The notes beneath the pieces were generated by a model. The model saw only the letters and a program-made list of their open reading frames with translations, did no database searches and was not told the DNA's origin. A stretch of 64,000 nucleotides of DNA from Thauera carbonicopians (GTDB lineage: Bacteria > Pseudomonadota > Gammaproteobacteria > Burkholderiales > Rhodocyclaceae), in NCBI RefSeq assembly GCF_025699485.1, contig NZ_JANUXN010000005.1:62001-126000 (forward strand), in the 5' to 3' direction. This document shows positions 1 to 64,000 of this stretch, piece after piece; the stretch's first letter is position 1; each line of letters starts with the position of its first letter. Made by a program: the position numbers and the translations under genes.

Positions 1-48
1 CTGCAGCGGGGCCAGGAGCGCATCGCGGGTGGTGGTGAGCAGGAGCAT
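1..48 (-). CDS. dnaN: DNA polymerase III beta sliding clamp, N-terminal fragment
   Basis: Only the first 16 codons are inside the window. They read MLLLTTTRDALLAPLQ, matching the usual beta-clamp opening (MLLLK..RDALL.PLQ). The ATG is the complement of 46-48 and lies 47 bp downstream of the dnaA stop, the standard dnaA-dnaN order. The ring-shaped clamp tethers the replicative polymerase to DNA. The rest of the gene lies beyond the left edge, so nothing can be said about its integrity. Confidence 0.85.
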   Translation of the reverse strand, partial: MLLLTTTRDALLAPLQ

Positions 49-95
49 GGCGTCAGATCGGGTCGTTGAGTTGATCGGAAGGAAACAGGTTCGGG

Positions 96-1568
96 TCAGC
101 CGCGCAGCACCTGGGTGAGCACGTGGACGTCGTGGTTGAGCTGGTGATCGCCGAGGCGCAGCTCGGTAATGGTACGGCAGGCGTGCAGCACCGTCGTGTG
201 GTCGCGGCCGCCGAAGGCTTCGCCGATCGCCGGCAGGCTCATCGGCGTCAGCTCCTTGGCCAGCCACATCGCCACCTGGCGCGGCCGGGCGATGACGCGG
301 GTGCGCTTCTTGGAATGCATGTCGGCGACCTTGATCTTGTAGTAGTCGGCGACGGTCTTCTGGATGTGCTCGATCGAAAGCTGGCGGTTGTGTGCGTGCA
401 GCAGGTCCTTGAGTGCTTCCTTGGCCACTTCGAGGCCGATCTGGCGGCCGTGGAAGCGGGCGTAGGCGACGACCTTGTTGAGCGCGCCTTCGAGCTCGCG
501 CACGTTCGAGCGCAGGTTCTTGGCGATCAGGAAGGCGACGTCGTCGTCCACCGCCACCCGCAGCGCCTCGGCCTTCTTCTTCAGGATGGCGACGCGCATT
601 TCCAGCTCAGGCGGCTCGATCTGCACCGTCAGGCCCCAGTCGAAGCGGGAGATCAGGCGGTCTTCCAGGCCCTGGATGTCCTTGGGATAGGTGTCGCAGG
701 TGATGACGATCTGCTTGCGCGCTTCGGTCAGGGCGTTGAAGGCGTGGAAGAACTCTTCCTGGGTCCGGTTCTTGTTGTTGAAGAACTGGATGTCGTCGAT
801 GATCAGCATGTCCAGCGAGCGGTAGTAGCGCTTGAAGGCGTCGAAGCTCTTCTGCTGGTAGGCGCGCACGACGTCGGCGTAGTAGTCCTCGACGTGCACG
901 TAGCGGATCACCGCGCGCGGGTTGTGCCTGAACACCGCGTTGCCGATGGCGTGCACCAGGTGGGTCTTGCCGAGGCCGACGCCGCCGTAAACGAACAGCG
1001 GGTTGTACGAGGTGCCGGGGTTCTGCGACACCTGCATCGCCGCGGCGCGGGCCAGGTCGTTGGCGCGGCCGGTGACCAGGGTGTCGAAGGTGAAGTCCGG
1101 GTTCAGGCGGGTTTTCTCGTAGGCCAGCTCGAGGCCGGACGATGCAGCCGGCGCAGCGGCGGTGTCCTTGTCGCGGCTGGCGGCGGCCGGTGCGCGCGGG
1201 GCACGGGCGGGCGCGGCTTCCACCGCAGCCGGTGCCGGGCTGGCATCGGTGGCCGGTTCAACCGCGGCGGGACGGGCTGGTGCGGCCGCAGCGGCGGCGG
1301 CCGGGCGGCTGGCGCGCGTGGCGCCGACCGGCGGCAACTGGAGTTCGACCTGCAGCGGGCTGCCGCCGAGCTCCTCGCCCAGTTCGTGGATGCGGCGCAG
1401 GTAGCGCTCGCGCACCCATTGCAGCACGAAGCGGTTGGGCGCAATCAGCTTGAATACGCCGTCCTCGCCGGACTCGGCCCGCAGGGTCTTGATCCAGGTG
1501 TTGAACTGCTGCTGCGGCAACTCCTGTTCAAGGCGCGACAGGCAGAAAGGCCAGAATTCTTCGGTCAC
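96..1568 (-). CDS. dnaA: Chromosomal replication initiator DnaA
   Basis: DnaA binds DnaA boxes at oriC and melts the origin. The N-terminal domain I ([21 protein letters not shown]) is followed by an Ala/Pro-rich linker, an AAA+ domain with Walker [11 protein letters not shown] and Walker B LIIDDIQF, and the C-terminal DNA-binding signature [16 protein letters not shown] chose the GTG at 1568 because it places the start directly before the conserved domain I. An in-frame ATG at 1652 would add 28 residues unlike other DnaA proteins, but cannot be excluded because neither start has a strong ribosome-binding site. dnaN follows downstream and rpmH is divergent. Confidence 0.95.
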
Positions 1569-1652
1569 GGCGGGTTCGTGGGCGTTCGGTTCGTGTTGTT
1601 TGTAGGCGCTATCTACAGCAAGTCGTGCGGCATGCGCGCTCAGGCGGCGCAT

Positions 1653-1860
1653 CGGCGGGCACGGGCAGGGAGATGCTGCATGGGCGGCTTCTTGGCGGCC
1701 GGACCTTAGGTCGGCGCCTGCCGTTGCCGGCGAAGCTCATGGACCGGCTATTCTAACCCTGCGAGCAGGACTTATCCACAGGCTCGGCCAAAAATTATGA
1801 TTGACAAACATGGGATTATCCATTTAACTCTCGCGTTTGACCTAACATTGGCAGTCGATC
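1653..1860. other. dnaA-rpmH intergenic region, candidate oriC
   Basis: This gap separates the divergent dnaA-dnaN and rpmH-rnpA units. It contains a perfect DnaA box TTATCCACA at 1772-1780, a near box TTATCCATT at 1816-1824 and an AT-rich stretch from about 1788 to 1832 in otherwise GC-rich DNA. Gene polarity switches here, as expected at a replication origin. One perfect box is few for an origin, so this may be only part of it or the dnaA autoregulatory region. Confidence 0.5.
1801..1829 (+). promoter_or_regulatory. Candidate sigma-70 promoter for rpmH
   Basis: A perfect -35 TTGACA at 1801-1806 is followed after 17 bp by a weak -10 TTAACT at 1824-1829 (16 bp to TTTAAC is also possible). 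Transcription would start about 25 bp before the rpmH ATG. The near DnaA box at 1816-1824 lies within the spacer, so DnaA could affect this promoter; that is inference. Confidence 0.45.
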
Positions 1861-1995
1861 ATGAAACGCACCTACCAGCCCTCCGTCGTCCGTCGCAAGC
1901 GCACCCATGGTTTCCTGGTCCGCATGAAGACCCGTGGCGGCCGTGCGGTCATCCGCGCACGTCGTGCCAAGGGCCGTCATCGCCTCGCCGTCTGA
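1861..1995 (+). CDS. rpmH: 50S ribosomal protein L34
   Basis: This 44-codon gene begins [22 protein letters not shown] and ends in an Arg/Lys-rich tail, the complete, invariant form of bacterial L34. The very basic small protein binds 23S rRNA in the large subunit. The neighbours dnaA upstream and rnpA immediately downstream are the classic arrangement. The rnpA start overlaps or abuts its stop region, which suggests joint transcription. Confidence 0.97.
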
Positions 1996-1996
1996 G

Positions 1997-2359
1997 GTGA
2001 CGTTGCCCCCGGGCGCTGACCAGGGTTTCCGCAGCGCTCACAGATTGCACAAAACGGATGAGTATTCATCCGTTTTTGCTTTTCGGCGGGCACTGCGCGG
2101 GCGCTTCTACATGCTGCACTATCGCCCCAACGGTCTCGACACGGCCCGGCTGGGCGTGGTGGTGGCCAAGAAGCTCGCCAAGCGCGCCAACACCCGCAAC
2201 CTGGTGAAGCGCATCGCGCGCGAGATCTTTCGCCGCAATCGTGAATCCTTGCCCGCGGTCGACATGGTCGTCCGCCTGCATGCACCGGTCGCCAAGGCGA
2301 CACGGGCCGAGATGAACCAGGACCTGCTCGCTTTGCTGCAAAAGCTGCCCCGGCCATGA
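1997..2359 (+). CDS. rnpA: Ribonuclease P protein component
   Basis: The 120-residue product contains the RNase P protein core: R(L)[10 protein letters not shown] near the start, then [25 protein letters not shown], the RNR-type RNA-binding helix. It assists the RNase P RNA in maturing tRNA 5' ends. I use the GTG at 1997, just 2 bp after the rpmH stop; a longer reading from 1934 would run through rpmH and is unlikely. The stop overlaps the yidD ATG by 4 bp, which indicates translational coupling. Confidence 0.93.
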
Positions 2360-2565
2360 AAACCCTGTTGATCGCCCTGCTGCGCTTCTACCGCTATGCG
2401 ATCAGCCCCATGCTGGGGCGCAACTGCCGTTTTCATCCGACCTGCTCCGAGTACGCGATCGAAGCCGTCCAGCGCCACGGCGCACTGCGTGGCGGCTGGC
2501 TCGCGGCAAGACGGGTGGGGCGTTGTCACCCTTTCAATCCGGGCGGGTATGATCCCGTTCCCTGA
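2356..2565 (+). CDS. yidD: Membrane protein insertion efficiency factor YidD
   Basis: This 69-residue protein has an amphipathic N-terminal helix ([17 protein letters not shown]) and the family hallmarks [15 protein letters not shown] and [13 protein letters not shown]. YidD acts at the inner membrane and helps YidC/Sec-dependent insertion. The gene overlaps rnpA by 4 bp and lies 20 bp before yidC, the conserved cluster order. Confidence 0.95.
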
Positions 2566-2585
2566 CCTGAGACAGAACGAATCCG

Positions 2586-4238
2586 ATGGATCAACGCCGC
2601 CTCATCCTCTTCCTGGTTTTCTCCTTCTCGCTGGTGATGCTGTGGGAAGGCTGGATCAAGCATAACAACCCTGCGCCGGCAGCCCAGACGACGGCTACCG
2701 CCGGCGCAGCGGCCGACGGTTCGGTGCCGACGCCGTCGGCCGGCCTGGCTGCAAGCCAGAACGCCGTGCCCGGCGGGCAGGCCGCCACCGCCACGGCGCC
2801 GCGCACCGTGGTCGAGACCGACCTGCTGCGTGCCGAAGTGTCCGCCGAGGGCGGCGACATCGTCCGCCTCGAACTCAAGCAGCACCAGGCCAGCGGCGAG
2901 AGCGACGCCAACTTCGTGCTGCTGGACGACGGCTCGGTCCGCCACCAGTATTTCGCCCAGTCCGGCCTGATCGGCGAAGGCCTGCCGACGCACAAGACGC
3001 TGTTCGCGCTACCGGCCTCCGAACTGGCGCTGAAGGACGGCGAGGACCAGGTCGAACTGCGCCTGCAGGCGCCCGAGCAGAACGGCCTGCAGGTCACCAA
3101 GGTGATGCGCTTCCAGCGCGGCAGCTACCTGATCGACGTCAGCTACGAGATCAACAACGGCAGCGGCCAGGCCATCGCTCCGCACGCCTACTTCCAGCTC
3201 ACCCGCGACGGCAATGCCGCCGAGCAGGTCGAAGCTTTCGGCGTGAATACCTTCACCGGCCCGGCCTTCTTCACCGACGCCGAGAAGTTCCAGAAGGTGC
3301 ATTTCGACGACATCACCGAAGGCAAGGCCAAGTTCGTCAAGAACGCCAGCGACGGCTGGGTGGCGATGGTGCAGCACTACTTCGTCAGCGCCTGGCTGCC
3401 GGAGCAGGGCGCGCAGCGCGAATACTTCGCCCGTCCGCTGGGCAACAACATGTTCTCGGCCGGCCTGATCATGCCGGTAGCCGCGATCGAACCGGGTGCG
3501 CAGGCCACGGTCGGCACCCGCCTGTACGCCGGCCCGCAGGAGCAGGACAAGCTCGAAGGCATCGCCCCGGGCCTCGACCTGGTGGTCGACTACGGCTGGC
3601 TGACGGTGATCGCCGCGCCGCTGTTCTGGGTGCTGTCGTGGTTCCACAAGCTGACCGGCAACTGGGGCTGGGCCATCATCCTGGTGACCGTCGCGCTCAA
3701 GCTGCTGTTCTTCCCGCTGTCGGCCGCCAGCTACAAGTCGATGGCCAAGATGCGCGTGCTCGGCCCGCGCCTGCAGCGCATGAAGGAGCTGTACGGCAAC
3801 GACAAGGCCAAGATGCAGCAGGAGATGATGAATCTCTACCGCACCGAGAAGATCAACCCGCTCGGCGGCTGCCTGCCCATCCTGGTGCAGATCCCGGTGT
3901 TCATCGCGCTGTACTGGGTGCTGCTGGGCAGCGTCGAGATGCGCCACGCGCCGTGGCTGGGCTGGATCCAGGATCTGTCGGCGAAGGACCCCTACTTCAT
4001 CCTGCCGATCATCATGGGCGCTTCCATGCTGATCCAGATGAAGCTGAACCCGACGCCGCCGGACCCGATCCAGGCCAAGGTCATGATGGCGATGCCGATC
4101 GTGTTCACCTTCATGTTCCTGTGGTTCCCGTCCGGCCTGGTGCTGTACTGGGTGGTCAACAACATCCTGTCGATCGCCCAGCAATGGCAGATCACGCGGA
4201 TGATCGAAAGTGCAAAACCCGGCAGCAAGGACGCCTGA
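2586..4238 (+). CDS. yidC: Membrane protein insertase YidC
   Basis: YidC inserts and folds inner-membrane proteins, alone or with SecYEG. The 550-residue sequence has an N-terminal membrane anchor (residues about 6-22), a large periplasmic beta-rich domain to about residue 345, and the conserved C-terminal insertase core beginning [21 protein letters not shown] with a cytoplasmic helical hairpin ([14 protein letters not shown]) and further membrane helices. Length is typical for Gram-negative YidC. The mnmE GTG start lies inside its last codons (29-bp overlap). Confidence 0.97.
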
Positions 4239-5571
4239 CACCATTGCCGCCATCGCGACGGCACCGGGCCGGGGAGGCATCGGTGTCGTTCGCGTCTCGG
4301 GCGCCAGTCTGAGTGAATTTGCCGCCGCGCTCTGCGGCCGCGCGCCGCAGCCGCGCAAGGCCATGCTGGCGACCTTCACCGATGCTGCCGGCGAGGCCAT
4401 CGACCAGGGCATCCTGCTCCATTTCCCCGGCCCCGCCTCCTTCACCGGTGAGGACGTGCTCGAACTGCAAGGCCACGGCGGTCCGGTGGTCATGCAGATG
4501 TTGCTGGCACGCTGCCTCGAACTCGGCGCCCGCCTCGCCGAACCCGGCGAATTCACCCGCCGCGCCTTCCTCAACGGCAAGCTCGACCTCGCTCAGGCCG
4601 AAAGCGTCGCCGACCTCATCGAAGCCTCGACTGCCGCCGCCGCCCGTTCCGCGGTGCGCTCGCTGTCCGGCCGCTTCTCGGAAGAAATCCACCGCATCGT
4701 CGATGCGCTGATCGACCTGCGCATGCTGGTCGAAGCCACGCTGGACTTCCCCGAGGAAGAAATCGAATTCCTCGAACGCGCGCGCGCAATGCCGCGCCTC
4801 GAAGAAATCCGCGACAAGCTCGAAAGCGTGCTCGACCGTGCCCGCCAGGGCGCGCTGCTGCGCAGCGGCCTCAACGTCGTGCTGGTCGGCGAACCCAACG
4901 TCGGCAAATCCAGCCTGCTCAACCAGCTCGCCGGCGAAGACCGCGCCATCGTCACCGACATCGCCGGCACCACCCGCGACGCGCTGCGCGAGACGATCCA
5001 GATCGAAGGCATTCCGCTGCACATCATCGACACTGCCGGCCTGCGGGAAACCGCCGACACCGTCGAACGCATCGGCATCGAACGCACCTGGCGCGAAATC
5101 GAACGCGCCGACGTCATCCTGCGCCTTATCGACGCCAGCGCGACCACGCCGGACAGCGCTCCTGAAACCATCGACGCCCGCCTGCCGCGCGACGCCGAAC
5201 GAATCACCGTCGTCAACAAGATCGACCTCGCCGGCCTCGAAGCCGGCCGTAGCGAAGACGAAAGCGGCCGCGTCCGCCTTCAGGTCGCCGCCCGCCACGG
5301 CACCGGCATCGATCTCGTCCGCGCCGAACTGCTGCGCATCGCCGGCTGGCACGCCCACGGCGAAGACGTCATCCTCGCCCGCGAACGCCACCTCCACGCC
5401 CTGCGCGCCGCCCTCGCCCACGTCGAATCCGCCGCCACCCAGTCCGCCGCCCTCGAACTCTTCGCCGAAGAACTGCGCCTGGCGCAGGAAAGCCTCGGCG
5501 AGATCACCGGGGAGTTCAGTGCGGACGATCTGCTGGGGGTGATCTTTTCGAGGTTTTGCATCGGGAAGTGA
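4210..5571 (+). CDS. mnmE: tRNA-modifying GTPase MnmE (TrmE)
   Basis: MnmE works with MnmG to install the (carboxymethyl)aminomethyl group on U34 of certain tRNAs. The 453-residue protein has the N-terminal folate-binding domain ([21 protein letters not shown]), a G domain around residues 225-345 with [13 protein letters not shown] and NKID motifs, and the C-terminal FCIGK with its conserved cysteine. The GTG start overlaps yidC. The last 15 bp (5557-5571) are repeated at 21503-21517: a genomic island has inserted here, leaving the coding sequence intact. mnmG is not in the window. Confidence 0.96.
5557..5571 (+). repeat. attL, left direct repeat of the island
   Basis: The sequence TGCATCGGGAAGTGA forms the last codons and stop of mnmE and is identical to 21503-21517. 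With one mismatch the match extends to 18 bp leftward (TTTTGC versus TTCTGC). Confidence 0.88.
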
Positions 5572-5686
5572 TGTGGCGTCCAGGGGCATCCACTGATGTC
5601 TGCTGATGTAGCGATAAGCCGCGTAAATAAAGGGATTTTTGTCTACTGAGTAATTCGGTGATACAGTCAAAGCCACTTGTTTTTAT

Positions 5687-5741
5687 GTCCAAGTTTGGTT
5701 CCAAGTAGCTGGATTCTTGTCTCTTATCCCTCTGCTTGGAC
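5687..5741. repeat. Candidate integrase arm-type sites, left end
   Basis: GTCCAAG occurs at 5687-5693, the variant TTCCAAG at 5699-5705, and the inverted form CTTGGAC at 5735-5741. They sit between attL and the integrase start. The same heptamer recurs three times near the right end of the island. This placement is what arm-binding sites of a tyrosine integrase would show; the function is inferred. Confidence 0.5.
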
Positions 5742-5755
5742 ATACGGAGGATGAG

Positions 5756-6946
5756 ATGGCACTGACCGACACTGCGCTCAAGGCACTCAAGCCCAGGGAC
5801 AAGACCTATACGGTCACCGACGACCGGGGGCTGTATGTGGAGGTCTTCCCGACCGGAGGCGTCGTCTGGCGCTACCGCTACCGGCTGAATGGCAAGTACG
5901 AGAAGCTGACACTCGGCAAGTACCCCGCACTGACGCTGAAGAACGCCCGCCTGAAGCGGGACGAGGCGGCCCACCAGGTGGCGATGGGAGAGTCGCCAGC
6001 AAAGAAGAAGCAGCAGGAAAAGGTGGCCGGCGCAGAAGACGCCACCGTGGCCGAATTCGCCGCACGCTTCTTCAAGGACATCCAGTCACGCGACCGCAAG
6101 AACGTGACCATGCCGCGCCGCTACCTGGAAAAGGACATCCTGCCGCACATCGGCAGCAAGCCGATCCGGGACATCACCGCCGAGGACGTGCGCAGCATCA
6201 TCTGGCGCAAGAAGGAACAAGGCTTCGATGCCGCCGCCGGCCAAGTGCGCGGCCTGCTCAAGCGCATGTTCGATTACGCGCTGACCTGCGGCCTGATCCA
6301 GGCCAACCCGGTCATGGCCCTGCCCATGCGGCACGTCTACCGCGCCGCCGCCCGCGACCGGGCGCTAACGCCGGACGAAATCCGGCAGTTCCTGCGCGCC
6401 ATGCAGACCTCCAACATCCGTCGCCAGTTCAAGATCGCCTTCCAGTTGATCCTGATGACCCTGGTGCGCAAGTCCGAGCTGATGCTGGCGCAGTGGAAGG
6501 ACGTGCATCTGGACGAAGGCGAATGGCACATCCCGGTCGAGAACTCCAAGACCGGCAAGCCGCACATCGTCTACCTGTCCACGCAGGCGCAGACGTTGTT
6601 CAAGGAACTCAAGCCGCTCGCCAGCAGCAGCGTCTGGGTGTTGCCGGGGCGCGGAACCCTGGCCAAGCCCTTTGCCAACAACGCGCTGAACCAGGCGCTG
6701 AAGGTGTCATTGCAGGGGCAGGAAATCCCGGCATTCACCATTCACGACCTGCGGCGCACCGCATCGACGCTGCTGCACGAACAGGGCTGGCCTTCGGACG
6801 TGGTGGAAAAGGCGCTGAACCATACCATCGGCGGCGTGCGGGGAGTCTACAACCGGGCGGAATACGCCGAGCAGCGGCGGGAGATGTTGCAGGCGTGGGC
6901 GGACTACATCGACGGGTTGGCACCGTCGGCCAATTTGGTGGTGTGA
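5756..6946 (+). CDS. P4-type tyrosine integrase of the island
   Basis: The 396-residue protein has the DUF4102-type N-terminal domain (TDTALKALKPRDKTYTVTDDRGLYVEV), a SAM-like core-binding region, and a catalytic domain with R238 (LVRKSE), H330-x-x-R333 (HDLRR), H356 and nucleophile Y365. All catalytic positions are present, so it should be active. I chose the ATG at 5756 because GGAGG lies 6 bp upstream; a reading from 5717 has no such site. Its position beside attL and its direction are typical of islands using a gene 3' end as attB. Confidence 0.93.
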   Translation: MALTDTALKALKPRDKTYTVTDDRGLYVEVFPTGGVVWRYRYRLNGKYEKLTLGKYPALTLKNARLKRDEAAHQVAMGESPAKKKQQEKVAGAEDATVAEFAARFFKDIQSRDRKNVTMPRRYLEKDILPHIGSKPIRDITAEDVRSIIWRKKEQGFDAAAGQVRGLLKRMFDYALTCGLIQANPVMALPMRHVYRAAARDRALTPDEIRQFLRAMQTSNIRRQFKIAFQLILMTLVRKSELMLAQWKDVHLDEGEWHIPVENSKTGKPHIVYLSTQAQTLFKELKPLASSSVWVLPGRGTLAKPFANNALNQALKVSLQGQEIPAFTIHDLRRTASTLLHEQGWPSDVVEKALNHTIGGVRGVYNRAEYAEQRREMLQAWADYIDGLAPSANLVV

Positions 6947-7070
6947 GTCCGTCCGGGGCGCTGGTGGCCTTTCCCTTTTTGGGGTAGGGCCGTTGCCCCT
7001 TGATTGCCATTCCCTTACCCCCTGCCTTTTCCTTTGTGGCAGGTATTTGTGATCGACGATGATTATCAGA

Positions 7071-7102
7071 CAATGATACAATACTAAATCAACGTGTCAT
7101 TG
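7071..7102. promoter_or_regulatory. Inverted repeat before the winged-helix gene, possible operator
   Basis: CAATGA at 7071-7076 is mirrored by TCATTG at 7097-7102, 12 bp before the ATG of the winged-helix regulator. A TACAAT hexamer at 7077-7082 could be a -10 element. Autoregulation by the downstream protein is possible but inferred. Confidence 0.3.
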
Positions 7103-7113
7103 GATTTGCGATC

Positions 7114-7431
7114 ATGAAACGCTGCATTGTGGGTATCCGACAGCCAGAAGGCTCGCTACCGAAGGGAAGCGAAACGCCCAGCATTTGGTTTCCGTCCCTG
7201 GCATCACTAGCAGCAGTGCTGTCGGACGACAACCGCCGCCTGCTGCGCCTGATCCATAACAAACAACCCAAGTCTCTGACCGAGCTGGCCGAACTCAGTG
7301 GCCGCAAGGTGCCGAACCTGTCGCGCACCCTGCGGATGATGTCGGATTACGGCCTGGTATCGCTGCAGCGCAATGTTCGGGATGTTCAGCCGACAGCGCT
7401 GGCGACTAAGTTTCTGGTGGTGCTGGATTGA
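7114..7431 (+). CDS. Winged-helix DNA-binding protein (HVO_A0114-like)
   Basis: This 105-residue protein has a central winged-helix segment (LSDDNRRLLRLIHNKQPKSLTELAELSGRKVPNLSRTLRMMSDYGLVSL) typical of small MarR/ArsR-like regulators grouped with HVO_A0114. The sequence shows a recognition helix and wing but no sensor domain. It precedes the Mrr-type nuclease gene, overlapping its longest possible frame, and an inverted repeat lies just upstream. I infer that it represses or times expression of the defence operon; an antitoxin-like role is the alternative. Confidence 0.7.
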   Translation: MKRCIVGIRQPEGSLPKGSETPSIWFPSLASLAAVLSDDNRRLLRLIHNKQPKSLTELAELSGRKVPNLSRTLRMMSDYGLVSLQRNVRDVQPTALATKFLVVLD

Positions 7432-7457
7432 TGGCTATGAATACGAGAGGGAATGCA

Positions 7458-8450
7458 ATGGCACGGATGTGGATGGTGCGCGGTGAAGGTGGCAGCCTGT
7501 ATGACGCCTTTCGAGAACGCGGCGTAGCTGCCGTGGGCTGGAATCAATTGGCAGCCCATGCCAAACCCGGCGTCGGACGCAAGCAGCTAATCGCCCTGTA
7601 CCAGTCTGCCGAACCACAGGCAAAGCAAGGCACAGTGGTATCGGGTGCATCCCAGGTCTGGCGTTTCGTTAACGACATCCAGGATGGCGACTGGGTCATC
7701 ACCTATTCGCCAGCCAATCGCCTGTACTCGATCGGCAAGATCACAGGACCAGCCGAGCATCACCCTGAGTGGGCCGAGCAAGGCATGCCACTGGCGCGCA
7801 AGGTGCAGTGGCAAACGCAGGAATTGCCGCGTGATAGTTTGGGCACCAGCACAAAGAACAGTCTGGGCTCGACCCTGACCCTGTTCGAAGTGCCATCCAG
7901 CGCAACAACCGAGGTTTTGGCAACGCTGAAGGGCAAACCGGTGCCGGTTGTGGAAGATGAAGCCGAGGAAGTCATCGCCGATCCACTGGCTGACATCGAG
8001 TCCCAGGCGCTGGAGCGCATCAAGGATCGGGTCAACGAACTCGACTGGGACGACATGCAGCAACTGGTCGCCGGCATCCTGCGCGCCATGAGCTACAAGA
8101 CTCAAGTTTCACCACCTGGCTCAGACCGGGGCAAGGACATCGTCGCATCGCCCGACGGCTTCGGCTTCGAACACCCGCGCATTGTCGTGGAGGTCAAGCA
8201 CCGCAAAGGACAGATGGGCAGTCAGGAAATCCGCAGCTTCCTCGGCGGCCGTCACAAGGATGATCGCGGGCTATACGTCAGTACTGGCGGCTTCACCAAG
8301 GACGCCCAGTACGAAGCAGATCGAGCATCCATCCCGCTGGCAATGTGGACGCTGGATCATGTGGTGCGCGCGCTGATCGAGCACTACGACGCCACCGATG
8401 CCGAAACCAAACGAATCGTGCCGCTGAAGCGGCTGTACTGGCCTGCCTGA
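7458..8450 (+). CDS. Mrr-type restriction endonuclease with N-terminal reader-like domain
   Basis: The C-terminal half (from about residue 190) is an Mrr_cat nuclease of the PD-(D/E)xK fold: GSDRGKDIVAS supplies the acidic residue and IVVEVKH the ExK. The first 140 residues (MWMVRGEGG..., DGDWVITYSP, LYSIGKITGP) resemble EVE/PUA-like domains that read modified bases; that assignment is from pattern only. Together they suggest a type IV, modification-dependent restriction enzyme. I chose ATG 7458 because GAGAGGG lies 6 bp upstream; in-frame TTG 7428 and ATG 7431 overlap the preceding stop. Confidence 0.75.
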   Translation: MARMWMVRGEGGSLYDAFRERGVAAVGWNQLAAHAKPGVGRKQLIALYQSAEPQAKQGTVVSGASQVWRFVNDIQDGDWVITYSPANRLYSIGKITGPAEHHPEWAEQGMPLARKVQWQTQELPRDSLGTSTKNSLGSTLTLFEVPSSATTEVLATLKGKPVPVVEDEAEEVIADPLADIESQALERIKDRVNELDWDDMQQLVAGILRAMSYKTQVSPPGSDRGKDIVASPDGFGFEHPRIVVEVKHRKGQMGSQEIRSFLGGRHKDDRGLYVSTGGFTKDAQYEADRASIPLAMWTLDHVVRALIEHYDATDAETKRIVPLKRLYWPA

Positions 8451-8467
8451 CGCCAGAGGAATAGCAA

Positions 8468-10486
8468 GTGACGTCCACAGAACAACAGATCGAACAATTC
8501 ATCGGCATATTGGTTTCCCTTGGCGGCAGCGCGGGCAATCAGCGCTTGCTTGAAGCGCTGGGCTGGCAGGACAGTATCTACCAACGCGTCAAGCAGCAAC
8601 TGATCGACGACGGCCGCATCCGCCCTGGGCGCGGGCGCGGCGGCTCAGTTGCCATTGTCGAGAACGCCTCATCCTTGCCCAAACCTGTCACCGAACCATC
8701 AGCGGCCATCAAGCGGCAAGCCAACGAGACCCGCAAGGAAGACAAGCATGACGCAATACGGGACAAAGACATGAGACCCATCGAACAACAGTTCTTCAAC
8801 GACCTGGAAAAGAAGCTCTGGATCGCTGCCGACAAGCTGCGCTCCAACCTCGACGCTGCAGTGTACAAACACGTCGTGCTCGGGCTGATCTTCCTCAAGT
8901 ACGTTTCAGATGCCTTCGAAGAGCGGCAACGGGAACTGCGCGAACAGTTCACCAATCCGGATCATGACTACTACATGGACCCGGACGAATACGGCGGCGC
9001 AGGCACCCAGGAGTACGAAGACAACATCGCCGCCGAGCTTGAAGTCCGCGACTACTACACCGAGAAGAACGTGTTCTGGGTGCCTGTAGAAGCGCGCTGG
9101 CAAACCCTGCGCGACTGCGCGCAACTGCCGCCCAAGGCGGCGCTGCCCTGGAACAAACCCGGCAAGGACGAGCCCGAGGAAATGCGCTCGGTCGGCTGGC
9201 TGATCGACAACGCCATGGAAGCCGTCGAGCGTGAGAACGCCCGCCTGAAGAACGTGCTCAACAAGGACTTCGCCCGCGTGCAGCTCGACTCCAGCAAGCT
9301 GGCCGGGCTGATCAGCCACTTCTCGGATACCGACTTCAGCGCCAAGGAGTACAAGGGCCAGCCGCTGGACCTGAAATCCAAGGATATCCTCGGCCACGTC
9401 TACGAATACTTCCTCGGCCAGTTCGCCCTGGCCGAAGGCAAGAAGGGCGGCCAGTACTACACTCCAAAGAGCATCGTCACCCTGATCGTGGAAATGCTCC
9501 AGCCGTTCAAGGGCCGCGTGTACGACCCGGCCATGGGCTCCGGTGGCTTCTTCGTGCAAAGTGAGGAGTTCATCGAACAGCACGGCGGTAAAGCCGCCAA
9601 TGGCAAAAGCGGGCAGATCAGCGTCTACGGGCAGGAAAGCAACCCCACTACCTGGCGGCTGGCTGCGATGAATATGGCCATTCGCGGTATCGACTTCAAC
9701 TTCGGAAGCGGCCCGGCCGACACCTTGCTGAACGACCTGCACCCGGACCTACGCGCCGATTTCGTCATGGCCAACCCGCCCTTCAACATGAAGGAATGGT
9801 GGAACGAAAAGCTGGCCAACGATCCGCGTTGGATCGCCGGCACGCCGCCGCAGGGCAACGCCAACTTCGCTTGGTTGCAGCACATGCTCTGGCACCTGGC
9901 ACCCACCGGCAGCATGGCGTTGCTACTGGCCAATGGTTCCATGAGTTCCAACACCAACAACGAAGGCGAAATCCGCAAGCGGCTAATCGAAGACGACTAC
10001 GTGGAATGTATGGTCGCGCTGCCCGGTCAGTTGTTCACCAATACCCAGATTCCAGCCTGCATCTGGTTTCTGACCCGCGACAAGCAGAACGGCTTCGCGC
10101 TGGACAAGAAAAAGCGCGACCGACGCGGCAAGTTCCTGTTCATTGACGCTCGCCAGTTGGGCTATATGAGGGACCGCGTGCTGCGCGACTTCACCGCCGA
10201 CGACATCCAGAAAATCACCGATACCTTCCATGCCTGGCAGCAGGGTGAAGGGTATGAGGATGTGGCTGGCTTCTGCCATTCTGCCAAGTTGGACGAAATC
10301 CGCAAGCATGAGCATGTACTCACACCCGGGCGCTATGTGGGCGCGGTGGAGCAGGAAGATGACGGTGAGCCCTTTGCCGAGAAGATGCGGCGATTGACGG
10401 CACAACTGGCGGGGCAGTTTGCGGAGAGTGCGAAGCTGGAAGAAGAGATCAAGAAGAATTTGGCGGGGTTGGGATATGAGTACTGA
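8468..10486 (+). CDS. hsdM: Type I restriction-modification system methyltransferase subunit
   Basis: HsdM is the N6-adenine methyltransferase of the type I complex. Residues about 120-670 match the N6_N4_Mtase family with the HsdM_N helical domain ([40 protein letters not shown]), AdoMet motif [10 protein letters not shown] near residue 353 and catalytic NPPF at 436-439. The first 110 residues form an additional winged-helix-like domain ([29 protein letters not shown]) joined by a charged linker. The GTG start follows AGAGGA. The 3' end overlaps hsdS by 11 bp. Confidence 0.93.
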
Positions 10487-11858
10487 CTGGCAAACAGTGA
10501 GGATTGGCGACCTCGGAAAAGTGATTACGGGGAAAACGCCATCCACCGCCATTTCAGAGAATTTCGGTGGACCCTATCCGTTTATCACCATTCCAGACTT
10601 AGATGACCGTAGAGAAATAACAACGTCGGCTCGAACACTTTCGGAACTCGGCGCTCACGCAATGCGATCTTGTCGGCTGCCCAGTGACGCAGTGATGATG
10701 TCGTGCATTGCCACTGTTGGAAAATGCGGAATAACAACGAAAGAGAGTTTCACCAATCAGCAGATCAATAGCCTTATCTGCAAAGATGGCATTGATCCAC
10801 GATTCGTGTACTACAGCTTTACTCAACTTGGAAAAGCATTAGAAGCTGCTGGTGGTGGCGGTTCGGTATATACAAATGTCTCCAAATCCAGGTTTGAAGC
10901 GATTGAAATCAGGCTCCCCCCGCTGAAGGAGCAGAGGTCTATAGCAGAAATGCTGGCAAGGCTAGACGACAAAATTGCCCTCAACCACCGCATCAACCAA
11001 ACCCTCGAAGCCATGGCGCAAGCCATCTTCAAATCCTGGTTTGTCGATTTCGACCCGGTCAAGGCCAAGATCGCCGCCATCGAACAAGGCGAAGATCCGC
11101 TGCGCGCCGCCATGTGCGCCATCAGCGGCAAGACCGACGCCGAACTCGACCAGATGCCCCGCGAGCACCACAACCAACTTGCCGCCTCTGCCGCGCTATT
11201 TCCCGATGCCATGGAAGAGTCGGAGCTAGGAAGTATTCCGAAGGGATGGAGCTTTCGTCAAATAGCTCAATTTGGTGAGGTGGTGTGTGGCAAGACACCC
11301 GCAAAAAGCAATCCAGGTTACTTCGGGTTAGGCACGCCATTTATAAAAATTCCGGACATGCACAATAATGTGTATGTCACTCAGCCATCTGAGCAACTCA
11401 CTGTACAGGGAGTTGCATCGCAACCCAAAAAAACGATCCCGCCGGGTTCAATTTGCGTTAGCTGTATAGCGACGGTTGGTAAGGTGATTTTGGTTCATCA
11501 ACCATCTCAGACTAATCAGCAAATTAATAGCATCATCCCCCGTCGGCTTGAATATAGCTTTTATCTATATTTCCAGATGCTAGAAAAACAGCAAGTGTTT
11601 TTTGATCTAGCAAGTGGGGGAAGCGCGACCCTGAATATGAATACTTCTATTTTTTCAAAAGTAGAAACGCTGCTACCTGAAGATGGAGTTATCATAAAAT
11701 TCAGCGAACTCATTTCGCCCGTTTTTTCTCAAATCCTTGCCAATCAAAAGCAGGCTGATAATTTGGCTGAGATTCGCGACAGCCTCCTTCCCAAACTCCT
11801 TTCCGGCGAACTGCGCATTCCCGATACTGAACGTATTTTGGAGGAGGTGTGGCCATGA
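10476..11858 (+). CDS. hsdS: Type I restriction-modification specificity subunit
   Basis: The 460-residue protein has two target-recognition domains: residues about 5-140 ([17 protein letters not shown]) and about 255-430 ([16 protein letters not shown]). They are separated by a conserved coiled-coil region ([36 protein letters not shown]), with a second conserved helix at the C-terminus ([16 protein letters not shown]). Both TRDs carry CIATVGK and TNQQINS, so they belong to one subfamily. TRD DNA is clearly more AT-rich than the conserved spacer, a sign of domain exchange. It overlaps hsdM by 11 bp and kwaA by 4 bp. Confidence 0.92.
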
Positions 11859-12436
11859 CAAACGTACGCCGGAAAGTGGACCTTTACATCCTATCTCTCG
11901 GACTGTTATTCGTCTTCTTTGTCATTATTGCGGCGGAGCCTCCAGCTTCTTCCTTTTCTTTCAAGGATGCCGGGAGCTGGAAAGCCCTTGTGGTGAACAA
12001 TCCTTTGCCCGTGGTTTCGACATTGGGGCTGCTTTATTGCCTGTTTGCATACATTCGCTTTGACTTCGATTTGAAAGGCGCTAACGAGATACCTTTTGAA
12101 GTCAAGAAGCTGGAAAACATAAACTATGAGCACCTGACATTTCTTGCTACCTATGTGGTACCACTCATCAGCTTCGATTTTGGCAGTGGCCGACAAATGA
12201 TTGTACTGGCGTTGCTACTGATAGTGATGGGGGTCATCTACATCAAGACGGATCTGTTTTACGCCAACCCGTCTTTGGCGCTTCTTGGGTTCCACATCTA
12301 CCGTGCCAGCGGTCATTTCAAGAATGGCGAGCGAGAAGGCATCACGTTGATTTGTCGTGAACGATTGGTGGAGAACCAAAAGCTTTCCTACATAAAACTG
12401 GATGACAGAATTTACTACGTCAGGGGAACAAAGTGA
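11855..12436 (+). CDS. kwaA: Kiwa anti-phage system membrane protein KwaA
   Basis: The 193-residue protein has four hydrophobic helices (about residues 9-28, 50-68, 93-108, 114-133) and a soluble C-terminal tail of about 60 residues, the architecture of KwaA. In Kiwa, KwaA forms an inner-membrane complex that senses phage attachment or injection and holds KwaB. GGAGGAGG lies 7 bp before the ATG at 11855, which decides the start over the GTG at 11849. It overlaps the hsdS stop (ATGA) and the kwaB GTG start. Codon use is more AT-rich than hsdM or hsdR. Identification rests on topology plus the adjacent DUF4868 gene. Confidence 0.82.
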   Translation: MTNVRRKVDLYILSLGLLFVFFVIIAAEPPASSFSFKDAGSWKALVVNNPLPVVSTLGLLYCLFAYIRFDFDLKGANEIPFEVKKLENINYEHLTFLATYVVPLISFDFGSGRQMIVLALLLIVMGVIYIKTDLFYANPSLALLGFHIYRASGHFKNGEREGITLICRERLVENQKLSYIKLDDRIYYVRGTK

Positions 12437-13401
12437 CCGTGGATGAATTGAAAGCTGCCTTGCAGGCCTACTATAACGATCAGGCTAATATCGGCGTTTG
12501 CGTGTATGCGCTGATGAAGGATGCCAATAATCCCGGTCCTTTCAAGCTGGACATTGAGGCCGATGCACAGGCTGGCCTTAAGGACTTGTTTCTACAAAGC
12601 CTGCGTGACGAAATTTCTAGCAAAGAGGAACTGTCGGCACTTGCCTTATCGAGTGCGGATGAGCGAGTCAATGCTATCTATGTTTACGATCTCGATATCC
12701 CCGAGGAGCTGACATCACTTGAGGCTGTCATTGCTCAAGATGATCTGCCCATGCTGGATTTGAATGAAAAAAGCCTGTCTTCGATCAAGGCGCTGCTCAT
12801 CGAAATGGGCAACGACATCGGCCAGTTGGTTTTGTACAAGACTATGGCTCCCGTCAATATCTTTGGTCGATCGAGTTTTTTTCTGCGTAAGCATGAAAGT
12901 CGACTTGAACGGATGAATGACGAATTTCTGCGCGTCAGTGCCGGGTTTCAGATGTTGCGGATTAATGATGCCTTGCTGGTGCTGAATCTTGAGGCATTAG
13001 AGCATAATTTCGGGTTCCACGATGTGATCAAAAAGGAGGCTGCATTGGGTATTAATGCCATTGTCTCGGCTGCGTTGGTGACCAATCCGGATGTCTTGCG
13101 AGAGCTTGTCGATGATGTCAAATATGCACGTCGCCTCACCAAAATTGCCAAAGCTTCTCCTGTACTTAAAGCTGGTATTTCAGGGAAAAGCATTGTCAAT
13201 TTTTGCAAGACATTTCCCGAACTTGTTGGCCGCATTCGATTTAATGAAGAAAGCAATAAAGTGATACTTGATACCAAGGTATCCAAGGACTTGTTCATCA
13301 AGGTGTTAATGGACGATTTCCTAACTTCTGAACTCACAAAATTTCATTACGCCAGTGTCGCAAAAGACGCTGTAGAGCCAAGAGTGGAGGAAGCCGACTA
13401 A
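12433..13401 (+). CDS. kwaB: Kiwa anti-phage system effector KwaB (DUF4868)
   Basis: This 322-residue soluble protein matches the DUF4868 family pattern: an N-terminal alpha/beta region ([31 protein letters not shown]), then a conserved block [38 protein letters not shown] and a C-terminal helical region ending [10 protein letters not shown]. KwaB binds DNA and, with KwaA, blocks phage replication and late transcription in studied Kiwa systems. The GTG start overlaps kwaA by 4 bp. The stop overlaps the next small ORF by 1 bp. Length fits KwaB of about 315 residues. Confidence 0.85.
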
Positions 13402-13523
13402 TGGCCTTTCTGTCGGAAACCGCTGCCAAGAAAGCGCTGCTGCCCGCACAGAAGGAACGGATGGTGCGGCTGATCGAGTACTTCATGCTGCTAAGAGGCG
13501 ATACGGAAGAACGGACGACATGA
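13401..13523 (+). CDS. 40-residue ORF between kwaB and hsdR, unknown
   Basis: An ATG overlapping the kwaB stop opens a 40-codon frame ([18 protein letters not shown]..., later [15 protein letters not shown]) whose TGA overlaps the hsdR ATG. The exact fit between two neighbours, GC-rich third positions and overlap at both ends suggest it is translated, at least to couple kwaB and hsdR. The predicted peptide is one amphipathic helix. It could be a remnant of a gene deleted between hsdS and hsdR when Kiwa inserted. I do not recognise a family. Confidence 0.5.
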
Positions 13524-16500
13524 GCATTACCGAACAGCAACTCGAAGACGCCGCTATCGGCTGGTTTGGCGAACTGGGCTGGCAGTACGTCAATGGCCCG
13601 GACATTGCGCCGGATGGCGACAGCCCAGCCCGTACCGACTATCGCCAGACCGTACTACGAGAACGCCTGTTAGCTGCGCTGGTCCGCATCAACCCGCAGA
13701 TGCCTGCCAGTGCATTGGAACAGGCTGCGCACGAACTGCTGACCGTCAGCGATCCGCTACTGATCGCCCGCAACCGCCGCGTGCATCGCTTACTGCTGGT
13801 CGGCATTCCGGTTGAGTTTTCAGTGGGCGACGAGAAACGCAGCGATCTGGTCAATCTCATCGACTTCGCCAACCCACGCAACAATGACTTCCTGCTGGTT
13901 AGCCAATTCACCGTGGCCGGCACCAAGCAGCCGCGCCGCCCCGACTTGGTGGCCTTCGTCAACGGTCTGCCGCTGGCCGTGATCGAGCTAAAGAACCCAG
14001 CCAATGAGCAAACCGATATCTGGGATGCCTTCAACCAGATACAGACCTACAAGGAAGAAATCGGCGACCTGTTCAACACCAATGTGGCGGTGGTGGTCAG
14101 CGACGGCTTCACGGCGCGGCTGAGCTCGCTGACGGCGAACCAGGAGCGTATGCAGCCCTGGCGGGCGATCGTGAATGAGGACGACCGGCCGCTCCTGGAG
14201 TTCGAGTTGGAAACGCTGGTGCGCGGTTTCTTCGCGCCTGCGCTGTTTCTCGACTATGTGCGCCACTTCGTGCTGTTCGAGCAAGACGCCGACCAGATCA
14301 TCAAGAAGATCGCGGGCTACCACCAGTTCCATGCGGTGCGCGAAGCGGTAAAAGCCACGGTGATCGCCGCCAACAGTCCGAACAAAGACATGCTAGAGGT
14401 ACAGGAGCCGCGCGCCACCTATGGTAAGGAAGTGCAGCCCGGCAGCCGCAAGGCCGGCGTGGTGTGGCATACGCAAGGCTCGGGCAAGAGCATCACCATG
14501 GCCTGCTACGCGGGCAAGCTGTTGCAGCAGCCGGAGATGAAGAACCCCACGCTGGTAGTGGTGACCGACCGCAACGATCTAGACGGGCAATTGTACGGCA
14601 CCTTCTGCGCCGCCGAAGACCTGCTGCGGCAGACACCGGTGCAAGCCGGCAGCCGCGAGGAACTTCGCGAGATGCTGGCCTCGCGTGAGGCGGGCGGCAT
14701 CATCTTCACCACGGTGCAGAAGTTCGCCCTGCTGGACGATGAGGAGCAACACCCGTTGCTATCGGATCGCAACAATATCGTGGTGATCTCCGACGAGGCG
14801 CACCGTAGCCAGTACGGCATGAAGGGGCGGCTGGATACCAAGACCGGCAAGTACGTATTCGGCTATGCCAAGCACATGCGCGACGCACTGGCTAATGCCA
14901 CCTTCATCGGTTTCACCGGCACGCCCATCGCGCTGGAAGACAAGGACACGCGGGCGGTTTTTGGCGACTACGTCAGCATCTACGACATCCAGGATGCGGT
15001 GGACGATGGCGCCACGGTGCCGATCTTCTACGAAAGCCGCTTGGCCAAGCTGGACGTGAACCAAGCCGAGATCGACGCACTCAATGCCCAGGTGGATGAG
15101 GTCATTGAGGACGAGGAAGACATCACTGCCCGCGAAAAGACCAAGAGTGATTGGGCTGCGCTGACCAAGTTGGTGGGCGCGCAGCCGCGCCTGGAGCAGG
15201 TGGCATCAGATCTGGTGCAGCATTTCGAGATACGAACGGCCACGCTGGAAGGCAAGGCGATGATCGTCTGCATGAGCCGTGATATTTGCGCCGAGCTGTA
15301 CAACGCCATCGTCGCTCTGCGCCCCGATTGGCACGACGCCGACCCCGAAAAGGGTGCGATCAAGGTGGTGATGACTGGCTCGGCAGCGGACAAGCCCTTG
15401 CTGCAGCCGCATCTATACAGCCAGCAGGTGAAGAAACGCCTGGAAAAGCGCTTCAAAGACCCGGCAGACCCGTTGAAGCTGGTGATAGTGCGCGACATGT
15501 GGCTGACGGGCTTCGACGCGCCCTGCTGCCACACCATGTATGTAGATAAGCCCATGAAGGGCCACAACCTGATGCAGGCTATCGCCCGCGTCAACCGGGT
15601 GTTCCGCAACAAGCCCGGTGGATTGGTGGTGGACTACATCGGCATTGCCAACGAACTGAAAGCGGCGCTCAAGACCTACACCGAATCCAAGGGCAAGGGC
15701 GACCCGGCGCACAACGCGGCCGAAGCCCTGGCGGTGCTGCTGGAGAGGCTGGACATCGTGCGCGGGCTAATGCACGGCTTCGATTACAGCGGGTTCGAGA
15801 CCAACGCGATGAAGTTGCTGGTGCCGGTGGCCAACCATATCCTGGGGCTGAAGGACGGCAAGCAGCGTTTCCTCGATGCCATACTGGCGGTGAGCAAGGC
15901 GTTTTCCCTATGCAGCACGCTGGACGAGGCCGCCGCCCTGCGCACGGAGATCGCCTTCTTCGCCGCCGTCAAGGCCGCCATCGTCAAGTTCACCACGGTG
16001 GATCGCAAGCGTTCCGACGCGGACAAGAATAGCGCGCTCAAGCAGATCCTGGACAATGCCATCGTGGCAGACGGGGTGGCGGACATCTTCGCCCTGGCGG
16101 GCCTGGACAAGCCCAACATCGGCTTGCTGTCGAACGAGTTCCTGGAAGACGTGCGGCAGATGAAGAGCCGCAACCTGGCGGTGGAACTGCTGGAAAAGCT
16201 GCTGCGCGACGAGATCAAGGCGCGCTCACGCAACAACGTGGTGCAGGAGAAGAAGTACGGCGACCGCCTGCTGGAAACCTTGCGAAAGTACCACAACCGG
16301 GCAGTGGAGACGGCGCAGGTCATCGAGGAACTGATCCAGATGGCCAAGGACTTCCAGGCGGCGCTGGAGCGCGAAGCGGCGCTGGGGCTGAATCCGGACG
16401 AGATCGCCTTCTACGATGCGCTGGCCAACAACGAAAGCGCCGTGCGGGAGTTGGGCGACGATACCTTGAAGAAGATCGCCGTCGAGATCACTGAGAAGCT

Positions 16501-16672
16501 GCGCAACAGCACTACGGTGGATTGGCAAGTGCGCGAGAGCGTGCGGGCGAAGCTGCGGATTCTGGTGCGACGCACGCTGAAGAAGTGGAAGTACCCGCCG
16601 GTGGGTGAGGACGCCGCCATCGAACTGGTGCTGAAGCAGGCGGAATCGCTGTCGAACGCTTGGTCGAAGTGA
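13520..16672 (+). CDS. hsdR: Type I restriction endonuclease subunit R
   Basis: HsdR translocates DNA with ATP and cleaves at a distance when the site is unmodified. The 1050-residue protein has an N-terminal PD-(D/E)xK nuclease ([21 protein letters not shown], ExK near residue 157), an SF2 motor with Walker A TQGSGKS near 318-324, the DEAH box in [11 protein letters not shown] near 425, FTGTPI, and late motifs [12 protein letters not shown] and ARVNRVF, then a helical C-terminus that binds HsdM. All key residues are present. Its ATG overlaps the 40-codon ORF stop, placing it in the same transcript as kwaAB. Confidence 0.95.
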
Positions 16673-16695
16673 TCGGCGTAGGCGGAGGAGAAACG

Positions 16696-18372
16696 ATGAC
16701 CCAATCAGACTTGAGCCAGCGACTGGACAACCTGATAGCCACCTGGGAAAACGAGGTGGTGGAATTTAAGCAGGCCTGCAACGACTACAGCACCGACGAC
16801 ATCGGCAAATACTTCTCTGCGCTAGCTAACGAATCCAACCTGCGCGGCACCGATGGCGGTTGGCTGGTGTTCGGCGTGAACAACAAGACCCGTCGCGTGG
16901 TCGGCACGGACTATCGCCCACAATCCGAGCGCCTGCATTCGCTGAAGATGCAGATTGCCGAAAATGCGGAGCCTCGCATCACCTTCCGCGAAATCCATGA
17001 ACTGGCCCACGCCGATGGTCGCGTGCTGATATTTGAAATCCCCGCTGCGCCGCAGGGTATTCCGATTGCCTGGAAGGGCCACTACTATGCCCGCGCTGGT
17101 GAAAGCCTGACATCGCTGGGCTTGGACAAACTAGATGACATCCGCCGCCAAACGCTCGCTCAAGATTGGACGGCCCAGGTGGTTCCTGGCGCCACGCTGG
17201 ATGATCTGGATGACGCCGCAGTACAAAAAGCGCGTGAGTCTTTTGCACAGAAATATGCCAACCGCTTCCAGCTTGGTGAAGTAGAAGGCTGGTCGCTGGC
17301 AACCTTTCTTGACCGTGCCCGCGTCACGCAGAATGGCCAAATAACACGTGCCGCACTGCTGTTGCTTGGCAAGGCGGAATCGTCTTTTCGCCTGTCTCCC
17401 TATCCGGCGCAACTGACCTGGAAGCTGGAAGGCCAGGAGCGGGCCTACGAACACTTCGGCCCGCCATTTCTGCTGAGTACGACACGACTCTACCAACGCA
17501 TTCGCAACATTCAGCTTCGGTTGCTGCCGCAAGACGAGCTGTTGCCTATCGAGGTCTCGAAATACGACCAGAAAATCGTGCTGGAGGCCCTGCACAATTG
17601 CCTTGCCCATCAGGACTACACCCGCAATGGGCGCGTGGTGGTGACAGAGTTGCCGGACAGGCTGGTGTTCGAAAATGAAGGCAGCTTCTTCGAGGGACAG
17701 CCCGACGAATACATCCAGGGCGACAAGACACCACGCCGATACCGTAATCCAGCTTTGGCCCAGGCAATGGTCGAACTAAACATGATCGACACGATGGGCT
17801 ATGGCATTCACTCCATTTATACGGGGCAGGCAAGACGCTACTTCCCATTGCCGGACTACGACCTGAGTGAGCCCGGTGCCGTCAAGCTGACGATCTATGG
17901 TGGCGTCGTGGATCCGGCCTATAGTCGTCTACTGATCCAGAACACTGATTTACCACTGGCGGATGTGCTGGCACTGGATCGTGTGCAGAAAAAGTTGCCT
18001 ATTCCGGACGATGCCGCCGCACGTTTGCGACGCAACAGGCTGATCGAAGGGCGCAAACCCAACTTCCACGTATCAGCCGCCGTAGCCGAGGCAACTGCAA
18101 ACAAGGCCGATTACATCCGCACCCGGGCGCAAGATGACGAGTTCTACGCCAAACTGCTGACCGACTATCTAGAGAAGTTTGGTCAAGCGAACCGTGCCGA
18201 GATCAACAAGTTGCTCATGGTCAAATTGAGCGATGCCCTGGATGACAAGCAGAAGTACAACAAGATCAGCAGCCTGCTGACCAGGCTGCGCCGCCATGGG
18301 GTGATTGTGAACACCGGCTCAGACACGGCTCCTTGCTGGCGGCTGACAGAGAGAATTGCAGAGAGAAATTAG
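16696..18372 (+). CDS. AlbA_2/Schlafen-domain putative ATP-binding protein
   Basis: The N-terminal 140 residues form an AlbA_2 (Schlafen-like) domain: ENEVVEFKQACNDYSTDDIGKYFSALANESNLRG then GWLVFGVNNKTRRVVG. The middle resembles the HATPase-like part of RecG-related proteins (EALHNCLAHQDYTRNGRVVV, MGYGIHSIY), and the C-terminus carries winged-helix segments. Such genes often accompany type I restriction loci, but the role is not established. I chose ATG 16696, which has GGAGGAG 6 bp upstream, over an earlier in-frame GTG at 16660 that overlaps hsdR. Confidence 0.75.
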   Translation: MTQSDLSQRLDNLIATWENEVVEFKQACNDYSTDDIGKYFSALANESNLRGTDGGWLVFGVNNKTRRVVGTDYRPQSERLHSLKMQIAENAEPRITFREIHELAHADGRVLIFEIPAAPQGIPIAWKGHYYARAGESLTSLGLDKLDDIRRQTLAQDWTAQVVPGATLDDLDDAAVQKARESFAQKYANRFQLGEVEGWSLATFLDRARVTQNGQITRAALLLLGKAESSFRLSPYPAQLTWKLEGQERAYEHFGPPFLLSTTRLYQRIRNIQLRLLPQDELLPIEVSKYDQKIVLEALHNCLAHQDYTRNGRVVVTELPDRLVFENEGSFFEGQPDEYIQGDKTPRRYRNPALAQAMVELNMIDTMGYGIHSIYTGQARRYFPLPDYDLSEPGAVKLTIYGGVVDPAYSRLLIQNTDLPLADVLALDRVQKKLPIPDDAAARLRRNRLIEGRKPNFHVSAAVAEATANKADYIRTRAQDDEFYAKLLTDYLEKFGQANRAEINKLLMVKLSDALDDKQKYNKISSLLTRLRRHGVIVNTGSDTAPCWRLTERIAERN

Positions 18373-18495
18373 AGAACCGCAAAGAGAATCCGATTAAACC
18401 AATTAAAAATCAATAGGTTATACGATTACTCGGCGCTCGGAAGTCCGAATCTTTGCAGAGAGGCATGAGAGGCTTGGGGATGTTGGTGCCCAATC

Positions 18496-19359
18496 TCAGG
18501 TACCCAGATAGATCGACGTCACTTTCAGTCTTTCATGTCCAAGTTCGCGGCTGATCTGCTGTCTGGCGTGCTGGTCAATCGTTCGTTGGCTTGCGCTGAA
18601 CAGGGCTTTAGTTGGCCCACCCGCCGCCGGAGCTTTCCAGCCTGTGAGCGCCTCATACCGCATTTGCGCGTACCGATGCCGCAGTCCGTGCATGTTGCTC
18701 AGACCCGCCGCCTTGCACTGGCCGTCATAGACGTGCCGTTGCTGGATGTAGGTCTTGTGCGCCGAGATAAGCGAGCCCAAGCCAGTCAGCTGCTGTGCTT
18801 CGTCCAGTACTACACGCTGCTCCGGCGTAGTGATCGGTACTGTCCGGTCACGTCCGCCCTTGGCCCATGAGCCTTTGATGGCGATGTGGTCGCCGCGGTC
18901 GGCATAGAGGGGTTGGAACTTGATGGACTCCTCCCGCCGCAGGCCAAAGGCCGCTTGCAGACGTAGGCTCATACGGACGTGTGGATCGGTGATTTTGTTC
19001 AGCCCATCGCCCAGTTCCTTGGCCTTGCTCTCGTTAGTCACATAGCGGCGTTCAGGGATGCCCAGCTTGGTGTTGTCCGCTGGCAGGATGCCTGCCTTGC
19101 TGACCTTCTCGGCCCACCAGCGCAGGTGTGCCATGCGGTTCTTGATCGTGCCAGCCGACAGGCCTTCGGCTTGCCAGCGCTGCAACAGGGCTTCGACATG
19201 CTTGCCCTTGAGTGAGGTGGCTCGCATCTGGCGGAAGCCCGCCTCGCGCAGTTGGCGGGCGACCAGACTCAGTGATCGCTGCCGGTCGGCCTGGGTGGCG
19301 CGGCTGCCGTCGCGATTGCGCAGGCAGAGCTGGCGTAGGGTATAGGTCAGGTCGTCCAT
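18496..19359 (-). CDS. Integrase-domain recombinase of ICE type (Integrase_1-like)
   Basis: The 287-residue protein is a tyrosine recombinase with catalytic R141 (FGLRREE), H224-x-x-R227 (HGLRHR), H275 (LGHERLK) and Y284 close to its end. The N-terminal half is a helical core-binding domain. It resembles the integrase-like proteins in betaproteobacterial integrative elements rather than the P4-type integrase at the left end, and runs on the opposite strand to the defence operon. No strong ribosome-binding site is seen. It may act on another site or be left over from an older element. Confidence 0.75.
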   Translation of the reverse strand: MDDLTYTLRQLCLRNRDGSRATQADRQRSLSLVARQLREAGFRQMRATSLKGKHVEALLQRWQAEGLSAGTIKNRMAHLRWWAEKVSKAGILPADNTKLGIPERRYVTNESKAKELGDGLNKITDPHVRMSLRLQAAFGLRREESIKFQPLYADRGDHIAIKGSWAKGGRDRTVPITTPEQRVVLDEAQQLTGLGSLISAHKTYIQQRHVYDGQCKAAGLSNMHGLRHRYAQMRYEALTGWKAPAAGGPTKALFSASQRTIDQHARQQISRELGHERLKVTSIYLGT

Positions 19360-19901
19360 CGCGGTGTTGTTTCATCGGTTGTCGGGGCTGAGAAGCAAGC
19401 GGTCAGTGTTTTTGCCAACTCGCCAAGGCGAGATCCCCGAGGGGCAAGGGCCAGGTGCTCAGTTCACCTGTGGCCTCGAATGAGGCGTCCGCCTTGCTTC
19501 CTGTGGGAAGGCCGGGCGGAAGAGTTGCAAGGGACGACAACGCGATGTGCTGGGATGGGTGCCTCCTGTTGTGCAGTGGTGGAAAGAAGCCGGCAGGTCG
19601 GGCGACCCGCGGCGAGTGCCTGGAACGGCGGATGTGTGCGGCGACGATGGCGGGACGAACCACGCCGAGGATGAGGAAGGCTCTGCCCATGGTAGGGCGG
19701 CACACAGAGCGAGCCGGGGTGTGCCTGGGATGCTTCCGTCCGGCGAGCCGGGTCGGCGCTTGCAGGAACCTGCGCCAGGGTTCCGGTGTTCATACCCACC
19801 GGCAGGTCGTTGCTGGGCCAGTGTGCCGGGGCATCGTCATGTGCGCAGCCATCAATGCGATGCTGCGCCAACCCGCATTGCTGCTGCAGTTCGGCGGGCC
19901 G
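19360..19901. other. 542-bp gap between recombinase and STY4528-like gene
   Basis: No frame here has a credible protein: the open frames on both strands are Arg/Pro/Ala/His-rich, as expected from non-coding GC-rich DNA. Short hairpins occur, for example GCAGG at 19762-19766 with CCTGC at 19769-19773. I see no recognisable RNA family or origin of transfer. Confidence 0.35.
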
Positions 19902-21101
19902 TCACTGCGGCGGGCAGTGACGGCCCCCATCTGTTTCACGCCGAGCCCTGTGGCCCCAGCCTTGCAGCAGCAGGCGTGTTTCCCGGGGCTGTTGGCAGCA
20001 TTTGTCAGCCATGCACCCGATGATCTGCCCGATGGGCAGCGATGGCGTCTTCAGCATGCGCCTGATCTGATCCAGATGCCGTTGCGCCACCTCGCGCGAC
20101 GCAGGTTTTGCAGCTTGGCTGCTGGACGATGGAGAAGGGGCAGGCAGCGGGCCATGCTGGCTGTTGCTGACGGCCTGCACGGGTGTCTGCTGCGGGGTGG
20201 ATGTGCGCGCCGCCCAGAGCTTGAACACGCCTTCCACGGCCTTCTTGATCAACCCGTAGAGGTAGGCGATGGCGTTGTGCACGCCACCTGATTCGCAGCG
20301 CACGTCCCACTCGGCCAGAACCGCCAGGCGTTGCTCCAGAGGCAAGCCCCTGAGACGAGTGGTGAGAATCTGCTGCTGATCCTGCGGCAGTTGCCGGAAG
20401 CGGATGGGCACATCCGACCGCGATGCCTGGACTTCGGTTGGTGACCGGTACGTATGTACTTCTTTAAATACTTCTTTTTGTACAGTACGTACTACTGTCG
20501 CAGATGCCGGAACGGGTTTCGGAATGCCGCCGCTGGCTTCGGGCACGAGGGCATCGCGCGCAGTTGAGCCACCAGGACTGCCCGGATCATGGTCGCCACC
20601 ACGGTGCTGTAGGTGCCTGATCCTCTCTTGCATCGTTGCAGGCAGCTTTTTCAACCTGCCCGGATGGCGCATGGCTTCGTCAAGAATGGACTGCGCCAGT
20701 TGGCGGATTGTCGCGCTGGCATGGCCGAGTGCCCGTTCCAGCAGGGGCAGGTAGTCTTCGTCCTCCATGCAGGCGTCGTCGAACGCGAGGGGCTGATTCC
20801 GCACCGCGTAGCGGCTGGCCATCGAGAAGCCGGTCATCGGATTGCGGCGGTATTCGACCAGCGCAATCCACGTGGACAGCCGCAGGCACAGCACAGCCTT
20901 GGACACGGTTTCAAGGGCCGCCCGCTTGCTGCCCGGTGCGCTGGGCAGGTATTTGCGTAGCGCGTCGTAGCTGAGGACCACGGTGCCGTCGCTGCTGGCC
21001 AGCGCACGGAAAGTCAGCCAGGCGTTGCGCTCCAGCGGCGTCAGCCGCTCATCGAGCAACAGAGCTTTCGGGGTGATGATGTCTGAAGTTTGGTGTGGCA
21101 T
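19902..21101 (-). CDS. STY4528-like ICE/pathogenicity-island replication protein
   Basis: The 399-residue protein opens with a helix-turn-helix region (ITPKALLLDERLTPLERNAWLTFRALASSDGTVVLSYDALRKYLP) that matches the STY4528 family found in the replication/partition block of PAGI-2/clc-type integrative elements. A Ser/Pro/Gln-rich linker and a conserved helical segment (PQDQQQILTTRLRGLPLEQRLAVLAEWDVRC) follow. I chose the ATG at 21101, which has AGGAG 8 bp upstream; nine more in-frame residues are possible. The usual partners (parA, repB helicase, topB) are missing, so this is a remnant. Confidence 0.7.
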   Translation of the reverse strand: MPHQTSDIITPKALLLDERLTPLERNAWLTFRALASSDGTVVLSYDALRKYLPSAPGSKRAALETVSKAVLCLRLSTWIALVEYRRNPMTGFSMASRYAVRNQPLAFDDACMEDEDYLPLLERALGHASATIRQLAQSILDEAMRHPGRLKKLPATMQERIRHLQHRGGDHDPGSPGGSTARDALVPEASGGIPKPVPASATVVRTVQKEVFKEVHTYRSPTEVQASRSDVPIRFRQLPQDQQQILTTRLRGLPLEQRLAVLAEWDVRCESGGVHNAIAYLYGLIKKAVEGVFKLWAARTSTPQQTPVQAVSNSQHGPLPAPSPSSSSQAAKPASREVAQRHLDQIRRMLKTPSLPIGQIIGCMADKCCQQPRETRLLLQGWGHRARRETDGGRHCPPQ

Positions 21102-21502
21102 GGTGAGGCTCCTGTCGGTATCGGCCAACTGGCCAAAGGAGCCGCCATCTCACCCCGACATCACCGCTGCCGCAGCCATCAATCCGAACTGCGCGCCTCC
21201 CGTTTTTTCGGGCTGAAGCAGGGAGCAACATCCTTGGTGTTCCGGATCAGGAGGTGGGAAAAAGAGCACGCTGCAGCGCATTGGACGTTGCTGAACGTCG
21301 ATGGCCGGGTTCGCTGCCTCAGATCAGGTTGTCCGCTGACACGTTGCACCGGGAACAAGCAGAGCGAGGAGCGTCCAAGACAGGCCATTCGCCGCTACAA
21401 AGGGACACGCTTGGTATTTGGGTCCAAGAATAGGTCCAAGCGCGTTGCGGGACCGCCATGACTACCTTGAAAATCAACGACATGCGGCGAAATCACCACT
21501 TC
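21102..21502. other. Right-end non-coding segment of the island
   Basis: About 400 bp without a supported gene lies between the STY4528-like start and attR. It carries the right-end GTCCAAG repeats. The short frames present have no ribosome-binding site or recognisable sequence. Confidence 0.5.
21373..21440. repeat. Candidate integrase arm-type sites, right end
   Basis: Three copies of GTCCAAG lie in the same orientation at 21373-21379, 21422-21428 and 21434-21440, within 130 bp of attR. The same heptamer is found next to attL. The last two are spaced 12 bp apart, about one helical turn. Function as integrase arm sites is inferred. Confidence 0.5.
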
Positions 21503-21517
21503 TGCATCGGGAAGTGA
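21503..21517 (+). repeat. attR, right direct repeat of the island
   Basis: TGCATCGGGAAGTGA is identical to the mnmE 3' end at 5557-5571. With the preceding TTC it spells the MnmE tail FCIGK-stop, with no mnmE body upstream, showing it is a displaced copy of the original gene end. Confidence 0.88.
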
Positions 21518-21525
21518 GCGAGCAG

Positions 21526-21599
21526 TGAGAGCATTTTTTAACATGAGTTGGTTTTCATGTTAAAAAAAGACGGAAATTAGAACATGAAGCATGCTCTCA
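21526..21599. promoter_or_regulatory. Nested inverted repeats before fic
   Basis: An inner perfect 13-bp inverted repeat (TTTTTTAACATGA at 21534-21546, TCATGTTAAAAAA at 21555-21567) sits inside an outer 9-bp one (TGAGAGCAT at 21526-21534, ATGCTCTCA at 21591-21599). AACATGA occurs again at 21581-21587. The T and A runs lie outside the inner stem, so this is not a standard terminator. Operator sites for fic control, or a structured mRNA leader, are the likeliest readings. Confidence 0.5.
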
Positions 21600-21636
21600 T
21601 ACATAATTCGCGTGTTGAATCGAATGGAGTCCTGAC

Positions 21637-22743
21637 ATGGCCCTGCAAGGCAACTACGTCATCCCCGAGTTGCCCCCGGCAGGTATGGATTTCCATACGC
21701 CGGAACTCCTCAAGGCATTGGTGACGGCGCACCGCCATCTGGCGGAGCTGAAGGGGTGTGCCGCAAGCATTCCGAACCAGGGAATTCTGATCAATACCTT
21801 GGTATTGCAAGAGGCCAAAGCCAGTTCGGAGGTCGAGAGCTACGTGACGACCCAGGACGAACTGTTTCAGGCCGATCTGCACATCGCGGAATGGATGTCA
21901 CCCGCAGCCAAGGAGGTATCTCGCTACCGTGAGGCGCTGATGCACGGGTTCGAACGCATGCGGGAGCAGCAAGGCATTTTGAGCAACGGAACGCTGATAG
22001 GGCTGTTTCAATTGCTCAAGAATAGCAGCGAAGCCTTTCGTTCCAGCGGAGGTACCGTACTGAAGAATGAAGGGACAGGGGCCACGGTGTTCGTGCCACC
22101 GCAGGATGGTGAAAGCGTGCTGGCACATATGCAAGCCTTGGAACGCTTTATCAACGATGAAACTGTCTGTGACTTGGACCCGATCATCAAAATGGCTTTG
22201 ATTCACCACCAATTCGAGAGTATTCACCCTTTCAGCGACGGTAATGGCCGCATTGGCCGGATTCTGTGCGTGCTGTATCTGGTGCAAGCTGGTCTATTGA
22301 ATACGCCGGTTTTGTATTTGTCGCGCTATATCAACCAGCACAAGGGGGACTACTATCGCTTGTTGCAGGCAGTGCGCGATGAGACACCGAATGCGGCTGC
22401 GTGGCACGACTGGGTAAGATTTATGCTGTACGCGGTGGCGGAGACGGCTCAGCGTGCCGTGCAACTGGTGGGTGGCATGCGCGAGTTGATGGCCGAGACC
22501 AAGCGCCGCATGCGCACAAACTTGCCAAAGTTGTATTCTCAGGACTTACTCAACAACTTGTTTCGTCATCCCTACACGCGCATTGAGTTTGTGCAGCGCG
22601 ATTTGAGTATCACACGGCAAACGGCGGCGCGCTATCTTCGGCAACTGGCACAGGTGGGTTTGGTGCAGGAGCATAGCCAAGGCAAGCATCTGTACTTCAT
22701 CAACGTGCCGTTAGTGCAATTGCTGGCTCAGGGAGAACATTGA
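21637..22743 (+). CDS. Fic family AMP-transferase with C-terminal winged helix
   Basis: Fic proteins move AMP (or a related group) from a nucleotide to a target hydroxyl. The 368-residue sequence has the complete active-site motif HPFSDGNGRIGR at residues 197-208. An N-terminal inhibitory helix SSEVES (S63, E67) matches the (S/T)xxxE(G/N) rule except that the last residue is Ser. A winged-helix domain follows at the C-terminus (ITRQTAARYLRQLAQVGLV). This is the architecture of SoFic-like self-contained proteins. GGAG precedes the ATG by 8 bp. It lies just outside attR. Confidence 0.9.
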   Translation: MALQGNYVIPELPPAGMDFHTPELLKALVTAHRHLAELKGCAASIPNQGILINTLVLQEAKASSEVESYVTTQDELFQADLHIAEWMSPAAKEVSRYREALMHGFERMREQQGILSNGTLIGLFQLLKNSSEAFRSSGGTVLKNEGTGATVFVPPQDGESVLAHMQALERFINDETVCDLDPIIKMALIHHQFESIHPFSDGNGRIGRILCVLYLVQAGLLNTPVLYLSRYINQHKGDYYRLLQAVRDETPNAAAWHDWVRFMLYAVAETAQRAVQLVGGMRELMAETKRRMRTNLPKLYSQDLLNNLFRHPYTRIEFVQRDLSITRQTAARYLRQLAQVGLVQEHSQGKHLYFINVPLVQLLAQGEH

Positions 22744-22746
22744 TGA

Positions 22747-22777
22747 CTGAACTATCCGGAATTTCCGGATAGTTCAG
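22747..22777. terminator. 31-bp near-perfect palindrome between convergent genes
   Basis: Two 15-base arms (CTGAACTATCCGGAA and its exact complement) flank a single T, starting 3 bp after the fic stop. The saccharopine-dehydrogenase-like gene ends 44 bp further from the other side. A stem of this strength between convergent genes suggests a bidirectional terminator, although no U-tract follows. A dimeric protein site is the alternative. Confidence 0.5.
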
Positions 22778-22820
22778 CGGAAGGACAATCCCGATCCACG
22801 AAGCAGTCCATTTCCAGCCC

Positions 22821-24080
22821 CTACACCCCGACCGTCTCCGCCTGCTCCTCCAGCAGCACGTCGCGTTCACCTTCCCGCACCCAGGTCGTCAGGCCCATCT
22901 TCGCCATCAGCGCGAGGAAGGGGCGAGGCGGCAGTTCTTCGACGTTGACCATGCGGCGCACGTCCCAGGTGCCGTCGGCGATCAGCAGCGCGGCGGCGAC
23001 AGCCGGGACGCCGGCGGTGTAGGAGATCGCCTGACTGCCGATTTCACGGTAGTTCTCTGCGTGATCGCAGATGTTGTAGATGAATACCGTGCGTTCCTTG
23101 CCGTCCTTTTCGCCGCGCACCATGTTGCCGATGCAGGTCTTGCCGGTGTAGGCGGGGGCGAGCGAGGCGGGGTCGGGGAGGACGGCCTTGAGCACCTTGA
23201 GGGGCACGACTTCCTGGCCTTCGGCGGTGCGTACCGGTTTTTCGGACAGCATGCCGATGTTCTTGAGCACGTTGAACACGTTGATGTAGTGCTCGCTGAA
23301 GCCCATCCAGAAGCGGATGTTGGGCACGTCGAGGTTCTGCGACAGCGAGTGCAGTTCGTCGTGGCCGGTGAGGTAGGTGGTCTGCTTGCCGACCACGGGC
23401 AGGTTCCAGTCCTTGCGGTACTCGAACATCTTCGAGGGCGTCCATTGCCTGTCCTGCCAGGACCAGACGGTACCGGTGAATTCGCGGAAATTGACCTCGG
23501 GGTCGAAGTTGGTGGCGAAGTAGCGGTCGTGGCGGCCGGCGTTGATGTCGATGATGTCGATGGCGTCGATGCGGTCGAAGTATTCGTCGCAGGCCAGGCG
23601 GGCGTAGGCATTGACCACGCCGGGGTCGAAGCCGGCGCCGAGGATGGCTGTGAAGCCGGCGGCTTTGCAGGCTTCACGCCGTTTCCATTCGTAGTTGCCG
23701 TACCAGGGCGGTGTTTCGCAGATCTTGGCCGGGTCTTCGTGGATGGCGGTGTCGATGTAGGCCGCGCCGGTTTGCAGGCAGGCTTGCAGCACCGACATGT
23801 TCAGGAAGGCCGAACCGACGTTGATGACGATGCGCGCATCGATGTCGCGGATCAGGGCTTCGGTGGCGGACACGTCCAGCGCATCCAGCGCATGGGCGCG
23901 CAGTACGCCGGGGCGTTGCAGGCTGCCCTTGGCGTGCACCGAATCGATGATTGCCTGGCATTTGCCGAGCGTGCGGGAGGCGAGGTGGATGTCGCCGAAC
24001 TGCTTGTTGTTCTGTGCGCATTTGTGCGCGACCACGTGGGCCACGCCGCCGGCACCGATGATGAGGACATTGGGTTTCAT
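22821..24080 (-). CDS. Carboxy(nor)spermidine dehydrogenase, saccharopine dehydrogenase family
   Basis: The 419-residue protein begins with a Rossmann fold (NVLIIGAGGVAHVVAHKCAQ) and continues as a saccharopine-dehydrogenase-type oxidoreductase (GAAYIDTAIHEDP, ILGAGFDPGVVNAYARLA). In this family it reductively condenses aspartate semialdehyde with a diamine (putrescine or diaminopropane) to carboxyspermidine or carboxynorspermidine using NADPH. The assignment is supported by nspC lying 36 bp upstream in the same direction. The family also contains true saccharopine dehydrogenases, but those do not pair with nspC. Confidence 0.88.
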   Translation of the reverse strand: MKPNVLIIGAGGVAHVVAHKCAQNNKQFGDIHLASRTLGKCQAIIDSVHAKGSLQRPGVLRAHALDALDVSATEALIRDIDARIVINVGSAFLNMSVLQACLQTGAAYIDTAIHEDPAKICETPPWYGNYEWKRREACKAAGFTAILGAGFDPGVVNAYARLACDEYFDRIDAIDIIDINAGRHDRYFATNFDPEVNFREFTGTVWSWQDRQWTPSKMFEYRKDWNLPVVGKQTTYLTGHDELHSLSQNLDVPNIRFWMGFSEHYINVFNVLKNIGMLSEKPVRTAEGQEVVPLKVLKAVLPDPASLAPAYTGKTCIGNMVRGEKDGKERTVFIYNICDHAENYREIGSQAISYTAGVPAVAAALLIADGTWDVRRMVNVEELPPRPFLALMAKMGLTTWVREGERDVLLEEQAETVGV

Positions 24081-24116
24081 CCGTCAGCTCCTTGCGATGG
24101 AATGCCTGGCTTGCGC

Positions 24117-25238
24117 TCAGGACAGACTGTCTGCGTAGTCGTGGTAGCCGAACTGGCGTACCACCCGTTCCGTGCCGTCGAGCTCGCGCACGGCGATGGA
24201 GGGCATGGTCAGACCGTTGAACCAGTTCTTCTTGACCATCGTGTAGCCGGCGGCGTCGCGGATCGACAGCCGCTGGCCGATTTCGAGTGCCTGCAGAAAA
24301 TCGAATTCGCCGAAGATGTCGCCGGCCAGGCAGGACTTCCCGTAGATCAGGTAGCGGTGCGGGCCTGCATCGGGTTCGACACGGGCCTGCAGCCGGTAGA
24401 TCAGGAGGTCCAGCATGTGGGCCTCGATCGAGGCGTCCACCACGGCCAGTTGCTTGCCGTTATACAAGGTGTCGAGCACGCTGACTTCCAGGCTGGCGCT
24501 GTCGCTGATCGCGGCTTCGCCCGGTTCCAGGTAGACCTGCACGCCATGGCGTTCCGAGAAGCTGCGCAGGCGGGCGCAGAAGGCTTCCAGCGGATAGTCG
24601 TCGGCGGTGAAGTGGATGCCGCCGCCCAGGCTGACCCATTCGACCTGCGAGAGCAGAGTGCTGAAGCGCGTTTCGATTTCACCGAGCAGGGCGTCGAAAC
24701 GGGCGAAGTCGCGGTTCTCGCAGTTGTTGTGGATCATGAAACCGCTGATCTGGCCGATGAAGGGCGCGACGCGCGCAGGATCGGCTTCGCCCAGGCGGCT
24801 GAAGGGGCGGGCGGGGTCGGCGAGGTCGTAGCCGGAGCTGCTGACGCCCGGATTCAGGCGCAGGCCGACCGGCTTGCCGGCAGCGCGGCCGGCGTGGCGC
24901 TCGAACTGGCTCAGGCTGTTGAAGATGATCTTGTCGGCGTGGGAGACGACTTCGTCGATTTCGTGGTCGGCCCAGGCCACGCTGTAGGCGTGGGTTTCGC
25001 CGCCGAACTTCTCGTGCCCCAGCCGCAGCTCGTACAGCGAGGACGAGGTGGTGCCGTCCATGTATTCACGCATCAGGTCGAAAACCGACCAGGTCGCGAA
25101 GCACTTGAGTGCGAGCAGGACCTTGGCGCCGGACTGCTTGCGGACGACGTCGATGCGCTGCAGATTCTTCAGCAGGCGCGATTTGTCGATCAGGTAGTAA
25201 GGTGTCTGAATCACGATGTCGCAATGGCCAAACTGCAC
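24117..25238 (-). CDS. nspC: Carboxynorspermidine/carboxyspermidine decarboxylase
   Basis: This PLP enzyme of the alanine-racemase-fold decarboxylase class releases spermidine (or norspermidine). The 373-residue sequence opens QTPYYLIDKSRLLKNLQRID, carries the PLP lysine in LLALKCFATWSVF and the glycine-rich SLGGGIHFT, and has the catalytic cysteine region IYGKSCLAGDIFGEF near the C-terminus. The frame starts at a GTG (25238); another in-frame GTG at 25214 lies directly before IQTPYYLID and may be the true start, since neither has a clear ribosome-binding site. Confidence 0.9.
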   Translation of the reverse strand: MQFGHCDIVIQTPYYLIDKSRLLKNLQRIDVVRKQSGAKVLLALKCFATWSVFDLMREYMDGTTSSSLYELRLGHEKFGGETHAYSVAWADHEIDEVVSHADKIIFNSLSQFERHAGRAAGKPVGLRLNPGVSSSGYDLADPARPFSRLGEADPARVAPFIGQISGFMIHNNCENRDFARFDALLGEIETRFSTLLSQVEWVSLGGGIHFTADDYPLEAFCARLRSFSERHGVQVYLEPGEAAISDSASLEVSVLDTLYNGKQLAVVDASIEAHMLDLLIYRLQARVEPDAGPHRYLIYGKSCLAGDIFGEFDFLQALEIGQRLSIRDAAGYTMVKKNWFNGLTMPSIAVRELDGTERVVRQFGYHDYADSLS

Positions 25239-25329
25239 CTTTCAAAAGCCGGGTGCAAATGAATCGGGCCGCGGCGTGCTGTGTCATGCCGCGGGCGTGT
25301 CGTAAAGGCACTGGCCGGGAGGGCCAGAT

Positions 25330-25539
25330 TCAATGGGGTATTCGGCGGTGGTGCAGGGCCTGGCAAGGCCGGCGGCTGAATGGCCTGAGATCGAGGGGCG
25401 TGCGATGACAGCTGATGCGCACGACGGGCAGGCAGTGCCCAGACCCTTGCGAAAATCGCGGTCTTGGGCTGTTTTCCGTTTGGGAGGTGTTCAGGCGAAC
25501 TGAGACGATCCCCAATTGGAACAGGGCGTCTATTGACAT
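25330..25539 (-). CDS. 69-residue ORF upstream of nspC, unknown
   Basis: The frame starts MSIDALFQLGIVSVRLNTSQ and ends in an Arg/His/Pro-rich tail. Its ATG is preceded by GGAGAGGA at good spacing, and a sigma-70 promoter lies about 50 bp upstream, so initiation here is likely. It ends 91 bp before nspC and could be a leader ORF tuning polyamine gene expression, as known upstream ORFs do for other polyamine genes, or a free-standing small protein. No family is recognised. The basic C-terminal half looks less protein-like than the first 20 residues. Confidence 0.45.
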   Translation of the reverse strand: MSIDALFQLGIVSVRLNTSQTENSPRPRFSQGSGHCLPVVRISCHRTPLDLRPFSRRPCQALHHRRIPH

Positions 25540-25587
25540 GGCGTCCTCTCCAACCAGCAGATGGCCCGGCGGGGTGCCGGACGCGCC

Positions 25588-25616
25588 ATTCTAAGTCAAC
25601 TATCCCGGAGTCTCAA
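25588..25616 (-). promoter_or_regulatory. Sigma-70 promoter for the 69-codon ORF and nspC operon
   Basis: Read on the minus strand, TTGAGA (25611-25616) and TAGAAT (25588-25593) are separated by exactly 17 bp. Transcription would start near 25581, about 42 nt before the ATG at 25539. A GCCGG/CCGGC hairpin lies in the first part of the leader. Confidence 0.6.
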
Positions 25617-25817
25617 GCCATTGTTTCCATTGGCTCTCTGCGGGATATCCACAGGTGGCGCCGCGGACTGCGCATGTCCGGCGCGTGGAGACTTCCATTC
25701 CGGGTAAGATCGCTGGCGCGCGACGCACGTTCAAGCGCTTGGGTAGCATGGCTGCCGGAGGGAAAACGGGCGTCTTGGCGTTGCGTGCCGGCTCCACGAG
25801 TTGTCGACACCCCGATG

Positions 25818-25833
25818 TGTTCCACGTGAAACA
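25818..25833 (+). promoter_or_regulatory. parS-like centromere site 1
   Basis: TGTTCCACGTGAAACA matches the ParB-binding consensus TGTTTCACGTGAAACA at 15 of 16 positions. It lies immediately before the TSUP gene start and is the exact reverse complement of the site at 26617-26632. Origin-proximal position, about 24 kb from dnaA, fits chromosomal parS. Confidence 0.85.
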
Positions 25834-25834
25834 A

Positions 25835-26608
25835 ATGATGGATATCGAATTTCTTTTCATAGCGCTAGGCCTTGCCGCAATGTTTGCCGGCTTCGTGGAT
25901 GCAATCGTCGGTGGTGGTGGCCTGATCCAGATTCCTGCCTTGCTCGCGGCTTTCCCTGCCAGTGCACCGGCAAATCTGTTCGGCACCAACAAGATTGCCA
26001 GTATCGTCGGCACCACGAGTGCGGCAGTCCAGTACAGTCGGCGGGTGGAGATACCCTGGCGGGTGGTCGGCCCGGGTGCGATCGCGGCGCTGCTGGGTTC
26101 CTGGTACGGCGCCAAGGCGGTGGTATTTCTCGATCCGGCTGTGCTACGGCCGCTGATACTGGTGCTGCTGATCCTCGTTGCGCTCTACACCTTTGTGCGC
26201 AAGGACCTGGGCACGGTTTCCACCGAGCCGGCGCACGGCCGGCGTTCGGTTGCGCTGGCGCTGGGCATCGGCGTGGTGATCGGCTTCTACGACGGCTTCT
26301 TCGGCCCCGGGACGGGCAGCTTCCTGATCTTCCTGTTCATCCGCTTGCTGGGCATGGATTTCCTGCGAGCTTCGGTGTCGGCGAAAATCCTGAATGTATC
26401 GACCAATCTGGCGGCGATCGCCTACTTCGCCAGTACGGTCGAACTGATGTGGAAGCTGGGCCTGGTGATGGCGCTGTGCAATCTTTGCGGGGCGGTCGTC
26501 GGTTCCCGCCTGGCGCTGAAGCGCGGCTCCGGTTTCGTGCGCAAGATGTTCCTGGCGGTGGTGACGGTGCTGATTGCGCGGCTGGCCTACGATACTTTCC
26601 TTCGCTGA
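25835..26608 (+). CDS. TSUP (TauE/SafE) family sulfite/anion permease
   Basis: The 257-residue integral membrane protein has about eight hydrophobic helices in two repeated halves. The TSUP hallmarks are GFVDAIVGGGGLIQIPALL at the start of the first half and GFYDGFFGPGTGSFLIFLF at the start of the second. The family exports or imports sulfite, sulfoacetate and similar anions; the substrate here is unknown. ATG 25835 or 25838 is chosen because upstream in-frame codons run through a parS site and are not membrane-like. The gene is bracketed by two parS sites. Confidence 0.85.
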   Translation: MMDIEFLFIALGLAAMFAGFVDAIVGGGGLIQIPALLAAFPASAPANLFGTNKIASIVGTTSAAVQYSRRVEIPWRVVGPGAIAALLGSWYGAKAVVFLDPAVLRPLILVLLILVALYTFVRKDLGTVSTEPAHGRRSVALALGIGVVIGFYDGFFGPGTGSFLIFLFIRLLGMDFLRASVSAKILNVSTNLAAIAYFASTVELMWKLGLVMALCNLCGAVVGSRLALKRGSGFVRKMFLAVVTVLIARLAYDTFLR

Positions 26609-26616
26609 CGGCGTTT

Positions 26617-26632
26617 TGTTTCACGTGGAACA
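26617..26632 (-). promoter_or_regulatory. parS-like centromere site 2
   Basis: TGTTTCACGTGGAACA is the exact reverse complement of the first site, 784 bp away. The pair gives ParB two inverted loading points around the TSUP gene. Confidence 0.85.
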
Positions 26633-26739
26633 AGTGAAAGCGGCAGCCTGGAAACACTCGGCTTACCCGTCTTGGAATTGCCACCGGAGGGTGCTCGCAC
26701 AATCGGCGAAGCGCCGTTTGTTCAAGGGAGGCCAGCAGC

Positions 26740-27624
26740 ATGGCTGATACGAAACCCTCGCTGCCGGAAGGGCTGTTGTCCGAATGGCTGAGCGAGGACG
26801 CCGGATACTTCCTCAAGGCTGGCCGCCTGCTGGAGGCAGGGAAATCCCGTTTCCAGCGCTACGAAGTCTGGGAAACGCCGCGCTTCGGCCGCCTGTTCCG
26901 GCTCGACGGCTGCTTCATGAGTTCGGAGTGGGACGAGTTCCTCTACCACGAGAACCTGGTCCACGTGCCCGGCATGGCGCACGACGGGCTGCGCCGGGCA
27001 CTGGTCATCGGTGGTGGTGACGGCGGTTCGGCCGAGGAGTTGCTGAAGCACCCGACGATCGAGCAGGTGAAGATCGTCGAACTGGACGAGAAGGTCGTCG
27101 ACATCTCGCGCCGCTACCTGCATGGCGTGCACCACGGCGCGCTCGATGATCCGCGCATCGATCTTCAGATTGGTGACGGCCTGCGCTACGTCACCGTCGA
27201 CGGTCCAGCGGGCACTAGCCGATACGACTTGATCGTGCTCGACCTGACCGATCCGCAAGGCCTGGCCGAGGCGCTGTATGGCGAGGACTTCTTCCGCGCC
27301 TGCCGTGCCTTGCTCGCAGACGGTGGCGCGCTGAGCCTGCACCTGGGGGCTCCTTTCTTCCAGCCCGAACGGGTCGGCAGCCTGGTGCAGCGCCTGCGAC
27401 AAGTGTTCGCCTGTGTGCGGCCGTATTTTGTCCACATCCCCTTGTATGGCAGCCTGTGGGGGCTGGCGACCGCTTCCGATCGACTCGATCCGCTCGTCGT
27501 GAATGCCGACGAGATCGATCGCCGCATCGCGGCGCGGCGAATCGGCGGGCTTCAACATTACAATGGCGCGGTACATCACGCGCAGTTCGCGCTCCCCAAT
27601 CATCTGCGCGCATTGCTGGCCTGA
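26740..27624 (+). CDS. speE: Spermidine synthase-like aminopropyltransferase
   Basis: SpeE moves an aminopropyl group from decarboxylated AdoMet to putrescine. The 294-residue protein has the N-terminal strand region (SRFQRYEVWETPRFGRLFRLDG), the AdoMet fold motif ALVIGGGDGGSAEELLKHP, the acidic VELDEKVVD, and the catalytic loop LDLTDPQG where classical SpeE has DSSDP. GGGAGG lies 8 bp before the ATG. No speD is in the window, and a second spermidine route (nspC operon) lies 1.5 kb away, so the substrate may differ from that of E. coli SpeE. Confidence 0.8.
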   Translation: MADTKPSLPEGLLSEWLSEDAGYFLKAGRLLEAGKSRFQRYEVWETPRFGRLFRLDGCFMSSEWDEFLYHENLVHVPGMAHDGLRRALVIGGGDGGSAEELLKHPTIEQVKIVELDEKVVDISRRYLHGVHHGALDDPRIDLQIGDGLRYVTVDGPAGTSRYDLIVLDLTDPQGLAEALYGEDFFRACRALLADGGALSLHLGAPFFQPERVGSLVQRLRQVFACVRPYFVHIPLYGSLWGLATASDRLDPLVVNADEIDRRIAARRIGGLQHYNGAVHHAQFALPNHLRALLA

Positions 27625-27663
27625 CGAAGGTCGGCGGCGCGCGCCGCAAGGTTTCGACATCCA

Positions 27664-29061
27664 GTGAGTTCTTCCCCGCCCAGGCGCCCGCGTGCGGCGC
27701 CCCCGCATTCCCGCCCCCGCAGTACGGCCAATGCGCGTCCTTCTTCGCCCGGGCGCCGTAGCGCGCCCGCGCCGCGCCCGGTGCTGCCCGAAGACAGCCT
27801 CGGCTACGCCATGCTGCGCGCGGCCGAGCTCGTTGCCGGCGTGATGGAAGGCGGCAACCTGACCGATGCCTTCGAGCGCATGGCTGCGGACCAGGCCGCG
27901 TGGCCGGACGCCACCCGCGGCGCGGTGCGCGATCTGGCCTGGTCGACGCTGAGGGACTACGGGACGGGTGATGCCGTCCTGCAGCAGTTCCTGCACAGTC
28001 CGCCGGCCGTGCTCATCCATGGTTTGCTGCTGGTCGCGCTGATGCGACTCGAACAGCGGCCGGAGCAGGCGCACACCGTCGTGGACCAGACGGTGCAGGC
28101 CGCAGCGGTGGCCATGCCGGGGCTGAAGGGCATGGTCAACGGCGTGCTGCGCAACGCCCTGCGCCAGCGGCGGCAATGGCCGTCCTGGGTCGAAGCGGAC
28201 GAGGAGGCGCACCATGCGCATCCGCGCTGGTGGATCACGCGGGTGAGGGCGGATCATTCCGAGCACTGGCGCGCCATCCTGGAAGCAGGCAGGCAGCGTC
28301 CGCCGATGGCGCTGAGGGTGAACCGGCGGCGGGCGGAGGTGGATGCGGTCGTCGCCGAGCTGGAAGCAGCAGGCATCGTGGTACGGGCGGTCGGCGGCCC
28401 GACCGTGCTGCTGGCCCAGCCGGTGCCGGTCGCGCGCTTGCCGGGCTTCGCCGAAGGCAAGGTGTCGGTACAGGATGCCGGTGCCCAGCGTGCCGCGCTA
28501 CTGCTGGCGCCGCGGGCCGGTGAGCGAGTGCTCGACGCCTGCGCCGCGCCGGGCGGCAAGACGGCCCATCTGCTGGAGCTGGCCGATATCGAGCTGACGG
28601 CGCTCGAGCTCGACCCGCTGCGTGCCCAGCGCATCCACGCCAACCTCGACCGCCTCGGCTTGGAGGCGCGCATCCAGGTGGCCGACTGCACCAGGCTGGA
28701 TAGCTGGTGGGACGGGCGTCAGTTCGACCGCATCCTGGCCGATGTGCCATGCTCGGCATCGGGCGTGGTGCGCCGCCATCCCGACATCAAGTGGCTGCGC
28801 CGCGACGAGGACATCGCCGGCTTTGCCGCCCAGCAGGCCCGCATCGTCGATGCGCTTTGGCAGACCCTGGCTCCGGGTGGCACAATGCTCTACGTCACGT
28901 GCTCGGTGTTCGGGCAGGAGAACGCTGCACAGCTCGCCGCTTTCCTCCGCCGCCACGCCGATGCCGAATCCGATCCCATCGACGGTTTTCCCGATTGCCA
29001 GTTGCTGCCCGATGCCGATCATGACGGCTTCTATTTCGCCCGCCTGCGCAAGAAGGCTTGA
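27664..29061 (+). CDS. rsmB: 16S rRNA m5C967 methyltransferase RsmB
   Basis: RsmB methylates C967 of 16S rRNA using AdoMet. After a basic, Pro/Arg/Ser-rich N-terminal stretch (about 35 residues), the 465-residue protein has the NusB-like domain (residues about 45-180; ending GMVNGVLRNALR) and the Rossmann methyltransferase domain with VLDACAAPGGKTAHLLE, LADVPCSASGVVRRHPDIKWLR (first catalytic Cys in PCS) and YVTCSVFGQEN (second Cys). The GTG start at 27664 is used. Its end overlaps the next gene by 41 bp. Confidence 0.93.
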   Translation: MSSSPPRRPRAAPPHSRPRSTANARPSSPGRRSAPAPRPVLPEDSLGYAMLRAAELVAGVMEGGNLTDAFERMAADQAAWPDATRGAVRDLAWSTLRDYGTGDAVLQQFLHSPPAVLIHGLLLVALMRLEQRPEQAHTVVDQTVQAAAVAMPGLKGMVNGVLRNALRQRRQWPSWVEADEEAHHAHPRWWITRVRADHSEHWRAILEAGRQRPPMALRVNRRRAEVDAVVAELEAAGIVVRAVGGPTVLLAQPVPVARLPGFAEGKVSVQDAGAQRAALLLAPRAGERVLDACAAPGGKTAHLLELADIELTALELDPLRAQRIHANLDRLGLEARIQVADCTRLDSWWDGRQFDRILADVPCSASGVVRRHPDIKWLRRDEDIAGFAAQQARIVDALWQTLAPGGTMLYVTCSVFGQENAAQLAAFLRRHADAESDPIDGFPDCQLLPDADHDGFYFARLRKKA

Positions 29062-29626
29062 GCGCCTGCTGCGTGCCTGCTGCACGCTGCTGGTGCTGTT
29101 TGCCTTCGCGTCCGCCGTGCATGCCGACGACGCTCGTATCCGCAGTGCGGAGATCGTGCGCGGCGACGGCGGCTACGTGCTCAATGCCGACATCGACATC
29201 GAGCTCAACTCCCGCCTCGCCGATGCGGTGGCGCGTGGTGTGTCGCTGTATTTCATCACCGAGCTGCGCATCGAGCGGCCGCGCTGGTACTGGCTGAACG
29301 AAGTCGTCGTCGATCGCAGCCTGCACTACCGCCTGTCCTACCATGCGATCACCCGCAGCTACCGGCTGTCGATCGGCAGCTTCCACCAGAGCTTCGACGA
29401 CCTCGACGCCGCCGTGCGCACCATGCAGCGCGTGCGCAACTGGCAGATCGCCGACACCTCGCAGCTTGCCGCCGGCCAGTCGCACGAGGTGGCACTGCGC
29501 TTCCGGCTCGACACCAGCCAGTTGCCCAAGCCTTTCCAGGTGACGGCGATCGGTGGCCGCGACTGGAACCTGGGCACGGATTGGGCCACCTGGACCTTCC
29601 TGCCCGGGGTGGCGGGCCAGCGATGA
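29021..29626 (+). CDS. DUF4390 secreted protein
   Basis: The 201-residue protein starts with an Arg-containing n-region and a hydrophobic core (LLRACCTLLVLFAFASAVHA) with likely signal cleavage after AVHA. The mature part has the DUF4390 pattern (ADIDIELNSRLADAVARGVSLYFITELRIERPRWYW). Its function is unknown; family members regularly sit between rsmB and ntrY in betaproteobacteria. The ATG at 29021 lies inside rsmB and the stop overlaps the ntrY ATG by 4 bp, so the three genes form one transcription unit. Confidence 0.82.
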   Translation: MTASISPACARRLERLLRACCTLLVLFAFASAVHADDARIRSAEIVRGDGGYVLNADIDIELNSRLADAVARGVSLYFITELRIERPRWYWLNEVVVDRSLHYRLSYHAITRSYRLSIGSFHQSFDDLDAAVRTMQRVRNWQIADTSQLAAGQSHEVALRFRLDTSQLPKPFQVTAIGGRDWNLGTDWATWTFLPGVAGQR

Positions 29627-31743
29627 AACGCTTCCTGCTCATCGTCGCGGCGGCACTGGCCGCGATCTCGCTCTTCCTGCTGACCTCGGCCAGTTCGAAC
29701 ACCGAATTCTTCGTCAGCAGCTATCCCTACCTGTTCGCGCTCAACGGCGTGCTGGTCGTCGCCCTAGCGGGCCTGGTCGGCGTGCAGTTGCGCCAGTTGT
29801 GGCGCGAGTACCGCACGCGCCAGTTCGGCTCACGGCTCAAGTACCGCCTGGTGCTGATGTTCGCGCTGATGGGCGTGGTGCCCGGCGTGGTCGTGTATGC
29901 GGTGTCGCTGCAGTTCGTCGTGCGCAGCATCCAGAGCTGGTTCGACGTGCGGGTGGAGTCGGCGCTGGAAGGCGGCATCGCGCTCGGCCAGAACGCGCTC
30001 GACTACCTCGTCGGCCAGGTCAGCGACAAGGCGTCCGACATGGTGCTGGAACTGGAAGGCGTGGAGCGGGTTTCGCCGGCGCTGCTGAACCGCCTGCGCG
30101 AACGGGCGGTGGTCGGTGGTGCCACCGTGCTGACGGCCAACGGCCAGATCCTGGCGATGGCGGCCGATGCCTCGGCCGGCCTGATCCCGGACCTGCCCAG
30201 CGCCAACCAGCTGCGCCAGGCGCGCGGAGTGCGCGTGTTCCATACGGTCGAGAGCCAACCCGACGGCCGCCTGGTGATTCGCGTGATCACGCAGATTCCG
30301 CTGCGCACGCTGGCGGGTGAACCCCACCTGCTGCAGCTGACCCAGGCCGTGCCCGAGACCTTCGGCCGGCATGCCGAGGCGGTGCAGGACGCTTATCGCG
30401 AATACCAGCAGCTCACGCTCGGCCGCGAGGGGCTGAACCGCATCTACACCCTGACGCTGACGATGACGCTGCTGCTGGCGCTGCTGACGGCGGTGGCCGC
30501 CGCCTTCATCATCGCCCGCCGCCTGGCGGCGCCGCTGCTGATCCTGGCCGAAGGCACGCAGGCGGTGGCGCAGGGCGACTTCAGCCCGCGCCAGGCGCTG
30601 CCGGCGCGCGACGAGCTCGGCGTGCTGACCCAGTCCTTCAACCGCATGACGCGCCAGCTCGAAGAAGCCCGAGAGGCTGCCGAACGCAACCGCGCCGCGG
30701 TGGAGTCGGCGCGTGCCTACCTGGAAAGCGTGCTCGCCAACCTGTCGACCGGCGTGCTCGCCTTTTCGCCCGACGGCAGGCTGAGGGCGGCCAACCACGG
30801 CGCGGAGCAGATCCTGGGTGATGCCCTGGCCGGCTTCGAGGACATCACGCTGGCCGAATGGCCGCGCCTGGAACGCTTCCGCGACGCCTTGCTCGATGGT
30901 TTTGCCGCCCACGACAGCGACTGGCAGGCACAGATCGAACTGCCGGTGAAGGACAGCACGCCGCTGACGCTGCTGATCCATGGCTCGCGCCTGCCCGAGG
31001 GCAGTGGCGGCGGGCTGGTGGCGGTGTTCGACGACATCTCGCACCTGATCGCCGCGCAGCGCACCGCGGCCTGGGGCGAAGTGGCGCGGCGGCTGGCGCA
31101 CGAGATCAAGAACCCGCTGACGCCGATCCAGCTCTCGGCCGAGCGGCTGGCCTTCAAGCTTGCCGACAAGCTCGACGACAGCGGCCGCGAGATGCTCGAG
31201 CGTGGCACGACGACGATCGTCAACCAGGTCGAGGCGATGAAGAACCTGGTCAACGCCTTCCGCGACTATGCCCGGCTGCCGGCGCCGCAACTGGCGGTGA
31301 TCGACCTCAATGCGCTGATTCGCGAGGTGCTGCACCTGTACGAGAGCGCCGCGTCGCTGATCCGGCCGGAGCTGGCCGCCGACCTGCCGCGCGTGCGCGG
31401 CGATGCCAGCCAGTTGCGGCAGGTCATCCACAACTTGCTGCAGAATGCACAGGATGCGCTGGCCGGCGTCGATGGCGGCAAGGTGAGGGTGATCACCCGG
31501 CGCGAAGGCGAGCGCATGGTGCTGATGTTCCGCGACAATGGCCCGGGCTTTCCGGCCGAAGTGCTGGCGCATGCCTTTGAGCCTTATTTCACCACCAAGT
31601 CGCGCGGCACCGGGCTGGGCCTGGCGATGGTCAAGAAGATCGTGGATGAACACGGCGGCGACGTCCGACTGGCCAACCTCGACGGCAGCGGGGCGGAAAT
31701 CCGCATCCGGCTGCGCCCGGCCGAAACGAATGACGAAGACTGA
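29623..31743 (+). CDS. ntrY: NtrY-type membrane sensor histidine kinase
   Basis: The 706-residue kinase has several N-terminal membrane helices (FLLIVAAALAAISLFLL, LFALNGVLVVALAGLVG, LVLMFALMGVVPGVVVYAV), an extracytoplasmic region, a further helix near residues 280-305, a HAMP domain, a PAS domain, then the phosphorylated His near residue 493 (AHEIKNPLTPIQLSAERL) and the ATP-binding boxes HNLLQNAQDAL, DNGPGFP and GTGLGLAMVKKI. It phosphorylates the NtrX-like regulator encoded 5 bp downstream, in nitrogen, redox or envelope control. The stop of the upstream DUF4390 gene overlaps its start. Confidence 0.92.
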   Translation: MKRFLLIVAAALAAISLFLLTSASSNTEFFVSSYPYLFALNGVLVVALAGLVGVQLRQLWREYRTRQFGSRLKYRLVLMFALMGVVPGVVVYAVSLQFVVRSIQSWFDVRVESALEGGIALGQNALDYLVGQVSDKASDMVLELEGVERVSPALLNRLRERAVVGGATVLTANGQILAMAADASAGLIPDLPSANQLRQARGVRVFHTVESQPDGRLVIRVITQIPLRTLAGEPHLLQLTQAVPETFGRHAEAVQDAYREYQQLTLGREGLNRIYTLTLTMTLLLALLTAVAAAFIIARRLAAPLLILAEGTQAVAQGDFSPRQALPARDELGVLTQSFNRMTRQLEEAREAAERNRAAVESARAYLESVLANLSTGVLAFSPDGRLRAANHGAEQILGDALAGFEDITLAEWPRLERFRDALLDGFAAHDSDWQAQIELPVKDSTPLTLLIHGSRLPEGSGGGLVAVFDDISHLIAAQRTAAWGEVARRLAHEIKNPLTPIQLSAERLAFKLADKLDDSGREMLERGTTTIVNQVEAMKNLVNAFRDYARLPAPQLAVIDLNALIREVLHLYESAASLIRPELAADLPRVRGDASQLRQVIHNLLQNAQDALAGVDGGKVRVITRREGERMVLMFRDNGPGFPAEVLAHAFEPYFTTKSRGTGLGLAMVKKIVDEHGGDVRLANLDGSGAEIRIRLRPAETNDED

Positions 31744-31748
31744 ACACA

Positions 31749-32996
31749 ATGGCAAAAATACTCATCGTTGACGACGAAATCGGCATCCGCGAGCTCCTGT
31801 CGGAGATCCTGCGCGATGAGGGCTACGATATCCTGCTCGCCGAGAATGCCACGGTGGCGCGGGCGATGCGCAATGCCGGGCGGCCCGACATCGTGCTGCT
31901 CGACATCTGGATGCCGGATACCGATGGCATAACGCTGCTGAAGGAATGGGCGGCGAACGGCCAGCTCAACATGCCAGTGGTGATGATGTCGGGCCACGGC
32001 ACCATCGACACCGCGGTCGAAGCGACGCGCATCGGCGCGATCGACTACCTGGAAAAGCCGATCGCGCTGCAGAAGCTGCTGGCGGCGGTCAAGCGCGGGC
32101 TGCAGCGTCCGCTCGCGCCCGGCGCGCCGGCGCCGCTGACGCTGGCCGCGTTCACCCGCTCGGTGCCGCTGCGCGAACTGCGCCGCCGCGTGGAACAGAT
32201 CGCCAGCAGCTCGCGCCTGCTGCTGCTGCGGGTAGGCGCGGGCAGCCTCGCCGAACTGGTCGCGCGCAGCGTCAACGACGGCCGCGCGGCCTGGCTCGAC
32301 CTCGCCGCGATCTCGGCGCCGCTCGACATCAGCCAGTTGCAGGCGACCCAGGGCGGCGTGCTGTTCGTCGGCGAGCTGGCACGGCTGTCGCGCGCGCAGC
32401 AGAAGAACCTGGCATTCGCCGTCGATCGGCTCGACCGCTACGACCTGCGCCTGGTGGCCGCCACCGACCGCAGTGCCGAGGCGCTGCTGGCCGAAGGCTG
32501 GGAAGAGGCGCTGGTGTCGCGGCTGTTCGAAGTCAGCCTGGCACCGCCGTCGATCGCCGACGTGCGCGACGACCTGCCCGAGCTCGCCAGCCAGATCCTG
32601 CTGCACCTGGTCGAAGGCGGCGAAGTGCCGCTGCGCAGCTTCTCGACGGCGGCGCTCAACCAGATGCGCAACCTGCAGTGGCCGGGCGGCTATGCCGAGC
32701 TGCGCGCCGCGGTGAAGTCGCTGGCGCTCGGCACGCTGGAAGAAGAGATCGGTGCCGGCGACGTGCGCCGCCTGCTGCCGCCCGATGCCGCGGCCAGCTC
32801 GATCGGGGTGTCCTTCGACCAGCCGCTGCGCGAGGCGCGCGAGGCCTTCGAGCGGCTGTATTTCGAGCACCACCTGCGGCTGGAGGCCGGCAACATGACG
32901 CGCCTGGCCGAGAAGACCGGGCTGGAACGCACCCACCTCTACCGCAAGCTCAAGCAGCTCGGCCTGCAGGCGGGTCGCCGGCACGAGGAGAACTGA
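31749..32996 (+). CDS. ntrX: NtrX-like response regulator with degenerate AAA+ domain
   Basis: Residues 1-120 form a receiver domain with DD at 9-10, phospho-acceptor D52 and the conserved K near 103. The C-terminus (NMTRLAEKTGLERTHLYRKLKQLGL) is a Fis-type helix-turn-helix. The central region aligns with the sigma-54 AAA+ domain only in its later part (GGVLFVGELARLSRAQQKNLA, LVAATDRS, RLFEVSLAPPSIADVRDDLPELA). The Walker A GETGTGKE and the GAFTGA loop are absent, and the protein is about 415 residues instead of about 450. It therefore probably does not activate sigma-54 polymerase and may act as a DNA-binding repressor/activator. Confidence 0.87.
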   Translation: MAKILIVDDEIGIRELLSEILRDEGYDILLAENATVARAMRNAGRPDIVLLDIWMPDTDGITLLKEWAANGQLNMPVVMMSGHGTIDTAVEATRIGAIDYLEKPIALQKLLAAVKRGLQRPLAPGAPAPLTLAAFTRSVPLRELRRRVEQIASSSRLLLLRVGAGSLAELVARSVNDGRAAWLDLAAISAPLDISQLQATQGGVLFVGELARLSRAQQKNLAFAVDRLDRYDLRLVAATDRSAEALLAEGWEEALVSRLFEVSLAPPSIADVRDDLPELASQILLHLVEGGEVPLRSFSTAALNQMRNLQWPGGYAELRAAVKSLALGTLEEEIGAGDVRRLLPPDAAASSIGVSFDQPLREAREAFERLYFEHHLRLEAGNMTRLAEKTGLERTHLYRKLKQLGLQAGRRHEEN

Positions 32997-33088
32997 GCCG
33001 CCGGCGGATATTGCGCTGCAGCAGCCCTGTTCCGCGATTGTGCAGGGCAGCGTAGAATCTTCGCCGATACGTCCTGCGGAAGCGTGCG

Positions 33089-34492
33089 GTGAAGATCATC
33101 ATTCTCGGTGCCGGCCAGGTCGGCGCCTCGGTGGCGGAAAACCTGGCTTCCGAAGCCAACGACATCACCCTCGTCGACACCAGCCCCGACAGCCTCGGGG
33201 TGCTGCGCGACCGGCTCGAAGTGCGCACCGTTTGCGGCAATGCAGCATCGCCCAGGGTGCTGCGCGAAGCCGGCGCCGACGATGCCGACCTGCTGATCGC
33301 CGTCACCCAGTCCGACCAGACCAATCTGTGCGCCTGTCGCATCGCCAAGGCGCTGTTCAACCTGCCGACGCGCATCGCACGGCTGCGCTCGACCGATTAC
33401 GTCGACCACCCCGAGCTGCTCGACGAGGACAATTTCGCCGTCGATTTCTCGATCTGCCCCGAGCAGGTCGTCACCGACTACATCGAGCGCCTGATCGCCT
33501 TTCCTGAGGCATTGCAGGTGCTGGAATTCGCCGGCGGCGTGCTCAGCCTGATCTGCGTGCGCGCCTTCGAAGGCGGACCGCTGGTGGGGCACCCGCTGAA
33601 GGCGCTCAAGTTCCACCTGCCCAACGTCGAAGTCCGCATCGCCGCGATCTACCGCAACGGCGTGCCGATCATCCCCCAGGGCGACACCGTCATCGTGCGG
33701 GACGACGAAGTCTTCTGCCTCGCCGCCACCGTGCATGTGCGCCAGGTGATGCGCGAGCTGCGCCGTTCGGACAAGCCGATGCGCCGGATCATCATCGCCG
33801 GCGGCGGCAACATCGGCTTCCGCCTGGCGCAGTCGATCGAGGAGAACTACCACGTCAAGATCATCGAGACGCGGCAGGAGCGCGCCGAGCTGCTGGCCAG
33901 CCAGTTGTCGCGCGCGCTGGTGCTGCGCGGCGACTCGACCGACGAGAAGCTGCTCGAGAACGAAGGCATCGACGAGACCGACCTGTTCGTCGCCCTGACC
34001 AACGACGAGGAAGACAACATCATGTCGGCCTCGCTCGCCAAGCGCATGGGCGCGCGCCGCACGCTGGCGCTGATCAACCGCAGGAGCTACGTCGACCTGG
34101 TGCAGGGCGGGCCGATCGACATCGCCATCTCGCCCGCCCACACCTCGATCGGCACCCTGCTCGCGCACGTGCGCCGCGGCGACGTGGTGGCGGTGCATAG
34201 CCTGCGGCGCGGCGCTGCCGAGGCACTGGAGATCATCGCCCACGGCAATCGCAAGGACTCCAAGGTGGTGGGACGGCCGATCGAGGAGATTCCCTTCCCC
34301 AAGGGCGCGACCATCGGCGCCATCGTGCGCGACATCAAGCGCGACGACGGCCGCCTGCTGCGGCGCGAGGTGATCATGCCGCACCACGACACCGTGATCG
34401 AGGAAAACGACCACGTCATCGTGTTCTGTACCCACAAGAACCTGGTGCGCAAGGTCGAGAAGTTCTTCCAGGTCGGTTTCCACTTCCTCTGA
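33089..34492 (+). CDS. trkA: Trk potassium uptake regulatory subunit TrkA
   Basis: TrkA is the cytoplasmic nucleotide-binding ring that gates TrkH. The 467-residue protein has two RCK units: the first NAD-binding fold opens IIILGAGQVGASVAENLA, the second RIIIAGGGNIGFRLAQSIEENY near residue 230. Each is followed by a TrkA_C domain. The GTG at 33089 is the start, directly before the first fold. trkH follows after 14 bp in the same direction. Confidence 0.95.
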   Translation: MKIIILGAGQVGASVAENLASEANDITLVDTSPDSLGVLRDRLEVRTVCGNAASPRVLREAGADDADLLIAVTQSDQTNLCACRIAKALFNLPTRIARLRSTDYVDHPELLDEDNFAVDFSICPEQVVTDYIERLIAFPEALQVLEFAGGVLSLICVRAFEGGPLVGHPLKALKFHLPNVEVRIAAIYRNGVPIIPQGDTVIVRDDEVFCLAATVHVRQVMRELRRSDKPMRRIIIAGGGNIGFRLAQSIEENYHVKIIETRQERAELLASQLSRALVLRGDSTDEKLLENEGIDETDLFVALTNDEEDNIMSASLAKRMGARRTLALINRRSYVDLVQGGPIDIAISPAHTSIGTLLAHVRRGDVVAVHSLRRGAAEALEIIAHGNRKDSKVVGRPIEEIPFPKGATIGAIVRDIKRDDGRLLRREVIMPHHDTVIEENDHVIVFCTHKNLVRKVEKFFQVGFHFL

Positions 34493-34506
34493 TACGGGTA
34501 TCCCGA

Positions 34507-35964
<1,458 letters not shown>

Positions 35965-36062
35965 GGCGATTCCGGGCCTGTTTGACGCGCAACAAGCCCA
36001 TCCGGGCGGTCGACGGGCGATAATCGCGGCTTGTGCCCGAACGAACGCCATAAGGACTCGAC

Positions 36063-37133
36063 GTGAGCCGTCTCAAGAACGACACTTTCCTGCGCGCCCT
36101 GCTGCGCCAGCCCACCGAATACACTCCCGTCTGGCTGATGCGCCAGGCCGGCCGCTACCTGCCGGAGTACTGCGAGACGCGCAAGCGCGCCGGCAGCTTC
36201 CTGCAGCTGTGCAAGAGCCCGGCGATGGCCTGCGAAGTCACGCTGCAGCCGCTGGCCCGCTACGATCTCGACGCCGCGATCCTGTTCTCCGACATCCTCA
36301 CCGTGCCGGACGCGATGGGCCTCGGCCTGTACTTCGCCGAAGGCGAGGGGCCGCGCTTCGAGCGCCCGCTGAAGGACGAATGGGAGATCCGCAACCTCAG
36401 CGCGCCCGATCCGCATGCCGAGCTGCAATACGTCATGGACGCGGTCAGCGAGATCCGCCGCGCGCTCGACGGCAGCGTGCCGCTGATCGGCTTCTCCGGC
36501 AGCCCGTGGACGCTGGCCTGCTACATGGTCGAAGGCGGTTCGTCGAGCGACTACCGCAAGGTCAAGAGCCTGGCCTACAACCGCCCCGACCTGATGCACC
36601 ACATCCTCGACGTCACCGCGCAGGCGGTGGTGAAGTATCTGAATGCCCAGATCGAGGCGGGTGCCCAGGCGGTGATGGTGTTCGACTCCTGGGGCGGCGT
36701 GCTGTCCGAAGCGGCCTACCGCGAATTCTCGCTGCGCTACCTGGAGCAGGTGGTGTCCGGCCTGATCCGCGAGCGCGACGGCCAGCGCGTGCCCAGCATC
36801 GTGTTCACCAAGGGTGGCGGCCTGTGGCTGGAGTCCATCGCCGCGATCGGCTCCGACGCGGTCGGCCTGGACTGGACCATGGACATCGGCCGCGCCCGCC
36901 AACTGGTGGGCGACAAGGTCGCGCTGCAGGGCAATCTCGACCCCAACGTGCTGTTCGCCCCGCCCGAGACCGTGGCCGCTGAAACCCGCCGCGTGCTGGA
37001 TTCCTTCGGCAATCATCCGGGCCACGTCTTCAACCTCGGCCACGGCATCTCGCAGTTCTCCCCGCCCGACAACGTCACGGTGCTGGTCGATACCGTGCAC
37101 GAACACAGCCGCAAGCTGCGCGCGCAGGGCTGA
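36063..37133 (+). CDS. hemE: Uroporphyrinogen decarboxylase
   Basis: HemE converts uroporphyrinogen III to coproporphyrinogen III in heme synthesis. The 356-residue protein carries the N-terminal signature [17 protein letters not shown] with the substrate-binding Arg, the segment [12 protein letters not shown] with the catalytic Asp, and [17 protein letters not shown]. The start is a GTG at 36063. Length is standard and no damage is visible. priA follows after a long gap. Confidence 0.97.
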
Positions 37134-37540
37134 TCGAAGGCCCTATCCGGCGATGCCGCGGCGGCCGCTTTCCGGAAGGCCGCCGCCGCGTGCTGTCAAG
37201 CACTAAATCAGCATCCGGAGGCTTGACTTATACACATCGCCTCGTTCCGCCGGACGAATGAGCATCAGATTTCGGTTTTATTCTGCTGTTTTCATAAGCA
37301 ATTGAAAACAAAGAAAATTTGAAAAGCACAATGTTAAGGCAATGTGACGGAAAGCCTGATCTGGCGCCGGTTTGAGGCCGATTCACCCATCTTTCCCACA
37401 AACTTATCCACAGGTTTTGTGGACAAGCGCAAGGCTGGTTTTCCCGCCAATGGCTTGCCCGGCATTTTCGTGGTTCATTCTCACGAACCATGCTCAAGCC
37501 ACTGAAGCACAACGATTTTTCGGATCATCACTGCTGTCGC
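37134..37540. other. hemE-priA intergenic region with DnaA boxes
   Basis: This 407-bp gap is unusual in the window. It starts with a GC-rich stem (37158-37166 with 37178-37186) and a small GTGCT/AGCAC hairpin (37190-37203), probably ending hemE transcription although no U-run follows. An AT-rich stretch of about 70 bp (37268-37338) follows. DnaA-type boxes are TTATACACA (37228-37236), TTATCCACA (37404-37412) and, inverted 5 bp later, TGTGGACAA (37418-37426). It could be a second DnaA-binding locus or part of the origin. Confidence 0.5.
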
Positions 37541-39718
<2,178 letters not shown>

Positions 39719-39823
39719 TCCTACACGGCGATACAGGAAAAAACTCTCCGGACAAATGCGCCGGCGGGGCGGACGCTAGGATACGCGCCTCATCCCGCCG
39801 GGATGCCTCTGGAGAAACGCCTC

Positions 39824-40105
39824 ATGAAAGCCGTCCACTTGCTTCCTCTGTTGTTTGCCGGGCTGTGCTCCCTGGCCCACGCCCAGTCCGAGCCCCGTGG
39901 CGAGCGCCCGCCAGGCGACGGCCCGCGCGGCATTGCCCGTTTCGACACCAACGGCGACGGCGTGCTGGTCAAGGAAGAACTGAAGGACAATCCGCGCCTG
40001 CTCGAGCGCTTCGACACGCTCGACGTCAACCAGGACGGCAAGCTGACCGAGGACGAGATGCGCGCCGGCATGCGTCCGCGCAACGGGCAGGGGCCGCAGG
40101 ACTGA
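39824..40105 (+). CDS. Small secreted EF-hand protein
   Basis: This 93-residue protein has a signal peptide (MKAVHLLPLLFAGLCSLAHA) and two EF-hand calcium loops in the mature part: DTNGDGVLVKEE and DVNQDGKLTEDE, each with Asp at positions 1, 3 and 5 and Glu at 12. It is likely a periplasmic Ca2+-binding protein; nothing shows its partner. ATG 39824 follows GGAG and begins the signal peptide; an upstream in-frame start at 39803 adds seven residues. Confidence 0.82.
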   Translation: MKAVHLLPLLFAGLCSLAHAQSEPRGERPPGDGPRGIARFDTNGDGVLVKEELKDNPRLLERFDTLDVNQDGKLTEDEMRAGMRPRNGQGPQD

Positions 40106-40132
40106 CTTTCGCGATGCGGCGGGATGGGTGGC

Positions 40133-41518
40133 CTAATGCGGTTCGTCCGCTGCCCATCCGCCACCGAGCGCAGCGACCAACTGCACGCTGGCCTGCAGCC
40201 TGTCGCGGGTGATGTCGAGAGCGTTGCGGCGGGCGGCGAGGGTGCCGTTCTGCGCCACCACGACTTCGAGGAAGGACACCTGGCCGGCGCGGTAGCGGTT
40301 GGTCACCAGGCGCTCGTTTTCCTCGGCCAGTTCCACCACGCGGGCCTGCTGGGCAGCGCGGGCTTCGAGCGAGCGCAGGCTGGCGAAGGCGTCCTCGGTT
40401 TCCTGCAGCGCGGCCAGCACCGCTTCGCGCCAGGCTTCGGCGGCGGCTTCGTGGGCGGCGCGGGCGTCGTCCAGCGTCGCCGCGCGGGCGCCGCCGTCGA
40501 ACAGCGTCGCGGCCAGCGTGGGGCCGAGCGCCCAGACCCGGTTGGGTGCCTCGAACCAGTTGGCGAAGGAGCCGGAGCGGTAGCCGCCGGACAGGCCCAG
40601 GGTCAGGTCGGGCAGCCAGGCCGCCTGGGCGACGCCGATGCGGGCGTTGGCCGCTGCGACGCGGCGCTCGGCCACCACCAGGTCGGGGCGGCGGGCGAGC
40701 AGTTCGCCCGGCAGTGCCGACGGCACGGCGGGCAGCGCCAGCAGGCTGCCATTGGCTTCGATGCCGAAGCTGGAAGGCGGCTGGCCGGCGAGCACCGCGA
40801 TGGCGTTCTCGGCCATCGCGCGCTGGTCGACGAGTTCGAGCAACTGGGCGCGCACGCCTTCGAGCTGGTTTTCGGCCTGCACCACGTCGGCACGCGCGAT
40901 CATGCCGGCCTCGTACTGGTTCTGCGTGAGCTGCAGCGAGCGGGTGTAGGCGGCCTCGGTCTGCAGCAGCAGCTCGCGCTGCAGGTCGAGCACGCGCAGG
41001 CGGATGTAGGACTGCGCCAGGCTGGCCTGCAGCGACAGCCGCAGCGCGGCCAGGTCGGCGGCCGAGCCGGCCAGTTCGGCTTCGCCGGCTTCGACCGCGC
41101 GCCGCACCCGTCCCCACAGGTCGGGAATCCAGCTCACCGATAGGCCGCCGTCGTAGCTGTTGGCTACGCCGTCGGCCGTGCCGCTGCGCCGGCCCGAGAG
41201 CTCGGCGCCCACCGTCGGCGAAAAGCCGGCGCGGGCGCCGCGCAGGGCGGCTTCGGCCTGGCGCAGGCGGGCGGCGGCCTGCGCCATTCCCGGATTGGCG
41301 GCTTCCAGCTCGGCGATCAGGGCGTCCAGCGTGTTGTCGCCGTAGGCTTTCCACCAGTTGCCGTCTTCGAGCAGCGGAGTCCGCACCGTCTGCCAGCCGG
41401 CGTCGTGCTTGAAGGTCTGCGGCATTGCGGGCAGTTCCGGCGCACGGTAGTCGGGCCCGACTGCGCAGCCGGTCAGGACGAAGGCGGCGGCGAGGGAGCA
41501 GAGCGTGGTCAGGCGCAT
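40133..41518 (-). CDS. RND efflux outer-membrane lipoprotein (NodT/OprM type)
   Basis: The 461-residue TolC-like factor has a lipoprotein signal with lipobox LTGC, then the typical GPDYRAPELP opening and two internal OEP repeats rich in Ala/Glu/Arg helices (LAQSYIRLRVLDLQRELL; ARPDLVVAERRVAAANARIGVAQAAWLPDL). It forms the outer-membrane duct of the tripartite pump. It lies downstream of the mdtABC-type genes in the same direction, 136 bp after the second transporter gene. ATG 41518 starts the signal peptide; longer frames are not lipoprotein-like. Confidence 0.92.
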   Translation of the reverse strand: MRLTTLCSLAAAFVLTGCAVGPDYRAPELPAMPQTFKHDAGWQTVRTPLLEDGNWWKAYGDNTLDALIAELEAANPGMAQAAARLRQAEAALRGARAGFSPTVGAELSGRRSGTADGVANSYDGGLSVSWIPDLWGRVRRAVEAGEAELAGSAADLAALRLSLQASLAQSYIRLRVLDLQRELLLQTEAAYTRSLQLTQNQYEAGMIARADVVQAENQLEGVRAQLLELVDQRAMAENAIAVLAGQPPSSFGIEANGSLLALPAVPSALPGELLARRPDLVVAERRVAAANARIGVAQAAWLPDLTLGLSGGYRSGSFANWFEAPNRVWALGPTLAATLFDGGARAATLDDARAAHEAAAEAWREAVLAALQETEDAFASLRSLEARAAQQARVVELAEENERLVTNRYRAGQVSFLEVVVAQNGTLAARRNALDITRDRLQASVQLVAALGGGWAADEPH

Positions 41519-41654
41519 GGTGGGAAAGGCGGAGGAAGGGATGAGAGGTCCGGGGCAGCGACGGCGAAACGCCCGCTCCCCCTGGCCGGGCATCCCCGGT
41601 TGGGTGTCCGGCCAGGGAAGAGGCGGCGGCTGGAGAGGGAAAGGCTGCTGTTCT

Positions 41655-44600
41655 TCATGGCGTTACCGCCCCGACCGCGCCGCGCTTGCGCAGCACGCGC
41701 AGCCGCAGGTGGTCGAGGCCGAGATAGACCACCGGGGTGGTGTAGAGCGTCAGCAACTGGCTGACCGCCAGGCCGCCGACGATGGCGATGCCGAGCGGCT
41801 GGCGCAGCTCCGAGCCTTCGCCGACGCCGAGCAGCAGCGGCAGGGCGCCGAGCAGGGCGGCGAGGTTGGTCATCAGGATGGGGCGCAGGCGCAGCAGCGC
41901 GGCGCGCTCGATCGAGGCGCGCGGCGACAGGCCGAGCCGGCGTTCGCCGTCGATGGCGAAGTCGATCATCAGGATGGCGTTCTTCATCACCACGCCGATC
42001 AGCAGGAACAGGCCGAGCAGCGCGATCAGGCTGAACTCGGTGCCCGACAGCATCAGCGCCAGCAGCGCGCCGATGCCGGCAGAGGGCAGCGTGGACAGGA
42101 TCGTCAGCGGATGCAGCGTGCTTTCGTACAGGATGCCGAGGACGAAATACACCGTCACCAGCACCGCCAGGATCAGCAGCGGCTGCGACTGGCTGGTCTG
42201 GCCCAGGGTCTGGGCCGAGCCGCCGTGGCGGACGAACAGCGCGGACGGCATCATCAGCTTCGTGACGGCTTCGTCGATCGCCTGCATCGCCTGTTCCGGG
42301 CCGACGCCGGGCGCCAGCGCGTAGTCGACGCCTTCGACGGCGTACTGCTCCTTGTGCGACACGCGGTCGTTGCTGAGGCTGTGGCGGTAGCGGGTGAAGG
42401 CCGACAGCGGCACGCGCTGGCCGTCGGCGGTGACCACCTGCAGCTCGTCGAGCACGCCGGCGTGCTCGGTGTAGCGCGGGTCGAGCTCCATCACCACGCG
42501 GTACTGGTTGAGGCTGTCGTAGAGCGTCGCCACCTGGCGCTGCGAGAAGGAGTTGTTGAGCACCGAGCCGATCATGCGCATGTCCACGCCCAGGCGCTGG
42601 GCGGCCTCGCGGTCGACGTCGATGTTCAACTGCTGCGTGCCTTCGTCGCGGTAGCCGTTGACGTCGACCAGTTCGGGCAGGTCTTCCATCGCCCGCGTCA
42701 GGCGCGCCGCCCAGTGCTTCAGCATCTCGGTCTCGGGCGACATCAGCAGCACGGTGTAGTCGCTGGTGTTGAAGGGCGGGTTGAGCTGGATGTCCTGGTC
42801 GACGTGCATGAACAGCATACCGCCCGGCACCTTGGGCGCGCTGGCGCGCAGGCGGTCGATGACCTCGCGGGCGCTGGCGTCGCGCTCGGCGCGCGGCTTG
42901 AGCTTGACCATCAGCCAGGAGTTGCTGATGCCGCCGGTGCCGCCGCTGGTGCCGACGACGTCCTCGACCGCCGGGTCGGACAGGATGTGCTTGCGGTAGA
43001 CGTCGATCTTGGGCTGCATCAACTGGAAGGAGAAGCCGTCGTCGCCGCGCACCATGCCGCGCAGTTGGCCGGTGTCCTGCTCCGGCAGCGTGCCCTTGGG
43101 AATGGCGATGTACAGATACACGTTGCAGGCGATCACCGCGGCCAGCAGCAGCAGCACGATGACGCCGTGGCGCAGCGCCCAGCCCAGGCTGGCCGCGTAG
43201 CCGCGCTGCAGCGCGGCCGACAGGCGGCTGCCGAGAGCCGCCAGGCGTCCGCCGCCGCGTTCCTCGCGCGGCCGCAGCAGATGGGCGCACAGGCTGGGCG
43301 TCAGCGTCAGTGACACCGCCAGCGACACCAGGATCGCGGCGGCGAGGGTGACGACGAACTCGCGGAACAGGCGCTCGAGCACGCCGCCCATGAACAGCAC
43401 CGACAGGAACACCACCACCAGCGAGACGTTCATCGCCAGCAGCGTGAAACCGACTTCGCCCGCGCCTTTCAGCGCCGCGCGGTAGGGACGCATGCCGTCG
43501 GCGATGTGGCGCTCGATGTTCTCCAGCACGACGATGGCGTCGTCCACCACCAGGCCGGCGGCGACGATCAGCGCCATCAGCGACAGGTTGTTGAGCGAGA
43601 AGCCGTAGAAATACATCACGACGAAGGCGCCGATCAGCGACACCGGCACCGCCAGGCTCGGGATCAGCGCGGCGCGGCCGTCGCCGAGGAAGGTCCACAC
43701 CACCGCGATCACCAGCCCGGCGGCGATCAGCAGCGTGAACTGCGCTTCGGCCAGCGTGGCGCGGATGCCGGGGCTGCGATCGACCACCACCCGCATCGTC
43801 GTGTCGGCCGGCAGCAGCGCCTGCAGCATCGGCATCTGTGCGCGAATGGTGTCCACCGTGGCGACGATGTTGGCGTCGGGCTGGCGATAGACCTGCAGCA
43901 GCACCGCCGGGTCGTGGTTGTGGAAGCCACTGCTGTAGCGGTTCTCGGTGCTGTCGCTGACGGCGGCGACGTCGCCCAGCCGCACCACCGCGCCGTCGCG
44001 GTAGCGCACGATCAGTTCGCGGTAGTCGTCGGCGGTGCGCAGGCTCTCGCTGGTGCCGACGCGCCAGCGCAGCTCGCCCTCTTCGAGTACGCCGAGCGGC
44101 TCCAGCGCGTTGGCGGCGGAGATCGCCGTGCGGATGTCGTCGAGCGCGATGCCGTGATGGGCGAGCATGCCGGGATTGAGCTGCACCCGCACCGCCGGCA
44201 GCGCCGAGCCGCCGACGGCGACTTCGCCGACGCCTTCGATCTGGGCGATCTTCTGAGCCAGGATGGTCGCCGCCAGGTCGTACAGCCGGCCGGGCGACAG
44301 GCTGGGCGAGGACAGCGCGATCACCATCACCGGCGAGCGGGTCGAGTTGACCTTGCGGTAGCTGGGGTTGCCCGGCATTCCGGCCGGCAGCTGGCCGCGC
44401 ACCGCGTTGATCGCCGCCTGCACGTCGCGCGCGGCGGCGTTGATGTCGCGGTCGAGGTCGAAGCGCAGCCGCACCCGGCTGGCGCCCTGGCTGCTCGACG
44501 AGGTGAGCTCGGTGACGCCGGCGATGCTGCCGAGCGCGCGTTCCAGCGGTGTCGCCACGTTCGCCGCCATGCTTTCCGGGCTGGCGCCGGGCAGGTTGGC

Positions 44601-44744
44601 GGTGACTTCGATCTGCGGGAATTCCACCTCGGGCAGCGGCGCCACCGGCAGCAGCCGGTAGGCGAGCAGGCCGCACAGCACCAGCGCGATCGCGAGCAGG
44701 CAGCTCGCCACCGGCCGGCGGATGAAGGTGCGCGCCAGGTTCAT
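41655..44744 (-). CDS. mdtC: RND multidrug efflux transporter, MdtC-like
   Basis: The 1029-residue inner-membrane transporter starts [21 protein letters not shown], followed by [22 protein letters not shown] and the RND transmembrane motif [27 protein letters not shown] with the proton-relay Asp pair. Two halves with large periplasmic loops and twelve membrane helices are evident. In the MdtBC pump two transporter proteins form a heterotrimer. The start overlaps the mdtB stop by 4 bp. A longer frame reading upstream is a shadow through mdtB. Confidence 0.92.
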
Positions 44745-47700
44745 GCGCGCGCGTCCGCGGCCGCCGTGTCCGGCTCTGCCGCGCGCCCGCCGGTCAGGCG
44801 GTCGAAGAACAGATAGACCACCGGCGTGGTGAACAGCGTCAGCACCTGGCTGACCAGCAGGCCGCCGACCATGACGATGCCCAGCGGCTGGCGCAGCTCG
44901 GCACCCGAGCCGCCGGCCAGCATCAGCGGCAGCGCGCCGACCAGCGCTGCCAGCGTGGTCATCAGGATCGGGCGGAAGCGCAGCAGCGCGGCGCGGCGGA
45001 TGGCATCGGGCGGCGCCATGCCGAGCTTGCGCTGCGCATCGAGGGCGAAGTCCACCATCATGATGCCGTTCTTCTTCACCAGGCCGATCAGCAGCACGAT
45101 GCCGATCACCGCCACCAGGTCGAGCGGCCGGCCCGACAGGTGCAGCGCGGCGAGCGCGCCGACGGTCGCCGAAGGCAGCGTGGACAGGATGGTGATCGGG
45201 TGGATGGTGCTTTCGTACAGCACGCCGAGCACGATGTACATCGTCACCACCGCGGCCAGGATCAGCCACAAGGTATTGCCGAGCGAGGCGCGGAAGGCCT
45301 CGGCCGCGCCCTGGAAGCGCATTTCCACCGCCATCGGCAGGTCGATCTCGTCGCGTACGGCCTCGATCGCCGCCACCGCTTCGCCGAGCGAGGCGCCCGG
45401 CGCCAGGTTGAAGGACAGCGTTGCTGCCGGGAACTGGCCCTGGTGCGAGATTGCCAGCACCGCCGGCCGCAGCGAGATCCGCGCCACCGTCGACAGCGGC
45501 ACCGGCCCGCCAGCGGTCGGGATGTAGGTGCGTTCCAGCGCCTCGGGGCCGACCGCATGGCGCGGATCGACTTCGAGCACGATGCGGTACTGGTTGGCGT
45601 GGGTGAACAGCGTGGCGATCTGGCGCTGGCCGTAGGCGGTGTGCAGCGCGCCGATCACCTGCGCGGCGCTGACGCCCAGCCGGGTCGCGGCGTCGCGGTC
45701 GATCTCGACCCGTGCCTGCACGCCGCCGCGCTGCAGGTCGGAAGCGACGTCGGCCAGTTCCGGGCGCTGGCGCAGTGCCGTCACCATGGCGTCGACCCAG
45801 GCCGCCAGTTCGTCCTCGTCCGGCGTGGATAGCGTGAACTGGTACTGGGTACGGCTGATGCGGTCCTCGATCGACAGCTCCTGCACCGGCTGCATCCAGG
45901 CTTCGATGCCTTCGACTGCGGCGAAGCGCTCCGCCAGCCGCTGCATGATCTCCGCCACGCCGTCGCGTTCGCCGTGCGGGTGCAGGTTGATCAGCATGCG
46001 CCCGCTGTTGAGCGTGGTGTTGCTGCCGTCGACGCCGATGAAGGAGGACAGGCTCTGCACCTGCGGATCGGTCATCGCCACCCGCGCCAGCGCCTGCTGG
46101 CGTTCGGCCATGGCGCTGAAGGACACGGTCTGCGGCGCCTCGGTGACGACCTGGATCACGCCGCTGTCCTGCACCGGGAAGAAGCCCTTGGGCACGGTGA
46201 CGTAGAGCAGCGCGGTCAGCGCCAGCGTGCCGAGCGTGACCAGCAAGGTGGCGGTCTGGTGGTGCAGCACCCAGTCGAGCCATACCGCGTAGCGGTCGAT
46301 GACGCGGTCGAGGAAGCCATTGCCGCCTTCCTCATGTCCTGCCGTGTCGCCGAGCATGCGCGCGCTCATCATCGGCGTCAGCGTCAGCGACACCACCAGC
46401 GAGATCATGATCGCCACCGCCAGGGTCACGGCGAACTCGTGGAACAGCCGGCCGACGACGTCGCCCATGAACAGCAGCGGGATCAGCACCGCGATCAGCG
46501 AGATCGTCAGCGACACCAGCGTGAAGCCGATTTCGGCGGCGCCCTTCAGCGCGGCCTGCATCGGCGAGGCGCCGGCCTCGCGGTGGCGGGCGATGTTCTC
46601 CAGCATCACGATGGCGTCGTCGACGACGAAGCCGGTGGCGATGGTCAGCGCCATCAGGCTGAGGTTGTTCACCGAGAAGCCGGCGAGATACATCACGCCG
46701 AAGGTGCCCACCAGCGACAGCGGCACCGCCACGCTGGGGATCAGCGTCGCGCTCCCGCGGCGCAGGAACATGAAGGTCACCAGCACCACCAGGCCGACGG
46801 CGAACACCAGCTCCTTCTGCACGTCGCGCACCGAGGCGCGGATGGACAGCGTGCGGTCGGTCAGCATCGCCACATCGACCGCCGCCGGCAGCGTCGCGGT
46901 GAGCTGGGGCAGCAGTTCGCGCACGCGGTCGGCCACTTCGATGACGTTGGCGCCCGGCTGGCGCTGGATGTTGACCAGCACCGCCGGTGCATCGACCGGT
47001 TCGGCGCAGGCGCCGTCTGCATCGCTGGCCTGGCAGTATCCGGCCCAGGCGGCGAGGAAGCGGTCTTCCGCACCCTGTTCGATGGTGGCGATGTCGCCCA
47101 GGCGTAGCGGTGCGCCGTTCGACCAGGTGACGATCAGGTTGCGGTATTCCTCGACCGACTTGATCTGGTCGTTGGCTTCGACCATGACGAAGCGGTGCGG
47201 GCCGTCCAGGCTGCCCTTGGGCTGGGTGGAGTTGGCCGCCACCAGCGTGGTCCGGATGTCCTCCATGCTCAGGCCGTGGGCGGCGAGCGCCTGCGGATTG
47301 ACCTGCACTCGCAGCGCCGGACGCTGGCCGCCGGCCAGGCTGACCATGCCGACGCCCGGCAATTGCGCCAGCTTCTGCGCCATGCGGGTGTCGACCATAT
47401 CGTACACTTCGGGCAGCGGCAGCGCCGCCGAGGACACGGCCAGCGTCACGATCGGCGCGTCGGCGGGATTGACCTTGCGGTAGATCGGCGGCGTCGGCAG
47501 GTCGCTGGGCAGCAGGTTGGCGGCGGTGTTGATCGCCGCCTGCACTTCCTGCTCGGCCACGCCCAGATCGACGCTGAGGCCGAACTGCAGGGTGATCGCC
47601 GAGGCGCCGCCGGAGCTGGTCGAACTCATCTGCTTGAGCCCCGGGATCTGCCCCAGGCGGCGTTCCAGCGGCGCGGTGATGGTGCGGGCCGTCACCTCGG

Positions 47701-47866
47701 GACTGGCGCCCGGGTGGAAGGTGAACACCTGGATGATCGGGTAATCGACCTGGGGCAGCGCCGCCACCGGCAGCAGCCGCCAGGACAGCAGGCCGGAGAT
47801 GACGAGCGCGAGCATCAGCAGCGTGGTCGCCACCGGCCGCTCGATGAAGGGGCGGGAGATGTTCAT
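44741..47866 (-). CDS. mdtB: RND multidrug efflux transporter, MdtB-like
   Basis: The 1041-residue protein begins [21 protein letters not shown] with the [20 protein letters not shown] motif and the proton-relay segment [26 protein letters not shown]. Twelve membrane helices and two periplasmic domains are predicted from the hydrophobic pattern. Residues about 275-292 ([15 protein letters not shown]) form a short Cys-containing segment in the first porter domain. It is followed, with a 4-bp overlap, by the mdtC-like partner and preceded after 14 bp by the adaptor gene. Confidence 0.92.
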
Positions 47867-47880
47867 CGCTGGAGCGTCGT

Positions 47881-49203
47881 TCAGCCGCCCGGGCGCGGGC
47901 CGCCGGAGCTAACGGCCGGTGCGCCTGCGGCCGGCGTCCCGGGGACTCCAACGCCAGCAGCGGGTGCGCTCGCTGGTCTCGTGCCCGCAGCCGGACCACC
48001 GGCTCCCGACGCGCCGGGCGCTCGTGCACCACCCTCCATGCTGCCGTCACTGTCGGCCAGGATCACGTTGCTGCCTTCGCGCAGGCGGTCCAGCCCTTCG
48101 AGCACGACCTGCTCGCCGCCTTCGAGGCCGTCTTCCACCACCACCTTGATACCGTCCGAGGCGCCCAGCGTCACCGGACGGATGCTGGCCTTGCCCTCGT
48201 TGATGACGTAGACGTAGCTGCCCCTGGAGCCGAACTGCACCGAATCGGCGGGGATCGTCACCGCATCCTTGATGCTGCGCACCGCGAGGCGGACATTGAC
48301 GAACTGGTTCGGGAACAAGGCATCGTCGGTATTGGCGAACTCGGCTTTCAGCCGCACCGTGCCGGTGGTGGTGTCGATCTGGTTGTCGAAAGTGCGCAGC
48401 ACGCCGCTGGCGACCGGCTTGCGGTCGTCGCGGTCCCAGGCTTCCACCTCCAGCGCATGGCCGCGCGCCATTTCCTCGCGCAGCGTCGCCAGGTCGCGCT
48501 CGGGCACGGTGAACATCACCGCGATCGGGCGGGTCTGGACGATGCTGACGATGCCCTCGCTGTCGCCGCTGGAAATCAGGTTGCCGGCATCGACCCGGCG
48601 CAGGCCGACGCGGCCTTCGATCGGCGCCTCGATGCGGGTCCAGCCGAGCTTCAGGCGGGCGTCGTCGACCTGGGCCTGGTTGGACTTCAGCGTGCCGCGC
48701 AATTGATTGACCATCGCTTCCTGGGCTTCGACCTGCTGGCGGGCGATCGAGTCCTGCTTGAACAGCAGGCGGTAGCGGGCGAGTTCGGTTTCGGCGTTCT
48801 TGAGCTGGGCCTGGTTCTGCTGCAACTGGCCTTCGGCCTGGGCGAGGCCGACGCGGTAGGGCGCGGGGTCGATCTCGGCCAGCAATGCTCCCTTGCGCAC
48901 CCGGTCGCCTTCGTTGAAGGCCAGCCTGATCAACTCGCCATCCACGCGGCTGCGCACCGTGACGCTGGCCAGCGGCGTGACCGTGCCGATCGCACGCAAG
49001 CGCACATCCAGCTCTCCGCGTTCGGCTGGCACGGTCTTGACCGGCACCGGGCCACCCCAGCCCATCATCGGTCGTGGCGGCCCGGAGGGTGCAGATGTTT
49101 GCGCCGCGGGGCGCAGGAAGTACCAGGTGGCCGCGGCCGCCGCAACGACTGCGGCCAGCAGCAAGAGGCGTGATCGCCCCTTCGATGACGAAGTGGAAGG
49201 CAT
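47881..49203 (-). CDS. mdtA: RND periplasmic adaptor subunit, MdtA-like
   Basis: The 440-residue membrane-fusion protein has an N-terminal anchor ([20 protein letters not shown]), a barrel-sandwich/lipoyl half motif ([42 protein letters not shown]), a coiled-coil hairpin ([22 protein letters not shown]) and beta-barrel regions ([21 protein letters not shown]). The last 50 residues are a Gly/Ala/Pro-rich tail, longer than usual. It bridges the MdtBC transporter and the outer-membrane factor. It is the first gene of the four-gene operon. Confidence 0.92.
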
Positions 49204-49288
49204 GGGTTCGGGAAAGCGCGTGCTGCGCGGCGGCGTTCCCGGAGCGAAACGCCGGAATTGCCTGAAATGAAATTGAAAAGGAGATTTA

Positions 49289-49307
49289 AGTGAGATTCGT
49301 TCTCAAG
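49289..49307. promoter_or_regulatory. Fur-like box at the mdtABC promoter
   Basis: AGTGAGATTCGTTCTCAAG is an imperfect palindrome (TGAGA/TCTCA arms) matching the Fur-type pattern AATGAGAATnATTCTCATT at most positions. It overlaps the -10 element and start site of the mdtA promoter, where binding would repress. Confidence 0.45.
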
Positions 49308-49334
49308 TATAAAAGGCGCAGCGAGTCCTCTCAA
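49306..49334 (-). promoter_or_regulatory. Sigma-70 promoter for mdtABC
   Basis: On the minus strand TTGAGA (49329-49334) and TATACT (49306-49311) are separated by exactly 17 bp, a strong consensus fit. Transcription would start near 49299, about 96 nt before the mdtA ATG. Confidence 0.65.
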
Positions 49335-49465
49335 GCTGAACGGGGGCTTTGACGTGATGTTGCCGCTTAGATTCCCCGGAGATGTTTGGTTTTTTCCGTG
49401 TTCAGAGCGGTCAAGCGTTCATTTGGATGATTGCGGCGCTTGCACGATTGTCCGTAGAAGCAGCT

Positions 49466-50359
49466 TCAGGCCGGCCACAACCATGCCGCGCCGCGCACGC
49501 CCGAGGCGTCGCCGTGCCTGGCCGGCACCAGCCGTGTGGCGATGCAGTCGGAAAAGACATAGGGGACCCACAGCGCGGGGACATTCGTATACAGGCGTTC
49601 GATGCGTGACAAGCCGCCGCCGAGCACGATCACGTCCGGATCGAGCAGGTTGATCACCCCGGCCAGCGCACGCGCCAGGCGCTGTTCGTAGCGCCGCAAG
49701 GTGGCGTCGCAGTCCGGGTCATGATTCGCCGCGGCCACGATCGCGGCTGCATCGAGTCTGCTGCCGTGGTGCCGGGCATGGTCGGCGGCCATGCCGGGGC
49801 CGGACAGCCAGGTCTCGATGCAGCCGCGGCGGCCGCAATAGCAGGCGGGTAGCGGCAGTTCGTCGGTCGTGGGCAGCGGCAGCGGGTTGTGCCCCCATTC
49901 GCCGGCGACGCCATTCACACCATTCAGCAGCCCGCCGCGGACGACGATGCCGCCGCCCACGCCGGTACCGAGGATCACCGCGAACACCACTTCCGCACCA
50001 GCGCCGGCGCCATCGGCGGCCTCGGACATCGCCAGGCAGTTGGCATCGTTGGCGATGCGTACCGGACGGCCGAGCAGGGCTTCGAGGTCCTGCTGCAGCG
50101 CCTGGCCGTTCAGGCAGGTGGAATTGGCGTTGCGCATGCGGCCGCTGCGCGGCGAGGCCGAACCCGGCGTGCCGATGCCCACCGTGGCGCGCAGGCCGAC
50201 GTGCGCCTCGGCTTCACTGACCAGATCGGCGATGGTCTGCAGTGTGGCGGGATAGTCGCCCTGCGGCGTCGGCACGCGGCGGCGAAAGCGTTCGCTGCCG
50301 CGCTCGTCGAGGGCGACGAGCTCGATCTTGGTGCCGCCCAGATCGATGCCGATGCGCAT
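49466..50359 (-). CDS. ROK family sugar kinase (fructokinase-like)
   Basis: The 297-residue kinase has the ATP phosphate loop RIGIDLGGTKIELVALD, sugar-binding and catalytic segments IANDANCLAMSEA and FAVILGTGVGGGIVV, and the zinc-binding ROK signature CYCGRRGCIETWLSGPG. No helix-turn-helix is present, so it is an enzyme rather than a ROK repressor. Fructose, mannose or GlcNAc could be the substrate; the sequence alone does not decide. It begins 12 bp after the carbonic anhydrase stop, so both may be co-transcribed. Confidence 0.88.
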   Translation of the reverse strand: MRIGIDLGGTKIELVALDERGSERFRRRVPTPQGDYPATLQTIADLVSEAEAHVGLRATVGIGTPGSASPRSGRMRNANSTCLNGQALQQDLEALLGRPVRIANDANCLAMSEAADGAGAGAEVVFAVILGTGVGGGIVVRGGLLNGVNGVAGEWGHNPLPLPTTDELPLPACYCGRRGCIETWLSGPGMAADHARHHGSRLDAAAIVAAANHDPDCDATLRRYEQRLARALAGVINLLDPDVIVLGGGLSRIERLYTNVPALWVPYVFSDCIATRLVPARHGDASGVRGAAWLWPA

Positions 50360-50371
50360 GGCGCGCGGCGC

Positions 50372-51019
50372 TCAGGCCAGCCGTTCGACCGCGCTGCGAT
50401 ACAGCTCCAGCGCTTCGTCGCGGCTGTTGGCGCTGAGGCCGAGGTTGTTCACCAGGCCGTTGTCCAGGCTGTAGCACCATGCGTGCACGGTCACGTTCTG
50501 GCCGCGCTGCCAGGCTTCGCGCAGCACCGAGGTCTGGCACACATTGACCACCTGGTGGATGGCATTGAGTTCGCACAGCCGGTCGAGCCGGGCATCGGCG
50601 TCGTCGATCTGCGCCAGGCGCTCGGTGTGGCGGTCGCGCACGTCCTGCACGTGGCGCAGCCAGTTGTCGGTGAGACCGGTGCGGTTGTCGTTGAGCGCAG
50701 CCTTGACGCCGCCGCAGCCGTAGTGGCCGACCACCAGGATGTGCTTCACGCGCAGCATCTCGACCGCGTAGTGGATCACCGACAGTGCGTTGAGATCGGT
50801 GTGGACGACGACGTTGGCGACGTTGCGATGGACGAAGACCTCGCCCGGCGCCAGGCCGATGATCTGGTTCGCCGGCACGCGGCTGTCGGAACAGCCGATC
50901 CACAGGTACTCGGGCGACTGCTGGGCGACGAGGCGGGAGAAGAACTCCGGGTCCTCCGCCTGCATGCGCTCGGACCAGGCCTTGTTGTTGGCGAAGAGGT
51001 GTTCGATGGAGTGAGACAT
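50372..51019 (-). CDS. can: Beta-class carbonic anhydrase
   Basis: The enzyme interconverts CO2 and bicarbonate. The 215-residue protein has the zinc ligands C43, H99 and C102 (CSDSRVP and HYGCGG) and the catalytic dyad D45-R47. This is the E. coli Can type (about 220 residues). I chose ATG 51019 (MSHSIEHLFANNKAWSERM), which begins the conserved region; upstream in-frame codons to 51163 run into non-coding DNA. Confidence 0.94.
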   Translation of the reverse strand: MSHSIEHLFANNKAWSERMQAEDPEFFSRLVAQQSPEYLWIGCSDSRVPANQIIGLAPGEVFVHRNVANVVVHTDLNALSVIHYAVEMLRVKHILVVGHYGCGGVKAALNDNRTGLTDNWLRHVQDVRDRHTERLAQIDDADARLDRLCELNAIHQVVNVCQTSVLREAWQRGQNVTVHAWCYSLDNGLVNNLGLSANSRDEALELYRSAVERLA

Positions 51020-51145
51020 GGAAATCCTGGAAACGCGCGTCCGCGCGACAGGCGTGATTGTGACGGACAGCCCGGGGGCGGAACAACTGCCGGAAGCCGG
51101 CTTGAAGCCGGCATCGAGCGACTCAAGGCAAACGGCATATCTGTA

Positions 51146-51174
51146 TTGACTATGCGGGAGCACTTGATGATAAT
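51146..51174 (+). promoter_or_regulatory. Sigma-70 promoter for the DUF3857 pair
   Basis: TTGACT at 51146-51151 and GATAAT at 51169-51174 are separated by 17 bp on the plus strand. The start would fall near 51181, about 135 nt before the first gene. Confidence 0.55.
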
Positions 51175-51181
51175 CGCAACC

Positions 51182-51200
51182 GATAATAACAATTAGTATT
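51182..51200. promoter_or_regulatory. Fur-like box near the DUF3857 start site
   Basis: GATAATAACAATTAGTATT agrees with the classical Fur consensus GATAATGATAATCATTATC at 14 of 19 positions. It contains a palindrome AACAAT-TAGT-ATTGTT (51188-51203) at the predicted transcription start. Iron control is inferred. Confidence 0.35.
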
Positions 51201-51314
51201 GTTTATGGATGGCTGGGTGGCATGCCCCGCTTCCAGTCCGAGGCTGTCCATGACTGTCGTCCTGCCCATTACCTGGCAGGTTTTCGAGACCTTTTTTCGC
51301 CAGGAAACCATTGC

Positions 51315-53297
51315 ATGAGCCGGCAGGCACGAACCTTCGTGAGTTTTTCCCCGTCCTTGCATTTGCGCCGGGGGCGCCTTGTCATTGGCGCCGCTGCAGC
51401 GCTGTTGGTTCTGGTGCTTTCCGGTTGCGCGAGCAAACCCGATATGGCCGGGCAGGAGCCCAGCGGCGCTGAAGCGGCACGCACGGACTCTCACGGCAAG
51501 CCTTATTCGGAAGGCGTCGTCTTCGAGCGCATTTACGTTGACTATGAGATTGCGCGCGACGGCTCTTTCACTCGCACGGCCGAGATCATCAAGCGGCTCG
51601 AGAATGCCCAGGGCATCGAGCGCGAAGGCAAGGCCCACCTGGTGTTCCAGCAGGGCATCGAGGAGGCGGAATTCATCGACGCCCGGGTGGCGCAGCCCGA
51701 TGGCAGTGAAATCGTGCTGCAGCCGGACGTGGTGGAGATGAAGCCGTCTTATTCTTCTCTTCCGGCGCAGTTGTTCAGCAATCGCCAGCGCAAGACGCTG
51801 GTGTTTCCCGATCTGCAGCCCGGCAGCCGTGCGATTGCGACCGTGCGCATGCAGCGGCTCAAACCTGTGTTTCCCGGCCAGTTCACAGCGCTGACATGGC
51901 GTTCGCCGCATGTCGGCGTGGAGGATCTGCGTGTCCGCTACCGACTGCCGGTCGACATGCCCTTGCATATCGATGCACATGGCATCGAGATGACACGCGA
52001 AGTCGATGGCGAGATGGTGACGTGGACTGCACATATGCAAGTGCGTGAGCCATGGCCGCGTGAGTTGGGCAGTGTCGGAGCAGTGGATTACAGCCCGCGC
52101 GTCGCGATCAGCACCTTCCCGGACCATGCCGCCTTCGCCGCAGCCTACCGCGACATGATCGTCGGCCGCGACGAGGTGACACCCGCAATCCAGGCGCTGG
52201 CCGACGCACTGAGCGCCGACCTGAAGACGCCGCGCGAGCAGGTGCGGGCTTTGTACGAATGGGTGGTGGGCAACATCCGCTACGTCGCCGTTCCCCTCGG
52301 CCATGGCGCATGGGTGCCGAATCCGGCGGGTAGCGTACTGTCACTCCGCCACGGCGACAGCAAGGACCGCGCCGTGCTGCTGGCCGCGTTGCTGAAGGCC
52401 AGGGGCATCGACAGTTCGCTGGTGCTGCTCGATGCCGGTGGCAACTACTGGTTGCCGCGATATCCGACGCTTCAGTCGTTCGATCATGTGATGCTTCATG
52501 TGCCGGCGCTGGATCTGTATCTCGATTCGACCTCACCGTTTGTCGATTTCGGCAGCCTGTCGCCGCGGTTCGCCGGCAAACCTGCACTGCTCGTTGCCGA
52601 TGGCAGAGTGGTGCAAACGCCGGTCGTATCAGCGCAGGATTCCGGCAGCCGTGTCCTGCAGCGAATGGTGCTCGACAGCGCAGGGCAACTGCAGGGCGAT
52701 ACCACGGTGCAGGTCAGGGGGAACATGGCGCTATCCTTCAGGGAGACGATGGCCCGGACGAAGCCGCTGACCGACGCCCAGATCGCGAGATCGATGCTCG
52801 TCAGTGCAGACGAACATGGACAGGCACTGCTTCGGCGGCCGACGAACCTAGCGCCGGGCGAGCCGCTGGAGGCCGGGCTGAGCTACACGCTGACCCGCGG
52901 GCTCGACCTGAGCACACCGGGAGTGTTGCCGGTGAAGCGCGGGGTGCGTTTCCACGGCATCGAGATGTTCGGCAGATCGGTCATGGACATCCCCCGCCGC
53001 GCGCCATTCGACTGTCTGGCAGTGACGATGGAGGAAGAGCAGCGCATCGCCTGGCCGGACACGGTGCGGCCTGGCGCACTGCCGCCCGGGCGCAGCCTGG
53101 TGTCGGAAGATGCGGCGCTGCCTTACACCTTCACGTCCGACTACAGGCTGGAAGGCAACGAAGTCGTCATCCAGCGCAAGCTGGTGGTGGCCCCCGCCAG
53201 CAGAAGCTGCCCGCCATCCAGCAATGCCGCCCTGCAGGTTCTGCTGCGTGAAATCGCACTCGAATACGACACGCTGTTGAGCTATACGCCGCGTTGA
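51315..53297 (+). CDS. DUF3857/transglutaminase-like lipoprotein with catalytic Cys replaced
   Basis: The 660-residue protein has a lipoprotein signal (AAALLVLVLSGC), a DUF3857 domain (VFERIYVDYEIARDGSFTRTAEIIKRLENAQGIE) and a transglutaminase-like core. Where active relatives, including the next gene, have YGDCKDH, this one has HGDSKDR with Ser at residue 349. The His (FDHVMLHV) and Asp (LYLDST) positions remain. It is thus probably a pseudoenzyme or binding protein in the cell envelope. It starts at ATG 51315 and lies 70 bp before its paralog. Confidence 0.8.
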   Translation: MSRQARTFVSFSPSLHLRRGRLVIGAAAALLVLVLSGCASKPDMAGQEPSGAEAARTDSHGKPYSEGVVFERIYVDYEIARDGSFTRTAEIIKRLENAQGIEREGKAHLVFQQGIEEAEFIDARVAQPDGSEIVLQPDVVEMKPSYSSLPAQLFSNRQRKTLVFPDLQPGSRAIATVRMQRLKPVFPGQFTALTWRSPHVGVEDLRVRYRLPVDMPLHIDAHGIEMTREVDGEMVTWTAHMQVREPWPRELGSVGAVDYSPRVAISTFPDHAAFAAAYRDMIVGRDEVTPAIQALADALSADLKTPREQVRALYEWVVGNIRYVAVPLGHGAWVPNPAGSVLSLRHGDSKDRAVLLAALLKARGIDSSLVLLDAGGNYWLPRYPTLQSFDHVMLHVPALDLYLDSTSPFVDFGSLSPRFAGKPALLVADGRVVQTPVVSAQDSGSRVLQRMVLDSAGQLQGDTTVQVRGNMALSFRETMARTKPLTDAQIARSMLVSADEHGQALLRRPTNLAPGEPLEAGLSYTLTRGLDLSTPGVLPVKRGVRFHGIEMFGRSVMDIPRRAPFDCLAVTMEEEQRIAWPDTVRPGALPPGRSLVSEDAALPYTFTSDYRLEGNEVVIQRKLVVAPASRSCPPSSNAALQVLLREIALEYDTLLSYTPR

Positions 53298-53367
53298 GAC
53301 GCGGCCGGATCACGGCCGCGTGGGGTACGCATTCAGCTTTTCTTCCCGACAGAGAGATCATCAACCC

Positions 53368-55263
53368 ATGTCCGTCGCCCCCCAATTGCAATCCCGCCCG
53401 CTGTCCATCGTGTCGGCCACCATGGTGCTGATCCTGCTGGCGCCTTCCGTGTGGGCGAACCAGCCATACACGGCGGGTGTCGTCTTCGAGCGTGTCCATG
53501 TCGATTACGAAGTTGCGCGCGACGGCACCTATGTACGCACGTCCGAGATCGTCAAGCGCTTCGAAAATGCCCAGGGCATCGAAGCGCACGGCAAGGCGCA
53601 ACTGGCATTCCAGAGCGGCACCGAGAAGGCGGAATTCATCGATGCCCGGGTGGCGCAGCCGGATGGCCGCGAGATCGTGCTGCACCCGGATGACGTGCAC
53701 CTGCAGGAGGCCTATCCCTTTCCCGAGGCGGCGGTATTCACCGACCGCAAGCGCAAGACCCTGGTGTTTCCCGACCTGCAGCCCGGTAGCAGGGCGATTG
53801 CTACTGCGCGCTCCCAGCGCCTCGAGCCGGTGATTCCGGGCCTGTTCTCGGCCCTGGAGTGGCGCTCGGCCCATTTCGCTTCGCTGGACACGCGCATCCG
53901 CTTCACGCTGCCAGCCGACATGCCGCTGCACGTCGAGGCGCACGATGCCGAAGTCACGCGCGAGGCTGACGGCGACAAGGTGACGTGGACGGTGACGATG
54001 AAGGTGGAGGAGCCGTGGCCGTCCGAGCCGGGCAGTGTTTCGGCCGTCGACTACAGCCCGCGCGTGGCGGTGAGTACTTTTGCCGACTACGGCGCATTCG
54101 CTGCCGCCTACCGCGACATGATCGCCGGCCGCGATGCGGTGACGCCGGAAATCCAGGCGCTGGCCGACGAACTGACTGCCGGCAAGGAGACGCCGCGCGA
54201 GCAGGCGCGTGCGCTGTACGAATGGGTGGCGGGCAACATCCGCTACGTCGCCATCCACATGGGCCGCGGCGGCTGGGTGCCGCATGCGGCGGGCGAAGTG
54301 CTGTCGCGCCGCTATGGTGACTGCAAGGACCACGTCACGCTGCTGGCCGCGCTGCTGCGGGCCAAGGGCATCGACAGTTCGCCGGTGCTGCTCAATGCCG
54401 GCACCAGCCAGTGGCTGTCGCAATATCCCACGCTGGCTTCGTTCAACCATGCGCTGCTCTACCTGCCCACGCTGGATCTCTACGTCGACTCGACTGCGCG
54501 CTACGTGGATTTCGGCATCCTGCCCTTCGAGTCGGCCGCCAAGCCGGCGTTGGTCGTCGCCGAGGGCCGCGTGGTGCAGACCCCGGCCGTACGGGCGCAG
54601 GATTCGGGCGCCAGTATCGTGCAGCGGATGACGGTCGATGCCGAAGGGCGCTTGCAGGGTGACACTACGGTGCGTTCGTCAGGGATCGCTGCACAGATGG
54701 ATCGGGCGATGATGGTCCAGACCACCGCCGTGCCCGACGCCCAGATTGCCGCGGCCATCCTCACCAACGCGGGCGAACACGGGCAGGCGCAACTGCGCCG
54801 GCCGGCGAGCCTGGCGCTGGGCGAAGCGGTGGAAACCGGGCTGAGCTACAGCCTGACACGCGGACTCGACCTGAATGCACCAGGCCACTTCCCGATCACC
54901 CGGGGTGTGGGCTTCGGCGGTATCCAGCTCTATGGCAAGGCCATCATGGATTCGGCCCGGCGCGCGCCCTTCATGTGCCCGGCAACCACGATGATCGAGG
55001 AGCAACGCATCAAGTGGCCGGACAAGGTGCAGCTCGGCGCCTTGCCGCTGAGCCGCCGCCTGGTGTCGGAGGATGCGGAGCTGCCTTACACCTTCACGTC
55101 CGACTATGCGCTGGAAGGCGAGGGCGAAGTCGTCATCCGCCGCAAGCTGGTGGTGGATACCGCTAGCCCGGTGTGTCCACCAGCCAGCAATGCTGCCTTG
55201 CAGGCGCTGGCACGCGAGATCGCGTTCGAGTATGACGCGGCGCTGAGCTACGCACCGCGCTGA
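53368..55263 (+). CDS. DUF3857/transglutaminase-like periplasmic protein
   Basis: The 631-residue paralog has a cleavable signal peptide (SATMVLILLAPSVWA), a DUF3857 domain (VVFERVHVDYEVARDGTYVRTSEIVKRFENAQGIE) and a transglutaminase core with catalytic C319 in YGDCKDHVTLLAALLRAKGID, His in SFNHALLYLP and Asp in LYVDST. A C-terminal DUF2569-free beta-rich region ends near LSYAPR. It is highly similar along its length to the preceding gene, so the two arose by tandem duplication. The substrate is unknown; peptidase or crosslinking activity is possible. Confidence 0.83.
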   Translation: MSVAPQLQSRPLSIVSATMVLILLAPSVWANQPYTAGVVFERVHVDYEVARDGTYVRTSEIVKRFENAQGIEAHGKAQLAFQSGTEKAEFIDARVAQPDGREIVLHPDDVHLQEAYPFPEAAVFTDRKRKTLVFPDLQPGSRAIATARSQRLEPVIPGLFSALEWRSAHFASLDTRIRFTLPADMPLHVEAHDAEVTREADGDKVTWTVTMKVEEPWPSEPGSVSAVDYSPRVAVSTFADYGAFAAAYRDMIAGRDAVTPEIQALADELTAGKETPREQARALYEWVAGNIRYVAIHMGRGGWVPHAAGEVLSRRYGDCKDHVTLLAALLRAKGIDSSPVLLNAGTSQWLSQYPTLASFNHALLYLPTLDLYVDSTARYVDFGILPFESAAKPALVVAEGRVVQTPAVRAQDSGASIVQRMTVDAEGRLQGDTTVRSSGIAAQMDRAMMVQTTAVPDAQIAAAILTNAGEHGQAQLRRPASLALGEAVETGLSYSLTRGLDLNAPGHFPITRGVGFGGIQLYGKAIMDSARRAPFMCPATTMIEEQRIKWPDKVQLGALPLSRRLVSEDAELPYTFTSDYALEGEGEVVIRRKLVVDTASPVCPPASNAALQALAREIAFEYDAALSYAPR

Positions 55264-55335
55264 GACGGGGCAGACCGCCTGATAAGGCAGTTCTGGAGGG
55301 ATTTAGCAAGAATCAAATCAGCGCCCGGTTAAAAA

Positions 55336-55524
55336 TCATAGAGTGCAACACTGGCTGCTTCTGGTGCAGCAACAACCGGAGTCAAGCGCAGGGCGGTAAT
55401 ACAGGGGTTTCCAGAAGAGATGCGGCCACATGGTCATGTGGCCGTGCTCGCGAAGTACGAACGCCTGGCAGCGAATGTGTTCGATGGCTTCAGGCGGCAG
55501 CTTTCCGGCGTCGATCTCTTCCAT
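55336..55524 (-). CDS. 62-residue Cys/His-rich small protein, unknown
   Basis: On the minus strand between two plus-strand genes, an ATG preceded by GAGG at 7 bp opens a 62-codon frame with GC-rich third positions. The N-terminal half is acidic/helical ([20 protein letters not shown]), the middle aromatic ([17 protein letters not shown]), and the tail Cys-rich (C51-C53, C59-C60; also C19). Four His lie between. This looks like a metal- or thiol-binding small protein, but no family is recognised. Confidence 0.5.
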
Positions 55525-55564
55525 ACCGAAGCCTCATCAGAATTCATTCGATTGCCGTCCTGAC

Positions 55565-57187
55565 ATGAAGATCAACAAACCTGTCACGAATGTGGAACGG
55601 GAATTTCCCGACGGAAAGTACATCGTTTCACGTACCGATCTCAAAGGCATCATCACCTACGCCGACGACACGTTCGTCGAAATCAGTGGTTTTTCACGCG
55701 AAGAATTGATAGGCAAGAGCCACAACATCGTTCGCCACCCGGACATGTTGCCTGCGGCCTTTGCCTGGGCCTGGGACACGATCAAGGCCGACCGCCCGTG
55801 GCGTGGCATGGTCAAGAACCGCAGCAAGAACGGTGATTTCTACTGGGTCGATGCCTTGATCGTACCGGTGCTCAAGGACGGCAGGAAAGTCGGCTACATG
55901 TCGGTGCGCACCAAGCCGAGCCGGAAGCAGATTGCGGATGCCGAAGCGCTCTACCGGAAACTTGCCGACGGCAGCGCCAGCATTCCGAAAACGACGCTCT
56001 GGGCACGCATCCCGTTGCAGGCCAAATTCGCTGCGTTGGTCATCGTCATGATCCTCGCCCAGCTTCTTGGCGTCGGTATGCAGGTTTTGGGGCCCGACCT
56101 GGGCCTCACGGCAGACGTGACCGGGCAGTTCGTCATGCTGTTCGGCGTGGCCGGCATCGCTGCTGCGCTCGGTCTGCTCACTTTCCAGCGCGGCATGATG
56201 GTGGCTTTCAGCCGCATCACCAGCCGTTTGCAGAATATCGCCCAAGGTGATCTGACCGACGAAATTCCGCTGCACCGGGTGGATGAACTGGGCAAGCTGA
56301 ACGATGCCCTGATCACCATGCAGACCCATCTGCGGGCGATGATGGCGGAAATTGCCGAGCAGAGTACGTCGGTCGACAGCCACATCCATTACCTCAGCAG
56401 GGAAATCGACGCCACCCGGCGGACAGCGGCGGTGCAGTCGGAGGCCGCCAACAGCATTGCCGCCTCGGTCGAGGAGATGGTGGCGTCGGTGGACCGGATT
56501 GCAGAGGACGCGCAGCAGGCGTCCCAGGCAGTGCAGCTGTCGCGCAACCTGCTCGAAGAGGCGACGCAGCGCATGCAGCAAAGCCAGCAGGCATCGGAGC
56601 ACGTGGTCGTCACGGTGCGGGATGCCGGGCATACCATGGACGAGCTGTTCCAGTCGATTTCGGCCATCGAGCGAGTCAGCCAGGTCATCCGCGACATTGC
56701 CGACCAGACCAATCTGCTGGCGCTGAACGCCGCCATCGAGGCGGCACGGGCTGGTGAATCCGGGCGCGGTTTTGCCGTGGTTGCCGACGAAGTGCGCAAG
56801 CTGGCCGAAAATTCGAGCAAGCAGACGGGTGAAATCACCGCCAGCATCCAGCATATCCAGGGGCGCACCCAGAGTGTGCACGCCACCATGGCCGTCGCCG
56901 GAACCCAGGTGGAAACCGTCAATGCCACTGCCGAAACTGCCCGCAACGGACTGCATGCGGTGGTCGATCAGGGCGAACGGATTCATCTGCTGGCGGGCAA
57001 CATTGCCACCGGCACCCGCCAGCAGGTTTCAGCGGGTGGCGAAATCGCTCAACGCATGGAAGACATCGTCAGCGGCATCGGCCAAACCTCGAACACCATT
57101 CAGGAAGTGGCCGTGCGCAGCAATCAGATCCAGCAGGCCACCGGTCGCCTGCGCGAGTTGATTGGCTATTTCCGCTTTATCCGGTGA
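55565..57187 (+). CDS. PAS-domain methyl-accepting chemotaxis protein (Aer-like)
   Basis: The 540-residue receptor has an N-terminal PAS domain (residues about 15-115: [59 protein letters not shown]), two close membrane helices (about 150-205) with almost no periplasmic loop, a HAMP region and the MCP signalling domain with the hairpin tip [44 protein letters not shown]. It should sense a cytoplasmic or redox/energy signal, like Aer, and signal to CheA. ATG 55565 starts the PAS region. Confidence 0.9.
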
Positions 57188-57322
57188 TCTCCGATCCAGG
57201 TCTTGCGGTTTCAGCGACGATCACCTGTGGCACTCAGGCACCGCCTTTTCGTCATCGGTGCCCCAGGCTCCAGCCAGTCGCGTACTTCCTGCCCGGTCAG
57301 GTGATGAACAGGTGTGGAGTAA

Positions 57323-57343
57323 TGTATTGACAATGTCGATACA
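57323..57343. promoter_or_regulatory. 21-bp palindromic operator of the toxin-antitoxin operon
   Basis: Arms TGTAT and ATACA at the ends and GACA/TGTC inside make a near-perfect 21-bp palindrome with one mismatched pair and a central base. It overlaps the -35 hexamer of the promoter, as expected for autorepression by a ribbon-helix-helix antitoxin. Confidence 0.65.
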
Positions 57344-57354
57344 CGAACTACACT
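57327..57354 (+). promoter_or_regulatory. Sigma-70 promoter of the toxin-antitoxin operon
   Basis: A perfect TTGACA (57327-57332) and TACACT (57349-57354) are separated by 16 bp. The start would fall near 57361, about 11 nt before the antitoxin ATG at 57372. Confidence 0.65.
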
Positions 57355-57371
57355 GATCTCCTTCCCAGATC

Positions 57372-57683
57372 ATGAGATTCGCCATGTCGCCCCCCCGCTC
57401 CGCAGCGCAAAAGACCGCGGCAAAGGATGAAGTCATCCAGATTCGTGCCCCGAGGCAAGCCAAGGTGTTGTTCGGCCAGGCGGCGGCTCTGCGCGGTCAG
57501 AAGCTGTCCGAATTCATGCTCGACTGCGCTTACCGCCAGGCCGAAGCAACTTTGCTCGACCAGCGCACCTTCTTTGTCGACGAGGAGGCTCATGCGCGCT
57601 TTCTGGCGCTGCTCGACGCCCCGCCCGCCATCTCCACCGACGCGGTACGACGGCTGCAGCGCAAAGCACCGTGGGAAGCGTAA
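57372..57683 (+). CDS. DUF1778 (TacA-type) ribbon-helix-helix antitoxin
   Basis: The 103-residue protein has the DUF1778 ribbon-helix-helix region (DEVIQIRAPRQAKVLFGQAAALRGQKLSEFMLDCAYRQAEATLLDQ), then a C-terminal toxin-binding tail (FFVDEEAHARFLALLDAP). TacA antitoxins bind DNA and neutralise a GNAT toxin. A second ATG at 57384 is also possible. The stop overlaps the toxin GTG by 13 bp and the operator lies upstream, so all parts of a type II module are present. Confidence 0.88.
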   Translation: MRFAMSPPRSAAQKTAAKDEVIQIRAPRQAKVLFGQAAALRGQKLSEFMLDCAYRQAEATLLDQRTFFVDEEAHARFLALLDAPPAISTDAVRRLQRKAPWEA

Positions 57684-58201
57684 GCGCCCCTTTGCTCGGC
57701 AGGCCGGAGCCGCTCGCCCCGCGCCACGACGTTTCGCGTTTCCGCAACGGCAGTCACCCTTCGCTTGACCATTGGCTGTACGAGCAGGCTCGACGCAGCG
57801 AAGGTTTGTCGGCCCGGAGCTACGTCGTTTGCCCCCAGGCCCAGCCTAATCGCGTTGTCGGTTATTTCTCCATCGCCACCGCGCTGGAACAGCGCAACGC
57901 GCTGCCTTCCGCCAAATTGCGCCAGAACATGCCGGAGCGCGTGCCGCTCCTGCTCATCGCCCGGTTGGCTGTCGATGCTGAATGGCAAGGCCAAGGGCTG
58001 GGGTCGGCGCTGCTTGCGGACGCGCTATGCCGTTGCCTTGCCGCATCCGAAATCGCAGGAGCGCGTGGCGTCATCGTGCATGCCATCGATAGCGCTGCCG
58101 TCGGGTTTTACCAGGCGCACGGTTTTACTCCCTCACCGCTGGGCGAACATGTTTTATTGATGCCTATCGAGACGGTGCGCGGCTGCATGGTGAAGCCATG
58201 A
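57671..58201 (+). CDS. GNAT toxin (TacT-type tRNA acetyltransferase)
   Basis: The 176-residue acetyltransferase has the acetyl-CoA motif RLAVDAEWQGQGLGSALLADAL (Q-x-x-G-x-G) and the C-terminal GFYQAHGFTPSP with the conserved tyrosine. TacT toxins acetylate aminoacyl-tRNA amino groups and block translation. The start is the GTG at 57671, overlapping the antitoxin. Position directly behind a DUF1778 gene identifies the pair. No target specificity can be read from sequence. Confidence 0.88.
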   Translation: MGSVSAPLLGRPEPLAPRHDVSRFRNGSHPSLDHWLYEQARRSEGLSARSYVVCPQAQPNRVVGYFSIATALEQRNALPSAKLRQNMPERVPLLLIARLAVDAEWQGQGLGSALLADALCRCLAASEIAGARGVIVHAIDSAAVGFYQAHGFTPSPLGEHVLLMPIETVRGCMVKP

Positions 58202-58256
58202 ACGACATCATTTGGCCGCTGGATTTACGTCGTCGAGTATGGAGCTCAAACCATCA

Positions 58257-58985
58257 TCAGTCTGTCCAAACCCCCAATTCAACCAACTGTTTCGTCGCTG
58301 CCTCGGCCCAGCCGCGATTGGCCGCCGGGCTGGCCGGGCTTGGGTGCAGCACACGGCCAAAGTTGATATCAGCCGTGCCGCTCAGCGCTTCCATGGCGCG
58401 CTTTTCCGCCCAGTTGCCAATACCAATCACCCATTCCGGCTGTAAGGCATCGACCAGCGTGCGCAGATGGACGTCGCAGACAGCCAGAAGCGGGCGCTGC
58501 TCGGCTGCAAGCAGCTTGTCCGGCGTAAGGTTGCGGCCGCCTTCGAAGAACATCAGCGGGCAGTAGTTGGCGACGAAGTGCTCGGCGAAGAAGGCTTCGG
58601 GCGTGCCGAAGCGTTCGCGGAACAGGCCCCACAGGCGTTGGCCGCTGACTTCGGAGCGGGTGCAGGCGAAGCCTTCGACCGGGCGCTTGGGGTTGGTTTC
58701 GCGCGGCTGGCCGACCGGGCCTTCCAGTTTCAGCCAGTCGCGGGCGCTGGCGATTTCGCCGAAGGGCACGCCGATCTGCGCCATGCCGAAGGGGCCGGGG
58801 TTCATGCCGACGAAGACCACGCGCTTGCGCCCTTCGCCGTAGCGTTCCAGGTAGCGGCGGTGCACTTCCCAGGCGTAGTCGAGCGGGTTGTAGACGTGGG
58901 TGACGGGCGCGGAGAAGCGCATCGCGTCGACTTCGGTCGACAGTTTGCGGGCGGCGTCGATGAGGAGGGAGGCGGTGGAAGTCAT
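58257..58985 (-). CDS. SMUG1-like uracil-DNA glycosylase
   Basis: The 242-residue protein has the SMUG1-type motif 1 VGMNPGPFGMAQIGVPFGE, an NYCPLMFFE substrate-pocket segment and motif 2 HPSPASPAANRGW. SMUG1 enzymes excise uracil and related pyrimidine lesions from DNA, starting base excision repair. Bacterial SMUG1-like genes are known in several beta- and deltaproteobacteria. It is convergent with the toxin gene. Confidence 0.88.
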   Translation of the reverse strand: MTSTASLLIDAARKLSTEVDAMRFSAPVTHVYNPLDYAWEVHRRYLERYGEGRKRVVFVGMNPGPFGMAQIGVPFGEIASARDWLKLEGPVGQPRETNPKRPVEGFACTRSEVSGQRLWGLFRERFGTPEAFFAEHFVANYCPLMFFEGGRNLTPDKLLAAEQRPLLAVCDVHLRTLVDALQPEWVIGIGNWAEKRAMEALSGTADINFGRVLHPSPASPAANRGWAEAATKQLVELGVWTD

Positions 58986-59064
58986 GGCGGTTGGAGCAGG
59001 AAAGCAGCGGAGAGTCGAGTTTAGCCGGATCGTTCGTGCCGGCGTGACACAGGCGACGGGCGAT

Positions 59065-59391
59065 TCAGAAGATCAGGAATTTCAGCAGATACAGCGTCGC
59101 CATGCCGGCGGCGATGGTCGCCAGCACGTTGCGCGTGCGCCAGGCGACGATGACGGCGGCCAGTGCGGCCCAGGGGCGGGGCGTATCGAAGGCGAACTGG
59201 ACGTCGCCGCCGTGCACGAACAGCGCGCTGGCGGTCAGTGCGGCGAAGCTGGCCGGGGCTATGTGACGGCACAGCGCATGCAGCCACCCAGGCAGCTCGT
59301 GCCGGGCGAAGAAACCGATCATCGCGTAGCGGTACAGGAAGGTCAGGATGCCGACGACGACCAGCAGGGCGAGCAGCGCGGGCGTGCTCAT
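59065..59391 (-). CDS. azlD: AzlD family branched-chain amino acid exporter small subunit
   Basis: The 108-residue membrane protein has four hydrophobic helices (ALLALLVVVGILTFLYRYAMIGFF, FAALTASALFV, ALAAVIVAWRT, LATIAAGMATLYLLKFLI) as in AzlD/YgaH-type subunits. It overlaps azlC by 4 bp. AzlC and AzlD together export branched-chain amino acids or analogs. ATG 59391 is chosen because it starts the hydrophobic domain and couples with the azlC stop. Confidence 0.85.
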   Translation of the reverse strand: MSTPALLALLVVVGILTFLYRYAMIGFFARHELPGWLHALCRHIAPASFAALTASALFVHGGDVQFAFDTPRPWAALAAVIVAWRTRNVLATIAAGMATLYLLKFLIF

Positions 59392-60134
59392 ACTGCGGAT
59401 CTCCGTTCCACGCGTTCGAGGCGGTGCCCCGTCCATACGCCGGCGAGCAGGCCGAGCAGGATCGCCGCGACCAGGCCGAGCTTGTAGGGCAGGTCGGCGA
59501 AGGCCAGCGCCCCCAGGCCGGCGACCAGGGCCGCGGCGCGGCCGGCGCGTTCGCGCAGCAGCAGCGTGAGCAGGGCGATGAAGGTCAGCGGCACGGCGAA
59601 GTCCAGCTCCCACTCGGCAGGGATGGTGGCGCCGAACAGCAGCCCGGCAGCGGTCGATAGTTGCCAGCCGGCCCACAGCGTGAAGCCGGCGCCGAAGAAG
59701 TACCAGTGGCGCAGATCGGCGCCGTCATCAGGCTGGGCGGTGTCGGCCGCGTGCCGCTGGTAGCGCAGCACGGCCACGGCGTAGGCTTCGTCGGTCAGCA
59801 AATAGGCGAGCAGCAGGCGCCAGCGGCGGGGCAGGTGGCGGACGTATTCGGCCATCGACGCGCTGTACAGCACGTGGCGCAGGTTGAGCAGGCCGGACGT
59901 CAGCGCGATCGGCAGCGCGCCGGCGCCGGCCGCCAGCATCTGCACGATGACGAGCTGGGCCGCGCCGGCGAAGACCACGGCCGAGGCCAGTTGTGCGATC
60001 CAGGCCGGTACGCCGGCGGCGAGCGCGGCGATGCCGTAGATCATGCCGAAGGGGATGACGCCCAGCAGCAGCGGCGCTTCGTCGCGGCAGCCGGCGAGGA
60101 ATTCGCCGCCCGCGCTTGTTGCCTTTCCTGCCAT
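59388..60134 (-). CDS. azlC: AzlC family branched-chain amino acid permease
   Basis: The 248-residue integral membrane protein shows the AzlC pattern: LLLGVIPFGMIYGIAALAAGVPAWIAQLASAVVFAGAAQLV, then LLNLRHVLYSASMAEYVRHLP and DEAYAV. It is the large subunit of an AzlCD exporter. The ATG overlaps the ampG stop by one base and its own stop overlaps azlD, so three transport genes are co-transcribed. Confidence 0.88.
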   Translation of the reverse strand: MAGKATSAGGEFLAGCRDEAPLLLGVIPFGMIYGIAALAAGVPAWIAQLASAVVFAGAAQLVIVQMLAAGAGALPIALTSGLLNLRHVLYSASMAEYVRHLPRRWRLLLAYLLTDEAYAVAVLRYQRHAADTAQPDDGADLRHWYFFGAGFTLWAGWQLSTAAGLLFGATIPAEWELDFAVPLTFIALLTLLLRERAGRAAALVAGLGALAFADLPYKLGLVAAILLGLLAGVWTGHRLERVERRSAV

Positions 60135-61663
60135 CAGTCGTCCATCGCCGGATCGACTTTCGGCCGCCCCAGGCGCTGGAGCGCGTCGCGCAGCCACCAC
60201 ACCATGACCACGCCGGGCACGGCGACGACGATCGAGAAGATGAAGAAGGCCGGCCAGCCGATGCTTTGCGACAGCACGCCCGACAGCGGGCTGACGTAGA
60301 TGCGGCCGACCGCGGCGAAGGCCGACAGCATGGCGTAGTGGGTGGCGCTGAAATGCTGGTTGCACAGGCCCATCAGCAGCGCGACGAAGGCCACCGTGCC
60401 CATGCCGCCGCTGATGTTCTCGCCGGCGATCACCGCCAGCAGCAGCAGGTCGAGCGCGGCAGGCGCGTCCAGCGAGACGATACCCCAGTCGAAGGCCGGC
60501 ACCATCATCGCGCCCCAGGCGCCCTTGCCGAGCTGTGCCAGCAGGTAGAAGCCGAAGTTCGACACCAGCTGCAGCACGCCGAACAGCAGCAGCGAGCGGT
60601 ACAGCGCCAGCCGCGTCATGATCAGGCCGCCGATGAAGGCGCCGAGGATGGTCAGCCAGATGCCGATGACCTTGTTGGCGATGCCGACTTCTTCCTGCGA
60701 GAAGCCCATGCCCTTGATCAGGAAGGGCGTGGTCAGGCTGCCGGCGAAGGCGTCGCCGAGCTTGTACAGGATGATCAGGGCGAGGAAGGCGGCCGCGCCC
60801 TGCTGGGCGAAATAGCTCGACAGCGAGCGGTTCAGGGTCTCGAAGCCGGCGCGGCGTGCCGCCCACCAGGCCAGCGGCAGCGCCAGCGCGATCTCGGCGA
60901 GGACGAACAGCAGCTGGATCCAGCGGTTGGCGTCGTCGGGGTCGAGTCCGAGCAGGATCAGCGCCTGGCGGGCGATCCAGTAGCCGGCGGCGACGCCGCA
61001 CAGCATCGCGGCGAAGCCGATCAATTCGCGTTTGGGATCGGAATCGAGCGGCTTCAGCGCTGCCGACACGCGCGGCAGCGCCAGCAGCGAGACGATGCCG
61101 CAGCCCAGCATCAGCAGCGACATGGTCTGGTACACCCGCGGCCACGAGGCCCACTGGCCGGCCCAGATCAGCGCGATGCCGCCGGACAGGATCATCGCCA
61201 AGCGGTAGGCGAAGACGTGCACCGAGGCGCCCAGGCCGCGTTCGTCCTCGGGCAGCAGGTCGGTGCGGTAGGCGTCGACGACCACGTCCTGCGAGGCCGA
61301 CAGGAAGGCGACCAGCACCGCGGCTGCGGCGAACAGGCCGGGGGTGGCGGTCGGCGACAGGCTCGCCATCCACCACAGCAGCGCGGCGAGCGCGAGCTGG
61401 GTCAGCGCCAGCCAGCCGCGGCGGCGGCCGAGCCAGGGTGGCTCGAAGCGGTCCATCAGCGGCGCCCACAGGAACTTGAAGGTGTAGGGCACGCCGACCA
61501 GGCCGAAGAAGCCGATGGTGGCGAGATCGACGCCGTCGACCGTCAGCCAGGCCTGCATCGCCTGGCCGGTCAGCGCCAGCGGCAGGCCGGAGGCGAATCC
61601 GAGCACCAGGATGGCGGACAGGCGCCAGCTGCGGGCGAGAGCGAGGGGATGAGAGGCGGGCAA
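60134..61663 (-). CDS. ampG: MFS muropeptide permease-like protein (AmpG family)
   Basis: The roughly 509-residue transporter has about 12-14 membrane helices and AmpG-type landmarks: ILVLGFASGLPLALTGQAMQAWL, FFGLVGVPYTFKFLWAPLMDRFEPP, SASQDVVVDAYRTDLL. AmpG imports GlcNAc-anhydro-muropeptides for cell-wall recycling. The start is uncertain: no ATG lies near the first helix, so I use a TTG at 61663. The open frame continues far upstream to 62284 only because of GC richness. It overlaps azlC by one base. Confidence 0.85.
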   Translation of the reverse strand: MPASHPLALARSWRLSAILVLGFASGLPLALTGQAMQAWLTVDGVDLATIGFFGLVGVPYTFKFLWAPLMDRFEPPWLGRRRGWLALTQLALAALLWWMASLSPTATPGLFAAAAVLVAFLSASQDVVVDAYRTDLLPEDERGLGASVHVFAYRLAMILSGGIALIWAGQWASWPRVYQTMSLLMLGCGIVSLLALPRVSAALKPLDSDPKRELIGFAAMLCGVAAGYWIARQALILLGLDPDDANRWIQLLFVLAEIALALPLAWWAARRAGFETLNRSLSSYFAQQGAAAFLALIILYKLGDAFAGSLTTPFLIKGMGFSQEEVGIANKVIGIWLTILGAFIGGLIMTRLALYRSLLLFGVLQLVSNFGFYLLAQLGKGAWGAMMVPAFDWGIVSLDAPAALDLLLLAVIAGENISGGMGTVAFVALLMGLCNQHFSATHYAMLSAFAAVGRIYVSPLSGVLSQSIGWPAFFIFSIVVAVPGVVMVWWLRDALQRLGRPKVDPAMDD

Positions 61664-61856
61664 GAGGCGTGGGCGGGCAGCGTGGCGGGACGGCGCATTA
61701 TCGCAGATCGGCAAGGCCTCGCCGGCAGATACGGAGCGGTATGGGGAGTCTACACAATTCGATACGTTGCTTGCGTCCGCGGGCGGATGCCTCAACAATG
61801 CCGCCATCCAGCCGAGTTCGGCTGCAGAATTTCCAGCTTCGAGGAGGGAGTCCTTC

Positions 61857-62174
61857 ATGTCGTACACAGTGACCGTGGTATTCGGCGGCAACCGCGAGTA
61901 CGAATTTGCGCTGCATGAATCCGCAGTGGCGGGCACGACCAAGGAACAGGCGCGCAGCTGGCTGGCGCAGGAATTCGAGGAGCTCGAATGCACCCCGTCC
62001 AACCCGATGGGCAAGGTGCTGGTGCTGGACATGGTCCTCAACGTCGCCAAGTACGGCGGCGAGAGCCGCTTCGAGCAGGCCACCGAGTGGGCGAAGAAGT
62101 TCGCGCTGGTGACGGCGGCTGCGCTCGATCGCCCGGCGATCCGCGTCGACGTGGCGGGTTTCACCGTCGGTTGA
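61857..62174 (+). CDS. Conserved small protein of unknown function
   Basis: The 105-residue protein (MSYTVTVVFGGNREYEFAL...) looks like a compact alpha/beta fold, with an N-terminal hairpin followed by acidic helices (AQEFEELECTPSNPMGKVLVLDMVLNVAKYGG). GGAGGGAG lies 7 bp before ATG 61857, giving a confident start. No signal peptide, membrane segment or recognised family. It is divergent from ampG and followed by a hairpin-rich gap. Confidence 0.75.
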   Translation: MSYTVTVVFGGNREYEFALHESAVAGTTKEQARSWLAQEFEELECTPSNPMGKVLVLDMVLNVAKYGGESRFEQATEWAKKFALVTAAALDRPAIRVDVAGFTVG

Positions 62175-62282
62175 TCCCCGCTGCCCGGGGCCGCCAGCCG
62201 ATGGACGGTGGCGGCAGGGCGGTCAACGGTCCGGATGGGGCGGGTAGGGCGTAGCGAACCCATCATGCCGGGCCACAGGCGC

Positions 62283-62332
62283 ACCGCGGGCCTTTTTTGA
62301 AGTGGTGGGTTTTGCCTTCGGCTCTACCCACC
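62283..62332. repeat. Intergenic hairpin repeat and T-run
   Basis: AGGC/GCCT with a T-run (62292-62297) can end transcription of the small-protein gene. Right after it, GGTGGGT (62304-62310) pairs with ACCCACC (62326-62332) in the style of short interspersed GTGGGT repeats of GC-rich proteobacteria. A degenerate copy (GGGTAGGGCGTAGCGAACCC) lies near 62239-62258. Confidence 0.35.
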
Positions 62333-62383
62333 CTGCCGATTCAAACGGCCTATGCAGGAACCGGGCTGATCGGCCGGCCCGGC

Positions 62384-62974
62384 CTAGGCGGCCCGGCCCA
62401 GCCGATACACCGCCACGCTGGCGAGGAAGTTCGGCTCTTCCAGCACCAGCTTGCCTTCGTCGAAAGCCAGCCGCTCGCGTACCGCGATGCCGTTCATCTC
62501 GCACAGCACGTCGAAGTCGGCGATGGTGAAGAAGCGCACGTTGGGGGTGTTGAACCACTGGTGCGGCAGGCTCTCGGACACCGGCATGCGGCCGTTGAGG
62601 ATGCTCTGGCGGTGCCGCCAGTAGCCGAAGTTCGGGAAGCTCACCACCGCCTCGCGGCCGACGCGCAGCATCTCGTGCAGGATGCCCTGGGTGTTGTGCA
62701 TGGCCTGCAGCGACAGGCTCATGATGACGTGGTCGAAGAAGCCGTCCTCCAGGCCGACGAGGCCTTTCTCCAGATCCATCTGGATCACGTTGATGCCGTT
62801 CCTGACGCTCGCCTGCAGCTTGTCGGGGTCGTTCTCGACGCCATAGCCCTGGACCTGGCGCACTTCCACCAGATGCCGGAGCAGGGTGCCGTCGCCGCAG
62901 CCGAGGTCGAGCACCTTTTCGCCGGGCTCGATCCATTGCGCGATCACTTCATGGTCGTAACGATAGGCGGTCAT
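62384..62974 (-). CDS. metW: Methionine biosynthesis protein MetW
   Basis: The 196-residue protein is a methyltransferase-fold protein: YDHEVIAQWIEPGEKVLDLGCGDGTLLRHL is motif I, followed by VENDPDKLQASV. MetW partners MetX to stimulate homoserine acylation in methionine synthesis. It begins 1 bp after the metX stop. Typical length is about 195-200 residues. Confidence 0.92.
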   Translation of the reverse strand: MTAYRYDHEVIAQWIEPGEKVLDLGCGDGTLLRHLVEVRQVQGYGVENDPDKLQASVRNGINVIQMDLEKGLVGLEDGFFDHVIMSLSLQAMHNTQGILHEMLRVGREAVVSFPNFGYWRHRQSILNGRMPVSESLPHQWFNTPNVRFFTIADFDVLCEMNGIAVRERLAFDEGKLVLEEPNFLASVAVYRLGRAA

Positions 62975-62975
62975 G

Positions 62976-64000
62976 TCATACCTCGATGCGGTCGAACCAG
63001 GCCGACAGCAGCGCGTGGTAGCGCGCTTCGTCGAGCAGGAATGAGTCGTGGCCGGCGGGGCAGTCGATGTCCGCGTAGCTGACGTTGCGCTTGTTGTGCA
63101 GCAGCGCATAGACGATTTCGCGCGAGCGTTCGGGCGAGAAGCGCCAGTCGGTGGTGAAGGAGATCACCAGGAAGTCGGCGCTGGCGCGCGCCAGCGCGGC
63201 CGGCAGGCTGCCGCCGTAGTCGAAGGCGGGGTCGAAGTAGTCCAGCGCCTTGGTCGTCAGCAGGTAGGTGTTGGCGTCGAAGTAGCCGGCGAACTTGTCG
63301 CCCTGGTAGCGCAGGTAGGACTCGATCTCGAACTCGACGTCGTAGCTGTAGGTGTTGCGGCCGTGGCGCAGGCTGCGGCCGAATTTCTCCGCCATCGAAT
63401 CGTCGGACAGGTAGGTGATGTGGCCCACCATGCGCGCCAGCTTGAGGCCGCGCGCCGGCACCACGCCGTGCTCGTAGTAGTGGCCGCCGTGGAACTCGGG
63501 GTCGGTCAGGATGGCCTGGCGCGCGACTTCGTTGAAGGCGATGTTCTGCGCGGTGAGCTTGGGCGCGGCGGCGATCACGGCGACGTGGCCGACGCGTTCG
63601 GGGAACTGCAGCGACCACGACAGCGCCTGCATGCCGCCCAGGCTGCCGCCGACGACCGCGGCGAAGCGTGCTATGCCGAGCCGGTCGGCCAGCCGCGCCT
63701 GCGATTCGACCCAGTCCTCGACGGTGACGAAGGGGAAGTCGGCGCCCCACAGCTTGCCGGTGGCCGGATTGGTCTGGTTGGGGCCGGACGAGCCGTAGCA
63801 GCCGCCGAGGTTGTTCACCCCGATGACGAAGAACTTGCGCGTGTCCAGCGGCTTGCCCGGGCCGATCAGGTTGTCCCACCAGCCGACGTTGTGCGGATCG
63901 TCCGCATAGTGGCCGGCGAGGTGGTGCGAGCCCGACAGCGCGTGGCAGACCAGCACCGCGTTGTTGCGCTCGGCGTTGAGCGTGCCGTAGGTCTCGTAGA
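62976..64000 (-). CDS. metX: Homoserine O-acyltransferase MetX (5' end beyond window)
   Basis: The alpha/beta hydrolase uses acetyl- or succinyl-CoA to acylate homoserine, the first step of methionine synthesis. Visible are the oxyanion region [15 protein letters not shown], nucleophile Ser in [14 protein letters not shown], catalytic Asp in SFTTDWRF and His in [10 protein letters not shown]. About 341 codons are in the window, and codons continue to the right edge ([16 protein letters not shown]), so the N-terminus is missing. metW follows directly. Confidence 0.93.

What the first reader, a model, noticed from the sequence alone, without database searches (positions are those of the whole stretch)
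8468..16672. Kiwa genes embedded inside a type I restriction operon
kwaA and kwaB lie between hsdS and hsdR with 4-, 4- and 1-bp overlaps, so one transcript and coupled translation would make HsdM, HsdS, KwaA, KwaB, a short peptide and HsdR. Kiwa is known as a free-standing two-gene system. Nesting it in the restriction operon suggests either a cassette that inserts between hsdS and hsdR or functional cooperation: KwaA sensing phage at the membrane while HsdR cuts incoming DNA, with KwaB acting on survivors. The AT-rich kwaAB contrasts with the GC-rich hsdM/R, pointing to separate origin.
Basis: partly seen in the sequence, partly recalled or inferred. Interest (0 to 1): 0.85.

Follow-up and report, generated by a model that had tools for sequence, protein, structure and literature searches.

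The report
Kiwa module inside a restriction operon
An intact two-gene anti-phage system (Kiwa) sits inside a DNA-restriction operon, and a broken piece of a different restriction gene left beside it indicates that it was moved there as a block from another restriction operon.

Summary
Confirmed: intact kwaA and kwaB lie between hsdS and hsdR with 4-, 4- and 1-bp overlaps. The arrangement recurs: 16 of 29 Kiwa loci of a genome scan, 4 of them cut by contig ends, and 8 of 33 places in less biased draws. Kiwa-free sisters exist: L038 matches at 92-97% from integrase to AlbA_2, hsdS excepted, with a SIR2 gene in the slot.

The Kiwa DNA, from the hsdS 3' end to codon 14 of a foreign hsdR, matches L080 and L066 as one block (80-84%), while hsdM and hsdR belong to another lineage. 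The "short peptide" is best read as a recombination scar. Similar scars occur in 11 of 37 slots and in no control flank.

"Functional cooperation" is untested. Defence genes nested between hsdS and hsdR are in print (PMC12255303), as is a co-transcribed type I RM-Kiwa-DarTG unit (PMC12016545). New member of a known kind, with unusually clear traces of how it moved.

The parts
4210..5571 (+). mnmE (trmE); the island starts just beyond its 3' end
   Evidence: translation, named by recall of the MnmE sequence; in L064 the operon also lies beside the same gene
5756..6946 (+). tyrosine integrase with Arm-DNA-bind_3 domain
   Evidence: Pfam; 92% identical in L038
7114..7431 (+). small winged-helix gene (MarR / HVO_A0114-like), possible operon regulator
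   Evidence: Pfam; promoter-like match 7053-7082 just upstream, but such matches are not in excess of shuffles
7431..8450 (+). Mrr-type nuclease gene (PADLOC candidate PDC-S02)
8468..10486 (+). hsdM
   Evidence: Pfam N6_Mtase, HsdM_N
10476..11858 (+). hsdS, two target-recognition domains; 10968-11249 and the 3' end from about 11775 are conserved between relatives, the rest differs
11855..12436 (+). kwaA
   Evidence: NF041622 226 bits; dN/dS 0.10-0.12
12433..13401 (+). kwaB
   Evidence: NF041623 371 bits; PF16162; dN/dS 0.10-0.15
13401..13523 (+). 40-codon ORF, read here as a recombination scar: 13401-13442 is the start of a foreign hsdR, 13443-13523 the end of a RhuM-Fic gene
   Evidence: dN/dS 0.96, 1.01 and 1.79 over 40 codons
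11775..13442 (+). extent of the transferred Kiwa module (hsdS 3' end, kwaA, kwaB, 14 codons of donor hsdR)
   Evidence: one block with L080 (11775-13423, 79.7%) and with L066 (12242-13442, 83.6%; in L066 kwaA is cut on the left by what looks like an IS end, 200 bp from the contig start)
13520..16672 (+). hsdR of the resident lineage
   Evidence: TIGR00348, T1RH-like_C; in one clade with Kiwa-free L037 and L038
16696..18372 (+). AlbA_2 / Schlafen-type gene, possibly the last gene of the operon
   Evidence: Pfam; 94% identical in L038

Best explanation
The locus is a complete type I restriction operon on an integrase-bearing island beside mnmE, whose slot between hsdS and hsdR holds an intact Kiwa pair. 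Supported by sequence: Kiwa came as a block (hsdS 3' end, kwaA, kwaB, start of the donor's hsdR) from an hsd operon of another HsdR lineage. A join between codon 14 of the donor hsdR and the 3' end of a RhuM-Fic gene next to the resident hsdR left the 40-codon scar. Inferred: one transcript makes all the proteins, with translation coupled at the overlaps. Inferred from published work on Kiwa: HsdMSR cuts unmodified incoming DNA, while membrane-bound KwaA-KwaB acts separately on phage DNA at injection, so that phages escaping restriction meet a second block. The slot may stay in use because conserved hsdS and hsdR ends let cargo be exchanged without harming hsdM or hsdR.
For: Gene identity and intactness. 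Recurrence in 16 of 29 genome-scan loci (12 with hsd genes on both sides, 4 cut by a contig end) and 8 of 33 places in three less biased draws. Kiwa-free sisters L037 and L038 with HsdR 94-95% identical. One DNA block with L080 and L066 that ends in the donor hsdR start. The window's HsdR groups with L037, L038, L064 and L065, whereas its KwaB is nearest, after L064 and L065, to L066, L080 and L067, whose HsdR lie in another clade: a partner switch. hsdS differs (41-46% identity) between window and L064 or L065 while kwaAB is 92-96% and hsdR 94-96%, so hsdS is swapped around a retained Kiwa. Scars in 11 of 37 slots, 0 in 345 kb of control flanks.
Against: No expression or plating data. Independent additive action is assumed, not shown. 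The scar head is 14 residues (10 identical) and its tail 23 residues (14 identical); the 40-codon frame has stayed open in three species, which a neutral scar need not do, and its dN/dS rests on few changes. Both trees are quick searches. The genome scan favours near relatives of the window's KwaB. L066, one of the two donor-like loci, has a truncated kwaA.
Confidence: 0.74

Rival explanations
1. Guard or backup coupling, as in PrrC-EcoprrI: the restriction complex restrains or licenses Kiwa, and a phage anti-restriction protein that disables HsdMSR releases KwaAB.
For: kwaA follows hsdS within 26 bp in 17 of 25 loci tabulated, also in L121 where the order is hsdR-hsdM-hsdS-kwaA-kwaB (for L067 the kwaA start is). 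PrrC is genetically linked to a type Ic system and turned on when that enzyme is neutralised (PMC2610378, passages read; that it lies inside the operon is recalled). A group of 17 KwaB rows is mostly hsd-borne (14 of 17).
Against: A Kiwa pair cloned without restriction genes protects in a lactococcal host (PMC11514479, passages), and the E. coli Kiwa is known to act alone (recalled). Kiwa also sits after hsdR (L081, L142), between hsdM and hsdS (L151), and switches HsdR partners. The slot takes unrelated cargo. A 4-bp overlap is common in packed operons (recalled).
Confidence: 0.15
2. Plain defence-island clustering: Kiwa landed in the operon by chance, with no advantage of that position.
For: Many defence genes cluster. 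The difference from the Shedu control (0 of 12) is weak: p = 0.09 for 8 of 33, 0.04 if the two in-line neighbours are added, 0.22 for the phylum draw alone, 3 of 12.
Against: Recurrence in several separate KwaB groups and HsdR lineages with the same order; kwaAB kept under purifying selection while hsdS changes.
Confidence: 0.2
3. The 40-residue ORF is a functional peptide (antitoxin, leader or restriction modulator) and not a scar.
For: The frame is open with the same length in window, L064 and L065, and links kwaB to hsdR by 1- and 4-bp overlaps. An open frame may be kept for translational coupling.
Against: dN/dS 0.96-1.79 (few sites); DNA homology to the hsdR start of L066 and then to the rhuM end of L071. 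tblastn found the whole ORF only in L064 and L065 among the Kiwa loci, with a 23-residue piece in L071.
Confidence: 0.07
4. Kiwa entered the slot by its own mobile element (integrase or transposon) and not by recombination between hsd operons.
For: Some free-standing Kiwa pairs end beside an integrase gene (L057, L058, L082).
Against: The window slot holds no integrase or IS gene, and the block boundaries fall in hsdS and hsdR sequence. Short flanking repeats were not specifically excluded.
Confidence: 0.04

Closest known systems
Kiwa (KwaA-KwaB)
   Same: Both proteins pass the curated equivalog cut-offs and match the solved Kiwa chains (such as 9mrx, 9o0i); kwaA-kwaB order kept
   Different: Inside an hsd operon and not free-standing; 51-55% identical to the E. 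coli proteins
Type I RM-KwaAB-DarTG unit of GItrmA, Shewanella putrefaciens CN32 (PMC12016545)
   Same: Kiwa co-transcribed with a type I RM system on a mobile island; the unit cloned in E. coli protects against T1, EEP, T4 and T7, not T5
   Different: By locus tags Kiwa (3526-3527) lies beside the RM genes (3523-3525) and not between them; the share of KwaAB was not separated in the text I read
[quoted passage not shown]
   Same: Another defence module in exactly this slot; the authors call the site a potential recombination hotspot (passages)
   Different: Different cargo; the word Kiwa does not occur in the main text
PrrC-EcoprrI (PMC2610378)
   Same: Extra defence gene linked to a type Ic system (passages)
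   Different: PrrC is a tRNase physically associated with the RM enzyme; I know of no such contact for Kiwa
Guilt-by-embedding survey (Payne et al. 2024, bioRxiv 577857; not held, known only from citations)
   Same: General observation that defence genes nest inside other defence systems
   Different: Could not be read; it may already list Kiwa in type I operons

Membership tests
Kiwa | KwaA and KwaB by curated profiles | tested here: met
   226 bits (cut-off 100) and 371 bits (cut-off 200)
Kiwa | adjacent kwaA-kwaB pair on one strand, intact and under selection | tested here: met
   4-bp overlap; dN/dS 0.10-0.15
Kiwa | KwaA is an integral membrane protein | tested here: inconclusive
   a simple hydropathy scan finds three segments over threshold, as in an E. 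coli KwaA; no topology predictor run
Kiwa | anti-phage activity requiring both proteins | not testable with these tools
   needs plating
Type I restriction-modification system | HsdM, HsdS with two recognition domains, HsdR with nuclease and motor domains | tested here: met
   Pfam domains; NPPF, Walker A, DEAH and D-ELK motifs visible in the translations (motifs recalled)
Type I restriction-modification system | modification and ATP-dependent cleavage | not testable with these tools
   no methylome or enzyme assay
Defence module embedded between hsdS and hsdR | foreign defence genes between hsdS and hsdR on the same strand, absent from sister operons | tested here: met
Defence module embedded between hsdS and hsdR | one transcript | tested here: inconclusive
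   overlaps and small gaps; promoter- and terminator-like matches not above shuffles; no RNA data
PrrC-type guard | effector held inactive by the RM enzyme and released by an anti-restriction protein | not testable with these tools
   needs genetics or biochemistry

The most novel reading that the evidence does not exclude
Type I restriction operons act as cassette-collecting platforms: conserved hsdS 3' and hsdR 5' ends capture incoming defence modules one after another, leaving hsdR-5' or hsdS-3' scars. One Kiwa branch has specialised for this position, so that KwaAB works with HsdMSR (for example released or directed when a phage disables the restriction enzyme).
Probability: 0.17. Interest if true: 0.82.

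Novelty: new member of a known kind. Interest (0 to 1): 0.52.

Why it matters
It gives readable junctions (scars) that show how defence modules are swapped between restriction operons, and a prediction that can be tested elsewhere: hsdR-5' or hsdS-3' fragments mark places where cargo was added or lost. It also suggests that Kiwa is often inherited together with a type I system, so that its reported spectrum may need re-testing with its natural restriction partner.

Tried and rejected
Rejected: a one-strain accident (16 of 29 scan loci). Rejected: decayed genes (open frames, dN/dS 0.10-0.15 for kwaAB). Not favoured: entry by a Kiwa-borne integrase. Led nowhere: no KwaB relative in the phage collection at E up to 1e-5; the plasmid collection gave only two Emticicia KwaB records and 20 records with distant KwaA; no second copy of the mnmE 3' end with up to 3 mismatches in the window, so the far end of the island is not defined; no internal promoter or terminator above chance. 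The first gene-by-locus table used wrong frames of mine for the short ORF and hsdR and was replaced. The first scar scan used over-long hsdR starts and was redone with trimmed starts and control regions; a weak hsdS-like piece in L042 seen did not pass. Zhang et al. 2025 (Cell) and Payne et al. 2024 are not held, so whether they mention Kiwa in type I operons is unknown. Literature searches for this arrangement; I saw their listings and opened seven papers by passages or sections (PMC12904381, PMC13190303, PMC12255303, PMC12988326, PMC11514479, PMC12016545, PMC2610378), none in full. The only direct precedent I read is PMC12016545, listed.
Full report
OBSERVATION. The described order is real and intact. 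hsdM (8468-10486), hsdS (10476-11858), kwaA (11855-12436), kwaB (12433-13401), a 40-codon ORF (13401-13523) and hsdR (13520-16672) lie on the + strand with overlaps of 11, 4, 4, 1 and 4 bp. Curated models name KwaA (226 bits, cut-off 100), KwaB (371 bits, cut-off 200) and hsdR; Pfam names the HsdM and HsdS domains. The only PDB sequence matches of KwaA and KwaB are Kiwa chains. A winged-helix gene and an Mrr-type gene precede hsdM and an AlbA_2 gene follows hsdR with gaps of at most 25 bp, so the transcript may hold eight genes and the short ORF. Promoter- and terminator-like matches in this stretch are no more frequent than in shuffles. The host species was not determined.

RECURRENCE. A scan of genome contigs with a six-sequence KwaB alignment gave 29 loci. 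Reading their neighbourhoods with tblastn and with profiles built here, 12 have kwaAB between upstream hsd genes and hsdR on one strand (L064, L065, L067, L068, L070, L071, L073, L074, L075, L080, L084, L085; no hsdS was recognised in L084). In 4 more a contig end hides one side (L066, L076, L083, L087); in L066 kwaA is itself cut by what looks like the end of an IS transposase. One (L081) has kwaAB directly after hsdR with a 4-bp overlap. The other 12 show no such link, some of them on short contigs. Hosts of the embedded pairs include Alcaligenaceae, Lysobacteraceae, Comamonadaceae, Pasteurellaceae, Moraxellaceae, Gallionellaceae, Bacteroidales, Prevotella and Balneola. This scan favours near relatives of the window. 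Less biased draws, own genome left out: phylum, 12 places in 398 genomes; order, 18 places in 399; class, 4 places in 369. One place is shared, so 33 are distinct. Inside a type I operon: 8 of 33 (L042, L109 with its upstream side beyond the contig end, L112, L113, L119, L141, L143, L151). Two more are in line with one: L121 (after hsdS, order R-M-S-kwaA-kwaB) and L142 (after hsdR). Four of the remaining places could not be judged well: L116 and L149 lie at contig ends, and in L150 and L153 my profile did not find the short KwaB piece again; they are counted as not embedded. Shedu as control gave 0 of 12 with the same profiles. Fisher p is 0.09 for 8 of 33, 0.04 for 10 of 33 and 0.22 for the phylum draw alone, 3 of 12, so the excess over another defence family is suggestive only. 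The profiles were built from Kiwa-linked and HsdR-related loci and may miss other type I families.

TREES. On a KwaB tree of 63 rows the hsd-borne label needs 7 changes (6 forced by starred branches; shuffled mean 19.9, 0 of 500 as low). It is therefore clustered but arose or was lost several times: one group of 17 rows (14 embedded, 1 after hsdR, 2 free), one of Bacteroidota and Balneolota (3), one of L042, L109, L141, L143 (4), one of L112, L113, L151 (3), and L119. The E. coli and viral-contig Kiwa fall in a separate group of 8 free-standing rows. On an HsdR tree of 40 rows Kiwa needs 8 changes (6 forced), and the window's HsdR sits in a fully supported group of 5 with two other Kiwa carriers (L064, L065) and two Kiwa-free relatives (L037, L038). 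Both are quick searches, and several KwaB branches are long.

THE SLOT. I fetched the 20 best-scoring HsdR relatives (own genome aside, 119 of the 200 genomes searched have a match). hsdS and hsdR are both seen in 19. They touch in 2 (L041, L055) and are 0.8-5.7 kb apart in 17. Cargo named by profile includes SIR2 (L038), a Tmn-like YobI ATPase plus AlbA_2 (L037), AlbA_2 (L039, L048, L052), GmrSD (L045), AbiE (L047, L049), RhuM (L044, L052), DUF4917 and DUF3800 genes (L040, L053), AAA genes (L043, L047), and in L042 a PDC-S06 ATPase together with a clearly different Kiwa pair (KwaA 150 bits, KwaB 340 bits, PADLOC). Not every slot ORF was scanned. tblastn finds the window's KwaA or KwaB in none of the 20.

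HOW KIWA GOT THERE. DNA comparison: window and L080 share one block, 11775-13423 (79.7%); window and L066 share 12242-13442 (83.6%), the left end being where L066 kwaA is cut. Outside the block hsdR of both, and hsdM of L080 (L066 holds none), match only in patches (68-78%, and one 33-bp piece at 91%). Against the Kiwa-free L038 the window matches at 5756-8450, 8769-10478, 10968-11249 and 13607-18762 (88-92%). The Kiwa module therefore runs from the conserved hsdS 3' end to position 13442. The alignment with L066 continues without a gap across the kwaB stop for 42 bases (32 identical), which in L066 are the first codons of an hsdR of the MAFLSE type, and then stops. The window continues with a stretch that matches the end of the RhuM-Fic gene lying before hsdR in L071 (32 of 41 bases). 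None of 18,525 Met-starting 14-mers in the other ORFs reaches the 10 of 14 identities of the head. Between window, L064 and L065 the ORF has dN/dS of 0.96, 1.01 and 1.79 (40 codons), against 0.10-0.15 for kwaA and kwaB and 0.05-0.07 for hsdR. I read the ORF as a scar. L066 itself still shows kwaB, then 77 residues of HsdR start running into an HsdS-like tail, then rhuM, then the full hsdR.

GENERALITY OF SCARS. With HsdR starts (90 residues) and HsdS ends (40 residues) as queries at E at most 1e-4, fragments occur in 11 of 37 slots (106 kb): hsdR-5' in L037, L045, L052, L054, L066, L073, L074 (two) and L075; hsdS-3' in L044, L113 and L119 (two). There are none in 345 kb of flanks of the same set of loci. 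The best hit of each hsdR fragment begins at residue 1 of its query. In L073-L075 the fragment starts at the kwaB stop with a 4-bp overlap, as the full hsdR does in L080. The window's 14-codon scar is too short for this scan. The pattern fits one crossover in conserved hsdR (or hsdS) sequence and one illegitimate join (homology-facilitated illegitimate recombination, named from memory).

FUNCTION. Nothing here measures function. A review places KwaA in the membrane and KwaB on phage DNA at the injection site, without cleavage (PMC12904381, passages read; the primary Cell paper is not held). A cloned S. thermophilus Kiwa pair protects without restriction genes (PMC11514479, passages). The most economical reading is two independent layers under one control region. 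PrrC-type guarding is possible but not favoured, because Kiwa changes HsdR partners and also sits after hsdR or between hsdM and hsdS.

PRIOR ART. Nesting between hsdS and hsdR is in print for DarTG2 and for a two-gene unit in four genomes (PMC12255303, passages). PrrC is described as invariably linked to type Ic systems (PMC2610378, passages). A co-transcribed type I RM-KwaAB-DarTG unit that protects E. coli against four of five phages is in PMC12016545 (sections 5 and 8 read, passages elsewhere). The embedding survey by Payne et al. could not be read.

Noticed in passing
L062 14824-16220 (E. coli FORC_031); also L063 18,0-19.0 kb and the end of L060: Directly after hsdR (1-bp overlap in L062) lies a divergent Kiwa-like pair: 185 aa KwaA-like (PADLOC 57 bits) and 280 aa KwaB-like (50 bits), followed by a RhuM gene. 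73 of 5,426 E. coli genomes hold this stretch at 99% or more; in 9 of 10 listed records both genes are called hypothetical, in one the first is called KwaA family. FORC_031 also has a canonical free-standing Kiwa about 3.5 kb away.
   Followed up: partly
L056 7952-9408: KwaA-like gene overlapping the hsdS stop by 4 bp, followed by a 312 aa protein with no match in Pfam or PADLOC and no convincing KwaB match: possibly a KwaA with another effector.
   Followed up: partly
L042 7215-11176: A second Kiwa subtype (best models PDLC00215 and PDLC00235) in the same slot, behind a PDC-S06 AAA_13 gene; related embedded pairs in L109, L141, L143.
   Followed up: partly
L151 3315-4825: kwaAB between hsdM and hsdS and not between hsdS and hsdR.
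   Followed up: no
L119, about 10.9-12.0 kb, - strand: Two separate hsdS-3' fragments (40 and 41 residues) lie between hsdS and kwaA, as if cargo had been added and lost more than once.
   Followed up: no
L066 1-200 (Pseudoxanthomonas taiwanensis): kwaA has lost its first two thirds; the sequence before it reads like the end of an IS transposase (family recalled), 200 bp from the contig start.
   Followed up: partly
L060 10331-12652 (E. coli SMS-3-5): kwaB is interrupted by an ISVsa5-type element, as annotated.
   Followed up: no
window 21637-22740: Fic protein of the SoFic kind beyond the integrase-like gene at 18496-19359 and before a saccharopine dehydrogenase gene at 22824-24080; may belong to the same island.
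   Followed up: no
L038 2731-6532: Sister island with an extra 3.8 kb between the Mrr gene and hsdM, a second cargo position in the same operon.
   Followed up: no
window 41505-47866: Parallel repeats about 3.1 kb apart (70-81% identical in blocks) over two ORFs of 1055 and 1041 aa on the - strand, consistent with tandem paralogues.
   Followed up: no
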